Below are positions 1-64,000 of a DNA stretch of 64,000 nt, one piece after another. The first letter of the stretch is position 1; each line of letters opens with the position of its first letter. Under the pieces are notes generated by a model. That model saw only the letters and a program-made list of their open reading frames with translations, searched no databases and had not been told where the DNA came from. Origin of the DNA: Rhodanobacter sp. LX-99 (lineage in GTDB: Bacteria; Pseudomonadota; Gammaproteobacteria; Xanthomonadales; Rhodanobacteraceae); assembly GCF_018599185.1 (NCBI RefSeq), contig NZ_JAHFVL010000001.1, positions 992,001-1,056,000 on the forward strand. Direction: 5' to 3'. A program made the translations under genes and the position numbers.

Positions 1-1184
1 GCCGCGCGCATGCGGTTGGCGATCTCGTCGAGTACGCGCCGCTGCTCGGTAACGACCCGGCGCGGCACCGCCAGCGCCAGCATGCCCAGCGTGTCGCCGA
101 CGCGCTCGAGCACTTCGCCCTGCGCGGCCAGCTGCGCCGGGTCGCCGTTCTGCTGGCGCAGGAACAGGTCCAGCGCCTCCTTGACGCGCAGCAGGTCGTC
201 CTTCAGCGCGCGCGACACCGAATCGAGCAGCGCGCGGTTGTGCCCGGCCATCGAGCCGCGGGCGTGCTCCAGTTCGCCGGCATCGGGCAGCAGGCCGTCC
301 AGCGCGTAGGTACTGCGCAACAGCTCCATCTGCGGGCTGCGCTGCTTGGCCTGGGCCACGATGTAGAGCAGCTTGCAGGCCACGTCGTCCGCATCGCCGC
401 CGCGCAGGCTGTCTTCGCCCTGCTCGATCAGCAGGCGGATGTTGCGGTCGACCTTGCCGATCAGCTGGCGCACTTCGCCGGCATAACCCTTGAGGGAACC
501 TTGTTCCAGGCCTTCCAGCACGCCGGCGGCGATCCACCACAGGCGCCGGCCATGCACGTGATGGCAGCGCGCGGTGATCGCCAGCAGGGTCTTGCGCATG
601 TTGACCAGCTGCTGCGCGGCATTCTGCCCGCGGAACCAGCCGAGCAGCTGCTGCTGGAAGCGCAGCCGCAGGTCCACCAGCTCGCCGCGGTGCGCTTCGG
701 CATACGCCTCGCTCATCGCCGCGGGCGCCTGCTCCGGCAGGAACGCGTCGAGGTTGGGGTGGAACATCGCCGACTCGGGCAACGGTTCCAGCTCGCGGCT
801 CGCACGCAGGTCGTTGAGCAGCGGCAGCAGCACCACCGGCACGTCGCGGTGGCCGCTGGACAGCCGCTCCAGGTAGTCGGGCAGCTGCATCAGGCCGCGC
901 ATCAGCGCGGCGTAGGCTTCCTCGCGATAGGTGACGCGATCCTCGAGCAGGGCGATGGCGAGCGCCTCCATCTCCGCCGTCACCATCGCCGCACCGTACA
1001 GCTCGACCATCTGCAAGGTGCCTTGCACCTGATGCAGGTGATCCGCGCAGGTACGCATGTAGTCGCGCTTGCCCGGATTGTCGACGTACGACTCCAGTGC
1101 CTCGCGGGCGATCGACAAGGTGTCGTCGAGCTCCGGCTTGACCCACTGCAGCGTGGTGAAATCGATGTGGTCTTGAAGTCTCAT
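1..1184 (-). CDS. chpA: ChpA/PilL-type chemosensory histidine kinase, N-terminal part (runs off the window)
   Basis: About 394 N-terminal residues are visible; the gene continues beyond base 1. ChpA/PilL is the hybrid CheA-like kinase of the type IV pilus chemosensory system, which controls twitching motility and cAMP-linked surface responses. The visible part has the all-helical, Hpt-like make-up of the ChpA N terminus, including a degenerate Hpt motif (HQVQGTLQMVELYG near residues 51-64) and a second histidine-rich segment (CHHVHGRRLWW). The kinase core and receiver domains would lie outside the window. The ATG at 1184 gives MRLQDHIDF. It follows pilJ by about 100 bp, so it is the last gene of the pilGHIJ-chpA operon. 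Identification rests on gene order and this partial sequence. Confidence 0.85.
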   Translation of the reverse strand, partial: MRLQDHIDFTTLQWVKPELDDTLSIAREALESYVDNPGKRDYMRTCADHLHQVQGTLQMVELYGAAMVTAEMEALAIALLEDRVTYREEAYAALMRGLMQLPDYLERLSSGHRDVPVVLLPLLNDLRASRELEPLPESAMFHPNLDAFLPEQAPAAMSEAYAEAHRGELVDLRLRFQQQLLGWFRGQNAAQQLVNMRKTLLAITARCHHVHGRRLWWIAAGVLEGLEQGSLKGYAGEVRQLIGKVDRNIRLLIEQGEDSLRGGDADDVACKLLYIVAQAKQRSPQMELLRSTYALDGLLPDAGELEHARGSMAGHNRALLDSVSRALKDDLLRVKEALDLFLRQQNGDPAQLAAQGEVLERVGDTLGMLALAVPRRVVTEQRRVLDEIANRMRA

Positions 1185-1287
1185 GCGCCTCTCTCAACGG
1201 TTGCACAACGCAAGCATCCTGCAACCAGCGAGACTGCCCCCTGTCTTGTGCTTTTCTCAATCGAACCGAAAACCGCCACGGCCGATG

Positions 1288-3318
1288 TCAACCCGGCAGC
1301 TTGAAGTGCGCCACCGATCGCCGCAGGTCGCTCGCCAGTTGCGCCAGCGTACCGATGGAGTCGGCCGTCTGGCTTGCGCCCTGCGAGGTCTGCGAGGTGA
1401 TTTCCTGAATTGCGTTCATTGACACCGAAATATCGGTTGCCGCCGCGGACTGCTCGCGCGCCGCCGTGGAGATGTTCTGAATCAGCGCGGACAGATCGTG
1501 CGACACGCGCTCGATGTCGCCCAGCGCGCTGCCGGCGTCCTCCGCCAGGCGCGCACCGGCGACCACCTCGGCGGTGGTCTGCTCCATCGAGTTCACCGCT
1601 TCGTTGGTATCGGACTGAATCGTCTGCACCAGCGTCTCGATGCGCTTGGTTGCGCTGGTCGAGCGTTCCGCCAGTCGCTGCACTTCGTCCGCCACCACCG
1701 CGAAGCCTCGACCCGCCTCGCCGGCCGAAGCGGCCTGGATCGCCGCGTTCAACGCCAGGATGTTGGTCTGCTCGGCGATGTCGTTGATCAGTTCCACGAT
1801 CGAGCCGATCTCCTGCGAGGATTCGCCCAGGCGCTTGATGCGCTTGGAGGTCTCCTGGATCTGGTCGCGGATCGAGTCCATGCCGGAGATCGTCTCGCGC
1901 ACCACCTCGGCGCCGTGCGAGGCGATCTTCACCGAGCGTTCGGCCACGTCGGCCGACTCGGCGGAATTCTTCGACACGTCATCCATCGAGCTGGCGATCT
2001 GGTTGATCGCCGAGGTCGCGGTGCTGATCTGCCGCGCCTGCTGCTCGGCCGCGTTGGCCAGGTGGCGGGCGGTGGTCTGGCTTTCCTGCGCCGAGGACGA
2101 CACCTGCTCGGAGGTCTCGTTGATGGTCGTCACCAGTGAACGCAGCTCGTCGATGGCGTAGTTCACCGAGTCGGCGATCGCGCCGGTGATGTCCTCCGAC
2201 ACCGTGGTCTTCACGGTCAGGTCGCCTTCCGCCAGCGAGCCCATCTCGTCCAGCAGGCGCATGATCGCCTCCTGGTTGCGCTGGTTCAGCTCGGTACTCT
2301 GGGCGAACCGGCGGCGCTGGTCGCGCACCAGGGTGATGACCAGCAGCAACGCGAACGCCACCGCCGCGATCGCGCCGAGCAGGCCCCACCACACGTTCGG
2401 GAACAGCCGGCGCAGCGGCAGCTTGCCGATCTGTTCGGACAGGTCGTTCGCGCGCAGCAGCACGGTCTGCGAATCCAGCGAGGCCTGGTTGCCCGCGCGC
2501 TTCACGTCGGCGATGTTGCCGGCGGCGGCGACCAGCTTGGCCACCGGGTCGGCCAGCTGGGCCCAGCTGGCGTCCATCTCGGTGAGGATCTTGCGCGCAT
2601 TCGCGTCGTTGATCGGTTTCACGCCGCTGTCGGGGTTGCCCTCGATCAGGCCCTTCAGCACGTTGCCGTACAGCTGCGCGTCGCGGGACAGGCCGTCGGC
2701 TGCCGACTGGGCGCTGTCGCCGCCCTGCAGCACTTCCTGCACGCGGCGGATGATGCGGTCAGCGGACAGCATCTGGCGGGAGGTGCCCAGCATCTGTTCG
2801 GAACTGCCGTTGCGCTGCTGCAGGATGTTGACCACCTGCTCCATGCTCGAGTTGAGCAACGGCATCTGCTGCGAAAGGGTACCCGCGCGCTGCCCGGAAT
2901 CGAGCACCACCGCCTTGTTGGACAGGATCTTGCCGATGTCCGCGTCGAGCTGCTTCCAGGAGGCGTCGAGCGCGCTTACGGCGCGACCGGCAGGCGTGGC
3001 GTTGTTGTCCGCATAGGGCTGCATGCCGCTCTTGGGGTCGCCCTTGTCCAGTCGCTGCACGGCCGAATCGATCGCGTTGCGGGTGGATTCGAGTTCCTTG
3101 AAGGAGTCGGTGTTGCCGTCCGCCGATTCCAGCGCGAATTTCGCCGTCTGCTGTGACAGCACCTGGATCTGCGTGGTCAGCGCGATCGCCTGGCGATCCT
3201 CGCCGTTCTTCTGGTTGAGCAGGAAGAAGTCCAGCGCCGCGAAGCCGATCGCAATCAGCAGCAGGACAATAAGTGCGGTGTAACCGCGTTCCCTGCTGAC
3301 GCCCCCTGTAGTGCTCAT
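1288..3318 (-). CDS. pilJ: Type IV pilus methyl-accepting chemotaxis protein PilJ
   Basis: 676 residues. PilJ is the inner-membrane receptor that feeds the ChpA kinase. A first membrane segment lies near residues 13-33 and a second near 315-340 ([19 protein letters not shown]), bracketing a long helical periplasmic region with PilJ-type repeats. The cytoplasmic tail has the MCP hairpin tip with motifs [17 protein letters not shown] and [11 protein letters not shown]. It ends FKLPG. An in-frame GTG lies two codons upstream (3324), but GAGG sits five bases before the ATG at 3318, so 3318 is preferred. The gene lies between pilI and chpA on the same strand. Confidence 0.95.
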
Positions 3319-3447
3319 GTTCACCTCATCCGTCTAACTGATTACGCTGCCGGCCCCGCGGAGCGGGTATCGGCCAGGGAATGCTTGTCCCAAGTTTCCG
3401 GCCCGCGCGGGCGCCGGCCCTTCATGTCACTGCAGCCTGCCCCGGTG

Positions 3448-3987
3448 TCAGGCCGCGGCCTGCCGGAAATCCGGTGCGCGCACCAGCCGGTTCATGCTGA
3501 AAACGGCCAACTGCTGCTCGCCCACCCGGCTGTCGACGAAGCGGGCGAGTCGCGGATCGTCTTCGCGCCCCGCCTCGCGCCGCTGTTCTTCGTCCACCGT
3601 GCGCTGGCCGAATACCTCGTCCACCAGCAACGCCACGTTGCCGCCGCCCTGGCGCACCACCAGCAGGCGGGCGCGCTCGGTGTGCTGCGTGCGATCGCCG
3701 AACAGGAAACGGCCGAAATCGATCACCGGCACCAGGTTGCCGCGCACGTTGGCCACGCCGAGCAGCCACGGCTGGGTGCCCGGCACCGGCGTCAGCACCG
3801 GTACCGCCAGCAGCTCGTTGATCTCGTCGATGCCGCTGACCAGCAGGCGCGAACCGACCCGGAAACCGATCCCGCGCCACAACCCGGGCGCCTCGAGCTT
3901 GTCCTGCGTATCGGACGCATGCCCGAGCGACAGTCGCTCGTAATGGGCCAGGATCTCGAAGGGAGTACGGTTGACGGACTGGTTCAT
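3448..3987 (-). CDS. pilI: CheW-like adaptor PilI
   Basis: 179 residues, the usual PilI size. It has a CheW domain over most of its length (residues about 30-170), with PVPGTQPWLLGVANVRGNLV and the following VIDFGRF typical of CheW scaffolds that couple an MCP to a CheA kinase. Here it would couple PilJ to ChpA. Its start overlaps the end of pilH by four bases (ATGA), indicating translational coupling inside the pilGHIJ operon. No catalytic residues are expected. Confidence 0.93.
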   Translation of the reverse strand: MNQSVNRTPFEILAHYERLSLGHASDTQDKLEAPGLWRGIGFRVGSRLLVSGIDEINELLAVPVLTPVPGTQPWLLGVANVRGNLVPVIDFGRFLFGDRTQHTERARLLVVRQGGGNVALLVDEVFGQRTVDEEQRREAGREDDPRLARFVDSRVGEQQLAVFSMNRLVRAPDFRQAAA

Positions 3988-4355
3988 TTCTCGCTCGGCA
4001 ACAATTCGTTGATGCAGGCCAGCAGCTCTTTTTCGTTCACCGGCTTGGTGATGAAGGCCTTGGCGCCCTGGCGCAGGCCCCAGACGCGATCGGTTTCCAT
4101 CGACTTGGTGGTGATCATCACGATCGGCACGCTCTGGGTCTTCGGATCGCGCGTGAGCGTGCGCGTGGCCTGGAAACCGTTCATGCCGGGCATGATCACG
4201 TCCATGATGACCAGGTCGGGCATGTCGGCGCGCACGCGCTCGATGCCCTCCTCGGCCGTGCTGACGGCGACGACCTGGTGCCCGGCCCGTTCAAGCAGCG
4301 TGGTGAACACGCGCACGTCGGTCGGCGAGTCGTCGATGATGAGAATAGTGGCCAC
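3984..4355 (-). CDS. pilH: Twitching motility response regulator PilH
   Basis: 123 residues forming a single CheY-like receiver with no output domain. The acidic pocket is D8-D9, the phosphoacceptor is D52 (VIMDVIMPGMNG), a Thr lies in VMITTKS and the conserved Lys in FITKPVNEKE. In Pseudomonas aeruginosa PilH works with PilG on the pilus extension and retraction motors. It follows pilG by 22 bp and overlaps pilI, so the three small genes are co-transcribed. PilG and PilH are told apart by order and by the shorter N terminus here. Confidence 0.93.
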   Translation of the reverse strand: MATILIIDDSPTDVRVFTTLLERAGHQVVAVSTAEEGIERVRADMPDLVIMDVIMPGMNGFQATRTLTRDPKTQSVPIVMITTKSMETDRVWGLRQGAKAFITKPVNEKELLACINELLPSEK

Positions 4356-4377
4356 AGGTCCCCCTCAGAATCTGCAG

Positions 4378-4776
4378 TCAGTGGCTCGATACCGTGCTGA
4401 CGTGGCGATGGATGGCACCAAGCAGTTCGTCCCGCGTGAACGGCTTGGTCAGATACTGCTCGGCACCGACGATACGGCCACGCGCCTTGTCGAACAGGCC
4501 ATCCTTGGAGGACAGCATGATCACCGGCGTGGCGCGGAACTGCGGATTGTTTTTGATCAGCGCGCAGGTCTGATAGCCATCCAGCCGCGGCATCATGATG
4601 TCGACGAAGATGATCGCAGGCTTCTGGTCGGAGATCTTGGCCAATGCCTCGAAGCCGTCGACGGCGGTCAACACCTCGCAACCCTCTTTTTTCAGCAGGG
4701 TTTCCGCGGTGCGGCGGATGGTCTTCGAGTCATCGATCACCATGACCTTGAGACCAGCCAAGTCATTAGCACTCAT
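4378..4776 (-). CDS. pilG: Twitching motility response regulator PilG
   Basis: 132 residues from the ATG at 4776, a stand-alone CheY-like receiver. The acidic pair is D15-D16, the phosphoacceptor D59 lies in FVDIMMPRLDG, and the conserved Lys is in YLTKPFTRDE. It is the first gene of the chemosensory operon. An in-frame GTG at 4788 would add MNLN; a GGGGGAG tract is three bases from that GTG and fifteen from the ATG, so neither spacing is ideal and the start is uncertain by four codons. The gene diverges from gshB. Confidence 0.93.
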   Translation of the reverse strand: MSANDLAGLKVMVIDDSKTIRRTAETLLKKEGCEVLTAVDGFEALAKISDQKPAIIFVDIMMPRLDGYQTCALIKNNPQFRATPVIMLSSKDGLFDKARGRIVGAEQYLTKPFTRDELLGAIHRHVSTVSSH

Positions 4777-5139
4777 GTTCAAATTCACTTACTCCCCCTG
4801 CGGCCCGCCCCGAGCTCAGGATAGGCACCAAGGCATGCAACAGCCATGCCGGACAGTGCGCATGTAAAAAAGTCGAAAACGTGACACCGGCAGCCGTTCT
4901 ATGACGGTGAATCCAATGGCTTTGTTGTTTACTGCCTGCCCGCCGAGACTGTCAAGCAATAATCGCCCGCACCACCCGCCGACGCACAAGGTGACCCATA
5001 TTGGCACCATCTGGCCACCGGCGACAGCGGCAGGGATGTCGGCTTTGTCGCAATTCGGTGGCCTGGGCAGCCGTCGGTCTTAGTATAGCGGGCTGACGCT
5101 GCACGCCCCCCACGGGCAATCCACCCACGGAGAACCACG
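4777..5139. other. Divergent intergenic region pilG/gshB
   Basis: 363 bp without a convincing gene, between the divergently transcribed pilG and gshB. It must hold the promoters for both. A TAGTATAG stretch at 5081-5088, about 55 bp before gshB, is a possible -10 region, but no matching -35 was found at a normal distance. An A-rich patch (GTAAAAAAGTC, 4863-4873) lies on the pilG side. Short open frames here have no support. Confidence 0.5.
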
Positions 5140-6117
5140 ATGACCCTTTCGGTCGGCGTGCTGATGGACCCCATCGGCGCGATCAAGATGGCCAAGGACA
5201 CCAGCTTCGCGATGCTGCTGGAAGCCCGGCGCCGCGGCCACTCGCTGCACTACTTCGAACAGGGCGACCTGGCGCTGCGCGACGGCGAGCCGTGGGGGCG
5301 GATCGCGCCGCTCGACGTGCGCGAGGACCCGCAGCGCTGGCATACGCTGGGCCCGGCGCAGTGGCGCGACCTGCGCGAACTCGACGTGGTGCTGATGCGC
5401 AAGGACCCGCCGGTCGACGCCCAGTTCATCTACGACACGATGGTGCTGGAGGCGGCCCAGCGCGGCGGCGTGGCGGTGATCAACGACCCGCGTTCGCTGC
5501 GCGATTGCAACGAGAAGCTGTTCGCGCTGGCGTTTCCGCCATGCATCGCCCCGACCCTGGTCTCCCGCGATGCCGGCGAACTGCGCCGGTTCACCGCCGA
5601 ACATGGCGAAGTGGTGCTGAAACCGCTGGACGGCATGGGTGGGCGCGGCATCTTCCGGGTCAAGGCCGGCGACAGCAACCTCAACTCCATGCTGGAAACC
5701 CTGCTCGGCGGCGACGCCCACGGCGGGGGGCGGCAGTTCGCGATCGCGCAGAAATACATCCCGGAGATCAGCGCCGGCGACAAGCGCATCCTGGTGGTCG
5801 ATGGCGAACCGGTGCCGTACGCGCTCGCGCGCATCCCGCAGGGCGACGAATTCCGCGGCAACCTGGCCGCCGGCGGGCGCGGCGTCGGCGTGCCGCTGTC
5901 CGAGCGCGACCGCTGGATCGTGAGCCAAGTGGCGCCCGAACTCCGCCGGCGCGGCCTGCTGTTCGTGGGGCTGGACGTGATCGGCGACTACCTGACCGAG
6001 ATCAACGTCACATCCCCGACCTGCGTGCGTGAACTCGACGCGCAGTTCGGGCTTAACATTGCCGGCCAGCTGTTCGACGCCATCGAGCAGCACGCCACCG
6101 GAAACCGCAAAGCGTGA
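5140..6117 (+). CDS. gshB: Glutathione synthetase
   Basis: 325 residues. GshB joins gamma-glutamylcysteine to glycine with ATP, the second step of glutathione synthesis, in the cytosol. The N terminus (SVGVLMDPIGAIKMAKDTSF) and the ATP-grasp core with LKPLDGMGGRGIF near residues 162-174 are characteristic. The metal-binding end is DYLTEINVTSPTCVRE. It sits between the pil chemosensory operon and a TonB-like gene, a common arrangement in gammaproteobacteria. The stop overlaps the following start by four bases (GTGA), which suggests coupling. Confidence 0.96.
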   Translation: MTLSVGVLMDPIGAIKMAKDTSFAMLLEARRRGHSLHYFEQGDLALRDGEPWGRIAPLDVREDPQRWHTLGPAQWRDLRELDVVLMRKDPPVDAQFIYDTMVLEAAQRGGVAVINDPRSLRDCNEKLFALAFPPCIAPTLVSRDAGELRRFTAEHGEVVLKPLDGMGGRGIFRVKAGDSNLNSMLETLLGGDAHGGGRQFAIAQKYIPEISAGDKRILVVDGEPVPYALARIPQGDEFRGNLAAGGRGVGVPLSERDRWIVSQVAPELRRRGLLFVGLDVIGDYLTEINVTSPTCVRELDAQFGLNIAGQLFDAIEQHATGNRKA

Positions 6118-6983
6118 GCGCCACCGCAACCGTCAATTCCCCACCCGATCCGATCGGTGCCACCCTGCTGTTCTCGCTGCTGCTGCACGGCGTGCTGCTG
6201 CTGGGCATCACGTTCCATTTCGTGAAACCCACGCCCAGCCTGCCCACGCTGGACGTGACCCTGGTCAACGTGGCCAACCAGCAGGCGCCGGACAAGGCGG
6301 ACTTCCTTGCCCAGGCCAACAATACCGGCGGCGGCCAGAGCGATCGCGCCGCGCGGCCGTCGGACTTGTTCTCCGGCGCGATCCCGAAGCCCGATCCCGG
6401 CATCGCGGCGCAACCGGTCGAAGCCGCCACGCCGCGGCCGCGCGAGGCCACCCCGACGCGCATGGTCACCACCAGCGGCGCCACCGATTTCCGCGTGACC
6501 AGCGATACCGCGCGTACCCAGGTCGACCCGCAGGAGCAGGCCCCGACCGCCGAGGAACTGCAACGCCAGCAGGCGATCGCCCAGCTCGCCGCCGAATTGC
6601 GCCAGAAGAAGGTGGCGTACGCCAAGCGGCCGAAGGTGAAATACCTCACCGCCAGCACCCGGGAATACGCCTACGCCGCCTACATGCGCGGCTGGTCCGA
6701 TCGCGTCGAGCGGGTCGGCAATCTCAACTATCCGGAAGAAGCGCGCCGCCGCGGCCTGCATGGCGACGTGCTGCTCACGGTGGTGCTCAATCTCGACGGC
6801 AGCATCAAGAGCATCGAGGTGATCCAGAGTTCCGGCCAGAAGGTGCTGGACGCCGCCGCCGAGCGCATCGTGCGCCTGGCCGCGCCGTTCCCGCCGGCGC
6901 CCAGGAGCGCGGAACGCATCGACGAGCTCAACATCACCCGCACCTGGCGCTTCCAGCCCAACAACGTGCTGCAGACTCGCTGA
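6114..6983 (+). CDS. TonB-like energy transducer
   Basis: 289 residues from a GTG start overlapping gshB. One N-terminal membrane anchor (residues about 16-37, LLFSLLLHGVLLLGITF) is followed by a Pro/Arg-containing periplasmic linker and a C-terminal TonB domain from about residue 185 (YPEEARRRGLHGDVLLTVVLNL, then ERIVRLAAPFPP). TonB proteins pass proton-motive energy from ExbBD to outer-membrane receptors. No exbB or exbD lies nearby. In Xanthomonadales a TonB-like protein commonly follows gshB and has been linked to pilus function as much as to iron uptake, so the partner is uncertain. Confidence 0.88.
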   Translation: MSATATVNSPPDPIGATLLFSLLLHGVLLLGITFHFVKPTPSLPTLDVTLVNVANQQAPDKADFLAQANNTGGGQSDRAARPSDLFSGAIPKPDPGIAAQPVEAATPRPREATPTRMVTTSGATDFRVTSDTARTQVDPQEQAPTAEELQRQQAIAQLAAELRQKKVAYAKRPKVKYLTASTREYAYAAYMRGWSDRVERVGNLNYPEEARRRGLHGDVLLTVVLNLDGSIKSIEVIQSSGQKVLDAAAERIVRLAAPFPPAPRSAERIDELNITRTWRFQPNNVLQTR

Positions 6984-7023
6984 ACGGAGGCGGCGACCTC
7001 CTGCGCACGGCACGCGCTGCGCT

Positions 7024-7029
7024 TACAAT
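7024..7029 (+). promoter_or_regulatory. -10 box directly before yqgE
   Basis: TACAAT ends seven bases before the yqgE ATG at 7036. A transcript started from it would begin at or next to the start codon, giving a leaderless mRNA. No good -35 lies 16-18 bp upstream (CTGCGC). Confidence 0.4.
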
Positions 7030-7035
7030 GCGCAC

Positions 7036-7605
7036 ATGACCGCCGTGCAGCCCTCGACCCTCACCGGGCATTTCCTGATCGCCATGCCGAACCTGGCCGA
7101 TCCGCCGTTCTCGCGCGGCGTGGCGCTGCTGTGCCAGCACGATGAGGACGGCGCGGTCGGCCTGCTGGTGAACCAGCTGTCCGAGTACCGTCTGGGCGAC
7201 GTGCTGGCGCAGATGAAACTGGAATGCACGGACAGCGAACTGGCCGACGCGCCGGTGCTGATCGGCGGCCCGGTGCAGCAGGAGCGCGGCTTCGTGCTGC
7301 ACCGCGAGCCCGGCGACTGGGACTCCAGCTACCGCATCAACGACCACTGGTCGGTCACCACCTCGCGCGACATCCTGGTCGCGATGGCCGCCGGCGAAGG
7401 TCCGCGCCAGGCGATCATGGTGCTCGGCTACGCCGGCTGGGACGCCGGCCAGCTGGAACAGGAACTGATGGCGAACGCGTGGCTTACCGCCGAGGCCTGC
7501 GGTCGGGTCGTGTTCGACACCCCGCTGGAGGAACGCTGGAGCGCCGCGGCCGGCCTGGTCGGGGTCGACCCGCGCCAGTTGTCCGGCTACGCGGGTCACG
7601 CATGA
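7036..7605 (+). CDS. yqgE: YqgE/AlgH family protein (UPF0301)
   Basis: 189 residues, full length for the family. The N terminus contains GHFLIAMPNL and then DPPFSRGVALLCQHDEDGA, and NQL and IGGPVQ follow, all typical of YqgE. Its biochemical role is not established; the family is named after AlgH, once linked to alginate regulation. It overlaps ruvX by four bases (ATGA), an arrangement conserved in many gammaproteobacteria. The start ATG follows a TACAAT box with almost no room for a leader. Confidence 0.94.
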   Translation: MTAVQPSTLTGHFLIAMPNLADPPFSRGVALLCQHDEDGAVGLLVNQLSEYRLGDVLAQMKLECTDSELADAPVLIGGPVQQERGFVLHREPGDWDSSYRINDHWSVTTSRDILVAMAAGEGPRQAIMVLGYAGWDAGQLEQELMANAWLTAEACGRVVFDTPLEERWSAAAGLVGVDPRQLSGYAGHA

Positions 7606-8054
7606 GCTGTGTGTTCGGCTTCGACGTCGGCAGCCGGATCACCGGCGTGGCGATCGGCAATACCTTCACCGCCAGCGCGCGCGCGCTGACCACCCTCACC
7701 GTGCGCGACGACGGCAACCCGGACTGGCAACGCCTCGACACGCTGCGCCAGGAATGGCAGCCCGGCACCCTGGTGGTCGGCCTGCCGCTGACCCTGGACG
7801 GCGCCGAGCAGCCCGCCAGCCGCCGCGCCCGCCAGTTCGCCATCCAGTTGCAACAGCGCTACAGCCTGCCGGTCGTGCTGGTCGACGAGCGGCACAGTTC
7901 GCAGGAAGCGGCGCAGCGGTTCGCCGCCGCCCGTGCGGTGGGGCTCAAGCGCCGCCGCGACGCCGCCGGCATCGACGCCGAAGCGGCCGCGGTCATCCTC
8001 GAGCGCTGGCTCGCCGGCGCCGACGCGCCGGCGGTCGACACCCACGGTCACTGA
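7602..8054 (+). CDS. ruvX: Holliday junction resolvase-like RuvX (YqgF)
   Basis: 150 residues, RNase H fold. The acidic motif FGFDVGSRITGVAIG is at the N terminus, VVGLPLTLDG in the middle, VDERHSSQEA near residue 90 and a terminal acidic site in DAAGIDAEAAAVIL. The YqgF/RuvX family acts in 16S rRNA 5-prime maturation and possibly as a recombination nuclease. The start lies inside the end of yqgE, so the two are translated together. pyrB follows after 36 bp. Confidence 0.94.
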   Translation: MSCVFGFDVGSRITGVAIGNTFTASARALTTLTVRDDGNPDWQRLDTLRQEWQPGTLVVGLPLTLDGAEQPASRRARQFAIQLQQRYSLPVVLVDERHSSQEAAQRFAAARAVGLKRRRDAAGIDAEAAAVILERWLAGADAPAVDTHGH

Positions 8055-8090
8055 ACAGACCTTTCCCTTCCCACCCCCAGACCCGCCGCC

Positions 8091-9017
8091 ATGAGCCCTC
8101 GCCTGCGCCACCTGACCACCCTGGAAAACCTGCCGCGCGAGACGATCGAGCGCCTGCTCGATCGTGCCGAGTCGCTGCGCGACGCCTGCGCACACGGCAC
8201 CCGCAAGCTCGACGTGCTGGCCGGGCGCACCGTGCTGAACCTGTTCTTCGAGCCGTCCACGCGCACCCGCACCTCGTTCGAGCTGGCCGCGCGGCGGCTG
8301 GGCGCCGACGTGATCAATTTCGACATCGGGCTGTCCTCCACCAGCAAGGGCGAGGAACTGTTCGACACCCTGCACACGCTCGAAGCCATGCACCTGGACG
8401 CGATCGTCGTGCGGCACAAGCAGTCGGGCACGCCCGACATGCTGGTGCGCCACGCGATGAGCGGGGTATCCGTGATCAACGCCGGCGACGGCAACCACGC
8501 GCACCCCACCCAGGGCCTGCTGGACGCGCTGACGATCCGCCAGCACCGGCCGGACGTTCAGAACCTTCGCGTGCTCATCTGCGGCGACATCAAGCATTCG
8601 CGGGTGGCCCGTTCGGACATCAATGCGTTCACCGCGCTGGGGGTGAAGGAAATCCGCCTGTGCGGACCGGCCGAACTGATGCCGGCGGCGGACGAGGCGC
8701 CGCAAGCCCGCCGCTACGACGAATTCGACCAGGCCATCGACGGCGTCGACGCGGTGATCATGCTGCGCCTGCAGAAGGAGCGCATGGCCAGCATCGAGTT
8801 GCCGGACGAGGCGGCGTATTTCGCCCACTACGGGCTGGACCGGCGGCGACTGGCCCTGGCCGCCCCGGGCTGCCTGGTGATGCACCCGGGTCCGATCAAC
8901 CGCGGCATCGAGATCGCCTCGGACGTGGCCGACGGCGCGCAGTCGCGCATCCTCGAACAGGTCGGCAACGGCGTGTTCGTGCGCATGGCCGTGCTCAACG
9001 AAGTGCTGGCCCGCTGA
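8091..9017 (+). CDS. pyrB: Aspartate carbamoyltransferase catalytic subunit
   Basis: 308 residues. It condenses carbamoyl phosphate with aspartate, the committed step of pyrimidine synthesis. The carbamoyl-phosphate motif FFEPSTRTRTSFE lies at residues about 52-64, NHAHPTQGLLDALTI near 136-150 and the C-terminal MHPGPINRGIEI is intact. There is no pyrI regulatory gene and no pyrC/DHOase-like gene beside it, so it is probably a class B or C enzyme. The yqgE-ruvX-pyrB order is widespread in Proteobacteria. Confidence 0.96.
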   Translation: MSPRLRHLTTLENLPRETIERLLDRAESLRDACAHGTRKLDVLAGRTVLNLFFEPSTRTRTSFELAARRLGADVINFDIGLSSTSKGEELFDTLHTLEAMHLDAIVVRHKQSGTPDMLVRHAMSGVSVINAGDGNHAHPTQGLLDALTIRQHRPDVQNLRVLICGDIKHSRVARSDINAFTALGVKEIRLCGPAELMPAADEAPQARRYDEFDQAIDGVDAVIMLRLQKERMASIELPDEAAYFAHYGLDRRRLALAAPGCLVMHPGPINRGIEIASDVADGAQSRILEQVGNGVFVRMAVLNEVLAR

Positions 9018-9086
9018 CCCATCCGCTGGCCCCGTCGGGCCGGCGATTGCCCTCCACCGGCCATGCCACCGCCCCGGGCAAGCGGG

Positions 9087-9092
9087 CATAAT
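9087..9092 (+). promoter_or_regulatory. -10 box before the lipoprotein gene
   Basis: CATAAT lies 34 bp upstream of the ATG at 9127. A transcript started here would begin near 9100, which excludes the more upstream in-frame start at 9091 and supports 9127. The -35 is weak. Confidence 0.35.
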
Positions 9093-9126
9093 GACCGGCG
9101 CACCATTCACCACACTGGGGATCATC

Positions 9127-10908
9127 ATGCGATCGACGACGCGATACATCGCGCTGGGTTTCGCCGGCGTCATGCTGGCGTCCTGCGGGCACAAGGACAA
9201 GGATGCGCCCCTGGCTTTCGTACCGGCGGACACGCCGTACGTGGTAGCCAACCTCGACATCATGGACGACGCCACCCGCGGCGCCCTGCTCGCCCAGGCC
9301 GATGCGCAATTGCCGTCCCAGCTGGCCCAGCTCGACGCCACCGCCGAACGGCTGGCCAGGAAGGATCCCGACGGCGCCCGCCTGCTGCGTGCACTGCGCA
9401 CCGAATTCAACGGCAAGACCATCGAGACCTTCGCCCAGGGCGCCGGCCTGAACCTCAAGGGTTACTCCGCGTTCTATGGACTCGGCCTGGCACCGGTGCT
9501 GCGCTTCCAACTGAGCGATCCGGGCGCGTTCGAAGGTTTCGTCGGTCGGCTGGAAACCGCCTACGGCAAGAAGCTCGATGTCGCCAACGTGGACAAGCAG
9601 AGCTACCGCAAGTACGCGTTCCCCGCTTCCGGCACCGAGATGGTGCTGGCCACGGTCAACAAGCAGGCGGTGGCCGCGCTGCTGCCGGCGAACGCCGCGC
9701 CGGCCATGCTGCGCCAGGCGCTGGGCCTGGACCGGCCGCAGAAGAGCCTGCAGGATGACGGCCGGCTCACCACGCTGGCCAGGGCCAAGGGCTATCAGAA
9801 GTGGCTGGTCGGCGAGCTGGACCTGACCCGCGCGCTGCCGTTGGCGATCAGCGGCCAGGATCCGCTGGTCGGCGCGATCCAGAAAGCCCATGCCGAAGCC
9901 ATCGCGGCCAAGACCGGCGAACCGGTCGCCACCCAGCTGCAGACCTCGCCCAGTTGCGCCGCCGACGCCGCACGCATCGCCGCGCGCGTCCCGGCGGTGA
10001 GCTTCGGCTATACCAAGCTGGACGCGAAACACCAGAACGTGCGTTTCGACGTGACGCTGGCCGACGACATCAGCAAGGCGTTTGCCGGCCTCAAGGTGGC
10101 GCTGCCCGGCCTGGGCAGCGCCGGCGCCGCGCCGTTCGACCTGAGTTTGGCGCTGCCGGTTTCCAGCGCGCGCACGTTCTGGCTGGCCCAGGCCGATGCC
10201 GTGGCCGCCAAGCCGTTCAGCTGCCCCTCGCTGACCGATCTCAACGACAGTTTCGCCAAGCTCGGCCCGGCCATGCAGAAGGCGGCGATCCCGCCGTTCG
10301 GCGACATGCTCGGCCTGCGCATCGCGCTGGACTCGCTGGCGCCGGGCAAGGACGCCGGCCTGCCCACGTTCACCGGGCGTCTCGTGCTCGGCACCAGCAA
10401 TCCCGAAGGCCTGCTCGCGATGGGCCAGGTGATGGTGCCGGCGCTGGCTCAGCTGAAGCCCGCCCATGACGGCAAACCGCTGCCGCTGCCGAAGGAGATG
10501 GCCGGCATGCTGGGCCAGCAAGCGTGGATTGCCATGGGCGAAAAGGCGCTTGCGCTCGGCGTCGGTGCCGGCGAGGACGCACGCCTGAGCGACACCTTGA
10601 AGGACCCGGTCGGCGACGCCGGCCAAATGGGCCGCATGCATATCAGCGGCGCGATGTACCTGAGCTGGCTGCAGCTGATGGAACAGAAGATCGACAGCCT
10701 GGCCGCCGCGACCGCGACGCTCAGCAAGAGCGACGAACCGTCGATCGACGACAGCGACGATGCCGCCGACGCCGCCGCCGAGCTGGCACGCTCCAAGGCC
10801 CAGTTCGCCGCGATGAAGTCCCAGGCCGAACGCGTCGACAGTATCGACGCGGAGATGCACGTCGACACCGGCGGCGTGGTGATCACCAGCCAGACCCTGC
10901 TGAAGTAA
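9127..10908 (+). CDS. Large predicted lipoprotein, function unknown
   Basis: 593 residues. A signal peptide ends in a lipobox (VMLASC, acylated Cys at residue 20), so the protein should be membrane-anchored and face the periplasm. The mature part begins with Lys/Asp, then AFVPADTPYVVANLD, a pattern seen in Xanthomonadales proteins of unknown function. It continues as mixed alpha/beta sequence with no catalytic motif I recognise and an acidic, Ala-rich stretch near residues 535-560 (SDDAADAAAELARS). GGGGA six bases before the ATG at 9127 supports that start. It is followed by a strong terminator, so it is likely a single-gene unit. Confidence 0.75.
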   Translation: MRSTTRYIALGFAGVMLASCGHKDKDAPLAFVPADTPYVVANLDIMDDATRGALLAQADAQLPSQLAQLDATAERLARKDPDGARLLRALRTEFNGKTIETFAQGAGLNLKGYSAFYGLGLAPVLRFQLSDPGAFEGFVGRLETAYGKKLDVANVDKQSYRKYAFPASGTEMVLATVNKQAVAALLPANAAPAMLRQALGLDRPQKSLQDDGRLTTLARAKGYQKWLVGELDLTRALPLAISGQDPLVGAIQKAHAEAIAAKTGEPVATQLQTSPSCAADAARIAARVPAVSFGYTKLDAKHQNVRFDVTLADDISKAFAGLKVALPGLGSAGAAPFDLSLALPVSSARTFWLAQADAVAAKPFSCPSLTDLNDSFAKLGPAMQKAAIPPFGDMLGLRIALDSLAPGKDAGLPTFTGRLVLGTSNPEGLLAMGQVMVPALAQLKPAHDGKPLPLPKEMAGMLGQQAWIAMGEKALALGVGAGEDARLSDTLKDPVGDAGQMGRMHISGAMYLSWLQLMEQKIDSLAAATATLSKSDEPSIDDSDDAADAAAELARSKAQFAAMKSQAERVDSIDAEMHVDTGGVVITSQTLLK

Positions 10909-10924
10909 GCGGCGGCGCTCGACG

Positions 10925-10957
10925 AAAAGCCGGGGCGCTGCGGCGCCCCGGCTTTTT
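10925..10957 (+). terminator. Rho-independent terminator after the lipoprotein gene
   Basis: A 14-bp perfect stem (AAAAGCCGGGGCGC and its complement) with a TGCG loop, followed by T residues. It lies 16 bp after the stop codon. Confidence 0.9.
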
Positions 10958-11146
10958 CATGCATGGCGCGCGCCATCCAACGCGATTCCAACATCGCCGT
11001 GATCCACCCTTCGCATCCGTAATCCCGCGCTGAACCGGTAGCGGTCACGGCCACGCGGCGTTCACGACGCGGCTGTTGCCATGGCCACCACGGCATCCCG
11101 CTTGTCCTTCCTCCGACAGGCATCGCCATTACACGAGGAGACCGCC

Positions 11147-11524
11147 ATGCGCACTTCCACGATCCGCAACAGCTTGTACGCAACCACCCTGATGTTCGCC
11201 TTTGCGGCCGTCCCGTTCGGCCAGGTCATGGCCCAGGACGCCGGCGCGCGGATGCAGCAATCGTCCGAGAACCAGACCGTGCCGGACAAGGCAGCCGATG
11301 CCTGGATCACCACCAAGGTGAAATCCGAGTTCGGTACCACCAAGGGCATCTCGGCCACCGACATCTCGGTCTCGACCCACGATGGCGTGGTCACGCTCAG
11401 CGGCACGGTCTCCTCGCAAGCCGAGAAAGAGCGCGCCGAGCGCGTCGCCCAGCTCGTCAAGGGCGTGAAGAGCGTGGACAGCAGTGGCCTGACCGTCGGC
11501 GGCATGCCGCCGGCGGAGAAATAG
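11147..11524 (+). CDS. BON-domain periplasmic protein
   Basis: 125 residues. The signal peptide (MRTSTIRNSLYATTLMFAFA, cleavage likely after VMAQ) sends it to the periplasm. One BON domain spans about residues 47-118: DAWITTKVKSEF, VSTHDGVVTLSGTV, and the closing GVKSVDSSGLTV. BON domains (OsmY type) bind envelope lipids or support the membrane under osmotic stress. GAGGAG lies six bases before the ATG at 11147, so the longer frame starting at 11081 is unlikely. Confidence 0.88.
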   Translation: MRTSTIRNSLYATTLMFAFAAVPFGQVMAQDAGARMQQSSENQTVPDKAADAWITTKVKSEFGTTKGISATDISVSTHDGVVTLSGTVSSQAEKERAERVAQLVKGVKSVDSSGLTVGGMPPAEK

Positions 11525-11547
11525 GCGCACGGGACGCGCAGCCAATG

Positions 11548-11573
11548 AAAAAGGCGCCCGCAGGCGCCTTTTT
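11548..11573. terminator. Bidirectional terminator between the BON gene and pilU
   Basis: AAAAAGGCGCC, loop CGCA, GGCGCCTTTTT: an 11-bp stem with A- and T-tracts on the two sides, so it can end transcription from both convergent genes. Confidence 0.9.
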
Positions 11574-11595
11574 CGTATGTCGCGACAGCAGCTCT

Positions 11596-12765
11596 TCAGC
11601 GATTGAGGAAGTTGGCGCCACCGAAATTCTGCGCGTCGCGGGTTTCCTCCAGCTCGACGCCATCCAGGCCCTGCGACAAGGTGTGCGCATCGCCGCCCTG
11701 CGCCAGCTTGATGCGCAGGCGCACCTCGTTGGAGCTGTCGGCGTGGCGCAGCGCGTCCTCGTAGCTGATCTCGCCGGCGTGGTACAGCTCGACCAGGCTC
11801 TGGTCGAACGTCTTCATGCCGACCAGGGTGGATTCCTTCATCACTTCCTTCAATTTGTGGATCTCGCCCTGACGGATGTAATCCTGTACCAGCGGCGTGC
11901 CCAGCAATACTTCCACCGCCACCCGGCGCGCCTTGCCGTCGGGGGTGGGAATCAGCATCTGCGCCACGATGCCCTTCAGGTTCAGCGACAAGTCCATCAG
12001 CAGTTGCTGGCGACGGTCCTCCGGGAAGAAGTGCAGGATGCGGTCCATCGCCTGGTTCGCGTTGTTCGCATGCAGCGTGCACAGGCACAGGTGGCCGGTC
12101 TCGGAGAAGTTGATCGCGTGCTCCATCGTCTCGCGCGTGCGCACCTCGCCGATCATGATCACGTCCGGCGCCTGGCGCAGGGTGTTCTTCAGCGCGTTGT
12201 CCCAGCTGTCGGTGTCGATGCCCAGCTCGCGCTGGGTGATGATGCAGCCCTCGTGCTTGTGCACGTATTCGATCGGGTCCTCGATGGTGATGATGTGGCC
12301 GGTCGAGTTCGCGTTGCGGTAGCCGATCATCGACGCCAGCGAGGTGGACTTGCCGGTGCCGGTGCCGCCCACGAAGATGATGATGCCGCGCTTGGTCATC
12401 GCCAGCTGCTTGATCACCGGCGGCAGGGTCAGCTCCTCGATCGTGGGGATCTTCGACTCGATCCGGCGCAGCACCATGCCGACGCAATTGCGCTGGTAGA
12501 AGCACGACACGCGGAAACGGCCCACGCCCTGTGCGGAGATCGCGAACTGGCACTCGTGGGTCTTCTCGAACTCCTCGCGCTGGCCCGGCGTCATCACGTT
12601 GAGCACCATGTCGCGCGACTGCTGCACGCTGAGCGGACTCTGCGTGATCGGCACGATCCGGCCCTGCACCTTCATCGAAGGGGCGACGCCCGCCGTGATG
12701 AACAGGTCGGAGGCCTTCTTGTGCACCATCAGTTTCAGGAAGGAGGTGAAATCGAAGTCGCTCAT
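11596..12765 (-). CDS. pilU: Type IV pilus retraction ATPase PilU
   Basis: 389 residues, PilT/PilU family hexameric ATPase. The Walker A is GGTGTGKSTS (residues about 132-141). The family Asp box (TIEDPIEYVHKHEGC), Walker B region (IMIGEVRTRETMEHA) and His box (HLCLCTLHANNANQA) are all present. PilU helps PilT in pilus retraction. The longer C terminus than PilT and the N-terminal FLKLMVHKKASDLF match PilU. It lies downstream of pilT on the same strand, but a 172-bp gap containing an inverted-repeat element separates the two. Confidence 0.96.
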   Translation of the reverse strand: MSDFDFTSFLKLMVHKKASDLFITAGVAPSMKVQGRIVPITQSPLSVQQSRDMVLNVMTPGQREEFEKTHECQFAISAQGVGRFRVSCFYQRNCVGMVLRRIESKIPTIEELTLPPVIKQLAMTKRGIIIFVGGTGTGKSTSLASMIGYRNANSTGHIITIEDPIEYVHKHEGCIITQRELGIDTDSWDNALKNTLRQAPDVIMIGEVRTRETMEHAINFSETGHLCLCTLHANNANQAMDRILHFFPEDRRQQLLMDLSLNLKGIVAQMLIPTPDGKARRVAVEVLLGTPLVQDYIRQGEIHKLKEVMKESTLVGMKTFDQSLVELYHAGEISYEDALRHADSSNEVRLRIKLAQGGDAHTLSQGLDGVELEETRDAQNFGGANFLNR

Positions 12766-12775
12766 GGCGTATGCC

Positions 12776-12934
12776 CCCGGGATTCGGGATTCGGGATTCG
12801 GGATTCGTCAAAGCTGCCGGCCCGCGCAGTGCGCTCCTGGCCAACGACCTGTTCGTCTGTGCAAGCACTGGAATACCGAGCCGCGGCGCGGTCCTGGCTT
12901 TCGCCAATCCCGAATCCCGAATCCCGGATCCCGG
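12776..12934. repeat. GGGATTCGG-type inverted-repeat element between pilT and pilU
   Basis: The left arm is four tandem copies of GGATTCG (12779-12808); the right arm is the complement (AATCCCGAATCCCGAATCCC, 12906-12925). About 95 bp of non-repeated DNA lies between the arms. In the pilTU transcript the arms could pair over about 25 bp. Two more copies of this arm type lie in the ABC exporter operon. In Xanthomonadaceae such repeats are often mistranslated as ESRIPNP-like peptides. Confidence 0.75.
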
Positions 12935-12937
12935 CGC

Positions 12938-13975
12938 TCATTTGAAGCTGTCCTTGTTCTTGGCGTAGGCGAACGCCTGCTGGCGCGTCACCAGGCCGCG
13001 TTTGACCAGGTCCTGCAGGCACTGGTCCAGCGTCTGCATGCCGAACTGCTGGCCGGTCTGGATCGACGAATACATCTGCGCCACCTTGTCCTCGCGGATC
13101 AGGTTGCGGATCGCCGGGATGCCGACCATGATCTCGTGCGCCGCGATGCGCCCGCCGCCGACCTTCTTCAGCAGCGACTGCGAGATCACCGCGCGCAGCG
13201 ATTCGGACAGCATCGAACGCACCATCGGCTTTTCGCCGGCAGGGAACACGTCGATGATGCGGTCGATCGTCTTCGCCGCCGAACTGGTATGCACGGTGGC
13301 GAACACCAGGTGGCCGGTTTCCGCCGCAGTCAGCGCGAGGCGGATGGTCTCCAGGTCGCGCAACTCGCCGACCAGGATGTAGTCCGGATCCTCGCGCAGC
13401 GCCGAACGCAGCGCCTCGTTGAAGCCGAGCGTGTCGCGGTGGATCTCGCGCTGGTTGACCAGGCACTTCTGCGAGGTGTGCACGAACTCGATCGGGTCCT
13501 CGATCGTGAGCATGTGCCCGTATTCGTTCTTGTTGATGTGGTCGACCATCGCCGCCAGCGTGGTCGACTTGCCCGAACCGGTCGGGCCGGTCACCAGGAT
13601 CAGGCCCTGCGGCTGCTCGATCAGTTCCTTGAAGATGCGCGGCGCGCCGAGGTCTTCCAGCGTCAGCACCTCGGACGGAATGGTGCGGAACACCGCGCCG
13701 GCGCCGCGGTTCTGGTTGAACGCGTTGACGCGGAAGCGCGCCAGCCCGGGAATCTCGAACGAGAAGTCGGTTTCGTAGAACTCTTCGTAGTCGCGCCGCT
13801 GCTTGTCCGACATGATGTCGTAGATCAGCGAGTGCACCTGCTTGTGTTCGAGCGCGGGGATGTTGATCCGGCGGACGTCGCCATCGACGCGGATCATCGG
13901 CGGCAGCCCGGCGGACAAGTGCAGGTCCGAGGCCTTGTTCTTCACCGAGAAGGCAAGCAGTTCGGCAATGTCCAT
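12938..13975 (-). CDS. pilT: Type IV pilus retraction ATPase PilT
   Basis: 345 residues, exactly PilT size when started at the ATG at 13975 (MDIAELLAFSV); a longer in-frame start at 14029 adds a non-conserved N terminus. It contains the Walker A GPTGSGKSTT, the Asp box TIEDPIEFVH, the Walker B region ILVGELRDLETIRLALTAAE and the His box HLVFATVHTSSA. The C terminus has the AIRNLIRE motif, needed for retraction in PilT proteins (AIRNLIR family motif). It is transcribed ahead of pilU. Confidence 0.96.
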   Translation of the reverse strand: MDIAELLAFSVKNKASDLHLSAGLPPMIRVDGDVRRINIPALEHKQVHSLIYDIMSDKQRRDYEEFYETDFSFEIPGLARFRVNAFNQNRGAGAVFRTIPSEVLTLEDLGAPRIFKELIEQPQGLILVTGPTGSGKSTTLAAMVDHINKNEYGHMLTIEDPIEFVHTSQKCLVNQREIHRDTLGFNEALRSALREDPDYILVGELRDLETIRLALTAAETGHLVFATVHTSSAAKTIDRIIDVFPAGEKPMVRSMLSESLRAVISQSLLKKVGGGRIAAHEIMVGIPAIRNLIREDKVAQMYSSIQTGQQFGMQTLDQCLQDLVKRGLVTRQQAFAYAKNKDSFK

Positions 13976-14344
13976 GAAGTCGTTTCCCCTCAACCGATCG
14001 TCTGGATGGCATGAATTCGTATGCCACATCCGGGGCCGGATGACATTCGCAGGCGTGGTGCACCGCAGCGCATGGCATCCGGCGCCACGACACCACCTGG
14101 ACGAACTACCCGAATCCCCCCTGTAGCCGCGTCGATACTACTCGCGCAACCGGCTGTGCGGCCAGTCTTTCTGCCCTCAATGCGCAAACTGTCGACCCGG
14201 TTTGCGCACCCGGTCGAAAAATCGTCATCCGGCCATGATCACGACCTCCGCGGCGGCCGGACGCCGGCGCCCCGACCGGCAAAATCCGTCGCGATCGCGT
14301 CGGCTCCGGTAAGGTACGCGGTCTGGACGAACGAGGAATCCCGC
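13976..14344. other. Divergent intergenic region pilT/proC
   Basis: 369 bp without a supported gene. Many gammaproteobacteria carry yggS (PLP homeostasis) between pilT and proC; no YggS-like sequence is present here. The region holds one clear inverted repeat (14181-14208) and presumably the divergent promoters. Confidence 0.5.
14181..14208. promoter_or_regulatory. 9-bp inverted repeat, possible operator
   Basis: TGCGCAAAC and GTTTGCGCA are perfect complements separated by ten bases. They lie 206 bp upstream of pilT and 137 bp upstream of proC. There is no T-tract, so an operator is likelier than a terminator. Confidence 0.4.
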
Positions 14345-15169
14345 ATGACACGACTTGCCTTCATCGGCGGCGGCAACATGGCGCGCAGCCTGATCGGCGG
14401 CCTGCTGAAAACCGGCGTGGCGCCGGCCACCCTCAGCGTGGCCGAGCCGCTGGCGGAGGCGCGCCAGGCGCTCGGCCGCGAATTCGGCATCGCCTGCTAC
14501 GCCGAAAACCGGCTGGCCGTGGCGGAGGCCGAGGTCATCCTGCTGGCGGTCAAGCCGCAGGTGATGCCGGCGATCCACACCGAACTGCGCGACACCCTGC
14601 AGCGCAACCGGCCGTTGCTGATCTCGATCGCGGCCGGCGTGCGGCTGGATCAGCTGGAGCGCTGGTTCGGCAACGGCCTGCCGATCGTGCGCTGCATGCC
14701 GAACACGCCCGCGCTGATCGGCGCCGGCGCCACCGGCCTGTGCGCGAACAGCCGGGTCAGCCCGGCGCAGAAGGCACAGGCGCAGCACATTCTCGACGCT
14801 GCCGGGATCACCCGCTGGATCGACGACGAAGCGCTGATGGATACCGTCACCGCGCTGTCCGGTTCCGGCCCGGCGTATTTCTTCGCCCTGGTCGAAGCGC
14901 TGGAAGCCGCCGCCGTGGCGCAAGGCCTGCCCCGCGACACCGCGCGCGCGCTCGCCGCGCAGACCTGCCTGGGCGCCGGTCGCATGCTGGTCGACGGCGG
15001 CGAAGACCCCGCCGTGCTGCGCCAGCGCGTCACTTCGCCGCATGGCACCACCCAGGCTGCGCTGGAAAGTTTCAGCGCCGATGGCCTGCCGCACATCGTC
15101 GCCCGCGCCGTCGCCGCCGCCACCCGGCGTGGCGTGGAACTCGCCGCCGAACTGGACAAACTGCCGTGA
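14345..15169 (+). CDS. proC: Pyrroline-5-carboxylate reductase
   Basis: 274 residues. It reduces pyrroline-5-carboxylate to proline with NAD(P)H in the cytosol. The Rossmann motif FIGGGNMARSLIGGL is at the N terminus, VKPQVMP near residue 63, RCMPNTPALIGAGAT near 116, and the family signature SGSGPAYFFALVEAL near 174; the helical C-terminal dimer domain is complete. GAGGAATC before the ATG at 14345 supports the start; the open frame extends much further upstream without conserved sequence. It overlaps yggT by four bases. Confidence 0.96.
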   Translation: MTRLAFIGGGNMARSLIGGLLKTGVAPATLSVAEPLAEARQALGREFGIACYAENRLAVAEAEVILLAVKPQVMPAIHTELRDTLQRNRPLLISIAAGVRLDQLERWFGNGLPIVRCMPNTPALIGAGATGLCANSRVSPAQKAQAQHILDAAGITRWIDDEALMDTVTALSGSGPAYFFALVEALEAAAVAQGLPRDTARALAAQTCLGAGRMLVDGGEDPAVLRQRVTSPHGTTQAALESFSADGLPHIVARAVAAATRRGVELAAELDKLP

Positions 15170-15741
15170 GCTACCTGCTGAATGCACTGGCCCTGCTGCT
15201 CGACCTGGCGTTCGATGCCATCGTCACCCTGCTGCTGCTGCGCGTGGCCGCCGAAGCCTGCCGTGCGGACTTCCACAATCCGCTGAGCCAATTCGTCTAC
15301 CGCTACACCAACCCGGCGCTGGCACCGATCCGCCGCGTGCTGCCGAACTGGCGCCGGATCAACCTGGCCGCCCTGCTGCTGGCGTGGCTGGCGATGCTGT
15401 TCAAGCGCCTGCTGCTGTTCGCCCTGCTCGGCGTGATGCCGCACTCGCTCGGCCTGATCGTGCTGGCGCTGGCCGAACTGCTCGACTTCGTGCTGCTGTT
15501 CTACCTGGTGCTGATCTTCGGCTGGTCGCTGTTGAGCATGTTCTCGGTGGACCGCCGCCATCCCCTACTGCAACTCGCCGGCAGCATCGTCGCCCCGTTG
15601 CTGCGCCCGCTGCACGGCAAGCTGATCGCCGGCCAGATCGACTTCGCCCCGATGGCGGTGATGATCGTGCTGCTGCTGGCGCGCCTGCTGGTGGCGGCGC
15701 CGTTGCTGGATGGGGGCGCGCGGTTGGCGCTGGGTGCCTGA
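15166..15741 (+). CDS. yggT: YggT family membrane protein
   Basis: 191 residues from a GTG that overlaps the proC stop (GTGA). It has two YggT repeats, each with hydrophobic segments around a polar motif: NPLSQFVYRYTNPALAPIRRVLP near residues 37-59 and HPLLQLAGSIVAPLLRPL near 130-147. The topology is four to five membrane helices. YggT proteins are small inner-membrane proteins of unclear function, linked to osmotic tolerance and cell division in some bacteria and to thylakoid organisation in plastids. The proC-yggT pairing is conserved. Confidence 0.9.
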   Translation: MSYLLNALALLLDLAFDAIVTLLLLRVAAEACRADFHNPLSQFVYRYTNPALAPIRRVLPNWRRINLAALLLAWLAMLFKRLLLFALLGVMPHSLGLIVLALAELLDFVLLFYLVLIFGWSLLSMFSVDRRHPLLQLAGSIVAPLLRPLHGKLIAGQIDFAPMAVMIVLLLARLLVAAPLLDGGARLALGA

Positions 15742-16220
15742 GCTTTCTCTCTCGTAGAGAGCACTTGATGGTCCGTGAAGCAAGAGCCTTGAAGCAAAAG
15801 CTTTCGTCCTCCTTCGGAGGGCGAGTCACTTTCTCTCGCTTGCCCGAGAGAAAGTAACCAAAGAGAGAGGGCACCCCCGCTTCCGCGCCTTGCGGGCATC
15901 CTGCCCGCAAGGTTCGCGTGCGGGCTACGGGGTTTGTCGACAGGGCCTCCTGCCCTGACGACAAACTGGTTCGCATCCATGCGAACCACCCTTCGGGCTT
16001 TTCCTCCGCCCGCCCGCCGCTGCAGAGGGGGCCCCGGGTAGAGCAGCGCGCATCCTGCGCGCACTCTTCAGAAGAGCAGGGTCAGGAGCAGAGCAACAAC
16101 AAGGCGATGCCTTGCTGTTGCTTCAGCCTTTCGCTTCATCACGTTTTCGCTTTGAACGCCACGAGAGCAAGAACATCGCGCACAGAGTGTGCTCCTACAA
16201 CAAACGGAAAGCGGAAAAGC
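15742..16220. repeat. Intergenic multi-hairpin repeat region
   Basis: 479 bp with no supported gene. It carries a row of near-perfect hairpins with the same loop: CCTTGCGGGCA/TCC/complement (15888-15912), a bulged stem with CAGGGC/CTCC/TGCCCTG (15932-15966), GGTTCGCA/TCCA/TGCGAACC (15968-15987) and GCGCGCA/TCC/TGCGCGC (16047-16063, just after a GGGTAGAG box). A further stem, CAACAAGGC-GAT-GCCTTGCTGTTG, lies near 16097-16120. A purine/pyrimidine stem (CTTTCTCTCG with CGAGAGAAAG) precedes them near 15830-15855. It looks like a dispersed REP-like element of this order, not a gene. Confidence 0.7.
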
Positions 16221-17045
16221 TCAGCGCAGCGCCCATTCCGCGATGATCCGATGGATCTCGTCCAGCCCATCGAACAGCGCCGCTGGCCCCGGCTGCAAAA
16301 TGATTGGCGACTTGATCTCGTGCAGCTCGCCATCACGCACCGCAGGGATCGCGCCCCAGCCGGGACGCGCCGCCACCTTCTCAGGGCGGAAACGCTTGCC
16401 GCACCACGAACCGAAGATAATGTCCGGCGCGCGCCGCACCACCTCGTCGCCGTTCGGCAGGATGCGCTGCTTGGCCAGCGGTTCGCGGGCGAGTTCGGGA
16501 AAGCAGTCGTCGCCGCCGGCGATACCGATGATCTCGGCGACCCAGCGGATGCCGGTGATGATCGGTTCGTCCCATTCCTCGAAATACACCTTCGGCCGCC
16601 GCGGCAATTGCGCGACCGCGGCGCGGATGTCGGCGATGTGCCGTTCGGCGCGCTGCGCATACGCCTCGGCTTTCTCGTGTGCGCCGACCATCGCGCCAAG
16701 CCGGCGGATGTAGGCGAGGATGCCGTCGACGCTGCGATGGTTGCTGATCCACACCTCGACGCCAGCCTTGATCAACTCGCGGGCGATATCGGCCTGGATG
16801 TCGGAAAAGCCGATCGCCAGATCCGGTTCCAGTTTCAGGATCTCGCCGATCTTCGCGCTGGTGAACGCGGAGACCTTCGGCTTCTCCTTGCGTGCGCGCG
16901 GCGGCCGCACGGTGAAGCCGGAAATGCCGACGATGCGGCGCTCCTCGCCGAGCGCGTACAGCACCTCGGTCGGCTCCTCGGTGAGGCAGACGATGCGTTG
17001 CGGGAAGTGGTCCGGCAAGCCGGAATCCGCTGCGGCGTGATGCAT
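16221..17045 (-). CDS. Cobalamin/iron-type periplasmic-binding-fold protein lacking a signal peptide
   Basis: 274 residues, BtuF/FepB-like fold. The sequence opens directly into the binding domain (RIVCLTEEPTEVLYALGEE, then IVGISGFTV), continues through LEPDLAIGFSDIQADIARELI and ends with PGPAALFDGLDEI. Proteins of this family normally carry a Sec signal and serve an ABC importer. Here there is no signal peptide, no transporter gene, and the gene follows yjbQ by four bases in the pdxH operon. A cytosolic corrinoid- or metal-related role is possible but unproven. Confidence 0.8.
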   Translation of the reverse strand: MHHAAADSGLPDHFPQRIVCLTEEPTEVLYALGEERRIVGISGFTVRPPRARKEKPKVSAFTSAKIGEILKLEPDLAIGFSDIQADIARELIKAGVEVWISNHRSVDGILAYIRRLGAMVGAHEKAEAYAQRAERHIADIRAAVAQLPRRPKVYFEEWDEPIITGIRWVAEIIGIAGGDDCFPELAREPLAKQRILPNGDEVVRRAPDIIFGSWCGKRFRPEKVAARPGWGAIPAVRDGELHEIKSPIILQPGPAALFDGLDEIHRIIAEWALR

Positions 17046-17049
17046 GCGC

Positions 17050-17490
17050 TCAATTCCCCAGCACGGTCACCACGACCCTGCGCTGGTGCGGGTCGATGCG
17101 GTGTTCCCACAGGTAGATGCCCTGCCAGGTGCCCAGCATCAGCTTGCCGCCATGTACCGGCACAGTGAGGCTGACCCCGGTGAGGACCGAACGGACGTGC
17201 GCCGGCATGTCGTCAGGGCCCTCCGCGTCGTGCCGGAAGATCGCATCGCCGTCCGGCACGGCGCGCGCGAACCAGCGCTCCAGGTCGTTGCGCACGGCAG
17301 GGTCCGCGTTCTCGCTGATCAGCAGCGAGCAACTGGTATGCGCGGTGAACACCTGCGCGATGCCCGTCTGCACGTGGCTGGCCGCCACCGCGTCGCCGAC
17401 CTGCGCGGTGATCTCGCTGAAACCGCGGCCGCGCGTGTGCACGGCAAAGCCACCCTGCGCCACATGCTCCGCGGGCAGCGCCCGGGTCAT
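17050..17490 (-). CDS. yjbQ: YjbQ family protein (UPF0047)
   Basis: 146 residues. Family hallmarks are TAHTSCSLLISENADP, HDAEGPDDMPAHVRS and GTWQGIYLWEHR, with conserved His and Asp residues around a metal site. Some members show weak thiamine-phosphate synthase activity, and the physiological role is unsettled. The ATG at 17490 overlaps the pdxH stop by four bases (ATGA), so it is translated with pdxH. Confidence 0.92.
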   Translation of the reverse strand: MTRALPAEHVAQGGFAVHTRGRGFSEITAQVGDAVAASHVQTGIAQVFTAHTSCSLLISENADPAVRNDLERWFARAVPDGDAIFRHDAEGPDDMPAHVRSVLTGVSLTVPVHGGKLMLGTWQGIYLWEHRIDPHQRRVVVTVLGN

Positions 17491-18074
17491 GGGTAGAGCA
17501 TCCGGCTGGTCCAGGTCTGGCCATGGCGATCCCAGCGCACCCGTTCGTGCAGGCGGAACTCGGCGCCGTACCAGAACTCCAGCATGTCCGGCTCGACCAC
17601 GAAGCCGCCCCAGTGCGGCGGCCGGGCCACCTCGCGGCCTTCGAACTGCTGCTCGTAGCGCGCCACGCGCTGCTCGAAAGTGTCGCGGTCGGGCAGCGTC
17701 TGCGACTGCAGCGAAGCCCACGCGCCGATCTGGCTGCCGCGCGGACGGCTGGCGAAGTAGGCATCCGACTCCTCCGCCTGCAGCTTGCGCGCCACGCCTT
17801 CCACGCGCACCTGCACGCCCTCGCGCAGCTGCTTCCAGTGAAAGCACAGCGCCACCTGCGGATGCGCTTCGAGCTGGCTGCCCTTGTCGCTCTCGTAATT
17901 GGTGTAGAAGCGGAAGCCGCGCTCGTCGGCGCCCTTGAGCAGCACGATGCGCGAGGCGACCCGGCCGGAACCGTCCACGGTGGCCAGGTTCATCGCCGTC
18001 GGCTCGCGGTCGCCGCTGGCCTTGGCTTCGTCCAGCAGGTGCAGGAAGGTGTCGAGAATCTCGGATTTGAGCAT
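17487..18074 (-). CDS. pdxH: Pyridoxamine/pyridoxine 5-phosphate oxidase
   Basis: 195 residues. It oxidises PNP and PMP to pyridoxal phosphate using FMN and oxygen. FMN-binding motifs include RIVLLKGADERGFRFYTNYE and VALCFHWK; RPRGSQIGAWAS and the C-terminal FWYGAEFRLHERV are also standard. The C terminus (WTSRMLYP) replaces the usual RLAP ending. It is the first gene of a three-gene operon with yjbQ and a binding-protein-like gene and diverges from the glycerate-kinase-like gene. Confidence 0.95.
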   Translation of the reverse strand: MLKSEILDTFLHLLDEAKASGDREPTAMNLATVDGSGRVASRIVLLKGADERGFRFYTNYESDKGSQLEAHPQVALCFHWKQLREGVQVRVEGVARKLQAEESDAYFASRPRGSQIGAWASLQSQTLPDRDTFEQRVARYEQQFEGREVARPPHWGGFVVEPDMLEFWYGAEFRLHERVRWDRHGQTWTSRMLYP

Positions 18075-18110
18075 GATGTCTGAAACTTTCCTTTTGCATC
18101 GTGGCCGACA

Positions 18111-18127
18111 CGCGCCATCATGGCGCG
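18111..18127. promoter_or_regulatory. Perfect inverted repeat in the pdxH/kinase divergent region
   Basis: CGCGCCA, TCA, TGGCGCG. It lies between the pdxH start and a possible GATAAT -10 box (18141-18146) facing the kinase gene. It resembles the CA-TCC-TG hairpins found elsewhere but has a three-base TCA loop. Confidence 0.35.
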
Positions 18128-18307
18128 GATGAACCTGACCGATAATAGTGCAATGCCCCCTTCATCCAGTACCGCCGCGCTCCGGATGGCGACGCCATTT
18201 TCTCCCATGGAATGTGAAGGCGGCAGCGACATGCCCGTTCGCGGAATGTCCCGCCGCCGCTGCCTGCCGGTGACGGAAATCCCTCCTGGAACCATGGTGC
18301 CCCGCGG

Positions 18308-19138
18308 ATGACGTCCCACGCCGACCTGCAGAACGAGGCCCTCGCCGGCCACCTGCTCGACCAGTACGCCGGGCGCATCGCCCGCTCGCGCCGCCCGTAC
18401 ATCCTCGGCCTGTCCGGCCTGCAGGGCAGCGGCAAGAGCACCCTGGCGCGGGTGATGAAGGCGCAGGCCGAAGCGCGCGGCTGGCCCACCGAGGTGCTCG
18501 CGCTGGACGACTTCTACTACGCCCGCAGCGACCGCGAGGGGCTGGCGCGCGACGTGCATCCGCTGCTGCGCACCCGCGGCGTGCCGGGCACGCACGAGAT
18601 CGAGTTGATGATGTCGGTGCTGGCCGCCCTGCCACACGCCTCGGACAAGCTGCCGGTGTCGCACCCGCGCTTCGACAAGGGCCGCGATACCCGCTTCCCG
18701 CCGTCGCGCTGGCCGCGCACCACGCGCCCGCCCAGGCTGGTGATCGTGGAAGGCTGGGCGCTGGGCATCCGGCCACAGCTGCAAGCCGCGCTGGCCAGGC
18801 CGGTCAACGAACTGGAACGTACCGAAGACCCCGACGGCAGCTGGCGCCACTGGGTCAACAAGCAGTTGCGCGGCTACCAGCCGCTATGGCGCAAGTTCGA
18901 TGCGCTGATCGTGCTGCAGGCGCCGAACTGGGAGATCGTGCGCCGCTGGCGCGGCGAACAGGAACAGGAGTTGCTGGCGCGGCATGCGCCGCTGGCGATG
19001 GACGCCACCGCGATGGAGCGGTTCCTGGCGCATTTCGAGCGGCTCAGCCGGCACGCGCTGGCCACCTTGCCGGCCCTGGCCGACACCTGCGTGGAATACG
19101 ACGACGACCGTCACGTGACCGGGCTCAGCCACGGTTGA
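18308..19138 (+). CDS. P-loop kinase, probable D-glycerate 3-kinase type
   Basis: 276 residues. A P-loop (GLSGLQGSGKSTLARVM, residues about 36-52) is followed by LALDDFYYARSDREGLARDVHPLL and RGVPGTHEIEL, the signature of the plant-type glycerate kinase (GLYK) branch of the phosphoribulokinase/uridine kinase superfamily. IVEGWALGIRPQ lies in the middle. In plants this enzyme makes 3-phosphoglycerate; bacterial relatives are mostly annotated by similarity. It stands alone, so context gives no substrate. Confidence 0.8.
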   Translation: MTSHADLQNEALAGHLLDQYAGRIARSRRPYILGLSGLQGSGKSTLARVMKAQAEARGWPTEVLALDDFYYARSDREGLARDVHPLLRTRGVPGTHEIELMMSVLAALPHASDKLPVSHPRFDKGRDTRFPPSRWPRTTRPPRLVIVEGWALGIRPQLQAALARPVNELERTEDPDGSWRHWVNKQLRGYQPLWRKFDALIVLQAPNWEIVRRWRGEQEQELLARHAPLAMDATAMERFLAHFERLSRHALATLPALADTCVEYDDDRHVTGLSHG

Positions 19139-19194
19139 ATCGGGAATCGGGGAAGCATGACGCCGCCCCGACCCTGATCTTCGCTCTTGGTCGA

Positions 19195-19398
19195 TCAGTC
19201 GACGACGAAATTGATCTTCAGGTTGACGCGCCACTCGGCGATGGTGCCGTCGTCCTTGGTGACCACCTTGATCTCGTTGACCCAGGCGCCCTTGATGTTC
19301 TTCACCGACTCCCCCGCCTTCTTCAATCCGTGCTGCACGGCATCTTCCACGCCCTTGCTGGACGACGCATTGATTTCGATGACCTTGGCTACCGACAT
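19195..19398 (-). CDS. Dodecin family flavin-binding protein
   Basis: 67 residues from the ATG at 19398, which has GGAGAG about seven bases upstream. The sequence MSVAKVIEINASSSKGVEDA and the C-terminal half (IKGAWVNEIKVV, then GTIAEWRVNLKINFVVD) match dodecins, which assemble into hollow dodecamers that store or buffer riboflavin, FMN or CoA. Dodecins carry a Trp that stacks with flavin; two Trp residues are present. A longer reading frame upstream is not credible. Confidence 0.92.
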   Translation of the reverse strand: MSVAKVIEINASSSKGVEDAVQHGLKKAGESVKNIKGAWVNEIKVVTKDDGTIAEWRVNLKINFVVD

Positions 19399-19507
19399 GG
19401 CGACACTCTCCGGTGGAATCGTGCAAACGGCACGTTGCGTTCCCCCGCCTGAAGCCCGAGTCTGACCCGCTGCCGTGCGCGAGGACAAGCCGCACTGCAA
19501 AATCACC

Positions 19508-19852
19508 TCACGTTGACGCTTCGACCTGCACCGCCGTGCCGTAGGCCAATACTTCGGTGACGCCCTGCGCCACCTCGTTCGCGTCGTAGCGCATCGCCAC
19601 CACGCCGTTCGCGCCCATCGCGGCGGCGTGCCGCAGCATCAGCTCGAACGCCTCCTCGCGCGCCTTCTCGCAAAGTTCGGTGTAGATCGAGATGTTGCCG
19701 CCGACGATGGTCTGCAGCGCCGCGCCGAGATTGCCGACCACGCTGCGCGAACGCACGGTGATGCCGCGCACGATGCCGAATGAACGCACGATGCGGCAGC
19801 CGGGAATCTCGTTGGCGGTGCTGACCTGATGATGCGGAACGCTGTTTGCCAT
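19508..19852 (-). CDS. YbjQ-like protein (UPF0145)
   Basis: 114 residues. Family motifs are [41 protein letters not shown] and [19 protein letters not shown]0145/YbjQ proteins form a small pentameric fold of unknown function, often near heavy-metal or stress genes. It lies between the epimerase gene (24 bp downstream of it) and dodecin on the same strand and may share their transcript. Confidence 0.9.
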
Positions 19853-19876
19853 GGCGATGCTCCTTCGGTGGATGGT

Positions 19877-20710
19877 TCAGCTGTCGAGCAGCGCAGCGTA
19901 GCCCTCGCGTGCGTCCGGCCATTGCGGCGCCCAGCCGCTGGCGCGCAGCCGCGCATTGCGCAGCCGCTTGCTGCCCACGCCGGCCGGCGCCGCGCCCTCG
20001 GCGGGCAGCGGCGCATCGATCAGGGCGGCCAGGAAATCGTACAGCTCGTCGAGCGGCATCGGCGTGTCGTCGACACCGAGATACAGCGGCTGCGGCGACT
20101 TCAGCTGCAGCAGATGCGCGACCGCCGCGGCGGCGTCGTCGACGTGGACCCGGTTGGCCCAGTGCGGCGTCTCGCGCGGCACGCGCAGCTGTCCCGCACG
20201 CAGGCGCTCGATCAATTGCAGCCGGCCCGGCCCGTACAGTCCGGCCAGCCGCAGCACGGTCGACGGCAGCGCTTGCTCCGCCAGCCACTGCTCGGCCTCG
20301 AGCAGTACCGCGCCGTTGAATCCCGGCGGGTCGGTCGGAGTGGCCTCGTCGACCCAGTCGCCGTCGTGCTCGCCGTACACGGCGCTGGACGAGACGAACA
20401 GCACCCGCGCCAGCTTGCGGCGATCGAGCGCGTCGAGCAGGTGGCGCAGGCCGTCCACGAAGATCGCGCGGTACGCCGCCTTGTCGCGCGTCGCCGGAGC
20501 CGGCAGGTAGACCAGCCGGGTGATCCCGACCGGCAGTTCGCACAGGCTGGCCGGATCGGTCAGGTCGCCGCGCAGCCAATGGATGCCGTGCCCGCCGTGC
20601 GCCGGCGGCTGGCGCCGCAGCGCCCATACTTCGTCGCCGCGCGCGCGCAGGCGCTGCGCCACGCGTTCGCCCAGATCGCCGCATCCGGCCAGCAGGATAC
20701 GTTCGCTCAC
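19877..20710 (-). CDS. NAD(P)-dependent sugar-epimerase-like SDR (YeeZ type)
   Basis: 277 residues, extended short-chain dehydrogenase fold. The dinucleotide motif (ILLAGCGDLGERVAQRL) is the GxGxxG variant seen in YeeZ-like proteins. LVYLPAPA, VLFVSSSAVYGEHDG (the YxxxK tyrosine is replaced in context by YGEH) and RLAGLYGPGRLQLIERL follow. Three consecutive GTG codons (20716-20708) offer starts; AGGAGG directly precedes the first and is six bases from the third, so the third (20710) is chosen. The substrate is unknown. Confidence 0.85.
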   Translation of the reverse strand: MSERILLAGCGDLGERVAQRLRARGDEVWALRRQPPAHGGHGIHWLRGDLTDPASLCELPVGITRLVYLPAPATRDKAAYRAIFVDGLRHLLDALDRRKLARVLFVSSSAVYGEHDGDWVDEATPTDPPGFNGAVLLEAEQWLAEQALPSTVLRLAGLYGPGRLQLIERLRAGQLRVPRETPHWANRVHVDDAAAAVAHLLQLKSPQPLYLGVDDTPMPLDELYDFLAALIDAPLPAEGAAPAGVGSKRLRNARLRASGWAPQWPDAREGYAALLDS

Positions 20711-20763
20711 CACCACCCTCCTGTCGATCTGCCCAGGTTGATCCGCCCTGTTAGCATTTGCCC

Positions 20764-21318
20764 ATGAACCCGTCGCACAACCTGTTCCTCATCGGCCCCA
20801 CCGGTGCCGGCAAGACCTCGATCGGGCGACGGCTTGCCGCGCATTATGGCCTGACGTTCGTCGATCTCGACCAGGAGATCGAGCGTCATTGCGGCGTGGA
20901 CGTGAACACGGTGTTCGAGATCGAGGGCGAGGCCGGTTTCCGCCAGCGCGAAAGCGCGCTGCTGGACGAGTGCAGCCACCGCCCCGGCGTGCTGCTGGCC
21001 ACCGGCGCCGGCGTGGTGCTCGCACCGCACAACCGCCGGCATTTGCGCGAGCGCGGCTACGTGGTGTGGCTGCAGACCACGATCGAACAGCAACTGGAGC
21101 GGCTGGAACGCGACCACCGCCGTCCGCTGCTGGCGGTGCCCGACCGCCGCGAACGGCTGCAGGCGATGGCGCAGGTGCGCGAGCCGCTCTATCGCGAACT
21201 CGCCGATCTCGCGGTGCCCGGCGAACACGGCAGCGTCGCCGCCGCCAGCGAACGCTGCATCGCGCTGATCGACCACCATTGGCGGCGCCCCGGCGCATCG
21301 CCCAGGCAGACCGCATGA
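20764..21318 (+). CDS. aroK: Shikimate kinase
   Basis: 184 residues from the ATG at 20764. It phosphorylates shikimate in aromatic amino acid synthesis. The P-loop [18 protein letters not shown], the shikimate-binding [31 protein letters not shown] and the lid Arg region HRRPLL are present. A TAGCAT box ends seven bases before the ATG, so the transcript may have almost no leader. The stop overlaps aroB (ATGA), giving the classic aroKB unit. Confidence 0.95.
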
Positions 21319-22406
21319 ACCACCCCGCATTCCAGACGATCACCGTTGCCCTCGGCCAGCGCAGCTACCCGGTCTGGATCGGCGCCGGCCTGCTCGGCGA
21401 CCACGCGCGCTGGCGCGCCATGCTGCGCGGCCGGCATGCGCTGGTGGTCAGCAACACCACGGTGGCGCCGCTGTACCTGCCGCGCATCGAGGCAGGGCTG
21501 GACGGCCTGCACTGGTCGTCGTTCCTGCTCGACGACGGCGAGGCACACAAGACATTCGCCAACGTCGGCCGCGCGCTGGAAGCGCTGGGCCAGCTCGGCG
21601 CCACCCGCGACGCCTGCGTGATCGCGCTGGGCGGCGGCGTGGTCGGCGACCTGGCCGGCTTCAGCGCGGCGTGCTGGATGCGCGGCATCGACTTCATCCA
21701 GATGCCGACCACCTTGCTGGCGATGGTCGATTCCTCGGTCGGCGGCAAGACCGGGGTCAACCTGCCGGTCGGCAAGAACCTCGCCGGCGCGTTCCATCAG
21801 CCGCGCGCGGTGGTCGCCGACATCGACACCCTGACTACCCTGCCGGATCGCGAATACCGCGCCGGCCTGGCCGAGGTGATCAAGGGCGCGGCGATCGGCG
21901 ACGAGCCGTTCTTCACCTGGCTGGAACGGCACGCCGACGCGCTGGCTGCACGCGACCCCGCCACGGTACTGGAAGCGATCGCGCGCAAGGTGCAGTACAA
22001 GGCCGGCGTGGTCGCCCGCGACGAAACCGAGCAGGGCGAACGCGCCCTGCTCAACTTTGGCCATACTTTCGGCCATGCGCTGGAAACCGCCGGCCACTAC
22101 ACCGCCCTGCTGCACGGCGAAGGCGTGGCGGTCGGGATGCTGCTGGCCGCCCGCTTGTCCGAGCGCCTGGGCATGAGCGAACCGGCCGCCGCTGCCCGCC
22201 TGCAGCGCCTGCTGGAAACCCTCGGCCTGCCGGTGGCGATCCCGCCCGGCATGGACGCACCGCAGCTGCTGGCACTGATGCGGCTGGACAAGAAGAACAC
22301 TGCCGGCATGCTTCGGCTGATCCTGTGGCGCGGCATCGGCCGCGCCGAGATCGTCGCCGGCGTGGACGAGGCCGACGTGCTGGCCGTGCTGCAAGCCGCG
22401 GCATGA
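21315..22406 (+). CDS. aroB: 3-dehydroquinate synthase
   Basis: 363 residues. It converts DAHP to 3-dehydroquinate using NAD and a metal ion. Motifs: [11 protein letters not shown], the NAD-binding [16 protein letters not shown], the following [20 protein letters not shown] with the catalytic Lys, [20 protein letters not shown] and [15 protein letters not shown]. The start lies inside the aroK stop, so aroK and aroB are coupled. Confidence 0.96.
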
Positions 22407-22462
22407 ACCGCCGGGTGTGACGACATGGCCCGACCGGGCCACGGGTGTATCCCCGCAAATCC

Positions 22463-22468
22463 TATAAA
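22463..22468 (+). promoter_or_regulatory. Possible -10 box before the WGR gene and hemE
   Basis: TATAAA about 47 bp before the WGR start, in a locally AT-rich stretch (GCAAATCCTATAAACTGTG). No matching -35 was found. Confidence 0.3.
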
Positions 22469-22515
22469 CTGTGTCGTCCGGCCACGCGCCCGTTCGTGCT
22501 GCATCCCTGGAACCC

Positions 22516-22776
22516 ATGCGCCTCTATCTGCAAACCGTGCCCGGCAGTACCGACGCACCCCGCTACGTCCAGATCACGCTGGAGCAGGACCTGCTCGGCG
22601 GCTGGACGCTGTACCGCGAATCGGGCACCCAGGGCGGCCGCGCCACGATGAAGCGCGAGCAGTTCCTGGAGCGCGACGAGGCGGTCGCCGCCTTCGAGAA
22701 AGCCCGCGACGCCCAGCTCAAGCGCGGCTTCCGCCTGATGTTTGCCCAGGGGCTGGAAGGCCCGTACGGACGTTGA
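22516..22776 (+). CDS. Small stand-alone WGR-domain protein
   Basis: 86 residues that are almost entirely one WGR domain: [20 protein letters not shown], then [14 protein letters not shown] and an [13 protein letters not shown] helix. WGR domains are known from PARPs and from MolR-type bacterial regulators, where they bind nucleic acid ends; short free-standing versions are of unknown function. The ATG at 22516 begins just before the domain. It ends six bases before hemE and is probably co-transcribed with it. Confidence 0.8.
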
Positions 22777-22781
22777 CTGAA

Positions 22782-23852
22782 ATGACCGATGTGTTGAAGA
22801 ACGACCGCTTCCTGCGCGCACTGCGCCGCGAAACCACCGACACCACGCCGATCTGGGTGATGCGCCAGGCCGGCCGCTACCTGCCGGAGTACCGCGCCAC
22901 CCGCGAGCGCGCCGGCAGCTTCATGGGCCTGGCGCAGAACCCGGAGTACGCCTGCGAAGTGACCTTGCAGCCGCTGGAGCGCTTCGAACTGGATGCGGCG
23001 ATCCTGTTCTCCGACATCCTCACCATCCCCGACGCGATGGGCCTGGGCCTGTCGTTCGCCCACGGCGAAGGCCCCCAGTTCGCGCGCCCCGTGCGCAGCG
23101 CCGCCGACGTCGCGAAACTCGCCGTGCCCGACATGGACGGCGAGCTGCGCTACGTGATGGATGCCGTGCGCCTGATCCGCCAGGAACTGCATGGCCGCGT
23201 GCCGCTGATCGGTTTCGCCGGCAGCCCGTGGACGCTGGCCTGCTACATGGTCGAGGGCGCCGGTTCGCGCGACTTCGCCACCCTGAAGACGATGTGCTGG
23301 AACGAACCGAAACTCGCGCACCAGCTGCTCGACACGCTGGCGCAGTCCGTCGCCGCCTACCTGATCGCCCAGGCCGCCGCCGGCGCTCAGGCGCTGATGA
23401 TCTTCGACACCTGGGGCGGCCTGCTCGGCCCTGCCCCGTTCCGCGAATTCTCGCTGCGCTACATGGCGCAGATCGTCGCCGCGCTGAAAGCCGACACCCA
23501 CGCGCGCGAGCTGCCGGTGATCCTGTTCTCCAAGGGCGCCGGCCAGCATCTGGCGGAAATGGCCGACACCGGCTGCGCCGCCCTCGGCGTCGACTGGACC
23601 ATGCATCTCGCCGACGCCCGCCGCGCCGTCGCCGGCAAGGTCGCCCTGCAAGGCAACCTCGATCCGGCCGTGATGCGCGCCAGCCCGGAGGTGATCCGCC
23701 GCGAGGCCCGCACCGTGCTGGACAGCTACGGCAACCATCCCGGCCACGTGTTCAACCTTGGCCACGGCATCACGCCGGAAGTGAACCCCGAACACGTCAA
23801 GGTGCTGGTCGACGAGGTGCACGGCTACGGCCGCGAGCTGCGCGCGCGCTGA
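22782..23852 (+). CDS. hemE: Uroporphyrinogen decarboxylase
   Basis: 356 residues. It decarboxylates the four acetate side chains of uroporphyrinogen III in haem synthesis. Both family signatures are intact: [14 protein letters not shown] (residues about 26-39) and [16 protein letters not shown] (about 145-160). Other conserved parts are [13 protein letters not shown] and [16 protein letters not shown]. The ATG at 22782 is preferred; an in-frame upstream TTG lies in the WGR gene end. Confidence 0.97.
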
Positions 23853-23925
23853 GCCGCTGCGCCGCCGCTGGCCTTTGCCCGACGCCTCACGTAGCCTGCG
23901 CCGGGTATCCCCGAGGAGCCGTGTG

Positions 23926-24687
23926 ATGACCCTGACCATCGCAGCCCATGCCCGCCTCGTCCGCTGCGCCTGCCTGATCCTGCTGTGCCTGCCCGCCCTG
24001 GCGCTGGCCGGCGAACCGCTGACCCTGCACGCCGCCGACGGTGTGGCCGTGTACGGCACGCTCAGCCGGGCGCAGCCGCACGGCCGCAGCATCGCCCTGC
24101 TGTTCCACCAGGCCCACGCGAACCGGCACGAATACGACAGCGTGGTACCGGCGCTGCAGAAACTGGGTTTCGACACGCTGGCGATCGACCAACGCTCCGG
24201 CGGCAACCTGTTCGGCGGCCGCAACGAAACCGTGGCGAAGCTCGGCGCGTCGGCGGATTACCTGGCCGCACTGCCCGATCTCGAAGCCGCCCTGGCCTGG
24301 GCCCGCGCGCAGCACTACGCGCGCATCGTCGCGGTGGGCAGTTCCTACAGCTCATCGCTGGTGATCATGCTGGCCGCGAAGCATCCGCAAGGCCTGGGCG
24401 CCATCGCCAGCTTCTCGCCGGGCGAATACTTCGACGACAAGAACCAGATCAAGCAGGCCGCCGCCAAGGTAGCCCTGCCGTTCTACATCACCACCGACCC
24501 GGACGAGGCCGGCGACGTGGCCGAGGTACTTCGCGACGCGCACGGCGCCAACGTCGTGCACTACCAGCCCAAGGTCGGCGTGCACGGCGCCTCGACCCTG
24601 GTCGCGGCGCGCGATCCCGGCGGCTGGCAGGCCAACCTGGCGAGCTTCACCGCCTTCCTGCGCGGCCTTCCCGCGCCGGCCCACTGA
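23926..24687 (+). CDS. Secreted alpha/beta-hydrolase
   Basis: 253 residues. A signal peptide (hydrophobic core CACLILLCLPALALA, cleavage after about residue 27) is followed by an alpha/beta-hydrolase fold: ALLFHQAHANRHEYD near the oxyanion strand, TLAIDQRSGGNLFGGRNE, and a nucleophile elbow AVGSSYSSSLVIMLA with Ser in GxSxS context. A candidate acid is in TDPDEAG and a candidate His in VGVHGASTL. It may be a dienelactone-hydrolase-like esterase; the substrate is unknown. GAGGAG precedes the GTG/ATG pair at 23923/23926. Confidence 0.8.
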   Translation: MTLTIAAHARLVRCACLILLCLPALALAGEPLTLHAADGVAVYGTLSRAQPHGRSIALLFHQAHANRHEYDSVVPALQKLGFDTLAIDQRSGGNLFGGRNETVAKLGASADYLAALPDLEAALAWARAQHYARIVAVGSSYSSSLVIMLAAKHPQGLGAIASFSPGEYFDDKNQIKQAAAKVALPFYITTDPDEAGDVAEVLRDAHGANVVHYQPKVGVHGASTLVAARDPGGWQANLASFTAFLRGLPAPAH

Positions 24688-24727
24688 CCCGCGCCCGCCA
24701 ACCCACTTCCCCCTCGCGGAGCGCCCG

Positions 24728-25081
24728 ATGGCCTGGCTCATCAGCAAATACCTGATCACCGCCGCGGTGGTGGTGATCGTGTCCGAAGCGGCCAAGCGCA
24801 GCGACCGCCTCGGCGGGCTGATCGCGGCGCTGCCGCTGGTCACCGTGCTCGCGCTGATCTGGCTGCACGTCGAGCATCAGCCGCAGGGCAAGATCGCCAA
24901 CCACGCCTGGTACACCTTCTGGTACGTGGTGCCGACCCTGCCGATGTTCCTGGCCTTCCCGGCGCTGCTGCCGCGGCTGGGCTTCTGGCCGACCCTGCTG
25001 GCCTGCGTGCTGATTACCGTCGCGTGCTTCGGCGCATTCGCCCTGCTGATGCGGCGCTTCGGCATCGACCTGCTGCCCTGA
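24728..25081 (+). CDS. Small integral membrane protein, DUF3147 type
   Basis: 117 residues, four hydrophobic segments (about residues 4-20, 28-45, 64-84, 87-108). The N terminus MAWLISKYLITAAVVVIVSE and LGGLIAALPLV are typical of DUF3147 proteins, whose function is not known. GGAGCGCCCG precedes the ATG. It follows the hydrolase gene by 40 bp. Confidence 0.8.
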   Translation: MAWLISKYLITAAVVVIVSEAAKRSDRLGGLIAALPLVTVLALIWLHVEHQPQGKIANHAWYTFWYVVPTLPMFLAFPALLPRLGFWPTLLACVLITVACFGAFALLMRRFGIDLLP

Positions 25082-25149
25082 GCCGCCATCGACCGAAGCG
25101 CTAGAAGTGGCAACCCTGACGCCGCAAGTACCCGCGGCAAGGGCCGTTT

Positions 25150-25178
25150 TTGGCAGCCCGGCCCCCGCCCCGTACAAT
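25150..25178 (+). promoter_or_regulatory. Sigma-70 promoter of valS
   Basis: TTGGCA (25150-25155), 17-bp spacer, TACAAT (25173-25178). This is a good match in sequence and spacing. The predicted start near 25185 leaves a leader of about 50 bases before the valS ATG at 25237. Confidence 0.75.
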
Positions 25179-25236
25179 CACCGCTTTCCCCCATGACAAA
25201 GCGCGCGCCCTGCGTGCGCCACCCGAGCCTATCCCG

Positions 25237-28155
25237 ATGGAAAAGAGTTTCGAACCCGCCCAGATCGAGTCGAAGTGGTACGAGCACTGGGAAGCCAGCG
25301 GCGCGTTCCAGCCGTCGGGCAAGGGCACGCCGTATTGCATCCTGCTGCCGCCGCCGAACGTCACCGGCACGCTGCACATGGGGCATGCGTTCCAGCAGAC
25401 GGTGATGGACATGCTGGTGCGCTACCACCGCATGCGCGGCTTCAACACGCTGTGGCAGGTCGGCACCGACCATGCCGGCATCGCCACCCAGAAGATCGTG
25501 GAAAACCAGCTGGCGGTCGAGGAGAAGACCCGGCACGACCTGGGCCGCGACGCGTTCGTCGAACGGGTGTGGAAGTGGAAGGAGGAATCCGGCTCCACCA
25601 TCGCCAACCAGATGCGCCGCATCGGCGCCGCCGCCGACTGGTCGCGCGAGCGCTTCACCATGGACGAGGGCCTGTCGGCCGCGGTGCGCAAGGTGTTCAT
25701 CGACTGGTATCGCGCGGGCCTGATCTACCGCGGCAACCGGCTGGTGAACTGGGACCCGCTGCTGGGCACGGCCGTCTCCGACCTCGAGGTGAACAACGTC
25801 GAGCGCGACGGCCACATGTGGTCGATCCGCTATCCGGTGGTGGGCAGCGACGAGAGCGTGGTGGTCGCCACCACCCGTCCCGAGACCATGCTGGGCGACG
25901 TCGCCGTGGCCGTGCATCCGGAGGACGGACGCTACGCGCACCTGCTCGGCAAGACGCTGAAGCTGCCGCTGACCGAGCGCGAGATTCCGGTGATCGCCGA
26001 CGATTACGTCGACAAGGACTTCGGCACCGGCTGCGTGAAGATCACCCCGGCGCACGACTTCAACGACTACGCGATCGGCCAGCGCCACCAGTTGGCGCCG
26101 ATCACCATCTTCACGCTGGATGCGAAAGTCAACGACAACGCGCCGCAGAAATATCGCGGCCTCGACCGCTACGACGCGCGCAAGGCCGTGCTGGCCGATC
26201 TCGAAGCGCTCGGCCTGCTGGTCGAGACGAAGCCGCACAAGCTGCAGGTGCCGGTGAGCCAGCGCTCGGACGCGGTGATCGAGCCGATGCTGACCGACCA
26301 GTGGTTCGTCGACCTGACTTCGGACATCCAGAAGGATGGACGTCCCGGCGGCCGCAAGGCGATCACCGAGCCGGCGCTCGACGCCGTGCGTTCGGGCGAG
26401 ATCAAGTTCGTGCCCGAAAACTGGAGCACCACCTATACGCAATGGCTGGACAACATCCAGGACTGGTGCATCAGCCGCCAGCTGTGGTGGGGCCACCGCA
26501 TCCCGGCGTGGTACGACGAGGCCGGCAACATCTTCGTCGGCGAGGACGAGGCGGATGCGCGCGCCAACGCCACCACCGAACCGGTCGGCGCGCTGCGCCA
26601 GGACGACGACGTGCTGGACACCTGGTTCAGCTCCGCGCTGTGGCCGTTCTCCACGCTCGGCTGGCCGGCGGACGGGCCGGTGGAGAACGAGCGTGGCGAG
26701 ATCGTCGCGAACTGGGAGCAGGACAAGATCTTCCTGCCCAGCGCGGTACTGGTCACCGGCTTCGACATCATCTTCTTCTGGGTCGCGCGGATGGTGATGG
26801 CGACCAAGTACTTCACCGGCCGGATCCCGTTCCGCGAGGTCTACATCAACGCCATCGTGCGCGATGCGGAAGGCCAGAAGATGTCCAAGTCCAAGGGCAA
26901 CACGCTGGATCCGCTGGACCTGATCGACGGCATCGCGCTGGAACCGCTGGTGGAGAAATCCACCAAGTCGCTGCTGATCCCGCAGGTGCGCGCCAAGGTG
27001 GAGAAGCGCATCCGCAAGGACTACCCCGACGGCATCCCCGCGATCGGCACCGACGCGCTGCGCTTCACCTTCACCGCGCTGGCCAGCTACAGCCGCACGA
27101 TCAACTTCGACATCAAGCGCGCCGAAGGCTACAAGGCGTTCTGCAACAAGTTGTGGAACGCGGCGCGGTTCGTGCTGATGAACGTTTCCCCTCTCCCATC
27201 GGGAGAGGGTGGCGCGAATGCGCCGGGAGAGGGTTCGGGCGTAGCGCAAGCTTCCGGCACGACCGAACCCTTACGCCAACCCCTCTCCCAGGGGGAGAAG
27301 GGCTCGGTTCCGGTGACCGAAGCCGAGAGGTGGATTCTCACCCGGCTGAAGCAGACGCTGGGCGAAGTCGAGCAGCACTTCGTCAGCTACCGCTTCGACC
27401 TGCTGGCGCAGGCGCTGTACGAATTCGTCTGGAACGAGTATTGCGACTGGTTCCTGGAGCTGTCGAAGCCGGCCCTGAATGGTGACGACGCCGCAGCCGC
27501 CGCTTCGACCCGGCACACCCTGCTGGTGGTGCTGGAAGCGGTGCTGCGCGCACTGCACCCGGTGATCCCGTTCATCACCGAGGAAATCTGGCAGTCGGTG
27601 GCGCCGCGCCTGGCGCTGACCACGGCCAGCGTGTACGACCGCCCCTATCCGCAGGCGGCCGAGTTCGCCGCCGACGATGCGGCCGCGGCCGAGGTCGAAT
27701 GGTTCAAGGCCGTGCTCTCGGGCATCCGCAGGATCCGCTCGGAGATGAACATCTCGCCGGCCAAGGCGATCCCGCTGCTGCTTGCCGACGGCGACGCCGG
27801 CGATCGTGCCCGCGTGACGAAGTTCGCCGCCCAGATCGCCTTCCTTGCCCGCACCGAAGCGCCGCAGTGGATCGAAGCCGGGGCTGAGGAACCCGCCGCG
27901 GCCGCCGCCGTGGTCGGCACGCTGCGCGTGCTGATCCCGCTCGCCGGGCTGATCGACCTCGGCGCCGAAAAGGCGCGCCTGGCCAAGGAAATCGCCCGCA
28001 TCGAAGTCGAGATCAGGAAGTGCGAAGGCAAGCTCGGCAATGCCAGCTTCGTCGCCAACGCGCCCACCGAGGTGGTGGCGCAGGAGCGCCAGCGCATCGC
28101 CGACTGGAACAGCACGCTGGGCGCGCTGCGCGAGCAGGCGCAAAAGCTGGGGTAA
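25237..28155 (+). CDS. valS: Valyl-tRNA synthetase with an in-frame repeat insertion
   Basis: 972 residues. Class I synthetase with HMGH (HIGH box, near residue 48), the CP1 editing domain ([20 protein letters not shown]), KMSKSKGN near residue 549, an anticodon-binding domain and the C-terminal coiled-coil arm ([20 protein letters not shown]) typical of ValRS. Between NAARFVLMN and AERWILTRL, where Escherichia coli has about 17 residues, this protein has about 46. The extra stretch is coded by a palindromic intergenic-type repeat (27184-27305) that keeps the frame. The ATG at 25237 gives [11 protein letters not shown]. Confidence 0.96.
27184..27305. repeat. Palindromic dispersed repeat inserted in frame in valS
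   Basis: CCCCTCTCCC with GGGAGAGGG at the left (27189-27210), GCGCGAATGCGCC in the middle, and CCCCTCTCCCAGGGGGAGAAGGG at the right (27280-27302 region). Such CTCTCCC/GGGAGAG hairpins are typical of intergenic repeats in this order, not of valS. The reading frame passes through it and yields a Gly/Ser/Pro-rich loop at residues about 650-690. Confidence 0.75.
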
Positions 28156-28231
28156 CGTTCGGTATCTCGTGGGTTTGCTGACTACACGTTCCGCCCTGCC
28201 GTCTGGAGTGGAAGATCAAGGGCGCCTTTAC

Positions 28232-28714
28232 CTATTTCTCGAGATTGCCTGCGGCAATCTCGAGCGCCATCACGATCGCATCCTCGCGACCGTGGCGCGC
28301 CGGGTAATAACGCGGCCGACGCCCGATCTCGCGAAAGCCCACCGACTCGTACAGCGTCTTCGCCAGCGGGTTCGACGGGCGTACCTCGAGGAATACTCGC
28401 TCGGCGCCGTTCCAGCGTGCGATGTCCAGCAGGCGACCCAGCAGGTGCCGGCCCAGGCCGCGGCCGCGCCAGTCCGGTCCGATGCACAGGTTCAGCACGT
28501 GCGCCTCGCCGGCGCCCATCGACAGGATGCCGTAGCCGGCAATCGCCTCGTCCACGCACAGTACCCAGCACGGGTGCCCGGCCTTCACGCAATCGCTGAA
28601 GATGCCCGCCGACCAGGGGAATTCGTAGGAGGCATTCTCCAGCGCGCTGACCGTGTCCAGGTCTTCGGCCCGCATGCCGCGCACCTGGATCACCGGCTTG
28701 ATCACCGCGACCAT
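28232..28714 (-). CDS. rimI: Ribosomal-protein-alanine acetyltransferase RimI
   Basis: 160 residues, GNAT fold. Motifs: FPWSAGIFSDCV (residues about 36-47), HVLNLCIGPDWRGRGLGRHLL (acetyl-CoA loop) and FLEVRPSNPLAKTLYESVGF. RimI acetylates the N terminus of ribosomal protein S18. The last codons (LEIAAGNLEK) lie in a 12-bp perfect DNA palindrome. It follows a HolD-like gene by six bases, the same order as holD-rimI in Escherichia coli. Confidence 0.93.
   Translation of the reverse strand: MVAVIKPVIQVRGMRAEDLDTVSALENASYEFPWSAGIFSDCVKAGHPCWVLCVDEAIAGYGILSMGAGEAHVLNLCIGPDWRGRGLGRHLLGRLLDIARWNGAERVFLEVRPSNPLAKTLYESVGFREIGRRPRYYPARHGREDAIVMALEIAAGNLEK
28238..28264. terminator. 12-bp perfect stem-loop at the rimI 3-prime end
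   Basis: CTCGAGATTGCC, loop TGC, GGCAATCTCGAG, inside the last rimI codons and about 80 bp after valS. No T-tract follows on either strand, so termination would need Rho or the stem may protect the 3-prime end. Confidence 0.35.
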
Positions 28715-28719
28715 GACGC

Positions 28720-29217
28720 TTAACCGCCCGCAGCGGCCAGCGCGCGGCGCACGCTGCGCAGCGCGTTCCACAGCCGTCGCTTGGCATCGGCACTGGTCAG
28801 CACCAGCGCCGGCTCGTCGGCCAGCACGATCTGCGCCTGATGCATCACCGCCGCCGGCAGCGCGCGACCCAGCGCGTGCGCCTGCGCTTCGCCGAACACC
28901 AGGTAGGCCTGTGCCGCGGGCGCGCCCGCGGCCAGCTGGCCTCCGCTCACCGTGACCCGCGCGGCGCGCGCCAGGGCGGCGCCGCACGCATTCAGGGCGC
29001 GGCCGACCAGGTCGAGCTCGCGCGTGCTGCAGTCCTGCGGCAACACCACCACGCAGGCGACGTTCGCCGCCATGTCCGACGCGGCGGTCGCATGCTCCGG
29101 CTCGCCTGCCGCACCAGCGGCGGGCGCCGTACGCCGCTGCCATGGCGTCACACCCAGCGCACGCAACACGCGGGCGCGATGGTCGGCGCTGACGTGCTGG
29201 CGCGGCAGGGCGCTCAT
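28720..29217 (-). CDS. Putative DNA polymerase III psi subunit (HolD-like)
   Basis: 165 residues. The N terminus (ARVLRALGVTPWQRRTA) resembles the Escherichia coli psi motif QLGITQWSLRRP that contacts chi, and the C terminus (DAKRRLWNALRSVRRAL) resembles its closing helix. An Ala-rich insert lies between (residues about 30-70), so the protein is longer than the 137 residues of E. coli psi. Its position directly before rimI matches holD-rimI. Similarity is weak and was judged by eye; psi is poorly conserved, so this stays a proposal. Confidence 0.55.
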   Translation of the reverse strand: MSALPRQHVSADHRARVLRALGVTPWQRRTAPAAGAAGEPEHATAASDMAANVACVVVLPQDCSTRELDLVGRALNACGAALARAARVTVSGGQLAAGAPAAQAYLVFGEAQAHALGRALPAAVMHQAQIVLADEPALVLTSADAKRRLWNALRSVRRALAAAGG

Positions 29218-29996
29218 GCCGCGCTGCGCCGTGCCCGGCGCCGATGCGTGGCCAGGCTCCAGATGGTCCATACCGGGCCGGACAACAGGTAGAGCGTGAA
29301 GCCGACGAACAGCACGCGCGGCGTGTCCAGGATCAGCAAGGCCAGCAGCAGCACCGCGACCACCATCCACACGAACGGCACCCTCTGGCGATCGCCCATC
29401 GGCAGCGACTTGAAACTGAAATAGCGGAAACGGCTGACCATCAGCAGCCCGACCACGATCGCGATCACCGGCGTGATGAAGCAGAAATCGCTGCCCGCCA
29501 GGCCGAACTTGTCCACGCTCCACACGAACGACATGCACACCGCCGCCGCCGCCGGGCTGGCCAGCCCCTGGAAATAGCGCTTGTCGGCCACGCCCACCTG
29601 GGTATTGAAGCGCGCCAGCCGCAACGCAGCGCAGGCGGCGTAGATGAACGCGGCGGCCCAGCCCAGCTTGCCCCACAGCGGGCCGAAATCGCGCAGCGTC
29701 GACAGCGACCACGTATACATCACCAGCGCCGGCGCCAGCCCGAAGCTGACCAGGTCGGACAGCGAGTCGTACTGCACGCCGAACTCGGTCTGGGTGCCGG
29801 TCATCCGCGCCACGCGGCCGTCCATGCCGTCCAGCAGCGCGGCGATGAACACCGCGACCGCCGCCTCGGTATAACGGCCGCCGATGCTGGCGATGATCGC
29901 GTAGAAACCCGCAAACATCGCCCCCGTGGTGAACAGGTTCGGCAGCAGGTAGATGCCCCGGTGGCGGGGCGGGCGGACAGGCAATGGCTCGCTCAT
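29214..29996 (-). CDS. pssA: CDP-diacylglycerol--serine O-phosphatidyltransferase
   Basis: 260 residues, multi-pass membrane enzyme that makes phosphatidylserine, precursor of phosphatidylethanolamine. The CDP-alcohol phosphotransferase motif is DGMDGRVARMTGT, continued by FGVQYDSLSD with the catalytic Asp residues. The N terminus RGIYLLPNLFTTGAMFAGF is typical of type II PssA; about six to eight membrane helices follow. The gene overlaps the HolD-like gene by four bases, so pssA, the HolD-like gene and rimI form an operon. Confidence 0.93.
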   Translation of the reverse strand: MSEPLPVRPPRHRGIYLLPNLFTTGAMFAGFYAIIASIGGRYTEAAVAVFIAALLDGMDGRVARMTGTQTEFGVQYDSLSDLVSFGLAPALVMYTWSLSTLRDFGPLWGKLGWAAAFIYAACAALRLARFNTQVGVADKRYFQGLASPAAAAVCMSFVWSVDKFGLAGSDFCFITPVIAIVVGLLMVSRFRYFSFKSLPMGDRQRVPFVWMVVAVLLLALLILDTPRVLFVGFTLYLLSGPVWTIWSLATHRRRARRSAA

Positions 29997-30106
29997 GAAT
30001 CAATCCGTGACAGGATGCGCGCAGTGTAAACCATCGGCTGCTTGAGTCCGGCACGCCGGAGTGATAACAAGGTGAACCGTAATTTCCCTGCGAAATGGAG
30101 AACACC

Positions 30107-30529
30107 ATGCATCGTTCGCTGATTGCCGTGGCGCTGCTGTTGCTGGCCCCGCTGGCCGCCGCCCAGGTCTACAAATGGACGGACGCCAGCGGCACCGTGC
30201 ACTACTCGGAAGCGCCGCCGGCACAGGGCACGAAGTACGTGAAGGTGACCACCACCGGCACGGTGGAACCGCTGGCCGCACCCGCGCCCAGCGAAACGGC
30301 GCAAAGCAGGGACGCCCCGGCCGAGCCCGCCAAACCGGTGGCCGACACGCCGGAAAACCGCAGCAAGATGTGCGATACGCTGAAGGCCAACCTCACCGCG
30401 CTGCAGGGCGGCGGTCCGGTGGTGATGCAGCAGGACGGCAAGACCGTCGCGCTCGACGACGCCCAGCGCAAGCAGCAGGCCGCCGCGACGCAGACGCAAT
30501 ACGACCAGTTCTGCCAGCAGGCCCGGTAA
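30107..30529 (+). CDS. Periplasmic DUF4124 protein
   Basis: 140 residues from the ATG at 30107 (GGAG seven bases upstream); an ATG four codons earlier lacks spacing to a ribosome site. The signal peptide (SLIAVALLLLAPLAAA) is followed by the DUF4124 core QVYKWTDASGTVHYSEAPP, a short SH3-like beta module. The rest is a Pro/Ala linker and a helix rich in Gln (QQAAATQTQYDQFCQQAR). Its function is unknown; such proteins are common in envelope contexts of Proteobacteria. Confidence 0.85.
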   Translation: MHRSLIAVALLLLAPLAAAQVYKWTDASGTVHYSEAPPAQGTKYVKVTTTGTVEPLAAPAPSETAQSRDAPAEPAKPVADTPENRSKMCDTLKANLTALQGGGPVVMQQDGKTVALDDAQRKQQAAATQTQYDQFCQQAR

Positions 30530-30589
30530 TCCACCGCCTGCATGCGCCGGGCGGTGCCGGCGTGATCTGCGACGGCGCCGGCAGGCCGC

Positions 30590-30595
30590 TACACT
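30590..30595 (+). promoter_or_regulatory. Possible -10 box before proS
   Basis: TACACT in CGCTACACTAGGCG, 31 bp before the proS ATG. The -35 is not convincing. Confidence 0.35.
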
Positions 30596-30625
30596 AGGCG
30601 TCTTTACCACGCCGGAACCGCCCGC

Positions 30626-32323
30626 ATGCGCCTCAGCCAATTCCACCTGGCCACCGTCAAGGAAGTCCCTGCCGACGCCGAAATCGCCAGCCACCAGCTG
30701 ATGCTGCGCGCCGGCATGATCCGCAAGCTCGCCTCCGGCCTGTACACCTGGAGCCCGCTGGGCCTGCGCGTGCTGCGCAAGGTGGAAAACATCGTGCGCG
30801 AGGAAATGGACCGCGCCGGCGCGATCGAAATGCTGATGCCGTCGGTGCAGCCGAAGGAACTGTGGGAGGAAACCGGCCGCTGGGAGAAATTCGGCGGCCA
30901 GCTGCTGAAAATCAAGGACCGCAAGGGTCAGGAATTCTGCTATGGCCCGACCCACGAAGAAGTGGTCACCGACTTTGCCCGCAACGAGCTGAAAAGCTAC
31001 AAGCAGCTGCCAGTCAACTTCTACCAGATCCAGACCAAGTTCCGCGACGAGATCCGCCCGCGTTTCGGCGTGATGCGCGCGCGCGAATTCCTGATGAAGG
31101 ACGCCTATTCGTTTCACCTGACCCAGGAGTCGCTGGCCGAGACCTACGCGGCGATGTACCAGGCTTATTCGCGCATTTTCACCCGCCTCGGCCTGACCTT
31201 CCGCGCCGTGCAGGCCGATACCGGCGCCATTGGCGGCAATGCCAGCCACGAATTCCAGGTGCTGGCCGATTCCGGCGAGGATGCCATCGTGTTTTCCGAC
31301 GGTTCGGATTACGCCGCGAATATCGAGAAGGCCGAGGCGCTGGCGCCGGCCGCCGGACGCCCTGCCCCTGCCGCCGCCCTGCAGCGGGTCGACACGCCCA
31401 CCCAGAAAACCATCGACGACATCGCCGGCTTCCTCCAGGTCAGCCCGCAGCAGTGCGTGAAGACCCTGCTGGTGCGCGGTCGCGACGGCCTGGTCGCGCT
31501 GTGCCTGCGCGGCGACCACGAGATCAACGCGGTCAAGGCCGGCAAGCTGGCCGAGCTGCCGGACGAATCGGTGCTCGCCAGCGAGGAGGAAATCCTCGCC
31601 GCCACCGGCACGCGCCCCGGTTTCATCGGCCCGGTCGGCCTGCCCGCGTCGATCCCGGTGATCGTCGACCGCGACGCGGCCGTGCTCGCCGACTTCGTCT
31701 GCGGCGGCAATGTCGACCGCACGCACTGCACCGGCGCGAACTGGGACCGCGATGCGCGCATCACCCGCGTCGCCGACCTGCGCAACGTGGTCGAGGGCGA
31801 CCTTTCCCCCGACGGCAAGGGCGTGCTGCACCTTGCCCGCGGCATCGAGGTCGGCCACGTGTTCCAGCTGGGCACGAAGTACGCCGAAACGCTTGGCGCC
31901 ACCGTGGTGGACGAAACCGGCAAGCCGCAGGTGATGACCATGGGCTGCTACGGCATCGGCGTCAGCCGCATCGTCGCGGCCGCGATCGAGCAGCGTCACG
32001 ACGAAGCCGGCATCCTCTGGCCGGAAGCCATGGCGCCGTGGCGCGTGGCGGTATGCGTGATCAACCCGAAAAACGCGCCCGCCGTCAGCGCGGCCGCCGA
32101 GGCGCTGTACCAGGCGCTGAGCCAGCGCGGCATCGAGGCCTTGCTGGACGATCGTGGCGTACGCGCCGGCAGCATGTTCGCCGACATGGAGCTGATCGGC
32201 ATTCCGCACCGTGTCGTGGTCAGCGAGCGCGGGTTGGCCGCGGGCACCCTGGAATATCGCGCCCGCGAAGACAGCGAAAGCCGGTCACTCAGCGAAGAAG
32301 AACTGTTTGCCCTGCTCGGCTGA
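30626..32323 (+). CDS. proS: Prolyl-tRNA synthetase, bacterial type
   Basis: 565 residues. Class II synthetase: motif 1 region near [18 protein letters not shown], motif 2 with [11 protein letters not shown] near residue 107, motif 3 near [18 protein letters not shown]. The INS editing domain (residues about 225-400, with [15 protein letters not shown]) marks the bacterial type that clears Ala-tRNA(Pro). A C-terminal anticodon domain ([10 protein letters not shown]) follows. A strong terminator lies 23 bp after the stop. Confidence 0.97.
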
Positions 32324-32345
32324 TCAAGTCAGTCGCCGCATTAAC

Positions 32346-32374
32346 AAAAACGGTCGCCCGGTGCGGCCGTTTTT
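32346..32374 (+). terminator. Rho-independent terminator after proS
   Basis: AAAAACGGTCGC, loop CCGGT, GCGGCCGTTTTT: a 12-bp stem with one G-T pair and a T-tract. Confidence 0.9.
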
Positions 32375-32394
32375 GCATCTTCCGTGACGAAACC

Positions 32395-32603
32395 GGCGAA
32401 ATTGGTTAATTCAAAACCGATCACACTATTAATTATTTTTAATGTGAAAGCACACTTCACGCGGTGCACTGCGCTTTACAAGGATTCCGCAAATCAGCGA
32501 GAATCAGTTTTGCAACAACTTCCAATGCGTCCGACTTTGTTCCCAATAATGGCCAGACCATAGCCAGACCGTTTAATTTTCGATACTTACCCGGGAGTCC
32601 ACC
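32395..32603 (+). promoter_or_regulatory. AT-rich leader of the H-NS family gene
   Basis: The stretch from 32399 to 32450 is strongly A+T rich (for example TTAATTATTTTTAATG), in contrast to the G+C-rich surroundings. Closer to the gene, GCCAGACC occurs twice (32552-32559 and 32563-32570), 11 bp apart, one helical turn. A GATACT at 32582-32587 could be a -10 box. The layout fits a promoter that H-NS-type proteins or another regulator bind. Confidence 0.5.
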
Positions 32604-32927
32604 ATGGCCGTCGATATCAAGAACCTCAATCACAACCAGCTCAATGACCTGATCAACAAGGCACAGGTGCGCCAGAATGAACTGCGCAAGGAAAAGGTCG
32701 TCAAGCTGCGCGAGAAAGTGCATGCCTTGATCAAGGCCGAGGGGTATACCTTCGAAGACATCTTCGGCAGCACGCGCGGGAAGGCCAAGCGCAGCACCGG
32801 AACGGTCGCGCCGAAATACCGCAACCCGGCCAATCCCGCACAGACATGGTCCGGCCGCGGCAAGCGCCCGCACTGGTTCAATGACGCGTTGAAGGCCGGC
32901 AAGAAGGAAAAGGATCTGGCGATCTGA
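32604..32927 (+). CDS. H-NS histone-family nucleoid protein
   Basis: 107 residues. An N-terminal helical oligomerisation region (residues about 5-50, LNDLINKAQVRQNELRKEKV) is linked to a C-terminal H-NS DNA-binding domain with PKYRNPANPAQTWSGRGKRP followed by HWF. This is the BpH3/MvaT-independent H-NS type with the (S/T)WSGRGKxPxW loop that enters the minor groove of AT-rich DNA. In Xanthomonas, XrvA-type relatives silence horizontally acquired and virulence genes. GGGAG precedes the ATG; the gene has its own terminator. Confidence 0.92.
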   Translation: MAVDIKNLNHNQLNDLINKAQVRQNELRKEKVVKLREKVHALIKAEGYTFEDIFGSTRGKAKRSTGTVAPKYRNPANPAQTWSGRGKRPHWFNDALKAGKKEKDLAI

Positions 32928-32953
32928 TTGCTGTTCCGCGAGCCGCTTCAATG

Positions 32954-32984
32954 AAAAGCGCCGGCTTGATGCCGGCGCTTTTTT
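32954..32984 (+). terminator. Rho-independent terminator after the H-NS family gene
   Basis: AAAAGCGCCGGC, loop TTGAT, GCCGGCGCTTTT plus further T residues: a 12-bp stem, 26 bp after the stop. Confidence 0.9.
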
Positions 32985-33037
32985 GTTGGTTCCAAGACAA
33001 TGCTTCATCCGCTTGAGCGGGCAAGCACACGCTTGAT

Positions 33038-33133
33038 TCCTCCCCTACAAAGCAGGGGGAGGTGGTTTTTGATCTTGCCTTGGCCAAGAGCAACCCCTCC
33101 CCAACCCTCCCCTGCCTTGCAGGGAAGGGGCGA
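33038..33133. repeat. CCTCCCC/GGGGAGG dispersed repeat
   Basis: TCCTCCCCTACAAAGCAGGG followed by GGAGGT forms a stem-loop at 33038-33063; CCCTCCCCTGCCTTGCAGGG and AAGGGG at 33107-33127 form a second. TTGCCTTGGCCAAGAGCAA lies between. The 277-bp gap between the H-NS gene and the exporter gene holds nothing else recognisable. Confidence 0.55.
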
Positions 33134-33204
33134 AGGTGCCGAGCGGGTTCGTCGTCTTGATGGACAAGGTGACAGTGAAGAATACGTCTTCGGCTACTTT
33201 TGTT

Positions 33205-34485
33205 TTATAAGGAGCGGCGGGGGGAAACCAGCAGGTCGCCGAACATCAGTCCCGCCACCAGCGACACCAGCAGGGTTACCAGCAGCAGGCCGGTATCCAC
33301 GCTCAGCGTGGTATCGCGTTCGAGCAGGAACGACACGCTGCGAAAACCCACGCTGCCCGGCACCAGCAGCAGGATGCCCGGCTCGCGGATGACCGCGCCG
33401 GGGCGATGCGCGAAGCGCGCGTAGACGTTCGCCAGCGCGCCCAGCAGCAGCCCGCCCAGGAACACGCCCACCGGCGCGCCCGGCAGCGAGCCGGAAATCG
33501 CCCCTCCCCAGCGCGTGGCCAGGTAGCCCACCACCACCGCCACGATCACCACCGGCCAGTCGCGCCGGGCCGCGCGGAACAGGATGGCGAACGCGACCGC
33601 CGCGACCAGCAGGGCCGGGTAATCGGTCCAGGTAGGCAGTGCCGGCAGCGCGAAGTCGCGGGCCGTGATGCCCACCGCGGCGCACAGCTGGGTCGCCGCG
33701 ATGGTGCCGAAGGTGAGCTTGAGCAGGGTCGACATGGCGCCGCCCATGCGCGCCATGCCGGACACCAGGTGTCCACTGGAAATCTCGCGCACGGCGTTGG
33801 TCAGCGACATGCCCGGCACCAGGATGATCAGGCTGGCCAGCACCACCGACTTGATCGCCAGCGGTACCACGAACGCACTCACCACGATCGCCACCGTGGT
33901 CGCCACCAGCGCACAGATCGCGTCGCTGGCCACCGCCAGCCGCGGCCGGCTGGCCGCCAGCAGGGTGATCCAGCCGATCATCACGCCGATCGCGCCGGCC
34001 ACCACCAGGTCCACCCAGGAACTGTGCAGGAACAGCGCCGCGATGCCGGCTGCGGACAGGCCGTAGCTGGCGACCGAGCCGATCTTCTCGCGCCGCGTGT
34101 CGGGTCGGCCCAGTTCGCGCAGCAGGCGGAAGCCCTCGCGCAGGCCCAGCTCGCCGGCGATCGCGCGGTCGGCGATGTCGTCGGCTTCGCACAGCCGCTC
34201 GAGATTCACCTCGCCCGGCGCCAGCCGCATCACCTGGGTGGTCTGCGCCACGCCTTCCTCGCCCTGGGCCAGGTCGGCGAACGAGATGATGATCGCGGTG
34301 GGGCTGGACCAGACGTCGGCGGACAGCCCCAGCCGCTGCGCCGCGCCGGCAATGGCCATTTCCAGCCGCGGCGCCGAGGTGCCGTACTGGTGCAGCCGCC
34401 GCGCCAGTTCCAGCACGAACGCGATGCGCGTGGCCGACGCCGTGGTGGCGAACTGCTGCTGGCTGATGGTGTCGCCTGCGCTCAT
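33205..34485 (-). CDS. Threonine/serine exporter (ThrE family), fused form
   Basis: 426 residues. A cytoplasmic N-terminal domain (FVLELARRLHQYGTSAPRLE, then SADVWSSPTAIIISF, near residues 20-70) is followed by about ten membrane helices, as in ThrE proteins where the DUF1212 and DUF3815 halves are fused. A conserved LVPGMSLTNAVREISSGHLV motif lies in the middle and LLVPGSVGFRSVSFLL at the end. ThrE proteins export small amino acids with the proton-motive force. The ATG at 34485 overlaps the nfeD stop by four bases, so expression is coupled to the NfeD/SPFH genes. Confidence 0.85.
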   Translation of the reverse strand: MSAGDTISQQQFATTASATRIAFVLELARRLHQYGTSAPRLEMAIAGAAQRLGLSADVWSSPTAIIISFADLAQGEEGVAQTTQVMRLAPGEVNLERLCEADDIADRAIAGELGLREGFRLLRELGRPDTRREKIGSVASYGLSAAGIAALFLHSSWVDLVVAGAIGVMIGWITLLAASRPRLAVASDAICALVATTVAIVVSAFVVPLAIKSVVLASLIILVPGMSLTNAVREISSGHLVSGMARMGGAMSTLLKLTFGTIAATQLCAAVGITARDFALPALPTWTDYPALLVAAVAFAILFRAARRDWPVVIVAVVVGYLATRWGGAISGSLPGAPVGVFLGGLLLGALANVYARFAHRPGAVIREPGILLLVPGSVGFRSVSFLLERDTTLSVDTGLLLVTLLVSLVAGLMFGDLLVSPRRSL

Positions 34486-34928
34486 GCCGCCGCGCGTACC
34501 CGCAGCGTGGCGCCTTCCACCGCGACCACTTCCACCGTGGTGCCCAGCGGCAGGTCCGGTCCGCTGACCAGCCACTGGCCGTCGCCCACGCGGGCCTTGC
34601 CGCGGCCGTTGACGATCGGCTCGATCAGCTCGTAGCGTTGGCCGATCAACTGCTCGGCGCGACGGTTCAGCCGTTCGCCGCCGGGCGCGCGGCGTTCAAG
34701 CCGCGGCCGCAGCCAGCGCGCGTAACCGATGCACGAGGCAAACGCGAGCAGGCCGAACAGGATCGCCTGCGCCAGCAGGCCCAGCGTCGGGTCGATCCAC
34801 AGCACCACGCCCATCGCGGCGGCCGCCAGGCCGATCCAGAGCAGGAAATAGCCGGGCAGCAGCAACTCGCCGGCGATCAGCAGCAGCGCCAGGATCCACC
34901 ACAGGTAATGCGTCGAGAGCTCCCACAT
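34482..34928 (-). CDS. NfeD-family membrane protein
   Basis: 148 residues. Two to three hydrophobic segments (about 8-62) are followed by a C-terminal OB-fold (residues about 85-145: LIGQRYELIEPIVNGRGKARVGDG, split here as a description, and LPLGTTVEVVAVEG). This short NfeD (NfeD1b type) typically partners an SPFH protein encoded beside it, as it does here 10 bp upstream. The pair is thought to organise membrane microdomains and protein quality control. Confidence 0.9.
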   Translation of the reverse strand: MWELSTHYLWWILALLLIAGELLLPGYFLLWIGLAAAAMGVVLWIDPTLGLLAQAILFGLLAFASCIGYARWLRPRLERRAPGGERLNRRAEQLIGQRYELIEPIVNGRGKARVGDGQWLVSGPDLPLGTTVEVVAVEGATLRVRAAA

Positions 34929-34938
34929 CGTCGTGCCC

Positions 34939-35901
34939 TCAACGCAGCGGCGGCTGGATGGCGGCCGGCTTCTGCTGCTGGCCGAGCGACTCCTTCGCCA
35001 GCTCGGCGATGCCGGCCAGCGAACCGAGGATGCCGGTGGCCTCGATCGGCAGCAGCAGCATCTTCTGGTTCGGCGACTTGGCCATCTCTTTCAAAGCCTC
35101 GACGTAGTTGTTGGCGACGAAGTAGTTCAAGGCGTTGACGTTGCCGCCGGCGATCGACTCGGACACCATCGTGGTCGCCTTCGCCTCGGCCTCGGCTGAG
35201 CGCTCGCGCGCTTCGGCGGCGCGAAACGCGGCTTCCTTCTCGCCTTCGGCGGCCAGGATCACCGACTGCTTCTCGCCTTCGGCCTTGAGGATCGCCGCCT
35301 GGCGGAAGCCCTCGGCGTCGAGGATGTTGGCGCGCTTCTCGCGCTCGGCCTTCATCTGCCGCGCCATCGCATCGACCAGGTCGCGCGGCGGCGAGATGTC
35401 CTTGATCTCGATGCGGTTGACCTTGACGCCCCACGGATGAGTCGCCTCGTCCACCACGCCGAGCAGCTTGGCGTTGATCGCGTCGCGCTGGCTCAGGCTT
35501 TCGTCCAGGTCCATCGAGCCGAGCACGGTGCGGATGTTGGTCATGATCAGCGCCAGCGCGGCGCCTTCCAGGTTGGCCACCTCGTAGGCTGCCTTGGCCG
35601 CGTCCAGCACCTGGTAGAACACCACGCCATCGACGCGCACCACCGCATTGTCCTTGGTGATCACGTCCTGGCTGGGCACGTCCAGCACCTGTTCCATCAT
35701 GTTGATCTTGCGCCCTACCGCCTGGTAGATCGGGATCAGGAAATGCAGCCCCGGACTCAGCGTGCGGGTGTACTTGCCGAACGTTTCCACGGTCCACTCG
35801 TAGCCCTGCGGCACGATGCGCACCAGCTTGGCCACGCCGATGACGACGACGGCCACGATGACCAACGCAAGAAGCTGTCCCATTGCCCACCCCATGTCCA
35901 T
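34939..35901 (-). CDS. SPFH/band-7 protein (QmcA/paraslipin type)
   Basis: 320 residues. One N-terminal membrane helix (LLALVIVAVVVIGVAKLVRI) precedes a band-7 domain: VPQGYEWTVETFGKYTRTLS and PGLHFLIPIYQAVGRKINMM are classic stomatin sequences. A long helical segment rich in Ala/Glu (residues about 195-255) follows. Such proteins form large ring assemblies in the inner membrane. The ATG at 35901 is used; ATGs at 35895 and 35883 are alternatives. It lies 42 bp after the sensor kinase gene. Confidence 0.9.
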   Translation of the reverse strand: MDMGWAMGQLLALVIVAVVVIGVAKLVRIVPQGYEWTVETFGKYTRTLSPGLHFLIPIYQAVGRKINMMEQVLDVPSQDVITKDNAVVRVDGVVFYQVLDAAKAAYEVANLEGAALALIMTNIRTVLGSMDLDESLSQRDAINAKLLGVVDEATHPWGVKVNRIEIKDISPPRDLVDAMARQMKAEREKRANILDAEGFRQAAILKAEGEKQSVILAAEGEKEAAFRAAEARERSAEAEAKATTMVSESIAGGNVNALNYFVANNYVEALKEMAKSPNQKMLLLPIEATGILGSLAGIAELAKESLGQQQKPAAIQPPLR

Positions 35902-35943
35902 GAAGAAGGCCTGAGTATAGGCGAGCCCGTGCCGCTTCGAGCG

Positions 35944-37329
35944 CTACCGGGCCGCCGGTTGCGGCAGGCGCAGGCTGACCCTGAGGCCGCCGCCTTCGCG
36001 GTTGGCCAGCAGCACGCGGCCGCCGTGCGCCTCGGTGATCTCGCGTGCCAGCGCCAGGCCCAGCCCGGTGCCGGAACGCTTGGTCGAATAGAACGGCAGC
36101 AGCGCCTGCGCCAGCACCGTCTCGCTCATGCCGGGGCCGCGATCGGCCACCTCGATGCGCAGTTCGTTGCCGACATCCAGGATCGACAGCGTGACCTCGT
36201 CGCCCGGCCCGCCCGACTCGTGCGCGTTCTTGATCAGGTTGATCAGCACCTGCTCGATCTGCACCGCATCGAAATGTCCCGGCCGCGCCGGCACCGGCGT
36301 CGCCAGGCGGTACTGGCAATGCAGCGCCAGGCCGTCGAGGAACGGCTTCCACTCGATGTCCACCGGCTGCGGCGTGGGCAGCTTGGCGAAGCTGGCGTAG
36401 CCGGCGATGAAGCGGTGCAGGTGCAGCGCGCGTTCGCCGATGGTGGCGAACACGCCGGGCAGCCGCTCGACCTGGCCGCGGCGGGCCAGCTCCGCGCCGG
36501 AGTGCGCCAGCGAAGTGATCGGCGCCAGCGAATTGTTGAGCTCGTGGCTGATCACCCGGATCACCCGCTTCCAGGTCGCCACCTCCTGCCGCGACAGCTC
36601 GCGCGTCATGCGCCGGAACAGGTGCAGCCGGTGCGGCCGGCCCTGCAGCCGGAACGCGCGCTGCGACAGGTGGAAGGTTTCCTCGCTGCCTTCCATCTCC
36701 ACGCTGAGCAGCGCGTCTTCGCCGCTCTCCACCGCCTTGCGCAGCGCTTCGGGCGCCTCGGTCAGCAACTCGGCGAAGTCCAGCCCGACCAGGGTGCGGC
36801 CTTCGTTGAACAGGTGCCGCGAAGCAATGTTCGCGTAGGCCACCTTGCCGATCGCATCGGTCAGCACCAGCGCCACCGGGGTGTTCTGCACCACCGTGTC
36901 CAGCAGCAGCTCGCGCTGCACCAGGTGCTGGCGCTGTTCGCGCAGGGTGTGCCCCAGCGCGTTGTGCATGCGGATCAGCTCGCCCAACTCGTCGCGCCGG
37001 TCCACCGCGATCGAGAAGCTGAAATCGCCGTCGCGATAACTGGCCACCGCGCCCTCCAGCGCACGCAGCAGGCGGCTCACCGGCGCCATCACCCGGCCGG
37101 CCAGCCAGAACGACAGCGGCAGCAGCACGATCACGCTGGCCAGCAGGCCGCCGTAGATGCCCAGCTGCATCGGCGTGCGTATCGACAGCGCCAGGTCCTT
37201 GCGCAGCCATACCAGCAGCTGCGGCAGCGGCCACTGGGTGACGCCGGCGTAGATCAGCGCGCCGGCCAGGCCGGCCACGGCCAGCAAAAAGGTCAGGCGC
37301 CCCTGCAGCGAATTCAGGCGACGCCACAT
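35944..37329 (-). CDS. NtrY-like sensor histidine kinase
   Basis: 461 residues. Two membrane helices (about 9-29 and 56-78) flank a short periplasmic part. HAMP-like sequence (RVMAPVSRLLRALEGAVASY) and a PAS domain (VVQNTPVALVLTDAIGKVAYA) precede the kinase core. The H-box is VISHELNNSLAPI, the N-box LINLIKNAHES, with DRGPGMSE and GTGLGLALAREITEAHGG for ATP. The HELNN box is typical of NtrY/NtrB-class kinases that phosphorylate sigma-54 activators, and such an activator lies about 700 bp upstream on the same strand. They are separated by a small secreted-protein gene and a repeat region. Confidence 0.9.
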   Translation of the reverse strand: MWRRLNSLQGRLTFLLAVAGLAGALIYAGVTQWPLPQLLVWLRKDLALSIRTPMQLGIYGGLLASVIVLLPLSFWLAGRVMAPVSRLLRALEGAVASYRDGDFSFSIAVDRRDELGELIRMHNALGHTLREQRQHLVQRELLLDTVVQNTPVALVLTDAIGKVAYANIASRHLFNEGRTLVGLDFAELLTEAPEALRKAVESGEDALLSVEMEGSEETFHLSQRAFRLQGRPHRLHLFRRMTRELSRQEVATWKRVIRVISHELNNSLAPITSLAHSGAELARRGQVERLPGVFATIGERALHLHRFIAGYASFAKLPTPQPVDIEWKPFLDGLALHCQYRLATPVPARPGHFDAVQIEQVLINLIKNAHESGGPGDEVTLSILDVGNELRIEVADRGPGMSETVLAQALLPFYSTKRSGTGLGLALAREITEAHGGRVLLANREGGGLRVSLRLPQPAAR

Positions 37330-37633
37330 CGGCTGTTCTCATCGACGGGGGAAAGCCGGCTCTGAGCCTGTGAAAAATCGCGCTTCCTGCGCAATTTTTC
37401 AGCCGCGAGTCCGGCGCATGTGTGCATGCCATCCATCGCATGCACCCTGCGGGCCAGCCTGCGGCTGTTCAAGTCCGTTCCTGACGGATTTGTCCGGACT
37501 CGCTCACGCGAATCAGGCACGTGCGTGCCCGATTCGCGCCCGGCCATCGGGCAACTGCTCCTGCGTTGCCTCAACATCGGGCATCCATGCCCTCGCCGTG
37601 GCCGGACCGAGAGGCTGAAAAATTCACAGCCTC
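37330..37633. repeat. Multi-hairpin repeat region between kinase and secreted-protein genes
   Basis: 304 bp without a supported gene. Stems: TGAAAAATCGCGC/TTCCT/GCGCAATTTTTCA (37370-37402), TGCATGC/CATCCATC/GCATGCA (37423-37444), AGTCCG and CGGACT around TTCCTGACGGATTTGTC (37472-37500), GCGAATC and GATTCGC with a nested GGCAC/GTGCC stem (37508-37537), GGGCA/TCCA/TGCCC (37579-37592), and GAGGCTG with CAGCCTC around AAAAATTCA (37610-37634). Loops repeat the TCC theme of the region at 15.9-16.1 kb. Confidence 0.65.
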
Positions 37634-37960
37634 TCAATGGCACCTGGCGTCCATCGGGGTCATCGCGCAGTCGAGCGGCGGCCGTCCACCCACCCAGGCG
37701 CGCTCGGTGCCCAGCACCGCGGCACGGTCCATCGGACGCGGCGGCGGCTTGTTCAGCACACCGCCATCGCTGCCGTCGCTGAACCTGAACGGGCTTTTCG
37801 TCGATGCCGCCAGCACCGTCGGCGAACCGAGCCGATACCGGGCCGGGCTGGTGGCCGTGGGCTGCAGCGTCCAGCCTTCGCGGGAACCCGATGGCACCTG
37901 CCCCATGGCCGCGCCGGCCGTCAGCCAGGCGGCAACAAGCATGATCCGGCGATATCGCAT
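37634..37960 (-). CDS. Small secreted protein of unknown function
   Basis: 108 residues. A signal peptide (RIMLVAAWLTAGAAMGQ) is followed by a short, Pro/Ser/Arg-rich mature part with VLNKPPPRPMDRAAV and two Cys near the end (PPLDCAMTPMDARCH), which could form a disulfide. No domain is recognised. GGGGAGGC precedes the ATG at 37960. It lies between the NtrC-type regulator and the NtrY-like kinase and is transcribed with them or from its own promoter. A role as a small sensor or secretion cofactor of the ABC system is only a guess. Confidence 0.65.
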   Translation of the reverse strand: MRYRRIMLVAAWLTAGAAMGQVPSGSREGWTLQPTATSPARYRLGSPTVLAASTKSPFRFSDGSDGGVLNKPPPRPMDRAAVLGTERAWVGGRPPLDCAMTPMDARCH

Positions 37961-38038
37961 GACGCCTCCCCTGCTGGATACATGCAGCCATCTTTCTACG
38001 CCTTCCCGTCGAGGACAAGCATCGCCGTCACAGATCGC

Positions 38039-39379
<1,341 letters not shown>

Positions 39380-39391
39380 CTTTCTTCTGCA

Positions 39392-39401
39392 CATGCGGAC
39401 A
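39392..39401 (-). promoter_or_regulatory. Candidate regulator half-site upstream of the NtrC-type gene
   Basis: TGTCCGCATG on the minus strand, 13 bp before the regulator ATG. The same ten bases occur at 54882-54891, beside the palindrome of the ABC promoter. This hints that the regulator binds upstream of its own gene. Confidence 0.35.
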
Positions 39402-39429
39402 TGGATGCCGCTCCGGCCTGAAAGGTTGC

Positions 39430-39445
39430 CATGACTATGGTCATG
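39430..39445. promoter_or_regulatory. Inverted repeat upstream of the NtrC-type gene
   Basis: CATGAC, TATG, GTCATG in the 88-bp gap between the last permease gene and the regulator gene. It is too short and T-poor for a terminator; an operator is possible. Confidence 0.35.
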
Positions 39446-39467
39446 CGTATACCTGCAGATTCGTCTT

Positions 39468-40673
39468 TCATACCGACCGCGTCGCCACCACCGGTGGCAC
39501 CGCCGCTGCGCGCAGCGCGGGGCCAAGTACGGCCAGCTGACCCAACGCCCACAGCAGCAGCGCGCCGACCGGCAGGTAGTACAGCGGCAGGCGCGGCAAT
39601 TCGTAATTCGTCATCAGCGCGAGATTCAGCGCGAATGCCAGCAGCATGCCAAGTACGATGCCGCCGCTGACGATCAGGAAGTTCTCGGTCTGGAAGTAAT
39701 GCAGGATGTCGCCGCGGGTAGCGCCCAACGCGCGGCGGATGCCGATCTGCCGGCGCCGCTGCTGCACCCAGAAGCTGGCCAAGCCGACGATGCCCAGCGC
39801 GGTGACCAGCAGCAGGGCGGCGATCACGCCGACCAGCAGGCCAGCCATGGCACGGTCACCAGCGAAAAAAGCGTGCCGCAACGCCAGCATGGTGCCGCTG
39901 AAATCCTTCTCGACGACCACGGTCGGTGCAACACGCGCCATCAGCGCGCGCGCATCGCGCAATACCCGATCGGTCTGCTCCGGCGTCGTGCGCAATACGT
40001 AGACTCCGGCCAGATGCTTACCGGGATTGCCGGCCACCAGCAGGGTGTTGTGCTGGCTGTCCGGGCTCGGGTCCGGCCTCACCAGCGAAGCGTAGGTACC
40101 GATCACGCGATAACTGTTTTCGCCCGTGTACACCATCTTGCCCAGCGGGTCCTGGCCTGGCCACAGTTTCTCCGCATAGGCGGCATCAAGCATGACCGAC
40201 GGCGATTCGGGCAGGAATTCGCCCATCGGCCCGTATTCGTCCGGATTGAACCAGCGCCCTTGCGCCAGCCTGAGACCCAGCGTGGCGGCAAATTCCGGGC
40301 CGCCGACATAAAAGTGTCCCTGCTGGGTGTAGTGCGGGTCGTCGGCGACCACGCGGAAGCCCATCTCGCCGGCGCGCTGCGTGAACGGCACGGCATTGCC
40401 GACGGCGACCGACTCCACGCCGGCGATACCCGCGAAACCGGCACGCAGGCGCGCGGCCAGATCCGTGGCATTGGTATCGTCGATGCCGTCCAGCCACAGC
40501 ACGACCAGGCGATTCTGGTCGACACCGCTGTCGACGCGCATCATGTCGACACGGTTGGAGATGAGGAACAGTGCATTGCACAGGATCGCGCAGGCCAGCG
40601 CGATCTCCATGCCGATCAGGAACGCGGCGATGCGGTGACGGCGCAGGGCGGCGAGAATGGGCAGGATTTGCAT
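39468..40673 (-). CDS. ABC permease type B, fifth pair (B5)
   Basis: 401 residues, MacB/FtsX-type topology: membrane helix near residues 16-38 (AAFLIGMEIALACAILCNAL), a periplasmic domain to about residue 280, and three C-terminal helices. The cytoplasmic loop after helix 2 has [18 protein letters not shown], contacting the ATPase. B-type hallmarks are the TM1 CNA motif, LWPGQDPLGK and the C terminus PPVVATRSV. It is the last of ten permease genes. Unlike the other pairs it lies 69 bp, not 1-11 bp, behind its A partner, and that gap carries a CATCCATG hairpin. Confidence 0.88.
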   Translation of the reverse strand: MQILPILAALRRHRIAAFLIGMEIALACAILCNALFLISNRVDMMRVDSGVDQNRLVVLWLDGIDDTNATDLAARLRAGFAGIAGVESVAVGNAVPFTQRAGEMGFRVVADDPHYTQQGHFYVGGPEFAATLGLRLAQGRWFNPDEYGPMGEFLPESPSVMLDAAYAEKLWPGQDPLGKMVYTGENSYRVIGTYASLVRPDPSPDSQHNTLLVAGNPGKHLAGVYVLRTTPEQTDRVLRDARALMARVAPTVVVEKDFSGTMLALRHAFFAGDRAMAGLLVGVIAALLLVTALGIVGLASFWVQQRRRQIGIRRALGATRGDILHYFQTENFLIVSGGIVLGMLLAFALNLALMTNYELPRLPLYYLPVGALLLWALGQLAVLGPALRAAAVPPVVATRSV

Positions 40674-40702
40674 GATGGATATCCAGTGCTCTTGTGAGGA
40701 GT

Positions 40703-40720
40703 GCGGCCATGGATGGCCGC
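40703..40720. repeat. Solitary CA-TCCA-TG hairpin between A5 and B5
   Basis: On the transcribed strand GCGGCCA, TCCA, TGGCCGC: a 7-bp perfect stem with the same loop as the hairpins near 16 kb and 37.5 kb. It lies between the stop of A5 (40743) and the start of B5 (40673), so it could tune translation of B5. Confidence 0.5.
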
Positions 40721-40742
40721 TTTCACGCGCAGGAATGGCGCA

Positions 40743-42059
40743 TTAAAGCGTCTTGAGCTGAAGAGCCGGCGCAACCCGGCTGGCTCGCAACGCCGGAAAG
40801 GCGCCGGCAATCAGGCTGGCGACAATCGCCAGCGCGAAAGTGAGCAGGAACATCGGCACGTTCAGCGTAACGATGTCCGCATACTCCACCGGTTGCTGTC
40901 GCACCAGCCAAAGGCCGAGCACGGTCAGCAGGAAGCCGAACACACCGCCGAGCAACCCGATGATGCCGGCCTCGATCAGGCACTGTTCGAAGATGGCGGT
41001 GCGCGAGGCGCCCAGCGCGCGACGCACGCCGATCTCGCCGCTGCGGCGCAGGAACTTGGCCAGCAGCAGTCCGACCATGTTGAACAGGCACACCAGCAGG
41101 AAGCCGAACGCGAACCAGGTTTGCAACTTGACGTCGCCCGGCACGACGTTCTGGTAGGCCATCCATTCGCTCAACGAGAACATGCGGGTATTGGCCGGAT
41201 GAGTCAGGCGGCCGAGCTCGCGTTGCTGCGCGTCGTAGGCGGTGAGGTAACCCCTATAAGCCGCGGCCTTGGCCGGCGTATCCAGTTGCACCCACAACGC
41301 CACCGACTCGCATGGCGCGGTGGGCAGGTTCATCGGATCGGGCTTGGCCCAGCAGGTGTACCAGCCGAAGTTGCCGGCGTTGATGGCCAGCCCGGTCGGC
41401 AGCGGCAGGAACACGTCGTGCACCTTGCCGTAGAAATAAGAGGTATTGCCGCCGGAATTGCGCGCACCAGCCAACAGGTAGAACCGCGGCCGCGGGCGCC
41501 AGTGGTCGAGCACACCGACCACCTGCACGCTGGCTCCGTTGAGCACGATGCTGCGACCGACACTGTTGGCACCGCCGAACAGGCGCTGGTTGAGCACGTC
41601 GGAAATCACCACCTGGCGCACCCCGCGCGCCTCGTCGGCGGCAACCCAGGGGCCGCCATAGCGGAACGGCACGTTGAACATCGGGAAGAAGTCCGAAGTG
41701 GTGCCCACGACGGTGGTCATGAAGGGCGACTGCCCGCCACCCGGCTGCACCTTGATGTTGCCGTCCATGACCATGGTCTGGCGATCGGCCCTGCCCGACT
41801 GCCACAGGTCGTGCGCAGAGATGTAGTCGAGCAGGTCCGGCGGCACCTTGCGTACGTCGGCGCCGGTTTCCGGATCCAGCTGCGGGTAATAGATGTGGCC
41901 GCTCTTGCCCGGAAGCGGATCGCCGGAGAGGAGGTACATCACGGTCAGCGTGGTCATGCTGGCGCCGATGCCGACCGCAATCGCGATCACCATCAATGCG
42001 GTGAGCATCTTGTTGCGCTTCAGGCTGCGCAGGGCCAGGTCGAGGTAGTAGGTGAACAT
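40743..42059 (-). CDS. ABC permease type A, fifth pair (A5)
   Basis: 438 residues. Type A hallmarks: N terminus MFTYYLDLALRSLKRNK, first helix with GIGASMTT, LLSGDPLPGKS just after it, SDFFPMFNVPFRYGGPW and RLFGGANSVG in the periplasmic domain. Two periplasmic Cys 14 residues apart (YTCWAK and APCESV) are positionally shared by all five A proteins. The FtsX loop is [19 protein letters not shown]; the C terminus is ALQLKTL. Starts at 42059 with GGAG upstream. It groups with A3 and A4. Confidence 0.88.
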   Translation of the reverse strand: MFTYYLDLALRSLKRNKMLTALMVIAIAVGIGASMTTLTVMYLLSGDPLPGKSGHIYYPQLDPETGADVRKVPPDLLDYISAHDLWQSGRADRQTMVMDGNIKVQPGGGQSPFMTTVVGTTSDFFPMFNVPFRYGGPWVAADEARGVRQVVISDVLNQRLFGGANSVGRSIVLNGASVQVVGVLDHWRPRPRFYLLAGARNSGGNTSYFYGKVHDVFLPLPTGLAINAGNFGWYTCWAKPDPMNLPTAPCESVALWVQLDTPAKAAAYRGYLTAYDAQQRELGRLTHPANTRMFSLSEWMAYQNVVPGDVKLQTWFAFGFLLVCLFNMVGLLLAKFLRRSGEIGVRRALGASRTAIFEQCLIEAGIIGLLGGVFGFLLTVLGLWLVRQQPVEYADIVTLNVPMFLLTFALAIVASLIAGAFPALRASRVAPALQLKTL

Positions 42060-42082
42060 GCACGGCTCCATTGAATTCAAAC

Positions 42083-42112
42083 GTCCTTTCACGGCAACAC
42101 CGGTGAGAGGAC
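42083..42112. repeat. Stem-loop between pair 4 and pair 5
   Basis: GTCCTTTCAC and GTGAGAGGAC pair (8 of 10 bases) around GGCAACACCG. It abuts the B4 stop codon and ends 24 bp before the A5 start. Confidence 0.5.
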
Positions 42113-43342
42113 TTAAACCGACCGCGTCGCCACCACGGGTGGCACGGAGGCCGCTTTCTGCGCCGGCCCGAATACCGACGCCTGACCCAGCAGCCACAGC
42201 GACAGCGCACCGCCCGGCAGGTAGTACCAGGGCATGCGCGACATTTCGTAGTGCTGCATCAGATAGACGTTGATGCCGAAGGCCAGCCCCATGCCGATGG
42301 CCACGCCGGCGGTGGTCAGCAGCAGGTTCTCGGTCTGGAAGTACTGCATGATGTGGCCGCGCGTGGCGCCGACCGCGCGGCGGATGCCGATTTGCCGCCG
42401 CCGCTGGCCGACCCAGAAACTGGTCAGGCCGACGATGCCGAACGCCGTCACCGCCAGCATCACCACGCACACCAGCACCAGCATCCACGCCATGCTGCTC
42501 ATGTCGGCGAAATATTTGTTGCGGATATCGCTGTAGGTCTGGCCCTTGGTCACCGCGCCGGGGTTGAGCTTGGCCAGCGTCTGCTCGGCCTCGCGCAGGA
42601 TGCGGTCGCGGTCTTGCGGCGCGCTGCGGATCAGGTAGTAGGCCAGCACGCCCTTGGAACCGTCGGCGCTGAGCGGGTAATACGTGCTGTCGTAGGTGTA
42701 CGGCCCGGAGTGGGTGCCGATCGCCGGGCGCAGCACATCGGCCACCACGCCGATCACGGTGTAGTAGTGCGGCATCGAATACAGCGTCTTGCCCAGCGCC
42801 GACTGTCCCGGCCACAGCTTTTTGGCCAGGCTTTGGGTGATGACGACCACATGGGTTTCCGGCAGGGGCGCCGTGTCGAACTTGCTGCCGGCGTATTCGT
42901 CGCCGTTGAAGAAACGCCCCTGCAGCAGGCGCAAACCCAGCGCCTGGTCGGCGCCTTCGCCGACGAAGTACAGCGAGACGTTGTGGCTCTTCTGGTCGCT
43001 GATGGTGGCGTCGGGATCGAGGCCGAAACTCCAGCCCCAGTTGTTGTGGCTGAGCGGCAGCGTGCTGGTCACCGCCACCGCCTGCACGCCCGCGATGCCG
43101 CGCAGCGCAGCGAGGTTGCGCGGAATGTCGCTGCCGACCAGCTTGTCGTCGGTGCCGCGCAGAACCACCGTGGCGATGCCCGGTTCGTCGATCGCGTTGC
43201 CAAGGTGGATGTCGGACACGCGCTGGCTGATCATGAACACGGCGTTGCACAGCACCGCGCAGGCCAGCGCGATTTCCAGCACGATCAGGCAGGCGGGAAT
43301 GCGGTGCTTGCGCAGGCTGGCGAAGATCGGACGGATTTCCAT
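42113..43342 (-). CDS. ABC permease type B, fourth pair (B4)
   Basis: 409 residues from the ATG at 43342 (GAGG five bases upstream; a GTG two codons earlier is less well placed). First helix IPACLIVLEIALACAVLCNA, periplasmic domain with LQGRFFNGDEYAG and LWPGQSALGKTL, then the C-terminal three-helix FtsX core with RRRQIGIRRAVGATRGHI. The C terminus is PPVVATRSV. It starts seven bases after A4, so A4 and B4 should be made in matched amounts. It is closest by eye to B3 and B5. Confidence 0.88.
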   Translation of the reverse strand: MEIRPIFASLRKHRIPACLIVLEIALACAVLCNAVFMISQRVSDIHLGNAIDEPGIATVVLRGTDDKLVGSDIPRNLAALRGIAGVQAVAVTSTLPLSHNNWGWSFGLDPDATISDQKSHNVSLYFVGEGADQALGLRLLQGRFFNGDEYAGSKFDTAPLPETHVVVITQSLAKKLWPGQSALGKTLYSMPHYYTVIGVVADVLRPAIGTHSGPYTYDSTYYPLSADGSKGVLAYYLIRSAPQDRDRILREAEQTLAKLNPGAVTKGQTYSDIRNKYFADMSSMAWMLVLVCVVMLAVTAFGIVGLTSFWVGQRRRQIGIRRAVGATRGHIMQYFQTENLLLTTAGVAIGMGLAFGINVYLMQHYEMSRMPWYYLPGGALSLWLLGQASVFGPAQKAASVPPVVATRSV

Positions 43343-43349
43343 GGCCACC

Positions 43350-44654
43350 TCAGGCAGCTTTCAGTTGCGGGGCCGGCGCCAACACGCAGGCGCGCCAGGC
43401 CGGCAGGATGCCGGCGATCAGGCTGGCGCCCAGGGCGACGACGAAGGTGAAAAAGAACATGCCCAAGTCGAGATGGGCGAGGCTGGCGTATTCCGCCGGC
43501 TGGTGACGGATGCCCAGCAGGCCGAGTTCGGCGAACAGCAGACCCAGCACGCCGCCGGCCATGCCGACGATGGCCGCCTCGACCATGAACTGGGTGAATA
43601 TTTCGCGCCGGGTGGCACCCAGCGCGCGGCGCACGCCGATCTCCTGCGAGCGGCGCAGGCATTTGGCCAGCAGCAGGCCGACCGTATTGACCACGCAGAT
43701 CAGCAGGAAGCCGAACGCCAGCCCGGCCTGCAGGCGCACGTCGTCGGGCACCACCTGCTGGTCGCGCAGCCATCCCATCAGATCGAGCAGTGCCGTCTCC
43801 GGCCGCTCGAAGCGGCCCTGCGCGATCTGCTGCTGCGCGTAGCCGGACAGGAAGGATCTGTAGTCCGCCACGGCGGTGTCATCAGCCAGTTCCACCCAGA
43901 CACCGAGCCACATGCACGGCGCCGTTTCCAGATGCTTGATGTCGGTGACGGCCGCGTAGCATTCGGTGTCCTGCGGGCCCATGTCGATGGCTCGGGCCGT
44001 CCTCAGCGGCAGGAACGCGGCATCGCCATCGCCGTAACTGCGGCCACCCAGGTCCTGCGCGTAGAAGCGCGGCTGCGGCGCCCACGGTTTCAGCACGCCC
44101 ACGATGCGGAAGTCGCGATCGTTCAGGCGGATGGTCTTGCCCACGCTGTCGGCACCGCCGAACAGCTTGTCGTTGAGAAAGCTGGCGATCACCACCAGCT
44201 GCGCACCGCTGTCGTCGTCCGCGGCGGTCCAGCCACCGCCGTACTGGAACGGCGCATCGAACATTGCAAAGAAATCCGCCGTGGTCATCACCGCGTCGCT
44301 GAAGAACGGGTGCTTGCCGCCCTGCTGCGGCAGGATCTTCGCCTGGCTCAGCGCCATCGCCGCCTGGCGCACGGCGCGGTGCGCGTGCAGAAGGTTCATC
44401 GCATCGACGTAGGTCATCGTCGGTGCCGGCTTGGTCTGTCCGACGATATAGCCGTCCTTCGCATTCGGATCGAGTTGCGGGTAGAACAGATGCGCGCTCT
44501 TCTGCGGCAACGGATCGCCGGACAGCAGCCGCAGCACGGTCAGCGTGGTGATCGTGGCGCCGATGCCCAGCGCCAGCGCCAGCACCATCAGCGTGGTAAG
44601 TACCTTGTTGCGCCTGAGACTGCGCAGGGCCAGGTCGAGGTAATAGGCAAACAT
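43350..44654 (-). CDS. ABC permease type A, fourth pair (A4)
   Basis: 434 residues. N terminus MFAYYLDLALRSLRRNK, RLLSGDPLPQKS after the first helix, TADFFAMFDAPFQYGGGW and [12 protein letters not shown] in the periplasmic part. The periplasmic Cys pair is ECYAAV and APCMWLGVWVEL, 15 residues apart. The FtsX loop is [19 protein letters not shown]; the C terminus is PQLKAA. The leader before the ATG (TTGARTTCAAA motif and GGAG) is nearly the same as that of A5, a trace of duplication. Confidence 0.88.
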   Translation of the reverse strand: MFAYYLDLALRSLRRNKVLTTLMVLALALGIGATITTLTVLRLLSGDPLPQKSAHLFYPQLDPNAKDGYIVGQTKPAPTMTYVDAMNLLHAHRAVRQAAMALSQAKILPQQGGKHPFFSDAVMTTADFFAMFDAPFQYGGGWTAADDDSGAQLVVIASFLNDKLFGGADSVGKTIRLNDRDFRIVGVLKPWAPQPRFYAQDLGGRSYGDGDAAFLPLRTARAIDMGPQDTECYAAVTDIKHLETAPCMWLGVWVELADDTAVADYRSFLSGYAQQQIAQGRFERPETALLDLMGWLRDQQVVPDDVRLQAGLAFGFLLICVVNTVGLLLAKCLRRSQEIGVRRALGATRREIFTQFMVEAAIVGMAGGVLGLLFAELGLLGIRHQPAEYASLAHLDLGMFFFTFVVALGASLIAGILPAWRACVLAPAPQLKAA

Positions 44655-44678
44655 GACAGCGCTCCGTTGAGTTCAAAT

Positions 44679-44706
44679 CCCTCCCCGTGACCCGTCTCGG
44701 GGAGGG
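44679..44706. repeat. Stem-loop between pair 3 and pair 4
   Basis: CCCTCCCCG, ten-base loop, CGGGGAGGG: a 9-bp perfect stem between the B3 stop (44718) and the A4 start (44654). No T-tract follows on the minus strand. Confidence 0.6.
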
Positions 44707-44717
44707 GCTTCCAGCAA

Positions 44718-45941
44718 TCACACCGACCGCGTCGCCACCACCGGTGGCACCGCCGCGGCGCGCAGCGCCGGACCGAGCACCGCCGCCTGCCCGATCAGCC
44801 ACAGCACGATCGCGCCGACCGGGAAATAGACGGCCGGCAGTCTCGGCAGTTCGTAGTGCAGCATCAGGAACAGGTTGATGCCGTAGGCCAGAACCATGCC
44901 CAGAGCGATGCCGATCGTGGCGAGCAGGAAGTTCTCGGTCTGGAAATAGTTGAGGATGTTGCGGCGGGTCGCGCCCAGCGCACGCCGCACGCCGATGGTG
45001 CGACGGCGCTGCGCCACCCAGAAGCTGGCCAGGCCGACGATGCCCAGCGCGGTCACGGCGAGCAGCGCGACGATGACGCCGACCAGGATGCCGGCCATCG
45101 CGCGGTCGTTCCGGAAGAAATCGCTGCGGATGTCGTCGAGCGTCTCCTTCTTGAGGATGATGCGATGCGGATCGGCCTTGCGCAGCACCTTGGCCGCGCC
45201 TTCCAGCACGCGATCGCGCTGTTCCGGTGCCGTGCGCAGCACATAGCGCGAGGCGCTGGCGGTGCTCATCCGCAGCGGGAAGACCATCGTCCACTGCGCC
45301 GCGTCATCGCCCATGAAAAGCGATGGCCGGATCAGCGCCTGCATCACACCGATCACGCGTACCGATGTCTCGCCGAGATAGATGTTCTTGCCCAGCGCGC
45401 TCTCGCCGGGCCACAACCGTTCCGCCATCGCCTGCGTGATGATCACCGAGCCCACCTTGTTCTGCAGGTCGGGATCGCTGCGCATGGCGTCGAAGTCCAT
45501 GTATTCGTCGGCATTGAAATCGCGCCCCGCCACCAGCCGTGCACCGTAGGTCCCGATCAGACTTTCTCCCATGTACATGGTGGCATTGAGCGTGGGCAGC
45601 TTCTGCGTCGGGTCGAGCTTGATGCTGGTGTTCGACGAGCTGTTGGTGAACGGCACCTGGTTGACCAGCGCCGCCGCGGTCACGCCGGGAACCTGCCGCA
45701 GCAGCGCCAGGTCTTCCTGCGCGCGTGCCTTGGCATTGGCCGGCTTGCCGATGTTGGCGACCTGGAGCTGCACCAGCTCGTGCTCGGCCACGCCGCTGAC
45801 CATCTTGTTGCGTTCCAGGCGCTGGCTGATCAGGAACACGGCATTGCAGACGATGGCGCAGGTCAGCGCGATCTCCAGGATCAGCAGCAGTGCGGGGATC
45901 TTGTGCCGGCGCAAAGTAGAGAGGATCGGTCCGAGTTCCAT
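44718..45941 (-). CDS. ABC permease type B, third pair (B3)
   Basis: 407 residues. N terminus MELGPILSTLRRHKIPALL, first helix with CAIVCNAVFLI, periplasmic LVAGRDFNADEYMD and LWPGESALGKNI, FtsX loop [18 protein letters not shown] and three C-terminal helices; C terminus PPVVATRSV. Only one base separates it from the A3 stop, the tightest pair in the array. By eye it belongs to the B3-B5 clade. Confidence 0.88.
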   Translation of the reverse strand: MELGPILSTLRRHKIPALLLILEIALTCAIVCNAVFLISQRLERNKMVSGVAEHELVQLQVANIGKPANAKARAQEDLALLRQVPGVTAAALVNQVPFTNSSSNTSIKLDPTQKLPTLNATMYMGESLIGTYGARLVAGRDFNADEYMDFDAMRSDPDLQNKVGSVIITQAMAERLWPGESALGKNIYLGETSVRVIGVMQALIRPSLFMGDDAAQWTMVFPLRMSTASASRYVLRTAPEQRDRVLEGAAKVLRKADPHRIILKKETLDDIRSDFFRNDRAMAGILVGVIVALLAVTALGIVGLASFWVAQRRRTIGVRRALGATRRNILNYFQTENFLLATIGIALGMVLAYGINLFLMLHYELPRLPAVYFPVGAIVLWLIGQAAVLGPALRAAAVPPVVATRSV

Positions 45942-45942
45942 G

Positions 45943-47241
45943 TCAGTTGCTCTTCAGTTGCAGCGCGGGCGGAATCAGGCAGGCCCGCCAGGCAGGCAGC
46001 AGGCCCGCCAGCAGGCTGGCCACGACGGCGGAGACGAACGTCGCCAGCAGCATCGGCAGATCCAGGTGCGCCAGCGCGGCGTAATCCGAGGGCTGCCTGC
46101 GCACCAGCCACAGGCCGAGTAGCGCCAGCAGCAGGCCGCCGATGCCACCGACCAGGCCGACCGCACCGGCTTCGACCAGGAGCTGCGCAAACAGCGAACG
46201 ACGCGAAGCACCGAGTGCACGCCGCACGCCGAGTTCGCCCGAGCGGCGCAGGAACTTGGCCAGCATCAGCCCGACCGTGTTGACCAGGCACACCAGCAGG
46301 AAGCCGAACGCCAGCCATGCCTGCAGGTGCACGTCGCTGGGCACCACCTTGTTGTAGTCCAGCCAGCCCATCAAGTCGGGCAGGCGGACATTGGCCGGCC
46401 GCTGGAAACGGCCCAGCGTTTTCTGTTCCCGCGAATAGTTCAGCAGGAACTCGCTGTACGCGGCCGCGTCGGCCGGCGTGTCCAGTTGCACCCAGAACTG
46501 CAGCCAGGTGCAGGTGGCGATTTTCATGTTGTCGCCCGAGCCCTTGCCCCAGCAATCGGTCGAGCCATTGCGGGCGAACTTCAGGTCCGTCGCCGTAGTC
46601 AGCGGCACGAATACGCCCTCGTCGGAGGAATAGCTGCCGGTGTTGAGGTCGTAGAAGTGCGGTGTCGGCCGCCAGGCGTCCAGCACGCCGACGATGCGGA
46701 ACGCCACGTCGTCCATGCGCAGCGTCTGTCCGGTGCTGTCCTTGCCGCCGAACAGCTTGTCGTTGAGTTCGCGGGTGAGCACGGCCACGCGCGCGCCGGC
46801 CTCGTCGTCGGCCGCGTTCCAGCCTTGTCCGTAAAGGAACGGCACCTCGAACATCGGGAAGAAATCGGCAGAGGTGTAGCGCGCGTCCTCGAAGAACGGA
46901 TCGATCGAGGACTGCGCCGGCTGGATCGGCACGGCGCCGCCGGTCATCAACGCCTGGTAGCGGGCGCGCTTGGCGTGCAGCAGCGCCATGCCGTCGATCC
47001 AGCTGACCTGCGCCGGCGGATCGTCCTGGGGCTTGTAGCCGTCCATGTCCTGCGGATCCAGCTGCGGATAGAACAGCTTGCCGCTCTTGTCCGGCAGCGG
47101 ATCGCCCGACAGCACGTGCAGCACGGTCAGTGTCGTCATCGACGCGCCGATGCCCAGCGCGATCGCCACGACCATGAGTGCAGTGAGCGCCTTGTTGCGC
47201 CTGAGGCTGCGCAGTGCCAGATCGAGGTAGTAGCCGAACAT
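45943..47241 (-). CDS. ABC permease type A, third pair (A3)
   Basis: 432 residues from the ATG at 47241 (MFGYYLDLALRSLRRNK); a longer in-frame start lacks conservation. HVLSGDPLPDKS follows the first helix. SADFFPMFEVPFLYGQGW and KLFGGKDSTGQT lie in the periplasmic domain. The Cys pair is DCWGKG and ATCTWLQFWVQL, 14 residues apart. FtsX loop [20 protein letters not shown] terminus ALQLKSN. By eye it is close to A4 and A5. Confidence 0.88.
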   Translation of the reverse strand: MFGYYLDLALRSLRRNKALTALMVVAIALGIGASMTTLTVLHVLSGDPLPDKSGKLFYPQLDPQDMDGYKPQDDPPAQVSWIDGMALLHAKRARYQALMTGGAVPIQPAQSSIDPFFEDARYTSADFFPMFEVPFLYGQGWNAADDEAGARVAVLTRELNDKLFGGKDSTGQTLRMDDVAFRIVGVLDAWRPTPHFYDLNTGSYSSDEGVFVPLTTATDLKFARNGSTDCWGKGSGDNMKIATCTWLQFWVQLDTPADAAAYSEFLLNYSREQKTLGRFQRPANVRLPDLMGWLDYNKVVPSDVHLQAWLAFGFLLVCLVNTVGLMLAKFLRRSGELGVRRALGASRRSLFAQLLVEAGAVGLVGGIGGLLLALLGLWLVRRQPSDYAALAHLDLPMLLATFVSAVVASLLAGLLPAWRACLIPPALQLKSN

Positions 47242-47259
47242 TCCATGCGCTCCGTCGTT

Positions 47260-47309
47260 CTTGTCCCCTCCCTCCCCTGCGACCGAAGGCAATCCCTTTT
47301 CGGGACAAG
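47260..47309. repeat. Stem-loop between pair 2 and pair 3
   Basis: CTTGTCCC (47260-47267) pairs with GGGACAAG (47302-47309); the loop is 34 bases and C-rich. It lies between the B2 stop and the A3 start, 90 bp apart. Confidence 0.45.
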
Positions 47310-47331
47310 CAAGGAAGGGCGTGAAAAAAGC

Positions 47332-48588
47332 TCAGGCCGCCCGCGTCGCCACGACCGGCGGCACGTTGGAGGCGCGCCGCGCCGGTGCGAATACCGCAGC
47401 CTGGCCGATCGCCAGCATCGCCAGCACGCCGGTCAGCACGTACGGCAGCGGGATGCGGGTCATCTCGTAGTGGCTCATCAGCCACATGTTCAGGCCCAGC
47501 GACAGCAACACCCCGATCACCACGCCGGCGCCGGCGATCAGCAGGTTCTCGATCTGGAAGTAGCGCAGGATGTCGATCTTGCGGGCGCCCAGCGCACGCC
47601 GTACGCCGATCTGCCGATGCCGCTGGCCGACCCAGAAACTGGTCAGGCCGACGATGCCGGCGGCGGTGACGCAGAGCAGGATCAGGCAGATCACGCCCAT
47701 CAGGATCGCCATGCCCACGTCGGCCCGATAGGCCCTGGCGCGGATCTCGGAGAACGGCTTGACGCTATCGTCGTCGAGCACGCGCATCGGGTTCACCTTG
47801 TACAGCGTGGGCGCCACCGCGCGCATCGCGGCGTCCAGCCGGCCGGGCTTGGCGCGCACGGCATAGCGCGCGAAGTTCGCGTCCAGCCGGGTCGGTATCA
47901 GCGTCGAGTACCACGCAAAGTCGTTGCCCCAGCTGCCAGTGGCGGGGATCTGCATGCGCGCCACCACCCCGATGATGGTGGTGGGCGCATTGCTGCCGTC
48001 GGTGTACATCACCTTGCCGACCGCGTCGCCCTTCGGGAACAGCTTGTCCGCCAGCTGCTGGGTGATGATGGCGACCGGGCGATCGCGCCGGTCGCGGAAA
48101 CCCTGATGCTGCACGTCGCCGGCATTGAAGGCGCGGCCAGCCACCAGGCGCACTCCCAATGTGGACAGCATCTGCTCGTCGGTGAAGTAGTACGCCGTAC
48201 GGGTATTGCCCTTGCCGCCCAGCTGGGCGCCCGGCTTGTGCGAAACCGAACCGGTCCAGGAGGAGTTGAGCAAGGGCAGCGAGTTGATCGGCGCCACCGA
48301 AGCCACGTCCGGCAGCTGGCGCAGGGCAGCGAGGTCCTCGCGCTGCATGGCGTCCAGTTTCTCCACGCCATCGGTGCTGTCGGCGTTGGGCGCGCCCACC
48401 CATTGCTGGCTGACCAAAAACAGGTCGCCCTCGTCCAGCCCGGTGGTGCGGTTCACGCGGTCGATGCGCTGGCCGATGATGAAGACCGCATTGCACACGA
48501 TCGCCAGCGTCAGCGCGATCTGCAACGCGATCAGTACGGTGCCCGCCTTGTGCTTGCGCAGTGCGGCAAGAATGGGATGCAGTGTCAT
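47332..48588 (-). CDS. ABC permease type B, second pair (B2)
   Basis: 418 residues from the ATG at 48588; AGGAG is seven bases upstream of it but only one base from an ATG two codons earlier. First helix [20 protein letters not shown], nearly the same as B1. Periplasmic domain with LVAGRAFNAGDV and LFPKGDAVGKVM (no WPG motif). FtsX loop [19 protein letters not shown] terminus PPVVATRAA. Eleven bases separate it from A2. It forms a clade with B1. Confidence 0.88.
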   Translation of the reverse strand: MTLHPILAALRKHKAGTVLIALQIALTLAIVCNAVFIIGQRIDRVNRTTGLDEGDLFLVSQQWVGAPNADSTDGVEKLDAMQREDLAALRQLPDVASVAPINSLPLLNSSWTGSVSHKPGAQLGGKGNTRTAYYFTDEQMLSTLGVRLVAGRAFNAGDVQHQGFRDRRDRPVAIITQQLADKLFPKGDAVGKVMYTDGSNAPTTIIGVVARMQIPATGSWGNDFAWYSTLIPTRLDANFARYAVRAKPGRLDAAMRAVAPTLYKVNPMRVLDDDSVKPFSEIRARAYRADVGMAILMGVICLILLCVTAAGIVGLTSFWVGQRHRQIGVRRALGARKIDILRYFQIENLLIAGAGVVIGVLLSLGLNMWLMSHYEMTRIPLPYVLTGVLAMLAIGQAAVFAPARRASNVPPVVATRAA

Positions 48589-48599
48589 GTTCATGCTCC

Positions 48600-49916
48600 T
48601 CAATTGCTCTTCAACTGCCATGCGGGCTGCACGCGCGAGGCACGGAAGGTCGGATACAGGCCGGCCAGCATCGTGGCGACCACGGCCACAAGCAGGGTGA
48701 GCAGCAGCAGCGACACGTCCACCCGCGCCAGCGCGGCGATGTCCCTGGGCAGCACCCAGCCCACGCTGGCCACGCCCGCCCCGGTGAGCAACAGGCCCAG
48801 TACGCCACCCGCCAGGCCGACGATGCCGGCCTCGGTGAGGAACTGTGCGTAGATCGCGGCGCGCTGCGCGCCCAGCGCGCGACGTACGCCGATCTCGCCG
48901 CTGCGGCGCAGGAACTTCGCCAGCAGCAGGCCCACCGTGTTCACCAGGCACACCAGCAGCAACCCCAGCGCCACCAGCAACGACACCTTGGTATCGCTGG
49001 GCACCACGTGCTGGTTGTCCAGCCATGCCGGCAGATCGCGCAGGCGGCTGTTCGGCGCCCAGCGGAAACGCCCGGCCTGCTGCTGTTCGCGCGAGTAGTC
49101 GTTGAGGTAATTGCGATAGGAAGTCGCCGCCGCGGCACCGTCCAGCTCGGCCATGTAGGCGATCCACACGCACTCGGAATGCTGCAGGCCGACGAAACCC
49201 GACTCCTCGGGCACCGCATTGCAGTTCGTGTTGCCGTCGTTCGGCATGGACGTCTGGATGGCCGTGAGGAACGGCAGGAACACGTCGTCGCCGGTGGTCG
49301 AGAAACCGCCGGTGTTGACCACGTCGTAGAAGCGCGGCTGCGGGTTCCAGTCATCGAGCACGCCGACCACGCGGTAATCCTTGCCCTCGATGTTGACGGT
49401 CTTGCCCACGCTGCTGGCGCCGCCGAACAGCTTCTGGTTGAGCTTGGCGCTGATCACCACCACCGTCGCACGATTGGTGTCATCGCTTTCGCTCCAGCCG
49501 CTGCCGTACTTGAACGGCACGTCCAGCATCGGGAAGAACTCGCCATATACCGCATGGCCGCTGACGTTGAGCGGGTGCTTGCCGGCCTCCGCCGGCACCA
49601 CCGACGGCGAGACCTGGTACATCGCCGACTGCCGCTTCGCGCGATGGTCGCGCATCAGCGCCATCGCGTCGGCGTAGCTCATCGCGTTCGGCGGCTCGCC
49701 GTCGTCGCTGCGGCCGTTCGGCCCCCAGTTGTCGATCTGCGGCACGAACAGCTGCGACGACTTCCACGGGATCGGGTCGCCCGATACCGCACGGAACACC
49801 GACCAGGTCGTCATCGACGCGGCCACGCCGAAGCCGATCGCCAGCACCATCAACGCGGTCAGGCCCGGACTGCGCCTGAGGCTGCGCAGCGCCAATTCGA
49901 GGTAGTAGCTGAACAT
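48600..49916 (-). CDS. ABC permease type A, second pair (A2)
   Basis: 438 residues from the ATG at 49916 (MFSYYLELALRSLRRSP); GGAG is six bases upstream of it and abuts an alternative ATG at 49922. [14 protein letters not shown] follows the first helix. YGEFFPMLDVPFKYGSGW and KLFGGASSVGKT lie in the periplasmic domain. The Cys pair is NCNAVP and SECVWIAYMAEL, 17 residues apart. FtsX loop [20 protein letters not shown] terminus WQLKSN. It is the closest relative of A1. Confidence 0.88.
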   Translation of the reverse strand: MFSYYLELALRSLRRSPGLTALMVLAIGFGVAASMTTWSVFRAVSGDPIPWKSSQLFVPQIDNWGPNGRSDDGEPPNAMSYADAMALMRDHRAKRQSAMYQVSPSVVPAEAGKHPLNVSGHAVYGEFFPMLDVPFKYGSGWSESDDTNRATVVVISAKLNQKLFGGASSVGKTVNIEGKDYRVVGVLDDWNPQPRFYDVVNTGGFSTTGDDVFLPFLTAIQTSMPNDGNTNCNAVPEESGFVGLQHSECVWIAYMAELDGAAAATSYRNYLNDYSREQQQAGRFRWAPNSRLRDLPAWLDNQHVVPSDTKVSLLVALGLLLVCLVNTVGLLLAKFLRRSGEIGVRRALGAQRAAIYAQFLTEAGIVGLAGGVLGLLLTGAGVASVGWVLPRDIAALARVDVSLLLLTLLVAVVATMLAGLYPTFRASRVQPAWQLKSN

Positions 49917-49933
49917 GCGCATCTCCAGAGTTG

Positions 49934-49955
49934 GCCTCTCCCTGGCGGGAGAGGC
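49934..49955. repeat. Stem-loop between pair 1 and pair 2
   Basis: GCCTCTCCC, TGGC, GGGAGAGGC: a 9-bp perfect stem with a four-base loop, nine bases after the B1 stop (49964) in the direction of transcription. No T-tract follows. Confidence 0.65.
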
Positions 49956-49963
49956 GGTATTCG

Positions 49964-51196
49964 TCACACCGAACGTGTCGCCTCCACCGGCGACACGCGT
50001 GAAGCGCGCAGTGCCGGTCCCAGCACCGCGCCTTGGCCAAGCAACAACAGCACGACCACGCCGCTCACCACATAGACCAGCGACAGTCGCGCCATTTCAA
50101 ACTGGGTGACCATCCACAGGTTGATGCCGATCGCCAGCACCGCCCCGACCAGTACCCCGCCGAAGCCGATCAACAGGTTCTCGGTGAGGAAGTAATGCAG
50201 GATGTCGCCGCGAGTGGCCCCCAGCGCGCGGCGCACGCCGATCTGCTTGCGCCGCTGGCCGACCCAGAAGCTGGTCAGCCCGACGATGCCGGCGGCGGTG
50301 ATCGCCAGCAGCACCACGCTGATGATGCCCATCAGGATCGCCATGCCTAGGTCGCGTTCGTAGGCACGCTGGCGCACCTGGGCAAAACTCATCACGCCAT
50401 CCTTGCGGTCGATGATGCGCATGCGGCTTTGCGCATACAGGGCCTTCGGCGCATCGCGCATGGCGGCGTCGAGCTGGCCCGGTCGCGCGCGCACGAGGTA
50501 GTACGTGTAGTCGTTCAGCAGCCGCGCCGGCACCAGCACGGCGTTGTACGCGTACGCGTTGGCCCAGCTGCTGATCATGTGCGCCTGCAAGGTGTCAGTG
50601 ATGCCGATGACGGTGGCTGGCCCCCGCCCCATCGACACATAGATGGTCTTGCCCAGCACCGAGCCATCGGGATACAGCCGCCGCGCCAGATCCTTGCTGA
50701 TGATCACCTGCGCGGCATGCATCGCGTCGCGCGGTCGCTGCGCACCGATTTCGCTGGCGGTGAAATTGCGCCCCGCGATCAGGTGCGTGCCCAGCGTGGC
50801 CAGGGTGTGGTCGTCGGAAAAGAACATCGCCGCGTCGGTGGTCATCTTGACCTGGTCGGGCTGCAGCTTGATGAAGTTGTCCCAGCCACTTCCGCGCAGC
50901 GGAAAACTGTTGGTCGGCGCGGCGTCCTGCACGCTGCCGAGCTGGCGCAGCGCGATCAGGTCCGCCTGCATCTGCGCGTCGATGCGCTGCGCGTCGGACT
51001 TGTCGGTCCAGTCGCTGCGGATCACGAACAGGTTGGCTTCATCCACGCCGCTGGGGCGCGACATCCGCGCCGTACGCTGCTGGATGATGAACAGCGCATT
51101 GCAGACGATCGCCAGGGTCAGTGCGATCTGCAGCGCGATCAGCACGGTGCCGGCCTTGTGGTGGCGCATCGCGGTGAGGATGGGTTTGATCTGCAT
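49964..51196 (-). CDS. ABC permease type B, first pair (B1)
   Basis: 410 residues. N terminus [20 protein letters not shown], first helix with CNALFII, periplasmic domain with [13 protein letters not shown] and [12 protein letters not shown], FtsX loop [18 protein letters not shown], three C-terminal helices; C terminus SPVEATRSV. It starts ten bases after A1. With B2 it forms the clade that shares [16 protein letters not shown] in the first helix. Confidence 0.88.
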
Positions 51197-51206
51197 GGTC
51201 GTTGCC

Positions 51207-52520
51207 CTAGTTCGACTTCAGCTGCCACGCCGGCTGCACCCGCGCGGCGCGCCAGGTCGGATAGAACGCGGCCAGCACGGTGGCCACGATCGCCACCAGC
51301 AAGGTCATCGCCACCAGCGAGAAATCGAGATGCGCGAGCCGGGCGATCTCCGGCTCGAACAGCAGGCCGACACCAAGCATGCCCAGCGCCGTCAGCAACA
51401 GGCCCAGCACGCCGCCGGCCAAGCCCACGGTGCCCGCCTCGACCAGGAACTGGTGGTAGATCTCGCGTCGCGGCGCGCCGAGCGCGCGGCGCACGCCGAT
51501 CTCGGCGGCGCGGCGCATGAACTTGGCCAGCAGCAGGCCGATCGTGTTGACCAGGCAGATCACGAAGAAACCCAGCGCCACCAGCAGCGAGATGCGGCTT
51601 TCCGGCGGCACCACATGCTTGTAGTCGAGCCAGTCGTTGACGTCGCGCAGGCGCACGTTCGGCGCCCAGTGGAAGCGGCCGGCACGCTGCTGCTCGGCGG
51701 CGTAGTTGGTCAGGAATTCGCGATAGTCTTTCGCGGCGGCCTGGTCGGCCAGTTCCACCCACACCGGCACCCACACGCATTCGCCATGCAGCCATGCGTC
51801 CCGGCCGGCGCCGAAATCCACGTTGCTGCCGCAATTGTTGCGTCCGGCAGTATCCATCTGCACGTCGACCGCACGACTGAACGGCAGGTACAACTGCACC
51901 GGATCGCCGAAGCCGTTGCCGCTGAACAGGTCGTAGAAGCGCGGCTGCGGATCCCAGTGCGCGGTCACGCCGACGATGCGGTAGGTATGCCGGTCCATGG
52001 TGATCCCGCGACCCACGCTGTCGGCGCCGCCGAAAAGCTGCTGGTTGAGCTCGTGGCTGATCACCGCCACCGCGGCGCGCCCTTCGTCGTCGCTCGCATG
52101 CCAGGCGCCGCCGTACTCGAACGGCACCTCGAACATGCTGAAGAAATCCGCATTGGTGGCGTAGCCATGGGCGATGAACGGCAGGCTCTGGTCGCCCTCG
52201 GGAAGCACCGACGGCGCCACGTAGTAGAGCAGCGTCTGGCGCGTGGCCTTGTGTGCCGCGACCAGCGCGGTGGCGTCGGTGTAGGTGAGCGCTTCCGGCG
52301 GTTCGCCCCCGTCGTTGTATTGCGGGCCGCGGTTGTCGACCAGCACCGTGTACAACTGCGAGGACTTGCCGGGAATCGGGTCGCCCGACACCGCGCGGAA
52401 CACCGACCAGGTGATCATCGACGCCGCCACGCCAAAACCGATCGCCATCACCATCAACGCCGTCAGCGCCGGATGGCGGCGCAGGCTGCGAAGACCGAGT
52501 TGGAAATAGTAGGCGAACAT
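51207..52520 (-). CDS. ABC permease type A, first pair (A1)
   Basis: 437 residues from the ATG at 52520 ([17 protein letters not shown]); the open frame runs further upstream only through the repeat element. [13 protein letters not shown] follows the first helix. [18 protein letters not shown] and [12 protein letters not shown] lie in the periplasmic part. The Cys pair is NCGSNV and [12 protein letters not shown], 18 residues apart. FtsX loop [20 protein letters not shown] terminus WQLKSN. It is the first permease after the ATPase gene. Confidence 0.88.
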
Positions 52521-52525
52521 GATCA

Positions 52526-52619
52526 GGATCCGGGATTTTGGGATTGGGGATCGGGGATTCGGGAAGCAGCGGATGCGCGAGCCGTGGCTCTCGCGAATCC
52601 CCAATCCCGAATCCCGGCC
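52526..52619. repeat. GGGATTCGG-type inverted repeat between ATPase and A1
   Basis: The left arm, with GGGATTGGGG and GGGGATTCGGG, pairs with CGAATCCCCAATCCCGAATC at 52593-52612. A small inner stem GCGAG/CCGTGG/CTCTCGC closes the loop. In the transcript it makes one long hairpin between the ATPase stop and the A1 start. Same family as 12776-12934 and 53361-53469. Confidence 0.75.
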
Positions 52620-52621
52620 GC

Positions 52622-53338
52622 TCAGCCGTGGGCTTCGTCAGCGACATGCACGGTGTGGAAACGCGGGTCCTCCGACAGGTCCACCACCTGGCCGTCGATG
52701 ATGTGCACGTTGCGTTGGGCGCGCGCGGCCAGTTCCGGGTCATGCGTGACCATCACGATGGTGGCGCCTTCGCGATGGATGTCCTCCAGCAGCTCGAGCA
52801 CGCTGCGCGCCATCTGGGTGTCCAGGTTGCCGGTCGGTTCGTCCGCCAGCAGCAGGCGCGGCGAGCCGGCCAGCGCACGGGCGATCGCCACGCGCTGCTG
52901 CTGGCCACCGGAGAGTTCGGCCGGGTAGTGCTTGGCGCGCGAGGCCAGGCCGACGCGCTCAAGCGATTCCATGATGCGCTGCTTGCGCTCGGCCGCCTTC
53001 ATGCCGCGGTAGCGCAGCGGCACCTCGATGTTGTCGAACACGTTGAGGTCGGGGATCAGGTTGAACGCCTGGAAGATGAAGCCGATCTTCTCGTTGCGGA
53101 TCTTCGAACGGGCGTTGTCGTTGAGGTTGCTCACCTCGATGCCGTCCAGGTGGTACTCGCCGCCGCTGAAGGTTTCCAGCAGGCCGGCGATGGTCAGGAA
53201 GGTGGTCTTGCCGGAACCGGACGGGCCGGTGACGGCGACGAACTCGCCCTCTTTCACGTCGATGTTGAAATCGCGCAGCGCGTAGGTCTCCACCACTTCG
53301 GTGCGGTAGACCTTGGACAGGTGGGTCATCTTCAGCAT
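52622..53338 (-). CDS. ABC exporter ATPase, MacB/LolD type
   Basis: 238 residues. Walker [10 protein letters not shown] (38-46), Q-loop in [16 protein letters not shown], signature [15 protein letters not shown], Walker [13 protein letters not shown] and the switch His in MVTHDPELA. The N terminus ([20 protein letters not shown]) is typical of MacB/LolD ATPases that power mechanotransmission, not substrate threading. It is the only ATPase gene for ten permeases. It lies between two GGGATTCGG elements, which may set its expression apart from that of the permeases. Confidence 0.95.
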
Positions 53339-53360
53339 GGTTGTTCCTCGGTGGTTGGAG

Positions 53361-53469
53361 CTGGGATTCGGGATTCGGGATTCGGGATTGGGGATTGGGA
53401 ATTCGGAAAAGCGGCGGCCACGCGAGCTTGTGCTCTTGCGAATCCCCAATCCCGAATCCCAAATCCCGG
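53361..53469. repeat. GGGATTCGG-type inverted repeat between adaptor and ATPase
   Basis: The left arm has three GGGATTC units followed by GGGATTGGGGATTGGG (53363-53402). The right arm (GCGAATCCCCAATCCCGAAT, then CCCAAATCCC, 53438-53467) is complementary. The inner GCGAG/CTTGTG/CTC stem resembles that of the copy at 52.6 kb. Confidence 0.75.
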
Positions 53470-54741
53470 CTAGTTGCTGATCGCGACCGTGGCCGCGCCC
53501 TTGAAGCTGTCGGTGCCGGAGATCACGATGCGGTCGCCTTCCTTCAGGCCGTCGAGGATCTCCACCTTGTCGATGCTGGAGGCGCCGACGCGGATCGGGG
53601 TTTTCTTGGCGATGCCGTCGCGCACCAGGTAGGCATAGCTGCCGCCGGACTCGTCGACGAACGAGCCGCGCTGCACGGTCAGCACGTTGTCGCGCTTGTC
53701 CAGCAGCACGCGCACCGACAGGCGCTGGTTCTGCCGCAGCTGCTTCGGCGTCTCGCCTTCGAAGCGCAGCCGTGCGGCGACCTGGCCATTGACCACTTCC
53801 GGCGAGATCGCGCTGACCAGGCCCTTCCAGGTGTGGCCGTTGCCGCTGATCTCGCCGGACATGCCGATGCCGAGGTCGCGGGCGAAGCTTTCCGGCACCT
53901 GCATCTCCACCTGCAGCGCGGACAGGTCGATCACGCTGAGCAGCTGCGCGTCCTTGGCCACGGTGGCGCGCTCGGCGATGAACAGCTGGCCGACCTGGCC
54001 GTCCACCGGCGACTTCACGTTGAGGTCGTCGACCTGGCGCTGCAGGTCCTTCACCAGCAGCAATTGGCGCTCGTGCGCGAGCTTCTTCGACTGGATGTCG
54101 AAGTTGAGGCTGTCGTTGTCGAGGCCGAGGTTGGCCTTGGCATGCGTGGTGGCGATCTTTGCCTTGTCCAGCGCGTCCTTGGCCTTGTCCACGTCCATGT
54201 TGGACACCGCGCCCTTGGCATACGCCTTCTGGTAACGGTCGAGGTTGCGCTCGGCGGTGGTCTGGTCGATGACGGCGTTGTCGTAGGTTTCCTGCAGCGC
54301 GGAACGCTGCTTGCGCGCGTCGATCTGCGCGCGCCGGTATTCCACTTCCATCGCGTCGGCGTTGCTCTGTTCCTGCGCCAGCTTGTTGGTCAGCTCCGGG
54401 CTGACGATGGTGGCCAGCACCTGGCCGATCTTCACCGTGTCGCCGGCATGCACCTGCAACGTCACCGCGCCGCCGGAGGTGGCGTACAGGGTCGGACTGA
54501 CCGCCGCCACCACCTTGCCCTCGGCGGCGATGTCGCGCACGAACGGGCCGCGTTCGACGGTGGCGAAGGCCAGCCGCGAACTGCTGACCGATTCGGACGC
54601 CGAGAACATCCGGCCGATGCCCGGCGCCAGCCAGGCCAGCAGCGCCAGCACGAGTACGCCGGCACCAAGCAGGATCAACCGGCGCTTGCGGTTGGGTTTG
54701 ACCTCGACCAGTCGGTCTTGTGCGGAAGTGTCGCGGATCAT
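53470..54741 (-). CDS. Periplasmic adaptor (HlyD/MacA-like) of the ABC exporter
   Basis: 423 residues. A cytoplasmic N terminus and one membrane helix (residues about 23-43, LILLGAGVLVLALLAWLAPG) are followed by a lipoyl-type domain split around a long coiled-coil hairpin (residues about 120-260, rich in Lys/Ala/Asp), then beta-barrel and membrane-proximal domains (ISGNGHTWKGLVSAISPEVV; GLKEGDRIVISG). Such adaptors join MacB-type permeases to a TolC-type outer-membrane channel; no TolC gene is in the window. It is first in the operon, about 35 bases from the predicted sigma-54 start. AGGA lies nine bases before the ATG. Confidence 0.93.
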   Translation of the reverse strand: MIRDTSAQDRLVEVKPNRKRRLILLGAGVLVLALLAWLAPGIGRMFSASESVSSSRLAFATVERGPFVRDIAAEGKVVAAVSPTLYATSGGAVTLQVHAGDTVKIGQVLATIVSPELTNKLAQEQSNADAMEVEYRRAQIDARKQRSALQETYDNAVIDQTTAERNLDRYQKAYAKGAVSNMDVDKAKDALDKAKIATTHAKANLGLDNDSLNFDIQSKKLAHERQLLLVKDLQRQVDDLNVKSPVDGQVGQLFIAERATVAKDAQLLSVIDLSALQVEMQVPESFARDLGIGMSGEISGNGHTWKGLVSAISPEVVNGQVAARLRFEGETPKQLRQNQRLSVRVLLDKRDNVLTVQRGSFVDESGGSYAYLVRDGIAKKTPIRVGASSIDKVEILDGLKEGDRIVISGTDSFKGAATVAISN

Positions 54742-54753
54742 CTATGCCGTTCC

Positions 54754-54765
54754 TGACCGCGGACA
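54754..54765. promoter_or_regulatory. Operator-like palindrome in the exporter leader
   Basis: TGACCGCGGACA differs by one base from TGTCCGCGGACA, the core of the upstream palindrome at 54868-54881. It lies between the predicted start site and the adaptor ATG and touches the ribosome-binding site. Confidence 0.4.
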
Positions 54766-54786
54766 GCGCGGTTGCATGGGGACGTC

Positions 54787-54802
54787 TGCAATCCGCGTGC
54801 CA
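54787..54802 (-). promoter_or_regulatory. Sigma-54 promoter of the ABC exporter operon
   Basis: On the minus strand TGGCACG, CGGA, TTGCA: an exact match to the consensus TGGCACG-N4-TTGC(A/T). The -24 GG is at 54801-54800 and the -12 GC at 54789-54788, predicting a start near 54776 and a 35-base leader before the adaptor gene. The NtrC-type gene at the end of the array fits this promoter class. Confidence 0.85.
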
Positions 54803-54867
54803 CCCGACAACAACGGCAGAAACCAATGTCTTTCAGTAGCTTGCGTCGCATGCACGGCCCCGGCCGA

Positions 54868-54881
54868 GTGTCCGCGGACAC
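54868..54881. promoter_or_regulatory. 14-bp perfect palindrome, candidate enhancer site
   Basis: GTGTCCGCGGACAC, centred about 98 bp upstream of the predicted sigma-54 start, where enhancer-binding proteins usually sit. A further TGTCCGCATG (minus strand, 54891-54882) lies one base away and may be a second half-site. Confidence 0.65.
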
Positions 54882-54938
54882 CATGCGGACAATCGGACGA
54901 ACGCGGCACGGTCAAACGCCATCGCCATTCCGGAAACG

Positions 54939-54970
54939 CGAAGGGCTCCGGTTCGCGCCGGAGCCCTTCG
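54939..54970 (-). terminator. Stem-loop after the TonB-dependent receptor gene
   Basis: CGAAGGGCTCCGG and its complement with a six-base loop: a 13-bp stem 24 bp after the receptor stop, followed on the minus strand by CGTTTCC. It also insulates the exporter promoter from read-through. Confidence 0.65.
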
Positions 54971-54994
54971 TTCCGAACAAGCGGCGTCTCCCTC

Positions 54995-57544
54995 CTAGAA
55001 CTCCTGCTTGAAGCGGATCCCGAACGTGCGCGGCAGGCTGAAGCCGGTATAGACCTGTCCGTTCGGATACTGCGCAACGATACCGTGTGCTCCACAAACA
55101 TCGACACCACACTCGGTGTACTTGTACTGCGCCGCGCGTTTGTCGAATGCATTGTTGACGTAAACGTCGGCCGACCAGCCGCCTCTCTGCACGCCGGCGG
55201 ACAGATCGACGGAATTGTAGGCAGGCAGGTCACCGAGCAGTGCACGCTCGCTCAAGCGCAGGTCGGTCGTGCGTCTGCCGACATGGACAAGCGCCGCCTG
55301 GACGAAGGCGTCGTTGCCGCCAAGGCTGAAGGTGTAGCGCGCAATGAGGTTGCCTTTGAACCTGGGCGTGATCGGCAGCTGCGTACCCTTCGGAGCGAGC
55401 GGCCCGGCCACGACACTGCCGTCCTGCGGGTTGATCGAGCCGGCCGGGCAATCCGTGATCGGACGACCGTTGGCGTCGGTGAACCCGCAGTAGTTGGCGG
55501 TCAGTCGGGCGCGATACGCCGCGATCCCCGCCGTCAGCTGCAGGTTGTACGTGGCCTGCCAGTTCAGTTGCGACTCGAGACCGTCGATGCGGGCGGAGTT
55601 CGCGTTCTTGATTTCGGTGAGGCCGTTCGCACCGAGGATCGGGAACTGGAAGTCGTTCCATGTCTCACGGAACACCGCGCCGTTGAACGACACCCGATTG
55701 TCCAACCACGAAGTCTTCCAGCCCAGCTCCTCGTTGATCAGGAAATCGGCCTGGTACGGCAACAATGTGCCGCGCCGATTGACACCGCCAGGGCGAAAAC
55801 CCTCGGACCGGGTCGCATAGATCATCTTGGTGTCGTTGATATTCCAGGTCAGGTTGTACTTGGTGAGATTTCCGCTTTCCCTCACTCTCTTGTTGAAGTC
55901 GGAACACGGTGCATCCAGGAACGGTTCGGGCGACACGCAGGCAGCCTCACCCTGGCTCGATGAAAAGCCTGCGGCGTAGCCGAAGTAGCCGTACAGTTGA
56001 TTGCTGGTGCGGTAATAACGCTCACCGAACGTGCCGGTGAGCACGTCGGGAATGAAGTCCCAGGACAGTTCGCCGAACACCGCCTTGTCGCGGTCGTAGC
56101 GCACTTGTCGGGTCAGCCAGATCGTGTCGTTCCAGCCCGTGACTGACAGCGCGTCGGCCAGGCCATCGACCTGGTAATCCTGCATGATGTCGTGCTTTTG
56201 CTTCTGCCAGAACAGGCCCGTGACGAGGCGCAGCCGTTCGTCCGCCGGTGAGACAAGACGCAGTTCGTGACTGTTCTTGGTGTAGCGATCCCGGTCGCTG
56301 ATATGCTGCGAGGGATTGATCAGCGCGCCGTTGTTGTCATAGAAGGATGCGCCGGAGCCATACAAGGCGTCGTACCAGAACCCGTAGTCAGTGTAATCGG
56401 TCTGCTCTTCCTGACTGCGTTTGAGGTGCGCATAGGCATAGGTCAAGTCGAAATTGCCGATCTTGCCTTGCACGGTCAGCGCGCCTTGCCACCAGCGATC
56501 ATTGACGCGCTCGGGATAGAAGTGGGTAACGGCCAGATCGCCAACGACTGGATCGCTGGCAAAGTTGCCATGCGAGATCGTCTGCTGCCCCATCAGCATC
56601 GGGCTGATCGACCAGTTGTCGTCGAGGTCGACTTTCAGCGCCGCCCGTGCACCGCTGGTATTGGCGTCGTTGTAATTGTCCCTGGCATGTCCGACACACT
56701 GGAACGCCGAGGACGGCGAGGTCCCGCTCGGCGAGCAATTCGGTGCATTGCTGATGGTGATGCCCGAAGTGGGGAACGTGCGCGAGCCGGCCTTGTTGTC
56801 GATGTAGCCGGCATCATGCTCGCGCCAACCGACGATGCGTACCGCCGCGTTCTTGCTGATCGGGACGTTGAGCATGCCTTCGGCCGTATAGCCGATGCCG
56901 CCATGCGCCACAGTGTCCACACCCAGGCTGTAACTTGCCGCGTAAGCACTCGGATCGGGCTTGTTGGTGATGATGCGCAAGGCGCCGGCCTGGGCGCTGG
57001 CGCCGTACAGCGTGCCTTGCGGCCCGGCCAGCACCTCGATGCGGGCGATGTCGTACATGTGGATGTCGAGCGGGCCCTGGATCGTGGTGACCGGCTGGTC
57101 GTCGAGGTACACGCCCACGCTCGGCTGCGATCCGGAGTGGTTGGTGTTGCCGCCGCTGGCCACGCCGCGCATGTAGATGGTTGCGAAACCGGGGCCGGTG
57201 GCGATGCCGCCGCCGCCCTGCTGGAAGGTGACGCTGGGCAGGTACTTCACATAGTCGTTGAAGTTCTGTACGTGGAGCGCCTCGAGCTGGTCCGTCTCCA
57301 GCACGTTGATGCTGATCGGCACCTTCTGCAGGTTCTCGGTGCGCTTCTGCGCAGTTACGTTCACCACACTCAGCGTCGTGGTCTTCGGTTTTGCTGCCGG
57401 TGTCGCGGCCGACGCCTCGGCCTGCCCCGCATCCTGGGCGAAGCCCGGTGTGGCCATGGCCAGGCAGATCGCCGCCGCAAGCGGCAACCTGGCCAGCCCG
57501 ACCCGCTGCGCCCCCGTGATCTTCTTGAATCTACTCGTGTGCAT
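54995..57544 (-). CDS. TonB-dependent outer-membrane receptor
   Basis: 849 residues from the ATG at 57544 (GGAGGG four to five bases upstream). The signal peptide (residues about 1-36, AAAICLAMATPGFAQ) and a TonB-box-like LSVVNVTAQKR precede a plug domain (LQKVPISINVLETDQLEAL; GPQGTLYGASAQAGALRIIT) and a 22-strand-type barrel ending in FGIRFKQEF with a C-terminal Phe. Plug motifs resemble those of the sphingomonad/xanthomonad receptors for sugars, aromatics or other non-siderophore substrates. The ligand is unknown. A TPR-sulfotransferase gene lies 46 bp upstream on the same strand, so the two are co-transcribed. Confidence 0.93.
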   Translation of the reverse strand: MHTSRFKKITGAQRVGLARLPLAAAICLAMATPGFAQDAGQAEASAATPAAKPKTTTLSVVNVTAQKRTENLQKVPISINVLETDQLEALHVQNFNDYVKYLPSVTFQQGGGGIATGPGFATIYMRGVASGGNTNHSGSQPSVGVYLDDQPVTTIQGPLDIHMYDIARIEVLAGPQGTLYGASAQAGALRIITNKPDPSAYAASYSLGVDTVAHGGIGYTAEGMLNVPISKNAAVRIVGWREHDAGYIDNKAGSRTFPTSGITISNAPNCSPSGTSPSSAFQCVGHARDNYNDANTSGARAALKVDLDDNWSISPMLMGQQTISHGNFASDPVVGDLAVTHFYPERVNDRWWQGALTVQGKIGNFDLTYAYAHLKRSQEEQTDYTDYGFWYDALYGSGASFYDNNGALINPSQHISDRDRYTKNSHELRLVSPADERLRLVTGLFWQKQKHDIMQDYQVDGLADALSVTGWNDTIWLTRQVRYDRDKAVFGELSWDFIPDVLTGTFGERYYRTSNQLYGYFGYAAGFSSSQGEAACVSPEPFLDAPCSDFNKRVRESGNLTKYNLTWNINDTKMIYATRSEGFRPGGVNRRGTLLPYQADFLINEELGWKTSWLDNRVSFNGAVFRETWNDFQFPILGANGLTEIKNANSARIDGLESQLNWQATYNLQLTAGIAAYRARLTANYCGFTDANGRPITDCPAGSINPQDGSVVAGPLAPKGTQLPITPRFKGNLIARYTFSLGGNDAFVQAALVHVGRRTTDLRLSERALLGDLPAYNSVDLSAGVQRGGWSADVYVNNAFDKRAAQYKYTECGVDVCGAHGIVAQYPNGQVYTGFSLPRTFGIRFKQEF

Positions 57545-57590
57545 AAGCCCTCCCCTCGCAAGTCCACGACAATCCATCGGATTTAAGCCA

Positions 57591-59672
57591 TCACTCCCAT
57601 ACCGGTACGTCGGGGTAGCTCTCCAGCACCGGCCCCAACGCCGATGCGAGCGGCCCCAACCATGATGCGTAGTGGCGCCAGTGATCCATCCCCTCGCGGT
57701 AGATCGGCTGGCGCACCTGTTCCGAGCTGGCCGTGCGCACCGGCCGCGGGTTCTGGAAAAACCGCAGGCACGATGCCTCGAACGGCAGGCCGCAATACTC
57801 GAGCAGGCGGCGCACTTCCCCCTCGGTGTCGTCGACCATGCGCTCGTACACGACGCGGTGGATGCGCCCGGGCAGCACCGCGTCGAAATGCGCCATCAGC
57901 GCGACATAGTCGCGGTAGTAGCGCCCCACATCCTCAAGGTCGTAGCTGAAGCCCTGGCCGCGCGCGAAGTGCTGCTTGAAGGCCGAGAAGCCGCAGGCCA
58001 GCGGATGCCTGCGCGCATCGATGATCTTCGCGTTCGGCAGCATCAGGTGGATCAGGCCGATATGCATGAAGTTGTTCGGCATCTTGTCGATGAACAGCGG
58101 TGCCGCGGTCTTGCGCTGGATCCGGGTGTGCGCGAGGTAGCGCTCGCCGAGCGCGCGCAGGGCATCGGCATCGAGCACTGCCAGTGCGCCGTGGTAGGGC
58201 ATGGCGTCGTCGGCGTCGCCCTGCATGCGCAGCAGGCGCGCGATCGAGGTCACCTCGGGCAGCTCCATCGTGCCTTCGACCTGGCTGTGGCTGGACAGGA
58301 TCTGCTCGATCAACGTGGAGCCGGCACGCGGCAGCCCGACCACGAAGATCGGGTCATGCGCCGGGCTGCCGGCACCCGCACGCGCGGCGAAGAACTCGCG
58401 GGTGTAGTGCGCGCGGATGTACTGCACCCGCGCGCTGGTGTCGTCGGCGCTGTAGTGCACCTGCGCGCGGCGGATCGCATTGCCCTGCGCGTAATGCCGG
58501 AACGACGGCTCGTACTCGCCGGCGTCTTCCAGCGCCTTGCCGACGGCGAACTCCAGGTGCAGGCGGTCGTCGTCGGCGAGATCCGCGCGCGCCAGCTGCC
58601 GGCGCATCGCGGCCAGTTCGTCGGCGCTGAAGCGGAAGGTCTTCAGGTTGGCCAGGCTCCACCAGACTTCGCCGAATGAGGGCTCGAGTTCCAGGCTGCG
58701 GCGATAGGCAGCGACGGCGCGCTCGGTGTGCCCGGCGGTTTTCAGCGCATGGCCGTAGCTCACCCACACTTTCGCATGGCGCGGGTAGTGTTCCAGCAGC
58801 TCGGCGTAGATGCGGATGGCGGGCTCGTAGTCGCCGATCCGGCACAGCACCACCGCCTTGAGATTGCGGTTGCCCAGATGTTCCGGATCGGCCGCCAGCA
58901 GCTGCTCGATCTGCACCAGCGCCTGCTCCGGCTGGTTGCTGCGATGCAGGACCAGCGCGTAGTTCTGGCGTGCTTCCTGGAAGCTGGGGGCCAGCTCCAG
59001 GCAGCGTTCGAGCAGATGCTGGGCGTCCTCGTTGCGACCCAGCCGGGCGGCGACCTCGGCGAACATGCGGATCGCCGCCACGTCGGTCGGCGCCTGCTTC
59101 AGGTGCTCGCGCAACAAGGCCTCGGCCTCGGGGATGCGGTTCTCGACCAGGGCGACGGCGGCGGTCAGCAGGCGCGGATCGCGGGTGGAATGACGCACGT
59201 GGCTGGCGTATGCCGCGTCCGCCGCCTCCTGATCGCCGGCCGCCATCAGGTGGTCGCCAAGCGCACGCCAGGCTTGCGGCAGGTCGGGCTTCAGCGCCAC
59301 CGCGCGGCGCAGCGCCTGGATCGCTTCCTGCCCGCGTCCGCAGCGGCCCAGGGCCAGCCCCAGGTCGAAGTGGATCATGGCCCAGTTCGGCTGGGCCTGC
59401 GCCAGGGGAACGAGGATGTCGAGCGCGCCCTGCATGTCTCCCTGCAGCGAGCGCGCGGCGGCCAGCAACTGCAGTGCGGCCGGATGACCCGCGGCCACCT
59501 GCAGAATTTCGTCGAGCTGTTCGACCGCCAATGCCGGATCCCGCTCCAGCAGGCGTGCCGCGTGGGCCAGCGCCTGTTCCAGCGTACCGGTGGCCGGCGC
59601 ACCCGTCACGGACGGCCCCGCCGTGACAATACGCCCTGCTGCCCGTACGGGTCGAGTCTCGCGCGGCAGCAC
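57591..59672 (-). CDS. TPR-repeat sulfotransferase
   Basis: 693 residues. The N-terminal half (residues about 25-340) is a row of TPR-like helices (for example AMIHFDLGLALGRCGRGQEA and AKVWVSYGHALKTAGHTERA). The C-terminal half is a sulfotransferase: the PAPS-binding loop is VVGLPRAGSTLIEQIL near residue 443, followed by FIDKMPNNFMHIGLI and DARRHPLACGFSAFK. Such two-part proteins are frequent next to TonB-dependent receptor genes in Xanthomonadales and sphingomonads, but their acceptors are unknown. There is no signal peptide. Confidence 0.88.
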   Translation of the reverse strand: MLPRETRPVRAAGRIVTAGPSVTGAPATGTLEQALAHAARLLERDPALAVEQLDEILQVAAGHPAALQLLAAARSLQGDMQGALDILVPLAQAQPNWAMIHFDLGLALGRCGRGQEAIQALRRAVALKPDLPQAWRALGDHLMAAGDQEAADAAYASHVRHSTRDPRLLTAAVALVENRIPEAEALLREHLKQAPTDVAAIRMFAEVAARLGRNEDAQHLLERCLELAPSFQEARQNYALVLHRSNQPEQALVQIEQLLAADPEHLGNRNLKAVVLCRIGDYEPAIRIYAELLEHYPRHAKVWVSYGHALKTAGHTERAVAAYRRSLELEPSFGEVWWSLANLKTFRFSADELAAMRRQLARADLADDDRLHLEFAVGKALEDAGEYEPSFRHYAQGNAIRRAQVHYSADDTSARVQYIRAHYTREFFAARAGAGSPAHDPIFVVGLPRAGSTLIEQILSSHSQVEGTMELPEVTSIARLLRMQGDADDAMPYHGALAVLDADALRALGERYLAHTRIQRKTAAPLFIDKMPNNFMHIGLIHLMLPNAKIIDARRHPLACGFSAFKQHFARGQGFSYDLEDVGRYYRDYVALMAHFDAVLPGRIHRVVYERMVDDTEGEVRRLLEYCGLPFEASCLRFFQNPRPVRTASSEQVRQPIYREGMDHWRHYASWLGPLASALGPVLESYPDVPVWE

Positions 59673-59946
59673 AGCCGGGGCACAGCGCGTTGCATGGACG
59701 ACAGCAGCTCCTCACGGGTATCGCTGCAATCTACAACCGAACCCGGCCGGTAGATAGTGGCGCTGGCAAATATGTCAGGGGTGCCCCGATCTGTACGGCA
59801 CAGGCGGCACCGGTTGCCCCAGGTTCGGCGGAGGCGCTAGGCTGGATCGGGCAAACACTGCTGCGGGCGCGAGACGGCATGCGGGACATGGAATCCCCGG
59901 AAGACGGCTGCTCGTCGCGCCCATCACCCGGGGACCGAACCTGCTC

Positions 59947-61017
59947 ATGCCTGCCGATACCATGGTCAAGGAACTCAACCGCGCGCACGCGCTGCCCGCC
60001 CGCTACTACGCCGGCGACGCAATGCTGGCGATGGAACAGCGTGCGGTATTCGCGCGCAGCTGGCAGTTGGTGGCCCACCAGGGGCAACTGGCCGAAGCGG
60101 GCGACCATGCCGTCGGCCAGATCGCCGGGGTGCCCATCCTGCTGGTACGCGGCGCGGACGGCGCGCTGCGCGCCTTCCCCAATGTCTGCCGCCACCGCGC
60201 GGGGCCGCTGGCGTTGTGCGACGGCAAGGGCGCGCGCGCCCTGCACTGCAAGTACCACGGCTGGACCTACACGCTCGAAGGCCAGCTGCGCAGCGCGCCG
60301 GAGATGCAGGACGCCTGCGATTTCAAGGTCGAGGACATCCGCCTGCCGCCGCTGCGCGTGCACGAATGGCAGGGCCTGGTGTTCGTGGCATTGGGCGACG
60401 AGGTGCCGCCATTCGACGAAGTCTACGGCGGCATCGCCGAACGCATCGCGCCGATCGACCTGTCAGCCATGCGCTACCTGCGCCGCGACAACTACGACAT
60501 CGACTGCAACTGGAAGGTCTACGTCGACAATTACCTCGAGGGCTACCACCTCCCGCACGTGCACCCGGGCCTGTCCCGCGTGCTCGACTACCGCGCCTAC
60601 GACACCGAGCTGTTCCCGTGGCATTCGCTGCAATCCTCGCCGCTGCGCAACAGCACCGAGCTCTACGGCGACGGCCAGGCGTTCTACTACTTCATCTACC
60701 CCAACGTGATGCTCAACATCATGCCCGGCCGGCTGCAAACCAACCGCATCCTGCCGCTGGGGCCGGACCGCTGCCGCATCGTGTTCGACTACTACTACGC
60801 GCAGGACGCCGGCGCCCAGGCCCGCATCGCCGCCGACCAGGCGTTCAGCGACGAAGTGCAGAACGAGGACATCGCGATCTGCGAAGCGGTGCAGAAGGGA
60901 CTGGCGTCCGGCTTCTACGTTCCCGGCCGGTTGTGCCCGAAACGCGAGGGCGGCGTCTGGCATTTCCAGAACCTGCTGCGAGCGGCGTATGCCGGCCCCG
61001 CCGGCGAATCCGCATGA
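59947..61017 (+). CDS. Rieske-type oxygenase, choline/betaine-monooxygenase-like
   Basis: 356 residues. The Rieske cluster ligands are C81-H83 (NVCRHRAG) and C101-H104 (LHCKYHGW). The mononuclear iron motif DNYLEGYHLPHVHPGL (H201, H206) closely resembles plant choline monooxygenase and bacterial GbcA/CntA-type oxygenases, which hydroxylate or demethylate quaternary amines. No reductase gene is in the window; it may follow the cut-off end. The downstream permease and DgcA-like enzyme make betaine-type demethylation the best guess. An alternative start is the ATG at 59962. Confidence 0.85.
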   Translation: MPADTMVKELNRAHALPARYYAGDAMLAMEQRAVFARSWQLVAHQGQLAEAGDHAVGQIAGVPILLVRGADGALRAFPNVCRHRAGPLALCDGKGARALHCKYHGWTYTLEGQLRSAPEMQDACDFKVEDIRLPPLRVHEWQGLVFVALGDEVPPFDEVYGGIAERIAPIDLSAMRYLRRDNYDIDCNWKVYVDNYLEGYHLPHVHPGLSRVLDYRAYDTELFPWHSLQSSPLRNSTELYGDGQAFYYFIYPNVMLNIMPGRLQTNRILPLGPDRCRIVFDYYYAQDAGAQARIAADQAFSDEVQNEDIAICEAVQKGLASGFYVPGRLCPKREGGVWHFQNLLRAAYAGPAGESA

Positions 61018-61072
61018 GCATGCGCCGCCCCGTCCGGCCACACCCCTGAACCGAAACCTGGCGGAAGCCGAC

Positions 61073-62395
61073 ATGCGCAACGGCAACACGATCGGCTTCT
61101 GGACCTGCACCGCGCTGGTCGTGGGCAACGTCATCGGCATGGGCATCTTCGTGCTGCCGGCATCGCTGGCGCCGTTCGGATTCAACGCGCTGATCGGCTG
61201 GATCATCGTGCTGGCCGGCTGTCTCGTTCTGGCCCGCGTGTTCTCGCACCTGGCCCGTGCCCTGCCCGATGCCGAAGGCCCGTACGGCTACATCCGCCGC
61301 ACGCTGGGCGAGCTGCCGGCGTACATGGCGCTGTGGGCGTACTGGGTGTCGATGTGGCTCACCAATGCCGCGCTCGCCACCGGCGTGGTCGGCTACATGA
61401 CGGTGGTGTTCCCGCCGCTGGGCGCGCTCCCGCCGGCACTGTTCGCGCTGTGCCTGCTGTGGTCGGTGGTGGTGGTCAACCTGTTCGGCGTGCGCACCGG
61501 CGGCGGCGTGCAGATCGCCACCACGGCACTGAAGCTGTTGCCGATGCTGGCGATCGCGCTGCTCGGCGGCTGGCTGCTGCTGACCTCGCCGGCAAGCTAT
61601 ACCGCGCACCTGCCGACCACGCCGATCACCCTGGCCGAGGTGATGGCGGCCTCGACTATCGCCCTGTTCGCGATGCTCGGCATCGAATCGGCCAGCGTGC
61701 CGGCGGCGCGGGTGGACGACCCGGGGCGCACGATTCCGCGCTCGACCATGACCGGCACCGTGCTGACCGCGATCATCTACATCATCGTCTCCACCGTGCC
61801 GCTGCTGCTGATCCGGCAGCAGGAGCTGGCCCAGGCAAGCGCACCGTTCGCGTTGCTGATGGACCGTTTCGCCGTCGCCGGTTCCGGGCGCTGGCTGGCG
61901 CTGTTCGTGGTGATCAGCGGACTGGGCGCGCTCAATGGCTGGACCCTGCTCGCCGGCGAACTGACCCGCACGATGGCCGTCAACGGCGTGCTGCCGGCGG
62001 TGCTGGCGCGCAACAACCGCCACGGCGCGCCGGCGGTGGCGCTGCTGGTGATCGGTGCGCTCGCCTCGGCGATGGTCTGGATGAGCTACAGCAAGTCGCT
62101 GGTGGCGGCGTTCACCTTCCTCACCCGGGTGGTGACCGCCGCCAACCTGCCGCTCTACCTGTGCTGCGCACTCGCGCTGATCGTGCTGTGGCGGCGGCGC
62201 AGCGCGACGTGCGCCACGCGCCGGGTGCTGCTGGTCGCCGTCACCTGCGTGGCGTTCGTGGTCTTCGCCTTCGTCGGCATCGGCCACGAGCCGTTCGTGT
62301 ACGCGCTGGGGCTGATCGCGGCCGGCCTGCCGCTGTACGCGCTCATGCGCCTGCGCCGCAGGAACGCGCCACCCGCCGAGGTCATTCCGGAATGA
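61073..62395 (+). CDS. APC-superfamily amino acid permease
   Basis: 440 residues, about twelve membrane helices. The N terminus has the APC motif VVGNVIGMGIFVLPASLA; GYIRRTLGELPAYMALWAYW and FAMLGIESASVPAARVDDPG (helix 6 substrate region) are typical of basic amino acid/polyamine antiporter-like APC proteins. It lies between a Rieske oxygenase and a DgcA-like enzyme, so it probably imports their substrate or exports a product. The ATG at 61073 is used; it overlaps the next gene by four bases (ATGA). Confidence 0.88.
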   Translation: MRNGNTIGFWTCTALVVGNVIGMGIFVLPASLAPFGFNALIGWIIVLAGCLVLARVFSHLARALPDAEGPYGYIRRTLGELPAYMALWAYWVSMWLTNAALATGVVGYMTVVFPPLGALPPALFALCLLWSVVVVNLFGVRTGGGVQIATTALKLLPMLAIALLGGWLLLTSPASYTAHLPTTPITLAEVMAASTIALFAMLGIESASVPAARVDDPGRTIPRSTMTGTVLTAIIYIIVSTVPLLLIRQQELAQASAPFALLMDRFAVAGSGRWLALFVVISGLGALNGWTLLAGELTRTMAVNGVLPAVLARNNRHGAPAVALLVIGALASAMVWMSYSKSLVAAFTFLTRVVTAANLPLYLCCALALIVLWRRRSATCATRRVLLVAVTCVAFVVFAFVGIGHEPFVYALGLIAAGLPLYALMRLRRRNAPPAEVIPE

Positions 62396-64000
62396 GAGAT
62401 CCGCGCTACGACATCCTGTTCACCCCGCTCAAGATCGGCCCGGTGACGGCGAAGAACCGCTTCTTCCAGGTGCCGCACTGCAACGGCATGGGCCACGCGA
62501 TGCCGCTGGCGCACGCGGCGATGCGCGAGACCAAGGCCGAGGGCGGCTGGGCGGTGGTCTCCACCGAGGAGTGCGAGATCCATCCCAGCGGCGACCTCAC
62601 GCCCTACGTCGAGGCGCGGCTGTGGGACGACCGCGACATCCCCGCGCTGGCGCTGATGTGCGACAAGGTGCACGCGCACGGCGCGCTGGCCGCGCTGGAG
62701 CTGTCGCACAACGGCCCCACCGCGTCGAACCTGTATTCGCGCGAGGTGCTGCTGGCGCCGTCGCACCAGCCGACCAAGTACGGCTACCCGCACCAGGCGC
62801 GCGCGATGACCCTGCACGACATCCGCGAATACCGGCGCTGGCATCGCGAGGCGGCGATCCGCGGCAAGCGCGCGGGGATGGACATCATCTACGTCTACGC
62901 CGCGCACGACCTGTCGCTGGCGATGCATTTCCTGCAGCGCCGGCGCAACCAGCGCAGCGACGAGTACGGCGGTTCCCTGGAGAACCGCGTGCGTCTGCTG
63001 CGCGAGGTGCTGCAGGACACGAAGGATGCCGTGGGCGACACCTGCGCGGTGGCGCTGCGCTTCGCCACCGAGGAACTGCTCGGCCCCGGCGGCGTGGAGC
63101 TGGCCGAGGCCAAGGACATCGTGGGCATGCTGGCCGAGCTGCCGGATCTCTGGGACGTGAACGTCGCCGCCTGGTACAACGACTCGGTGCCCTCGCGCTT
63201 CGCCGGCGAGGGTGCGCAGGAGCCGTTCATCGACTTCGTCAAGCAGACCACCAGCAAGCCGGTGGTGGGCGTGGGCCGCTTCACCTCGCCGGACACCATG
63301 GTGTCGCAGCTCAAGCGCGGCGTGCTGGACATGATCGGCTGCGCGCGCCCGTCGATCGCGGATCCCTTTTTGCCGCGCAAGATCGAGGAAGGCCGCGTCG
63401 ACGACATCCGCGAATGCATCGGCTGCAACATCTGCGTCTCCGGCGACATGACCATCTCGCCGATCCGCTGCACGCAGAACCCGACGATGGGCGAGGAATG
63501 GCGCAAGGGCTGGCATCCGGAACGGATCGCGCCGAAGCGCTCGGCCAGCCGCGTGCTGGTGGTCGGTGCCGGGCCGGCCGGGCTGGAAGCCGCGCGTGCG
63601 CTCGGTCAGCGCGGCTATGAGGTGAGCCTGGCCGAAGCGCGCCGCGAGCTCGGCGGCCGCGTCACCCGCGAGGCGCGCCTGCCCGGCCTGGCCGAATGGG
63701 CGCGCGTGCGCGACTGGCGCATGGGACAGATCGACAAGTTCGCGAATATAGCCGTCTATCTCGATTCGGCCTTGACCGCACAGGACGTGCTCGACTTCGG
63801 CGCCGAGCACGTGGTGCTGGCCACCGGCTGCCACTGGCGCCGCGACGGCTATGGGCGCAGCAACGGTTTCGCCATCCCCGGCTTCGCGGGCAATTCCCGT
63901 GTGTTCACGCCCGACGACCTGATGGATGGCCACCTGCCGGAAGGACGCGTGGTCGTATTCGACGACGACGGCTTCTACTACGGCAGCGTCGCGGCCGAGA
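62392..64000 (+). CDS. NADH:flavin oxidoreductase of the DgcA/StcD/TMADH family, 3-prime end outside the window
   Basis: 536 residues are visible. An N-terminal OYE-type TIM barrel (FTPLKIGPVTAKNRFFQVPH; DIIYVYAAHDLSLAMHFL; RRRNQRSDEYGGSLENRVRL) is followed by a 4Fe-4S motif starting at C342 (CIGCNICVSG, then IRC) and a dinucleotide fold (VLVVGAGPAGLEAARALG, about residue 385). This is the architecture of trimethylamine dehydrogenase and of DgcA and StcD, which demethylate dimethylglycine and stachydrine-derived methylprolines. With the Rieske oxygenase it would carry out successive N-demethylations. The C terminus is missing only because of the window edge. Confidence 0.88.
   Translation, partial: MRDPRYDILFTPLKIGPVTAKNRFFQVPHCNGMGHAMPLAHAAMRETKAEGGWAVVSTEECEIHPSGDLTPYVEARLWDDRDIPALALMCDKVHAHGALAALELSHNGPTASNLYSREVLLAPSHQPTKYGYPHQARAMTLHDIREYRRWHREAAIRGKRAGMDIIYVYAAHDLSLAMHFLQRRRNQRSDEYGGSLENRVRLLREVLQDTKDAVGDTCAVALRFATEELLGPGGVELAEAKDIVGMLAELPDLWDVNVAAWYNDSVPSRFAGEGAQEPFIDFVKQTTSKPVVGVGRFTSPDTMVSQLKRGVLDMIGCARPSIADPFLPRKIEEGRVDDIRECIGCNICVSGDMTISPIRCTQNPTMGEEWRKGWHPERIAPKRSASRVLVVGAGPAGLEAARALGQRGYEVSLAEARRELGGRVTREARLPGLAEWARVRDWRMGQIDKFANIAVYLDSALTAQDVLDFGAEHVVLATGCHWRRDGYGRSNGFAIPGFAGNSRVFTPDDLMDGHLPEGRVVVFDDDGFYYGSVAAE

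Follow-up and report, generated by a model that had tools for sequence, protein, structure and literature searches.

How one ATPase gene and one adaptor gene come to stand before a row of ten permease genes is the question raised by the locus described here. Descriptions of mechanical ABC exporters usually feature a single permease (MacB) or a single heterodimer (LolCE). In the window (the whole 64-kb stretch analysed, from the soil bacterium Rhodanobacter sp. LX-99), ten consecutive minus-strand ORFs at 39468-52520 encode permeases of the MacB/FtsX type that alternate strictly between two kinds, A and B. ORF calls, protein sizes, type assignments and profile matches all agreed with the ten-gene row reported in the initial annotation, and profile matches confirmed the adaptor and ATPase genes that it had placed ahead of the permeases, outside the span it claimed. 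A response regulator gene and a kinase gene, both absent from that annotation, lie downstream of the permeases. Searches for RNA families (gathering cut-offs) and tRNAs returned none within the 64-kb window. A role in anti-phage defence was discarded, PADLOC matches being confined to the ATPase domain and the sigma-54-activator domain in five proteins.

Table. Features of the permease array and its flanks, numbered from the first letter of the window.
Feature	Position	Strand	Evidence
Palindrome TGTCCGCGGACA, putative upstream activating site for the response regulator of the array	54869..54880	.	sequence, genus conservation
Sigma-54 -24/-12 promoter TGGCACGCGGATTGC	54788..54802	-	sequence, genus conservation
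Periplasmic adaptor, HlyD/MacA type, 423 aa	53470..54741	-	Pfam HlyD_D23; NCBIfam RND_mfp above cut-off; PDB sequence matches to MacA
ABC ATPase, MacB/LolD group, 238 aa; sole motor gene of the array	52622..53338	-	profile matches; genus orthologs
Permease A1, 437 aa	51207..52520	-	Pfam, NCBIfam; AlphaFold2 model pLDDT 77, top PDB match MacB 5gko
Permease B1, 410 aa	49964..51196	-	Pfam, NCBIfam; AlphaFold2 model pLDDT 86, top PDB match MacB 5gko
Permease A2, 440 aa	48600..49922	-	ORF and TIGR03434 half match
Permease B2, 418 aa	47332..48588	-	ORF and TIGR03434 half match
Permease A3, 432 aa	45943..47241	-	ORF and TIGR03434 half match
Permease B3, 407 aa; alternative start 45914	44718..45941	-	ORF and TIGR03434 half match
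Permease A4, 434 aa	43350..44654	-	ORF and TIGR03434 half match
Permease B4, 411 aa from GTG start (409 from inner ATG)	42113..43348	-	ORF and TIGR03434 half match
Permease A5, 442 aa	40743..42071	-	Pfam, NCBIfam
Permease B5, 401 aa	39468..40673	-	Pfam, NCBIfam
NtrC-type response regulator (receiver, sigma-54 activator, Fis-type HTH), 446 aa	38039..39379	-	profile matches
Sensor histidine kinase, short extracytoplasmic loop, 461 aa	35944..37329	-	profile matches; loop analysis

Amino acid identity among the window permeases is 43-58% for A with A and 36-51% for B with B, falling to 16-22% between A and B; thus the two are separate paralogous types, as had been proposed. The terminal motifs ascribed to them held in part. 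LQLK ends two of the five A proteins (QLK is found near the end of all five), and PPVVATR ends four of the five B proteins, B1 having SPVEATR. Pfam returned MacB_PCD and FtsX for each of the four permeases submitted out of ten (A1, B1, A5 and B5). All ten matched the ADOP profile TIGR03434, with A proteins covering the N half (about 6-401; 5/5) and B proteins the C half (about 410-802; 5/5). AlphaFold2 models, built for A1 and B1 alone among the ten and as monomers, with modest confidence for A1, consist of four long helices and a MacB core. The four membrane helices, with a periplasmic core between helix 1 and helix 2, identify type VII (MacB/FtsX-like) permeases, and the window ATPase belongs to the LolD/MacB group associated with this type.

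Of 45 Rhodanobacter genomes, 41 carry the locus. Thirty-one of the 41 arrays could be read through to the regulator gene, the other ten being cut before it. The complete arrays carry from one to nine intact pairs with a mode of five, so that the window array is typical of the genus and its five pairs are not the exception that they had been taken for. The regulator gene follows the last permease or accessory gene in all 31, and is itself followed by the kinase gene in 27; in the remaining four the stretch ended before the kinase position. Three arrays contain lone B genes and three contain broken A genes, which shows that some pair units decay.

The A-B pairs are inherited as units. Over 196 intact adjacent pairs of the genus, A and B distances correlated with r = 0.946, against a mean r of 0.024 and a maximum of 0.097 in 1000 shuffles of partners inside genomes. 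In other genera of the family, A and B chose the same window class in 71 of 80 pairs, a proportion that rose to 50 of 52 where A reached 60% identity; outside the family, they did so in 13 of 18.

Exactly one same-strand ATPase gene is found in each of the 41 arrays (including the ten cut before the regulator), and its product is 89-100% identical across these 41 of 45 genomes. Permeases within one genome have a median identity of 47% (A) and 42% (B). Conservation between classes is unevenly distributed: the regions predicted to face the ATPase are conserved (0.75 at A 321-340, 0.79 at B 301-320 and 0.85 in the B tail), as is the N-terminal helix of A (0.72), whereas the periplasmic stretches are not, identity dropping to 0.17-0.3. 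Further A-B pairs occur elsewhere in the same genome, at loci L009, L012 and L013, and none of the three has an ATPase match in the surrounding 4.7-6.7 kb or so. From the co-inheritance of partners, the conserved coupling regions and these ATPase-less pairs, we infer that diversified A-B heterodimers share one motor, which would drive outward transport of their substrates. The data are best read as a tripartite exporter in which several permease heterodimers make use of one motor and one adaptor, and we hold this to be somewhat better than an even bet. The one-motor arrangement put forward in the initial annotation is therefore retained as a favoured interpretation, motor sharing itself remaining inferential. 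Against this reading, a second ATPase encoded in the same genome (L010), 58% identical to that of the array, might serve the other pairs, and the coupling regions should also be conserved if the pairs worked with just any LolD-type ATPase. The conserved N-terminal helix of A, the want of a palindrome at the L012 pair and the decayed units in some arrays count against it as well.

The sigma-54 regulon, which had escaped the initial annotation, is the stronger evidence. The array has the -24/-12 promoter, upstream palindrome and adjacent regulator gene that mark an NtrC/sigma-54 regulated operon. Exact copies of the palindrome number three in the 3.83-Mb genome. Within the genus, it is kept in 38/38 testable loci, and the sigma-54 site lies 60-63 bp ahead of the adaptor match in 38/38, while a reversed control of palindrome plus promoter gave no match in 45 genus and 114 family genomes. 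Presumably, the regulator binds the palindrome. Outside the genus, the exact palindrome precedes the adaptor gene in 23 of 37 testable loci and is thus not universal. The Fis-type recognition helix is nearly constant whether the palindrome is exact or not, so that no link between helix and palindrome loss is drawn. When six named genomes were searched with the palindrome alone, five had one copy, located at the exporter in three (two Stenotrophomonas and Xanthomonas hortorum) and elsewhere in the Lysobacter and Massilia genomes; the reversed control gave one match each in two of the six.

The signature of palindrome and promoter also precedes ATPase-less A-B pairs, a TolC-like gene (L191), hydrolase genes and genes for small membrane peptides. 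The L009 pair has the palindrome and a sigma-54-like site with one mismatch, the L012 pair has no palindrome copy, and an A-B pair also follows the signature in two other genera (L180 and L181), where the 3.7 kb read contain no ATPase gene. Among 54 loci with a strict promoter hit, a single in-array case was found, within an A gene of array G013; all other strict hits fall before the adaptor or after the kinase. A relaxed sigma-54 match occurs once within A2 of the window. A 2025 survey found sigma-54 promoters enriched at FtsX-like (COG0577) permeases in Gammaproteobacteria, termed first evidence by its authors; the portions of it available to us make no mention of arrays or pairing, nor of the palindrome or small peptides (PMC12316311).

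Comparison with known systems revealed partial likenesses. ADOP permeases, too, typically form large paralogous sets with adjacent ATPases missing. The A and B proteins correspond to the N and C halves of ADOP in 10/10 cases, and the gene order A then B repeats the N-C order; however, they are encoded by two genes rather than as one fused protein, score 156-198 bits against a cut-off of 622, and are headed by an ATPase and an adaptor. With MacAB-TolC the array shares a MacA-like adaptor (PDB MacA, 7.6e-14; but MacA equivalog 58 against a cut-off of 342) and the four-helix permease fold with a periplasmic core. A TolC-like gene lies between the ATPase and A1 genes in 13/41 arrays but is absent from the window array (one of the 13 was put through Pfam, yielding OEP). 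MacB, however, fuses ATPase and permease, whereas here the ATPase gene is separate, the permeases are of two types and the pairs number one to nine. LolCDE likewise has a separate LolD-like ATPase and two different permeases, with LolC and LolE among the PDB matches, but the array has an adaptor, several pairs and, in some relatives, a TolC-type channel; Lol equivalog scores were below cut-offs (LolD, 219 against 307.75; A1 with lolCE, 30 against 362). The darobactin exporter DarBCD supplies the top NCBIfam match of the ATPase (DarD, 258.7 against a cut-off of 375) and one of the adaptor matches (DarC, 87 against 450). On these sub-cut-off scores we rejected membership in DarBCD, LolCDE, MacAB or ADOP. 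SmaCDEF of Stenotrophomonas maltophilia (Smlt1651-4), an ABC efflux pump of the same order, is encoded by four genes according to the material available (PMC11356428, PMC12189255). The published smaCDEF primers had 5-6 mismatches in nine homologous Stenotrophomonas loci (K279a not among them), like control primers, so these loci are probably not smaCDEF.

We propose a tripartite ABC exporter of the mechanical (type VII) kind typified by MacB and LolCDE, whose inner-membrane part would be modular. One sigma-54 promoter, activated by the NtrC-type regulator encoded after the array, would direct the joint synthesis of ATPase, adaptor and five different A-B heterodimers, each corresponding to a fused ADOP protein split in two. 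Each heterodimer would dock on the common ATPase via its conserved cytoplasmic parts and present its own periplasmic domain, to which the strokes of the ATPase would be passed, pushing its own class of compound by way of the adaptor to a TolC-type channel. The cargo would be periplasmic compounds, probably peptide-like or amphipathic, and the kinase, almost devoid of a sensor loop, would probably sense envelope stress through a membrane partner. That the pairs handle several peptides or envelope stresses, as first suggested, is plausible in light of the co-regulated hydrolases (whose genes are also inserted in arrays) and the short-loop kinase, but the substrate class is guesswork from neighbour genes. 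In the Pseudomonas literature, as available to us, the phylogeny of MacB-like PleB tracks lipopeptide chemistry (PMC8788793), a precedent for the idea that each class of permease has its class of substrate. A broader version, which we advance tentatively, is a cartridge exporter in which one ATPase-adaptor motor serves up to nine array pairs and further genomic pairs, largely under one sigma-54 switch; small MKFE membrane peptides would be dedicated parts (cargo, selector or kinase feedback) and the fused ADOP of other phyla single-chain cartridges.

These peptides, of about 50-70 residues, form an unnamed family under the palindrome and sigma-54 signature. They suggest another possibility, namely that the exporter secretes them as signals or antibacterials, each pair being matched to a different peptide. 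At 18 of 20 non-array signature sites of the genus (fetched by pattern) the signature drives a peptide gene, and 30 similarity-fetched loci and L013 bring the total to 49 genes, 42-50 bp from the promoter, with dN/dS of 0.31 and 0.47. The N-terminal membrane segment is conserved and the C-terminal part variable. Twenty of the 26 Rhodanobacteraceae genera sampled have these peptides, as do 12 of 101 genomes of the order, all 12 of them Rhodanobacteraceae. Peptides were found in 14 of 16 genera with at least three pairs and in one of eight with one or two (Fisher p = 0.0007, with each genus represented by one locus and no correction for relatedness), an association that weakened to p = 0.007 at a looser threshold and has exceptions (g24, four pairs without a peptide; g18, peptides with one pair in the array). 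Moreover, peptide matches number 1-4 per genome of the genus against 1-9 pairs, single-pair exporters outside the family lack peptides, and a role as small regulators of kinase or exporter, like that of MgrB and AcrZ, would suit the peptides just as well. We regard peptide export as unlikely.

About as improbable, in our judgement, is that the pairs act mainly as sensors, like BceB or FtsX, binding different envelope-active ligands and signalling to the kinase, which would switch on the shared hydrolases and peptides, with export secondary. The extracytoplasmic loop of the window kinase has about 25 residues, and BceS-type kinases have a short loop; the regulator and kinase accompany 31/31 and 27/31 complete arrays, and BceB is among the PDB matches. 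However, some kinases of the genus have longer loops, the adaptor and TolC-type channel indicate transport, and the A1 and B1 models resemble MacB rather than the larger BceB form.

A third proposal would have the system export a plant-immune modulator, the array being the 17-gene operon that holds dssA of Rhodanobacter R179. From the portions of the report available, dssA is an ABC transporter permease gene; mutants deleted for it are impaired in suppressing the inhibition of root growth by flg22, and its orthologues are largely conserved in Xanthomonadales (PMC11928319); the corresponding portions of PMC10719396 do not mention dssA. Seventeen genes is the sum of adaptor, ATPase, six pairs, hydrolase, regulator and kinase in array G042, and G002 reaches it too if an adaptor off its contig is counted. 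Yet other 17-gene operons are possible, the LX-99 genome has other permease loci, and the agreement in gene number is for now to be taken as coincidence, leaving us doubtful of this identity.

Finally, redundant gene dosage, by recent tandem amplification of one pair or by misassembly, has the tandem order and the variable pair number among relatives in its favour but is refuted, and hence most improbable, since the nearest relative lies in another genome for 196/196 A and 195/196 B proteins (own genome, 0/196 and 1/196), identity of the window pairs to counterparts in other genera (A, 0.65-0.91) exceeds that among themselves (at most 0.58), and the layout recurs across the genus; the classes are old and diversified.

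Among open-licence PMC papers, we found no description of tandem permease arrays, of a Rhodanobacter MacB or of small sigma-54 peptides; ADOP under its long name appears in one of them. Group II ECF transporters, which are vitamin importers, combine one energy module with several exchangeable membrane subunits. The arrangement proposed here would resemble them in this respect, differing in direction and in having unrelated membrane subunits. Behind an almost unchanging motor, the pairs are passed on like cassettes, one to nine per array, and the same signature precedes more of them at other loci. Should the motor prove to be shared, the system would be the exporter counterpart of the modular ECF importers and would suggest why ADOP permeases occur without ATPases of their own. 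The regulon, in turn, points to an undescribed peptide family and provides a testable handle on a type of operon that may include the plant-immune suppression gene dssA.

The ten permease genes of the window alternate strictly between types A and B behind one adaptor and one ATPase gene, as the initial annotation had it. The two types are also truly separate: identity is 16-22% between A and B, as against 43-58% among the A and 36-51% among the B proteins. Spacing is 1-11 bp inside pairs (69 bp in pair 5) and 41-90 bp between successive pairs. The 709 bp separating regulator and kinase (window 37330-38038) hold no confident gene call; in relatives, gaps between HMM matches at this interval measure about 50-700 bp. 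A TonB-dependent receptor gene lies directly upstream on the same strand (window 54995-57367), and one adjoins the array in several genus relatives too. Short intergenic repeats of the GGGATTCGGGATTGGGGATTCG type flank the ATPase gene on both sides (52608-52615 and 53363-53460) and recur between two genes near 12.8 kb (12779-12925); in two of these three cases they are inverted within a gap.

Features of the array (window coordinates, in transcription order) and peptide genes elsewhere in the 3.83 Mb, six-contig genome (C, contig; L, fetched locus)
Feature	Position	Strand	Remark
Palindrome TGTCCGCGGACA	54869-54880		first element
Sigma-54 promoter	54788-54802	minus	after palindrome, before adaptor
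Adaptor	53470-54741	minus	first gene
ATPase	52622-53338	minus	second gene, after adaptor
Five A-B permease pairs	52520 down to 39468	minus	3' of ATPase
NtrC-type response regulator, then histidine kinase		minus	after last permease pair
Type 1 peptide gene	C1:1555282 (L122; L120:1636-1845)	plus	ahead of trmL, under signature
Type 2 peptide gene	C4:71698 (L013:3698)	plus	under signature
Weaker peptide relatives	C1:1481412, C2:345167

An ATPase ortholog (89-100% identity) was found in 41 of 45 genus genomes; two of the others match via a paralog only and two have no match. All 41 loci were fetched, 31 running through to the regulator and 10 ending before it. The 31 complete arrays hold one (1 genome), two (1), three (2), four (2), five (9), six (8), seven (4), eight (2) or nine (2) intact pairs. 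Thus, the five pairs first thought unusual are typical of the genus. Alternation is strict, the exceptions being lone B genes (G013, G016 and G024), fragmented A genes (G001, G015 and G020) and fragments at contig ends; the lone B and broken A genes point to the decay of some pairs, chiefly at the A gene. Counting over Rhodanobacteraceae, as had been proposed, placed the ATPase in 111/117 genomes and 25/26 genera, with one to at least six complete pairs in 24 further genera (one locus each). Outside the family, the usual unit in the order is adaptor-ATPase-A-B with regulator and kinase: 13 of 15 loci carry a single pair (one with an additional partial B, three without a regulator match) and the other two carry two and four. 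Among the best 80 of 528 loci, a single pair is carried by such named genomes as Stenotrophomonas, Xanthomonas, Lysobacter, Luteimonas, Massilia and Duganella, and at least three pairs are carried by Xanthomonas bonasiae and strain NCPPB 1128. One diverged copy (L115, G056:C1:527000-546900) has the order A-B-ATPase and no adaptor match.

The identity matrices of A and B, computed over 196 intact pairs, correlate at 0.946, versus a mean of 0.024 and a maximum of 0.097 in 1000 shuffles of partners within genomes. The nearest relative lies in a different genome for 196/196 A and 195/196 B proteins, with a median identity of 92% (A) and 90% (B); within one genome the medians are 47% and 42%. Likewise, the window pairs reach 0.65-0.91 (A) and 0.61-0.88 (B) against other genera, compared with at most 0.58 and 0.52 against their own array neighbours. 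A and B picked the same window class in 71/80 pairs from other genera of the family and in 13/18 from other families. On these comparisons the permease pairs are old units, and the co-variation looks like that of obligate partners forming a putative heterodimer.

On the 803-position model of the fused duplicated permease ADOP (TIGR03434), the five A proteins all align to positions 6-401 and the five B proteins all to positions 410-802, at scores far under its cut-off. Together, the A and B genes of a pair thus correspond to one fused permease: ADOP joins in a single protein the halves that are split here. ADOP genes typically form large families without ATPase neighbours. In structure, MacB and LolCDE come nearest (TM-scores against MacB 5gko, by query length, 0.59 for A1 and 0.70 for B1). 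When pairs of one genome are compared, identity is lowest in periplasmic stretches (0.17-0.3); it is high at A 321-340 (0.75), at B 301-340 (0.79 and 0.74), in the B tail (0.85) and at the A start (0.72). Judging by the models and the known architecture of MacB, A 321-340, B 301-340 and the B tail would face the cytoplasm.

The initial annotation proposed one ATPase and adaptor serving diversified pairs. All 41 arrays contain a single same-strand ATPase, and A and B partners are co-inherited; we consider the shared motor the best explanation, and a fairly probable one. Three further A-B pairs of this genome (L009, L012, L013) lie apart from the array, and the roughly 4.7-6.7 kb flanking them on both sides contain no ATPase match. 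One point against is a second, diverged array (L010, C1:1161000-1177000) with about four permeases, regulator and kinase; it has an adaptor and an ATPase of its own, the latter 58% identical to that of the window, and so could also serve these outlying pairs. The window kinase has a loop of about 25 residues between its two membrane segments; loops this short occur in kinases that sense through a membrane partner. Among 12 of the 27 genus kinases that were inspected, some have longer loops.

Some arrays contain further genes. Between ATPase and A1, 13/41 have a TolC-like gene, and 16/31 complete arrays have a DUF885 peptidase gene ahead of the regulator; for each of these two, a single representative was scanned with Pfam. 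Some arrays encode S33 hydrolases or ankyrin proteins, and one array each encodes an Rce1-like protease, an MBL-fold hydrolase and a DUF4440 protein. That peptidase-like and beta-lactamase-fold hydrolases lie next to an exporter may point to a defence against envelope-active compounds.

In 38/38 testable genus loci the palindrome begins 67-79 bp ahead of the -24 element; outside the genus it is exact in 23/37 testable loci. Its three exact copies in the genome precede the array, the L009 pair (with a one-mismatch -12 element) and the small-peptide gene ahead of trmL. A fourth site, with an outer base changed, precedes the second peptide gene in L013; the stretch read at the L012 pair has no site of this type. 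The composite of palindrome and promoter occurs in 43/45 genus genomes (38/38 good ones) and family-wide in 89/114 genomes and 23/26 genera; its reversed control gave zero matches in the 45 and 114 genomes. Among 20 non-array genus sites fetched by this pattern, 18 precede peptide genes and two hydrolase genes. In other genera, among the matches listed, 21 non-array sites in 20 regions precede 13 peptide genes, two A-B pairs, and one each of a TolC-like, an S33-type hydrolase, a beta-lactamase-fold hydrolase and a weak DUF4097/LiaG-like gene, two having no assignable gene; a peptide profile found short remnants at two of the 21 (L178, L183). At L167, L170, L177, L183 and L185, all in other genomes, signature sites coincide with or adjoin genes for hydrolases of S33 or prolyl-peptidase-like, beta-lactamase-fold or NlpC/P60 type. 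The palindrome alone is single-copy in 5/6 named genomes searched, at the exporter in two Stenotrophomonas and Xanthomonas hortorum and elsewhere in a Lysobacter and a Massilia; its reversed control matched once in two of the six. From these counts inside and outside the family, the regulon seems to have grown in the family together with the arrays. In G066 (genus g23), where no ATPase matched at 1e-90, a composite site and a stop-containing peptide match are present, possibly what is left of a regulon.

The peptides (about 47-73 residues) start with MKFE or similar and have one hydrophobic segment; the tail behind it varies and frequently contains two cysteines. That their genes are coding is supported by dN/dS, 0.31 for type 1 (218 comparisons) and 0.47 for type 2 (33), and by the start lying 42-50 bp from the promoter in 49 genes (51 loci, 30 fetched by peptide similarity). 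In L013 (3698-9320) the type 2 gene, an M3-family peptidase gene and an A-B pair stand in series with no ATPase nearby. Neither of the genome's two peptides matched Pfam or NCBIfam; a third gave a single sub-threshold Pfam match (E 0.1). With E values up to 1 allowed, a protein search returned 144 relatives; among the 120 listed, those that carry a name are hypothetical proteins, chiefly from Rhodanobacter, Dyella and Frateuria. Peptides occur in 40/45 genus genomes, in 71/114 family genomes (20/26 genera) and, order-wide, in 12/101 genomes, all 12 of this family. At E 1e-10 they were found in 14/16 genera with at least three pairs versus 1/8 with fewer (p = 0.0007; p = 0.007 at E 1e-3), taking one array per genus, ignoring relatedness and leaving out g16 (cut) and g23 (without ATPase).

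A 2025 survey reports that FtsX-like permeases of Gammaproteobacteria are enriched for sigma-54 promoters (PMC12316311). In Rhodanobacter R179, suppression of a root immune response needs dssA, an ABC permease gene of a 17-gene operon, and dssB is a TonB-dependent transporter (PMC11928319). The count of 17 genes would be compatible with the present arrays, in one of which dssA may lie. Searching open-licence papers yielded no account of these arrays, their regulon or the peptides. What is striking is the inheritance of permease pairs as cassettes, the further pairs under the array's signature, and an undescribed family of co-regulated peptides.
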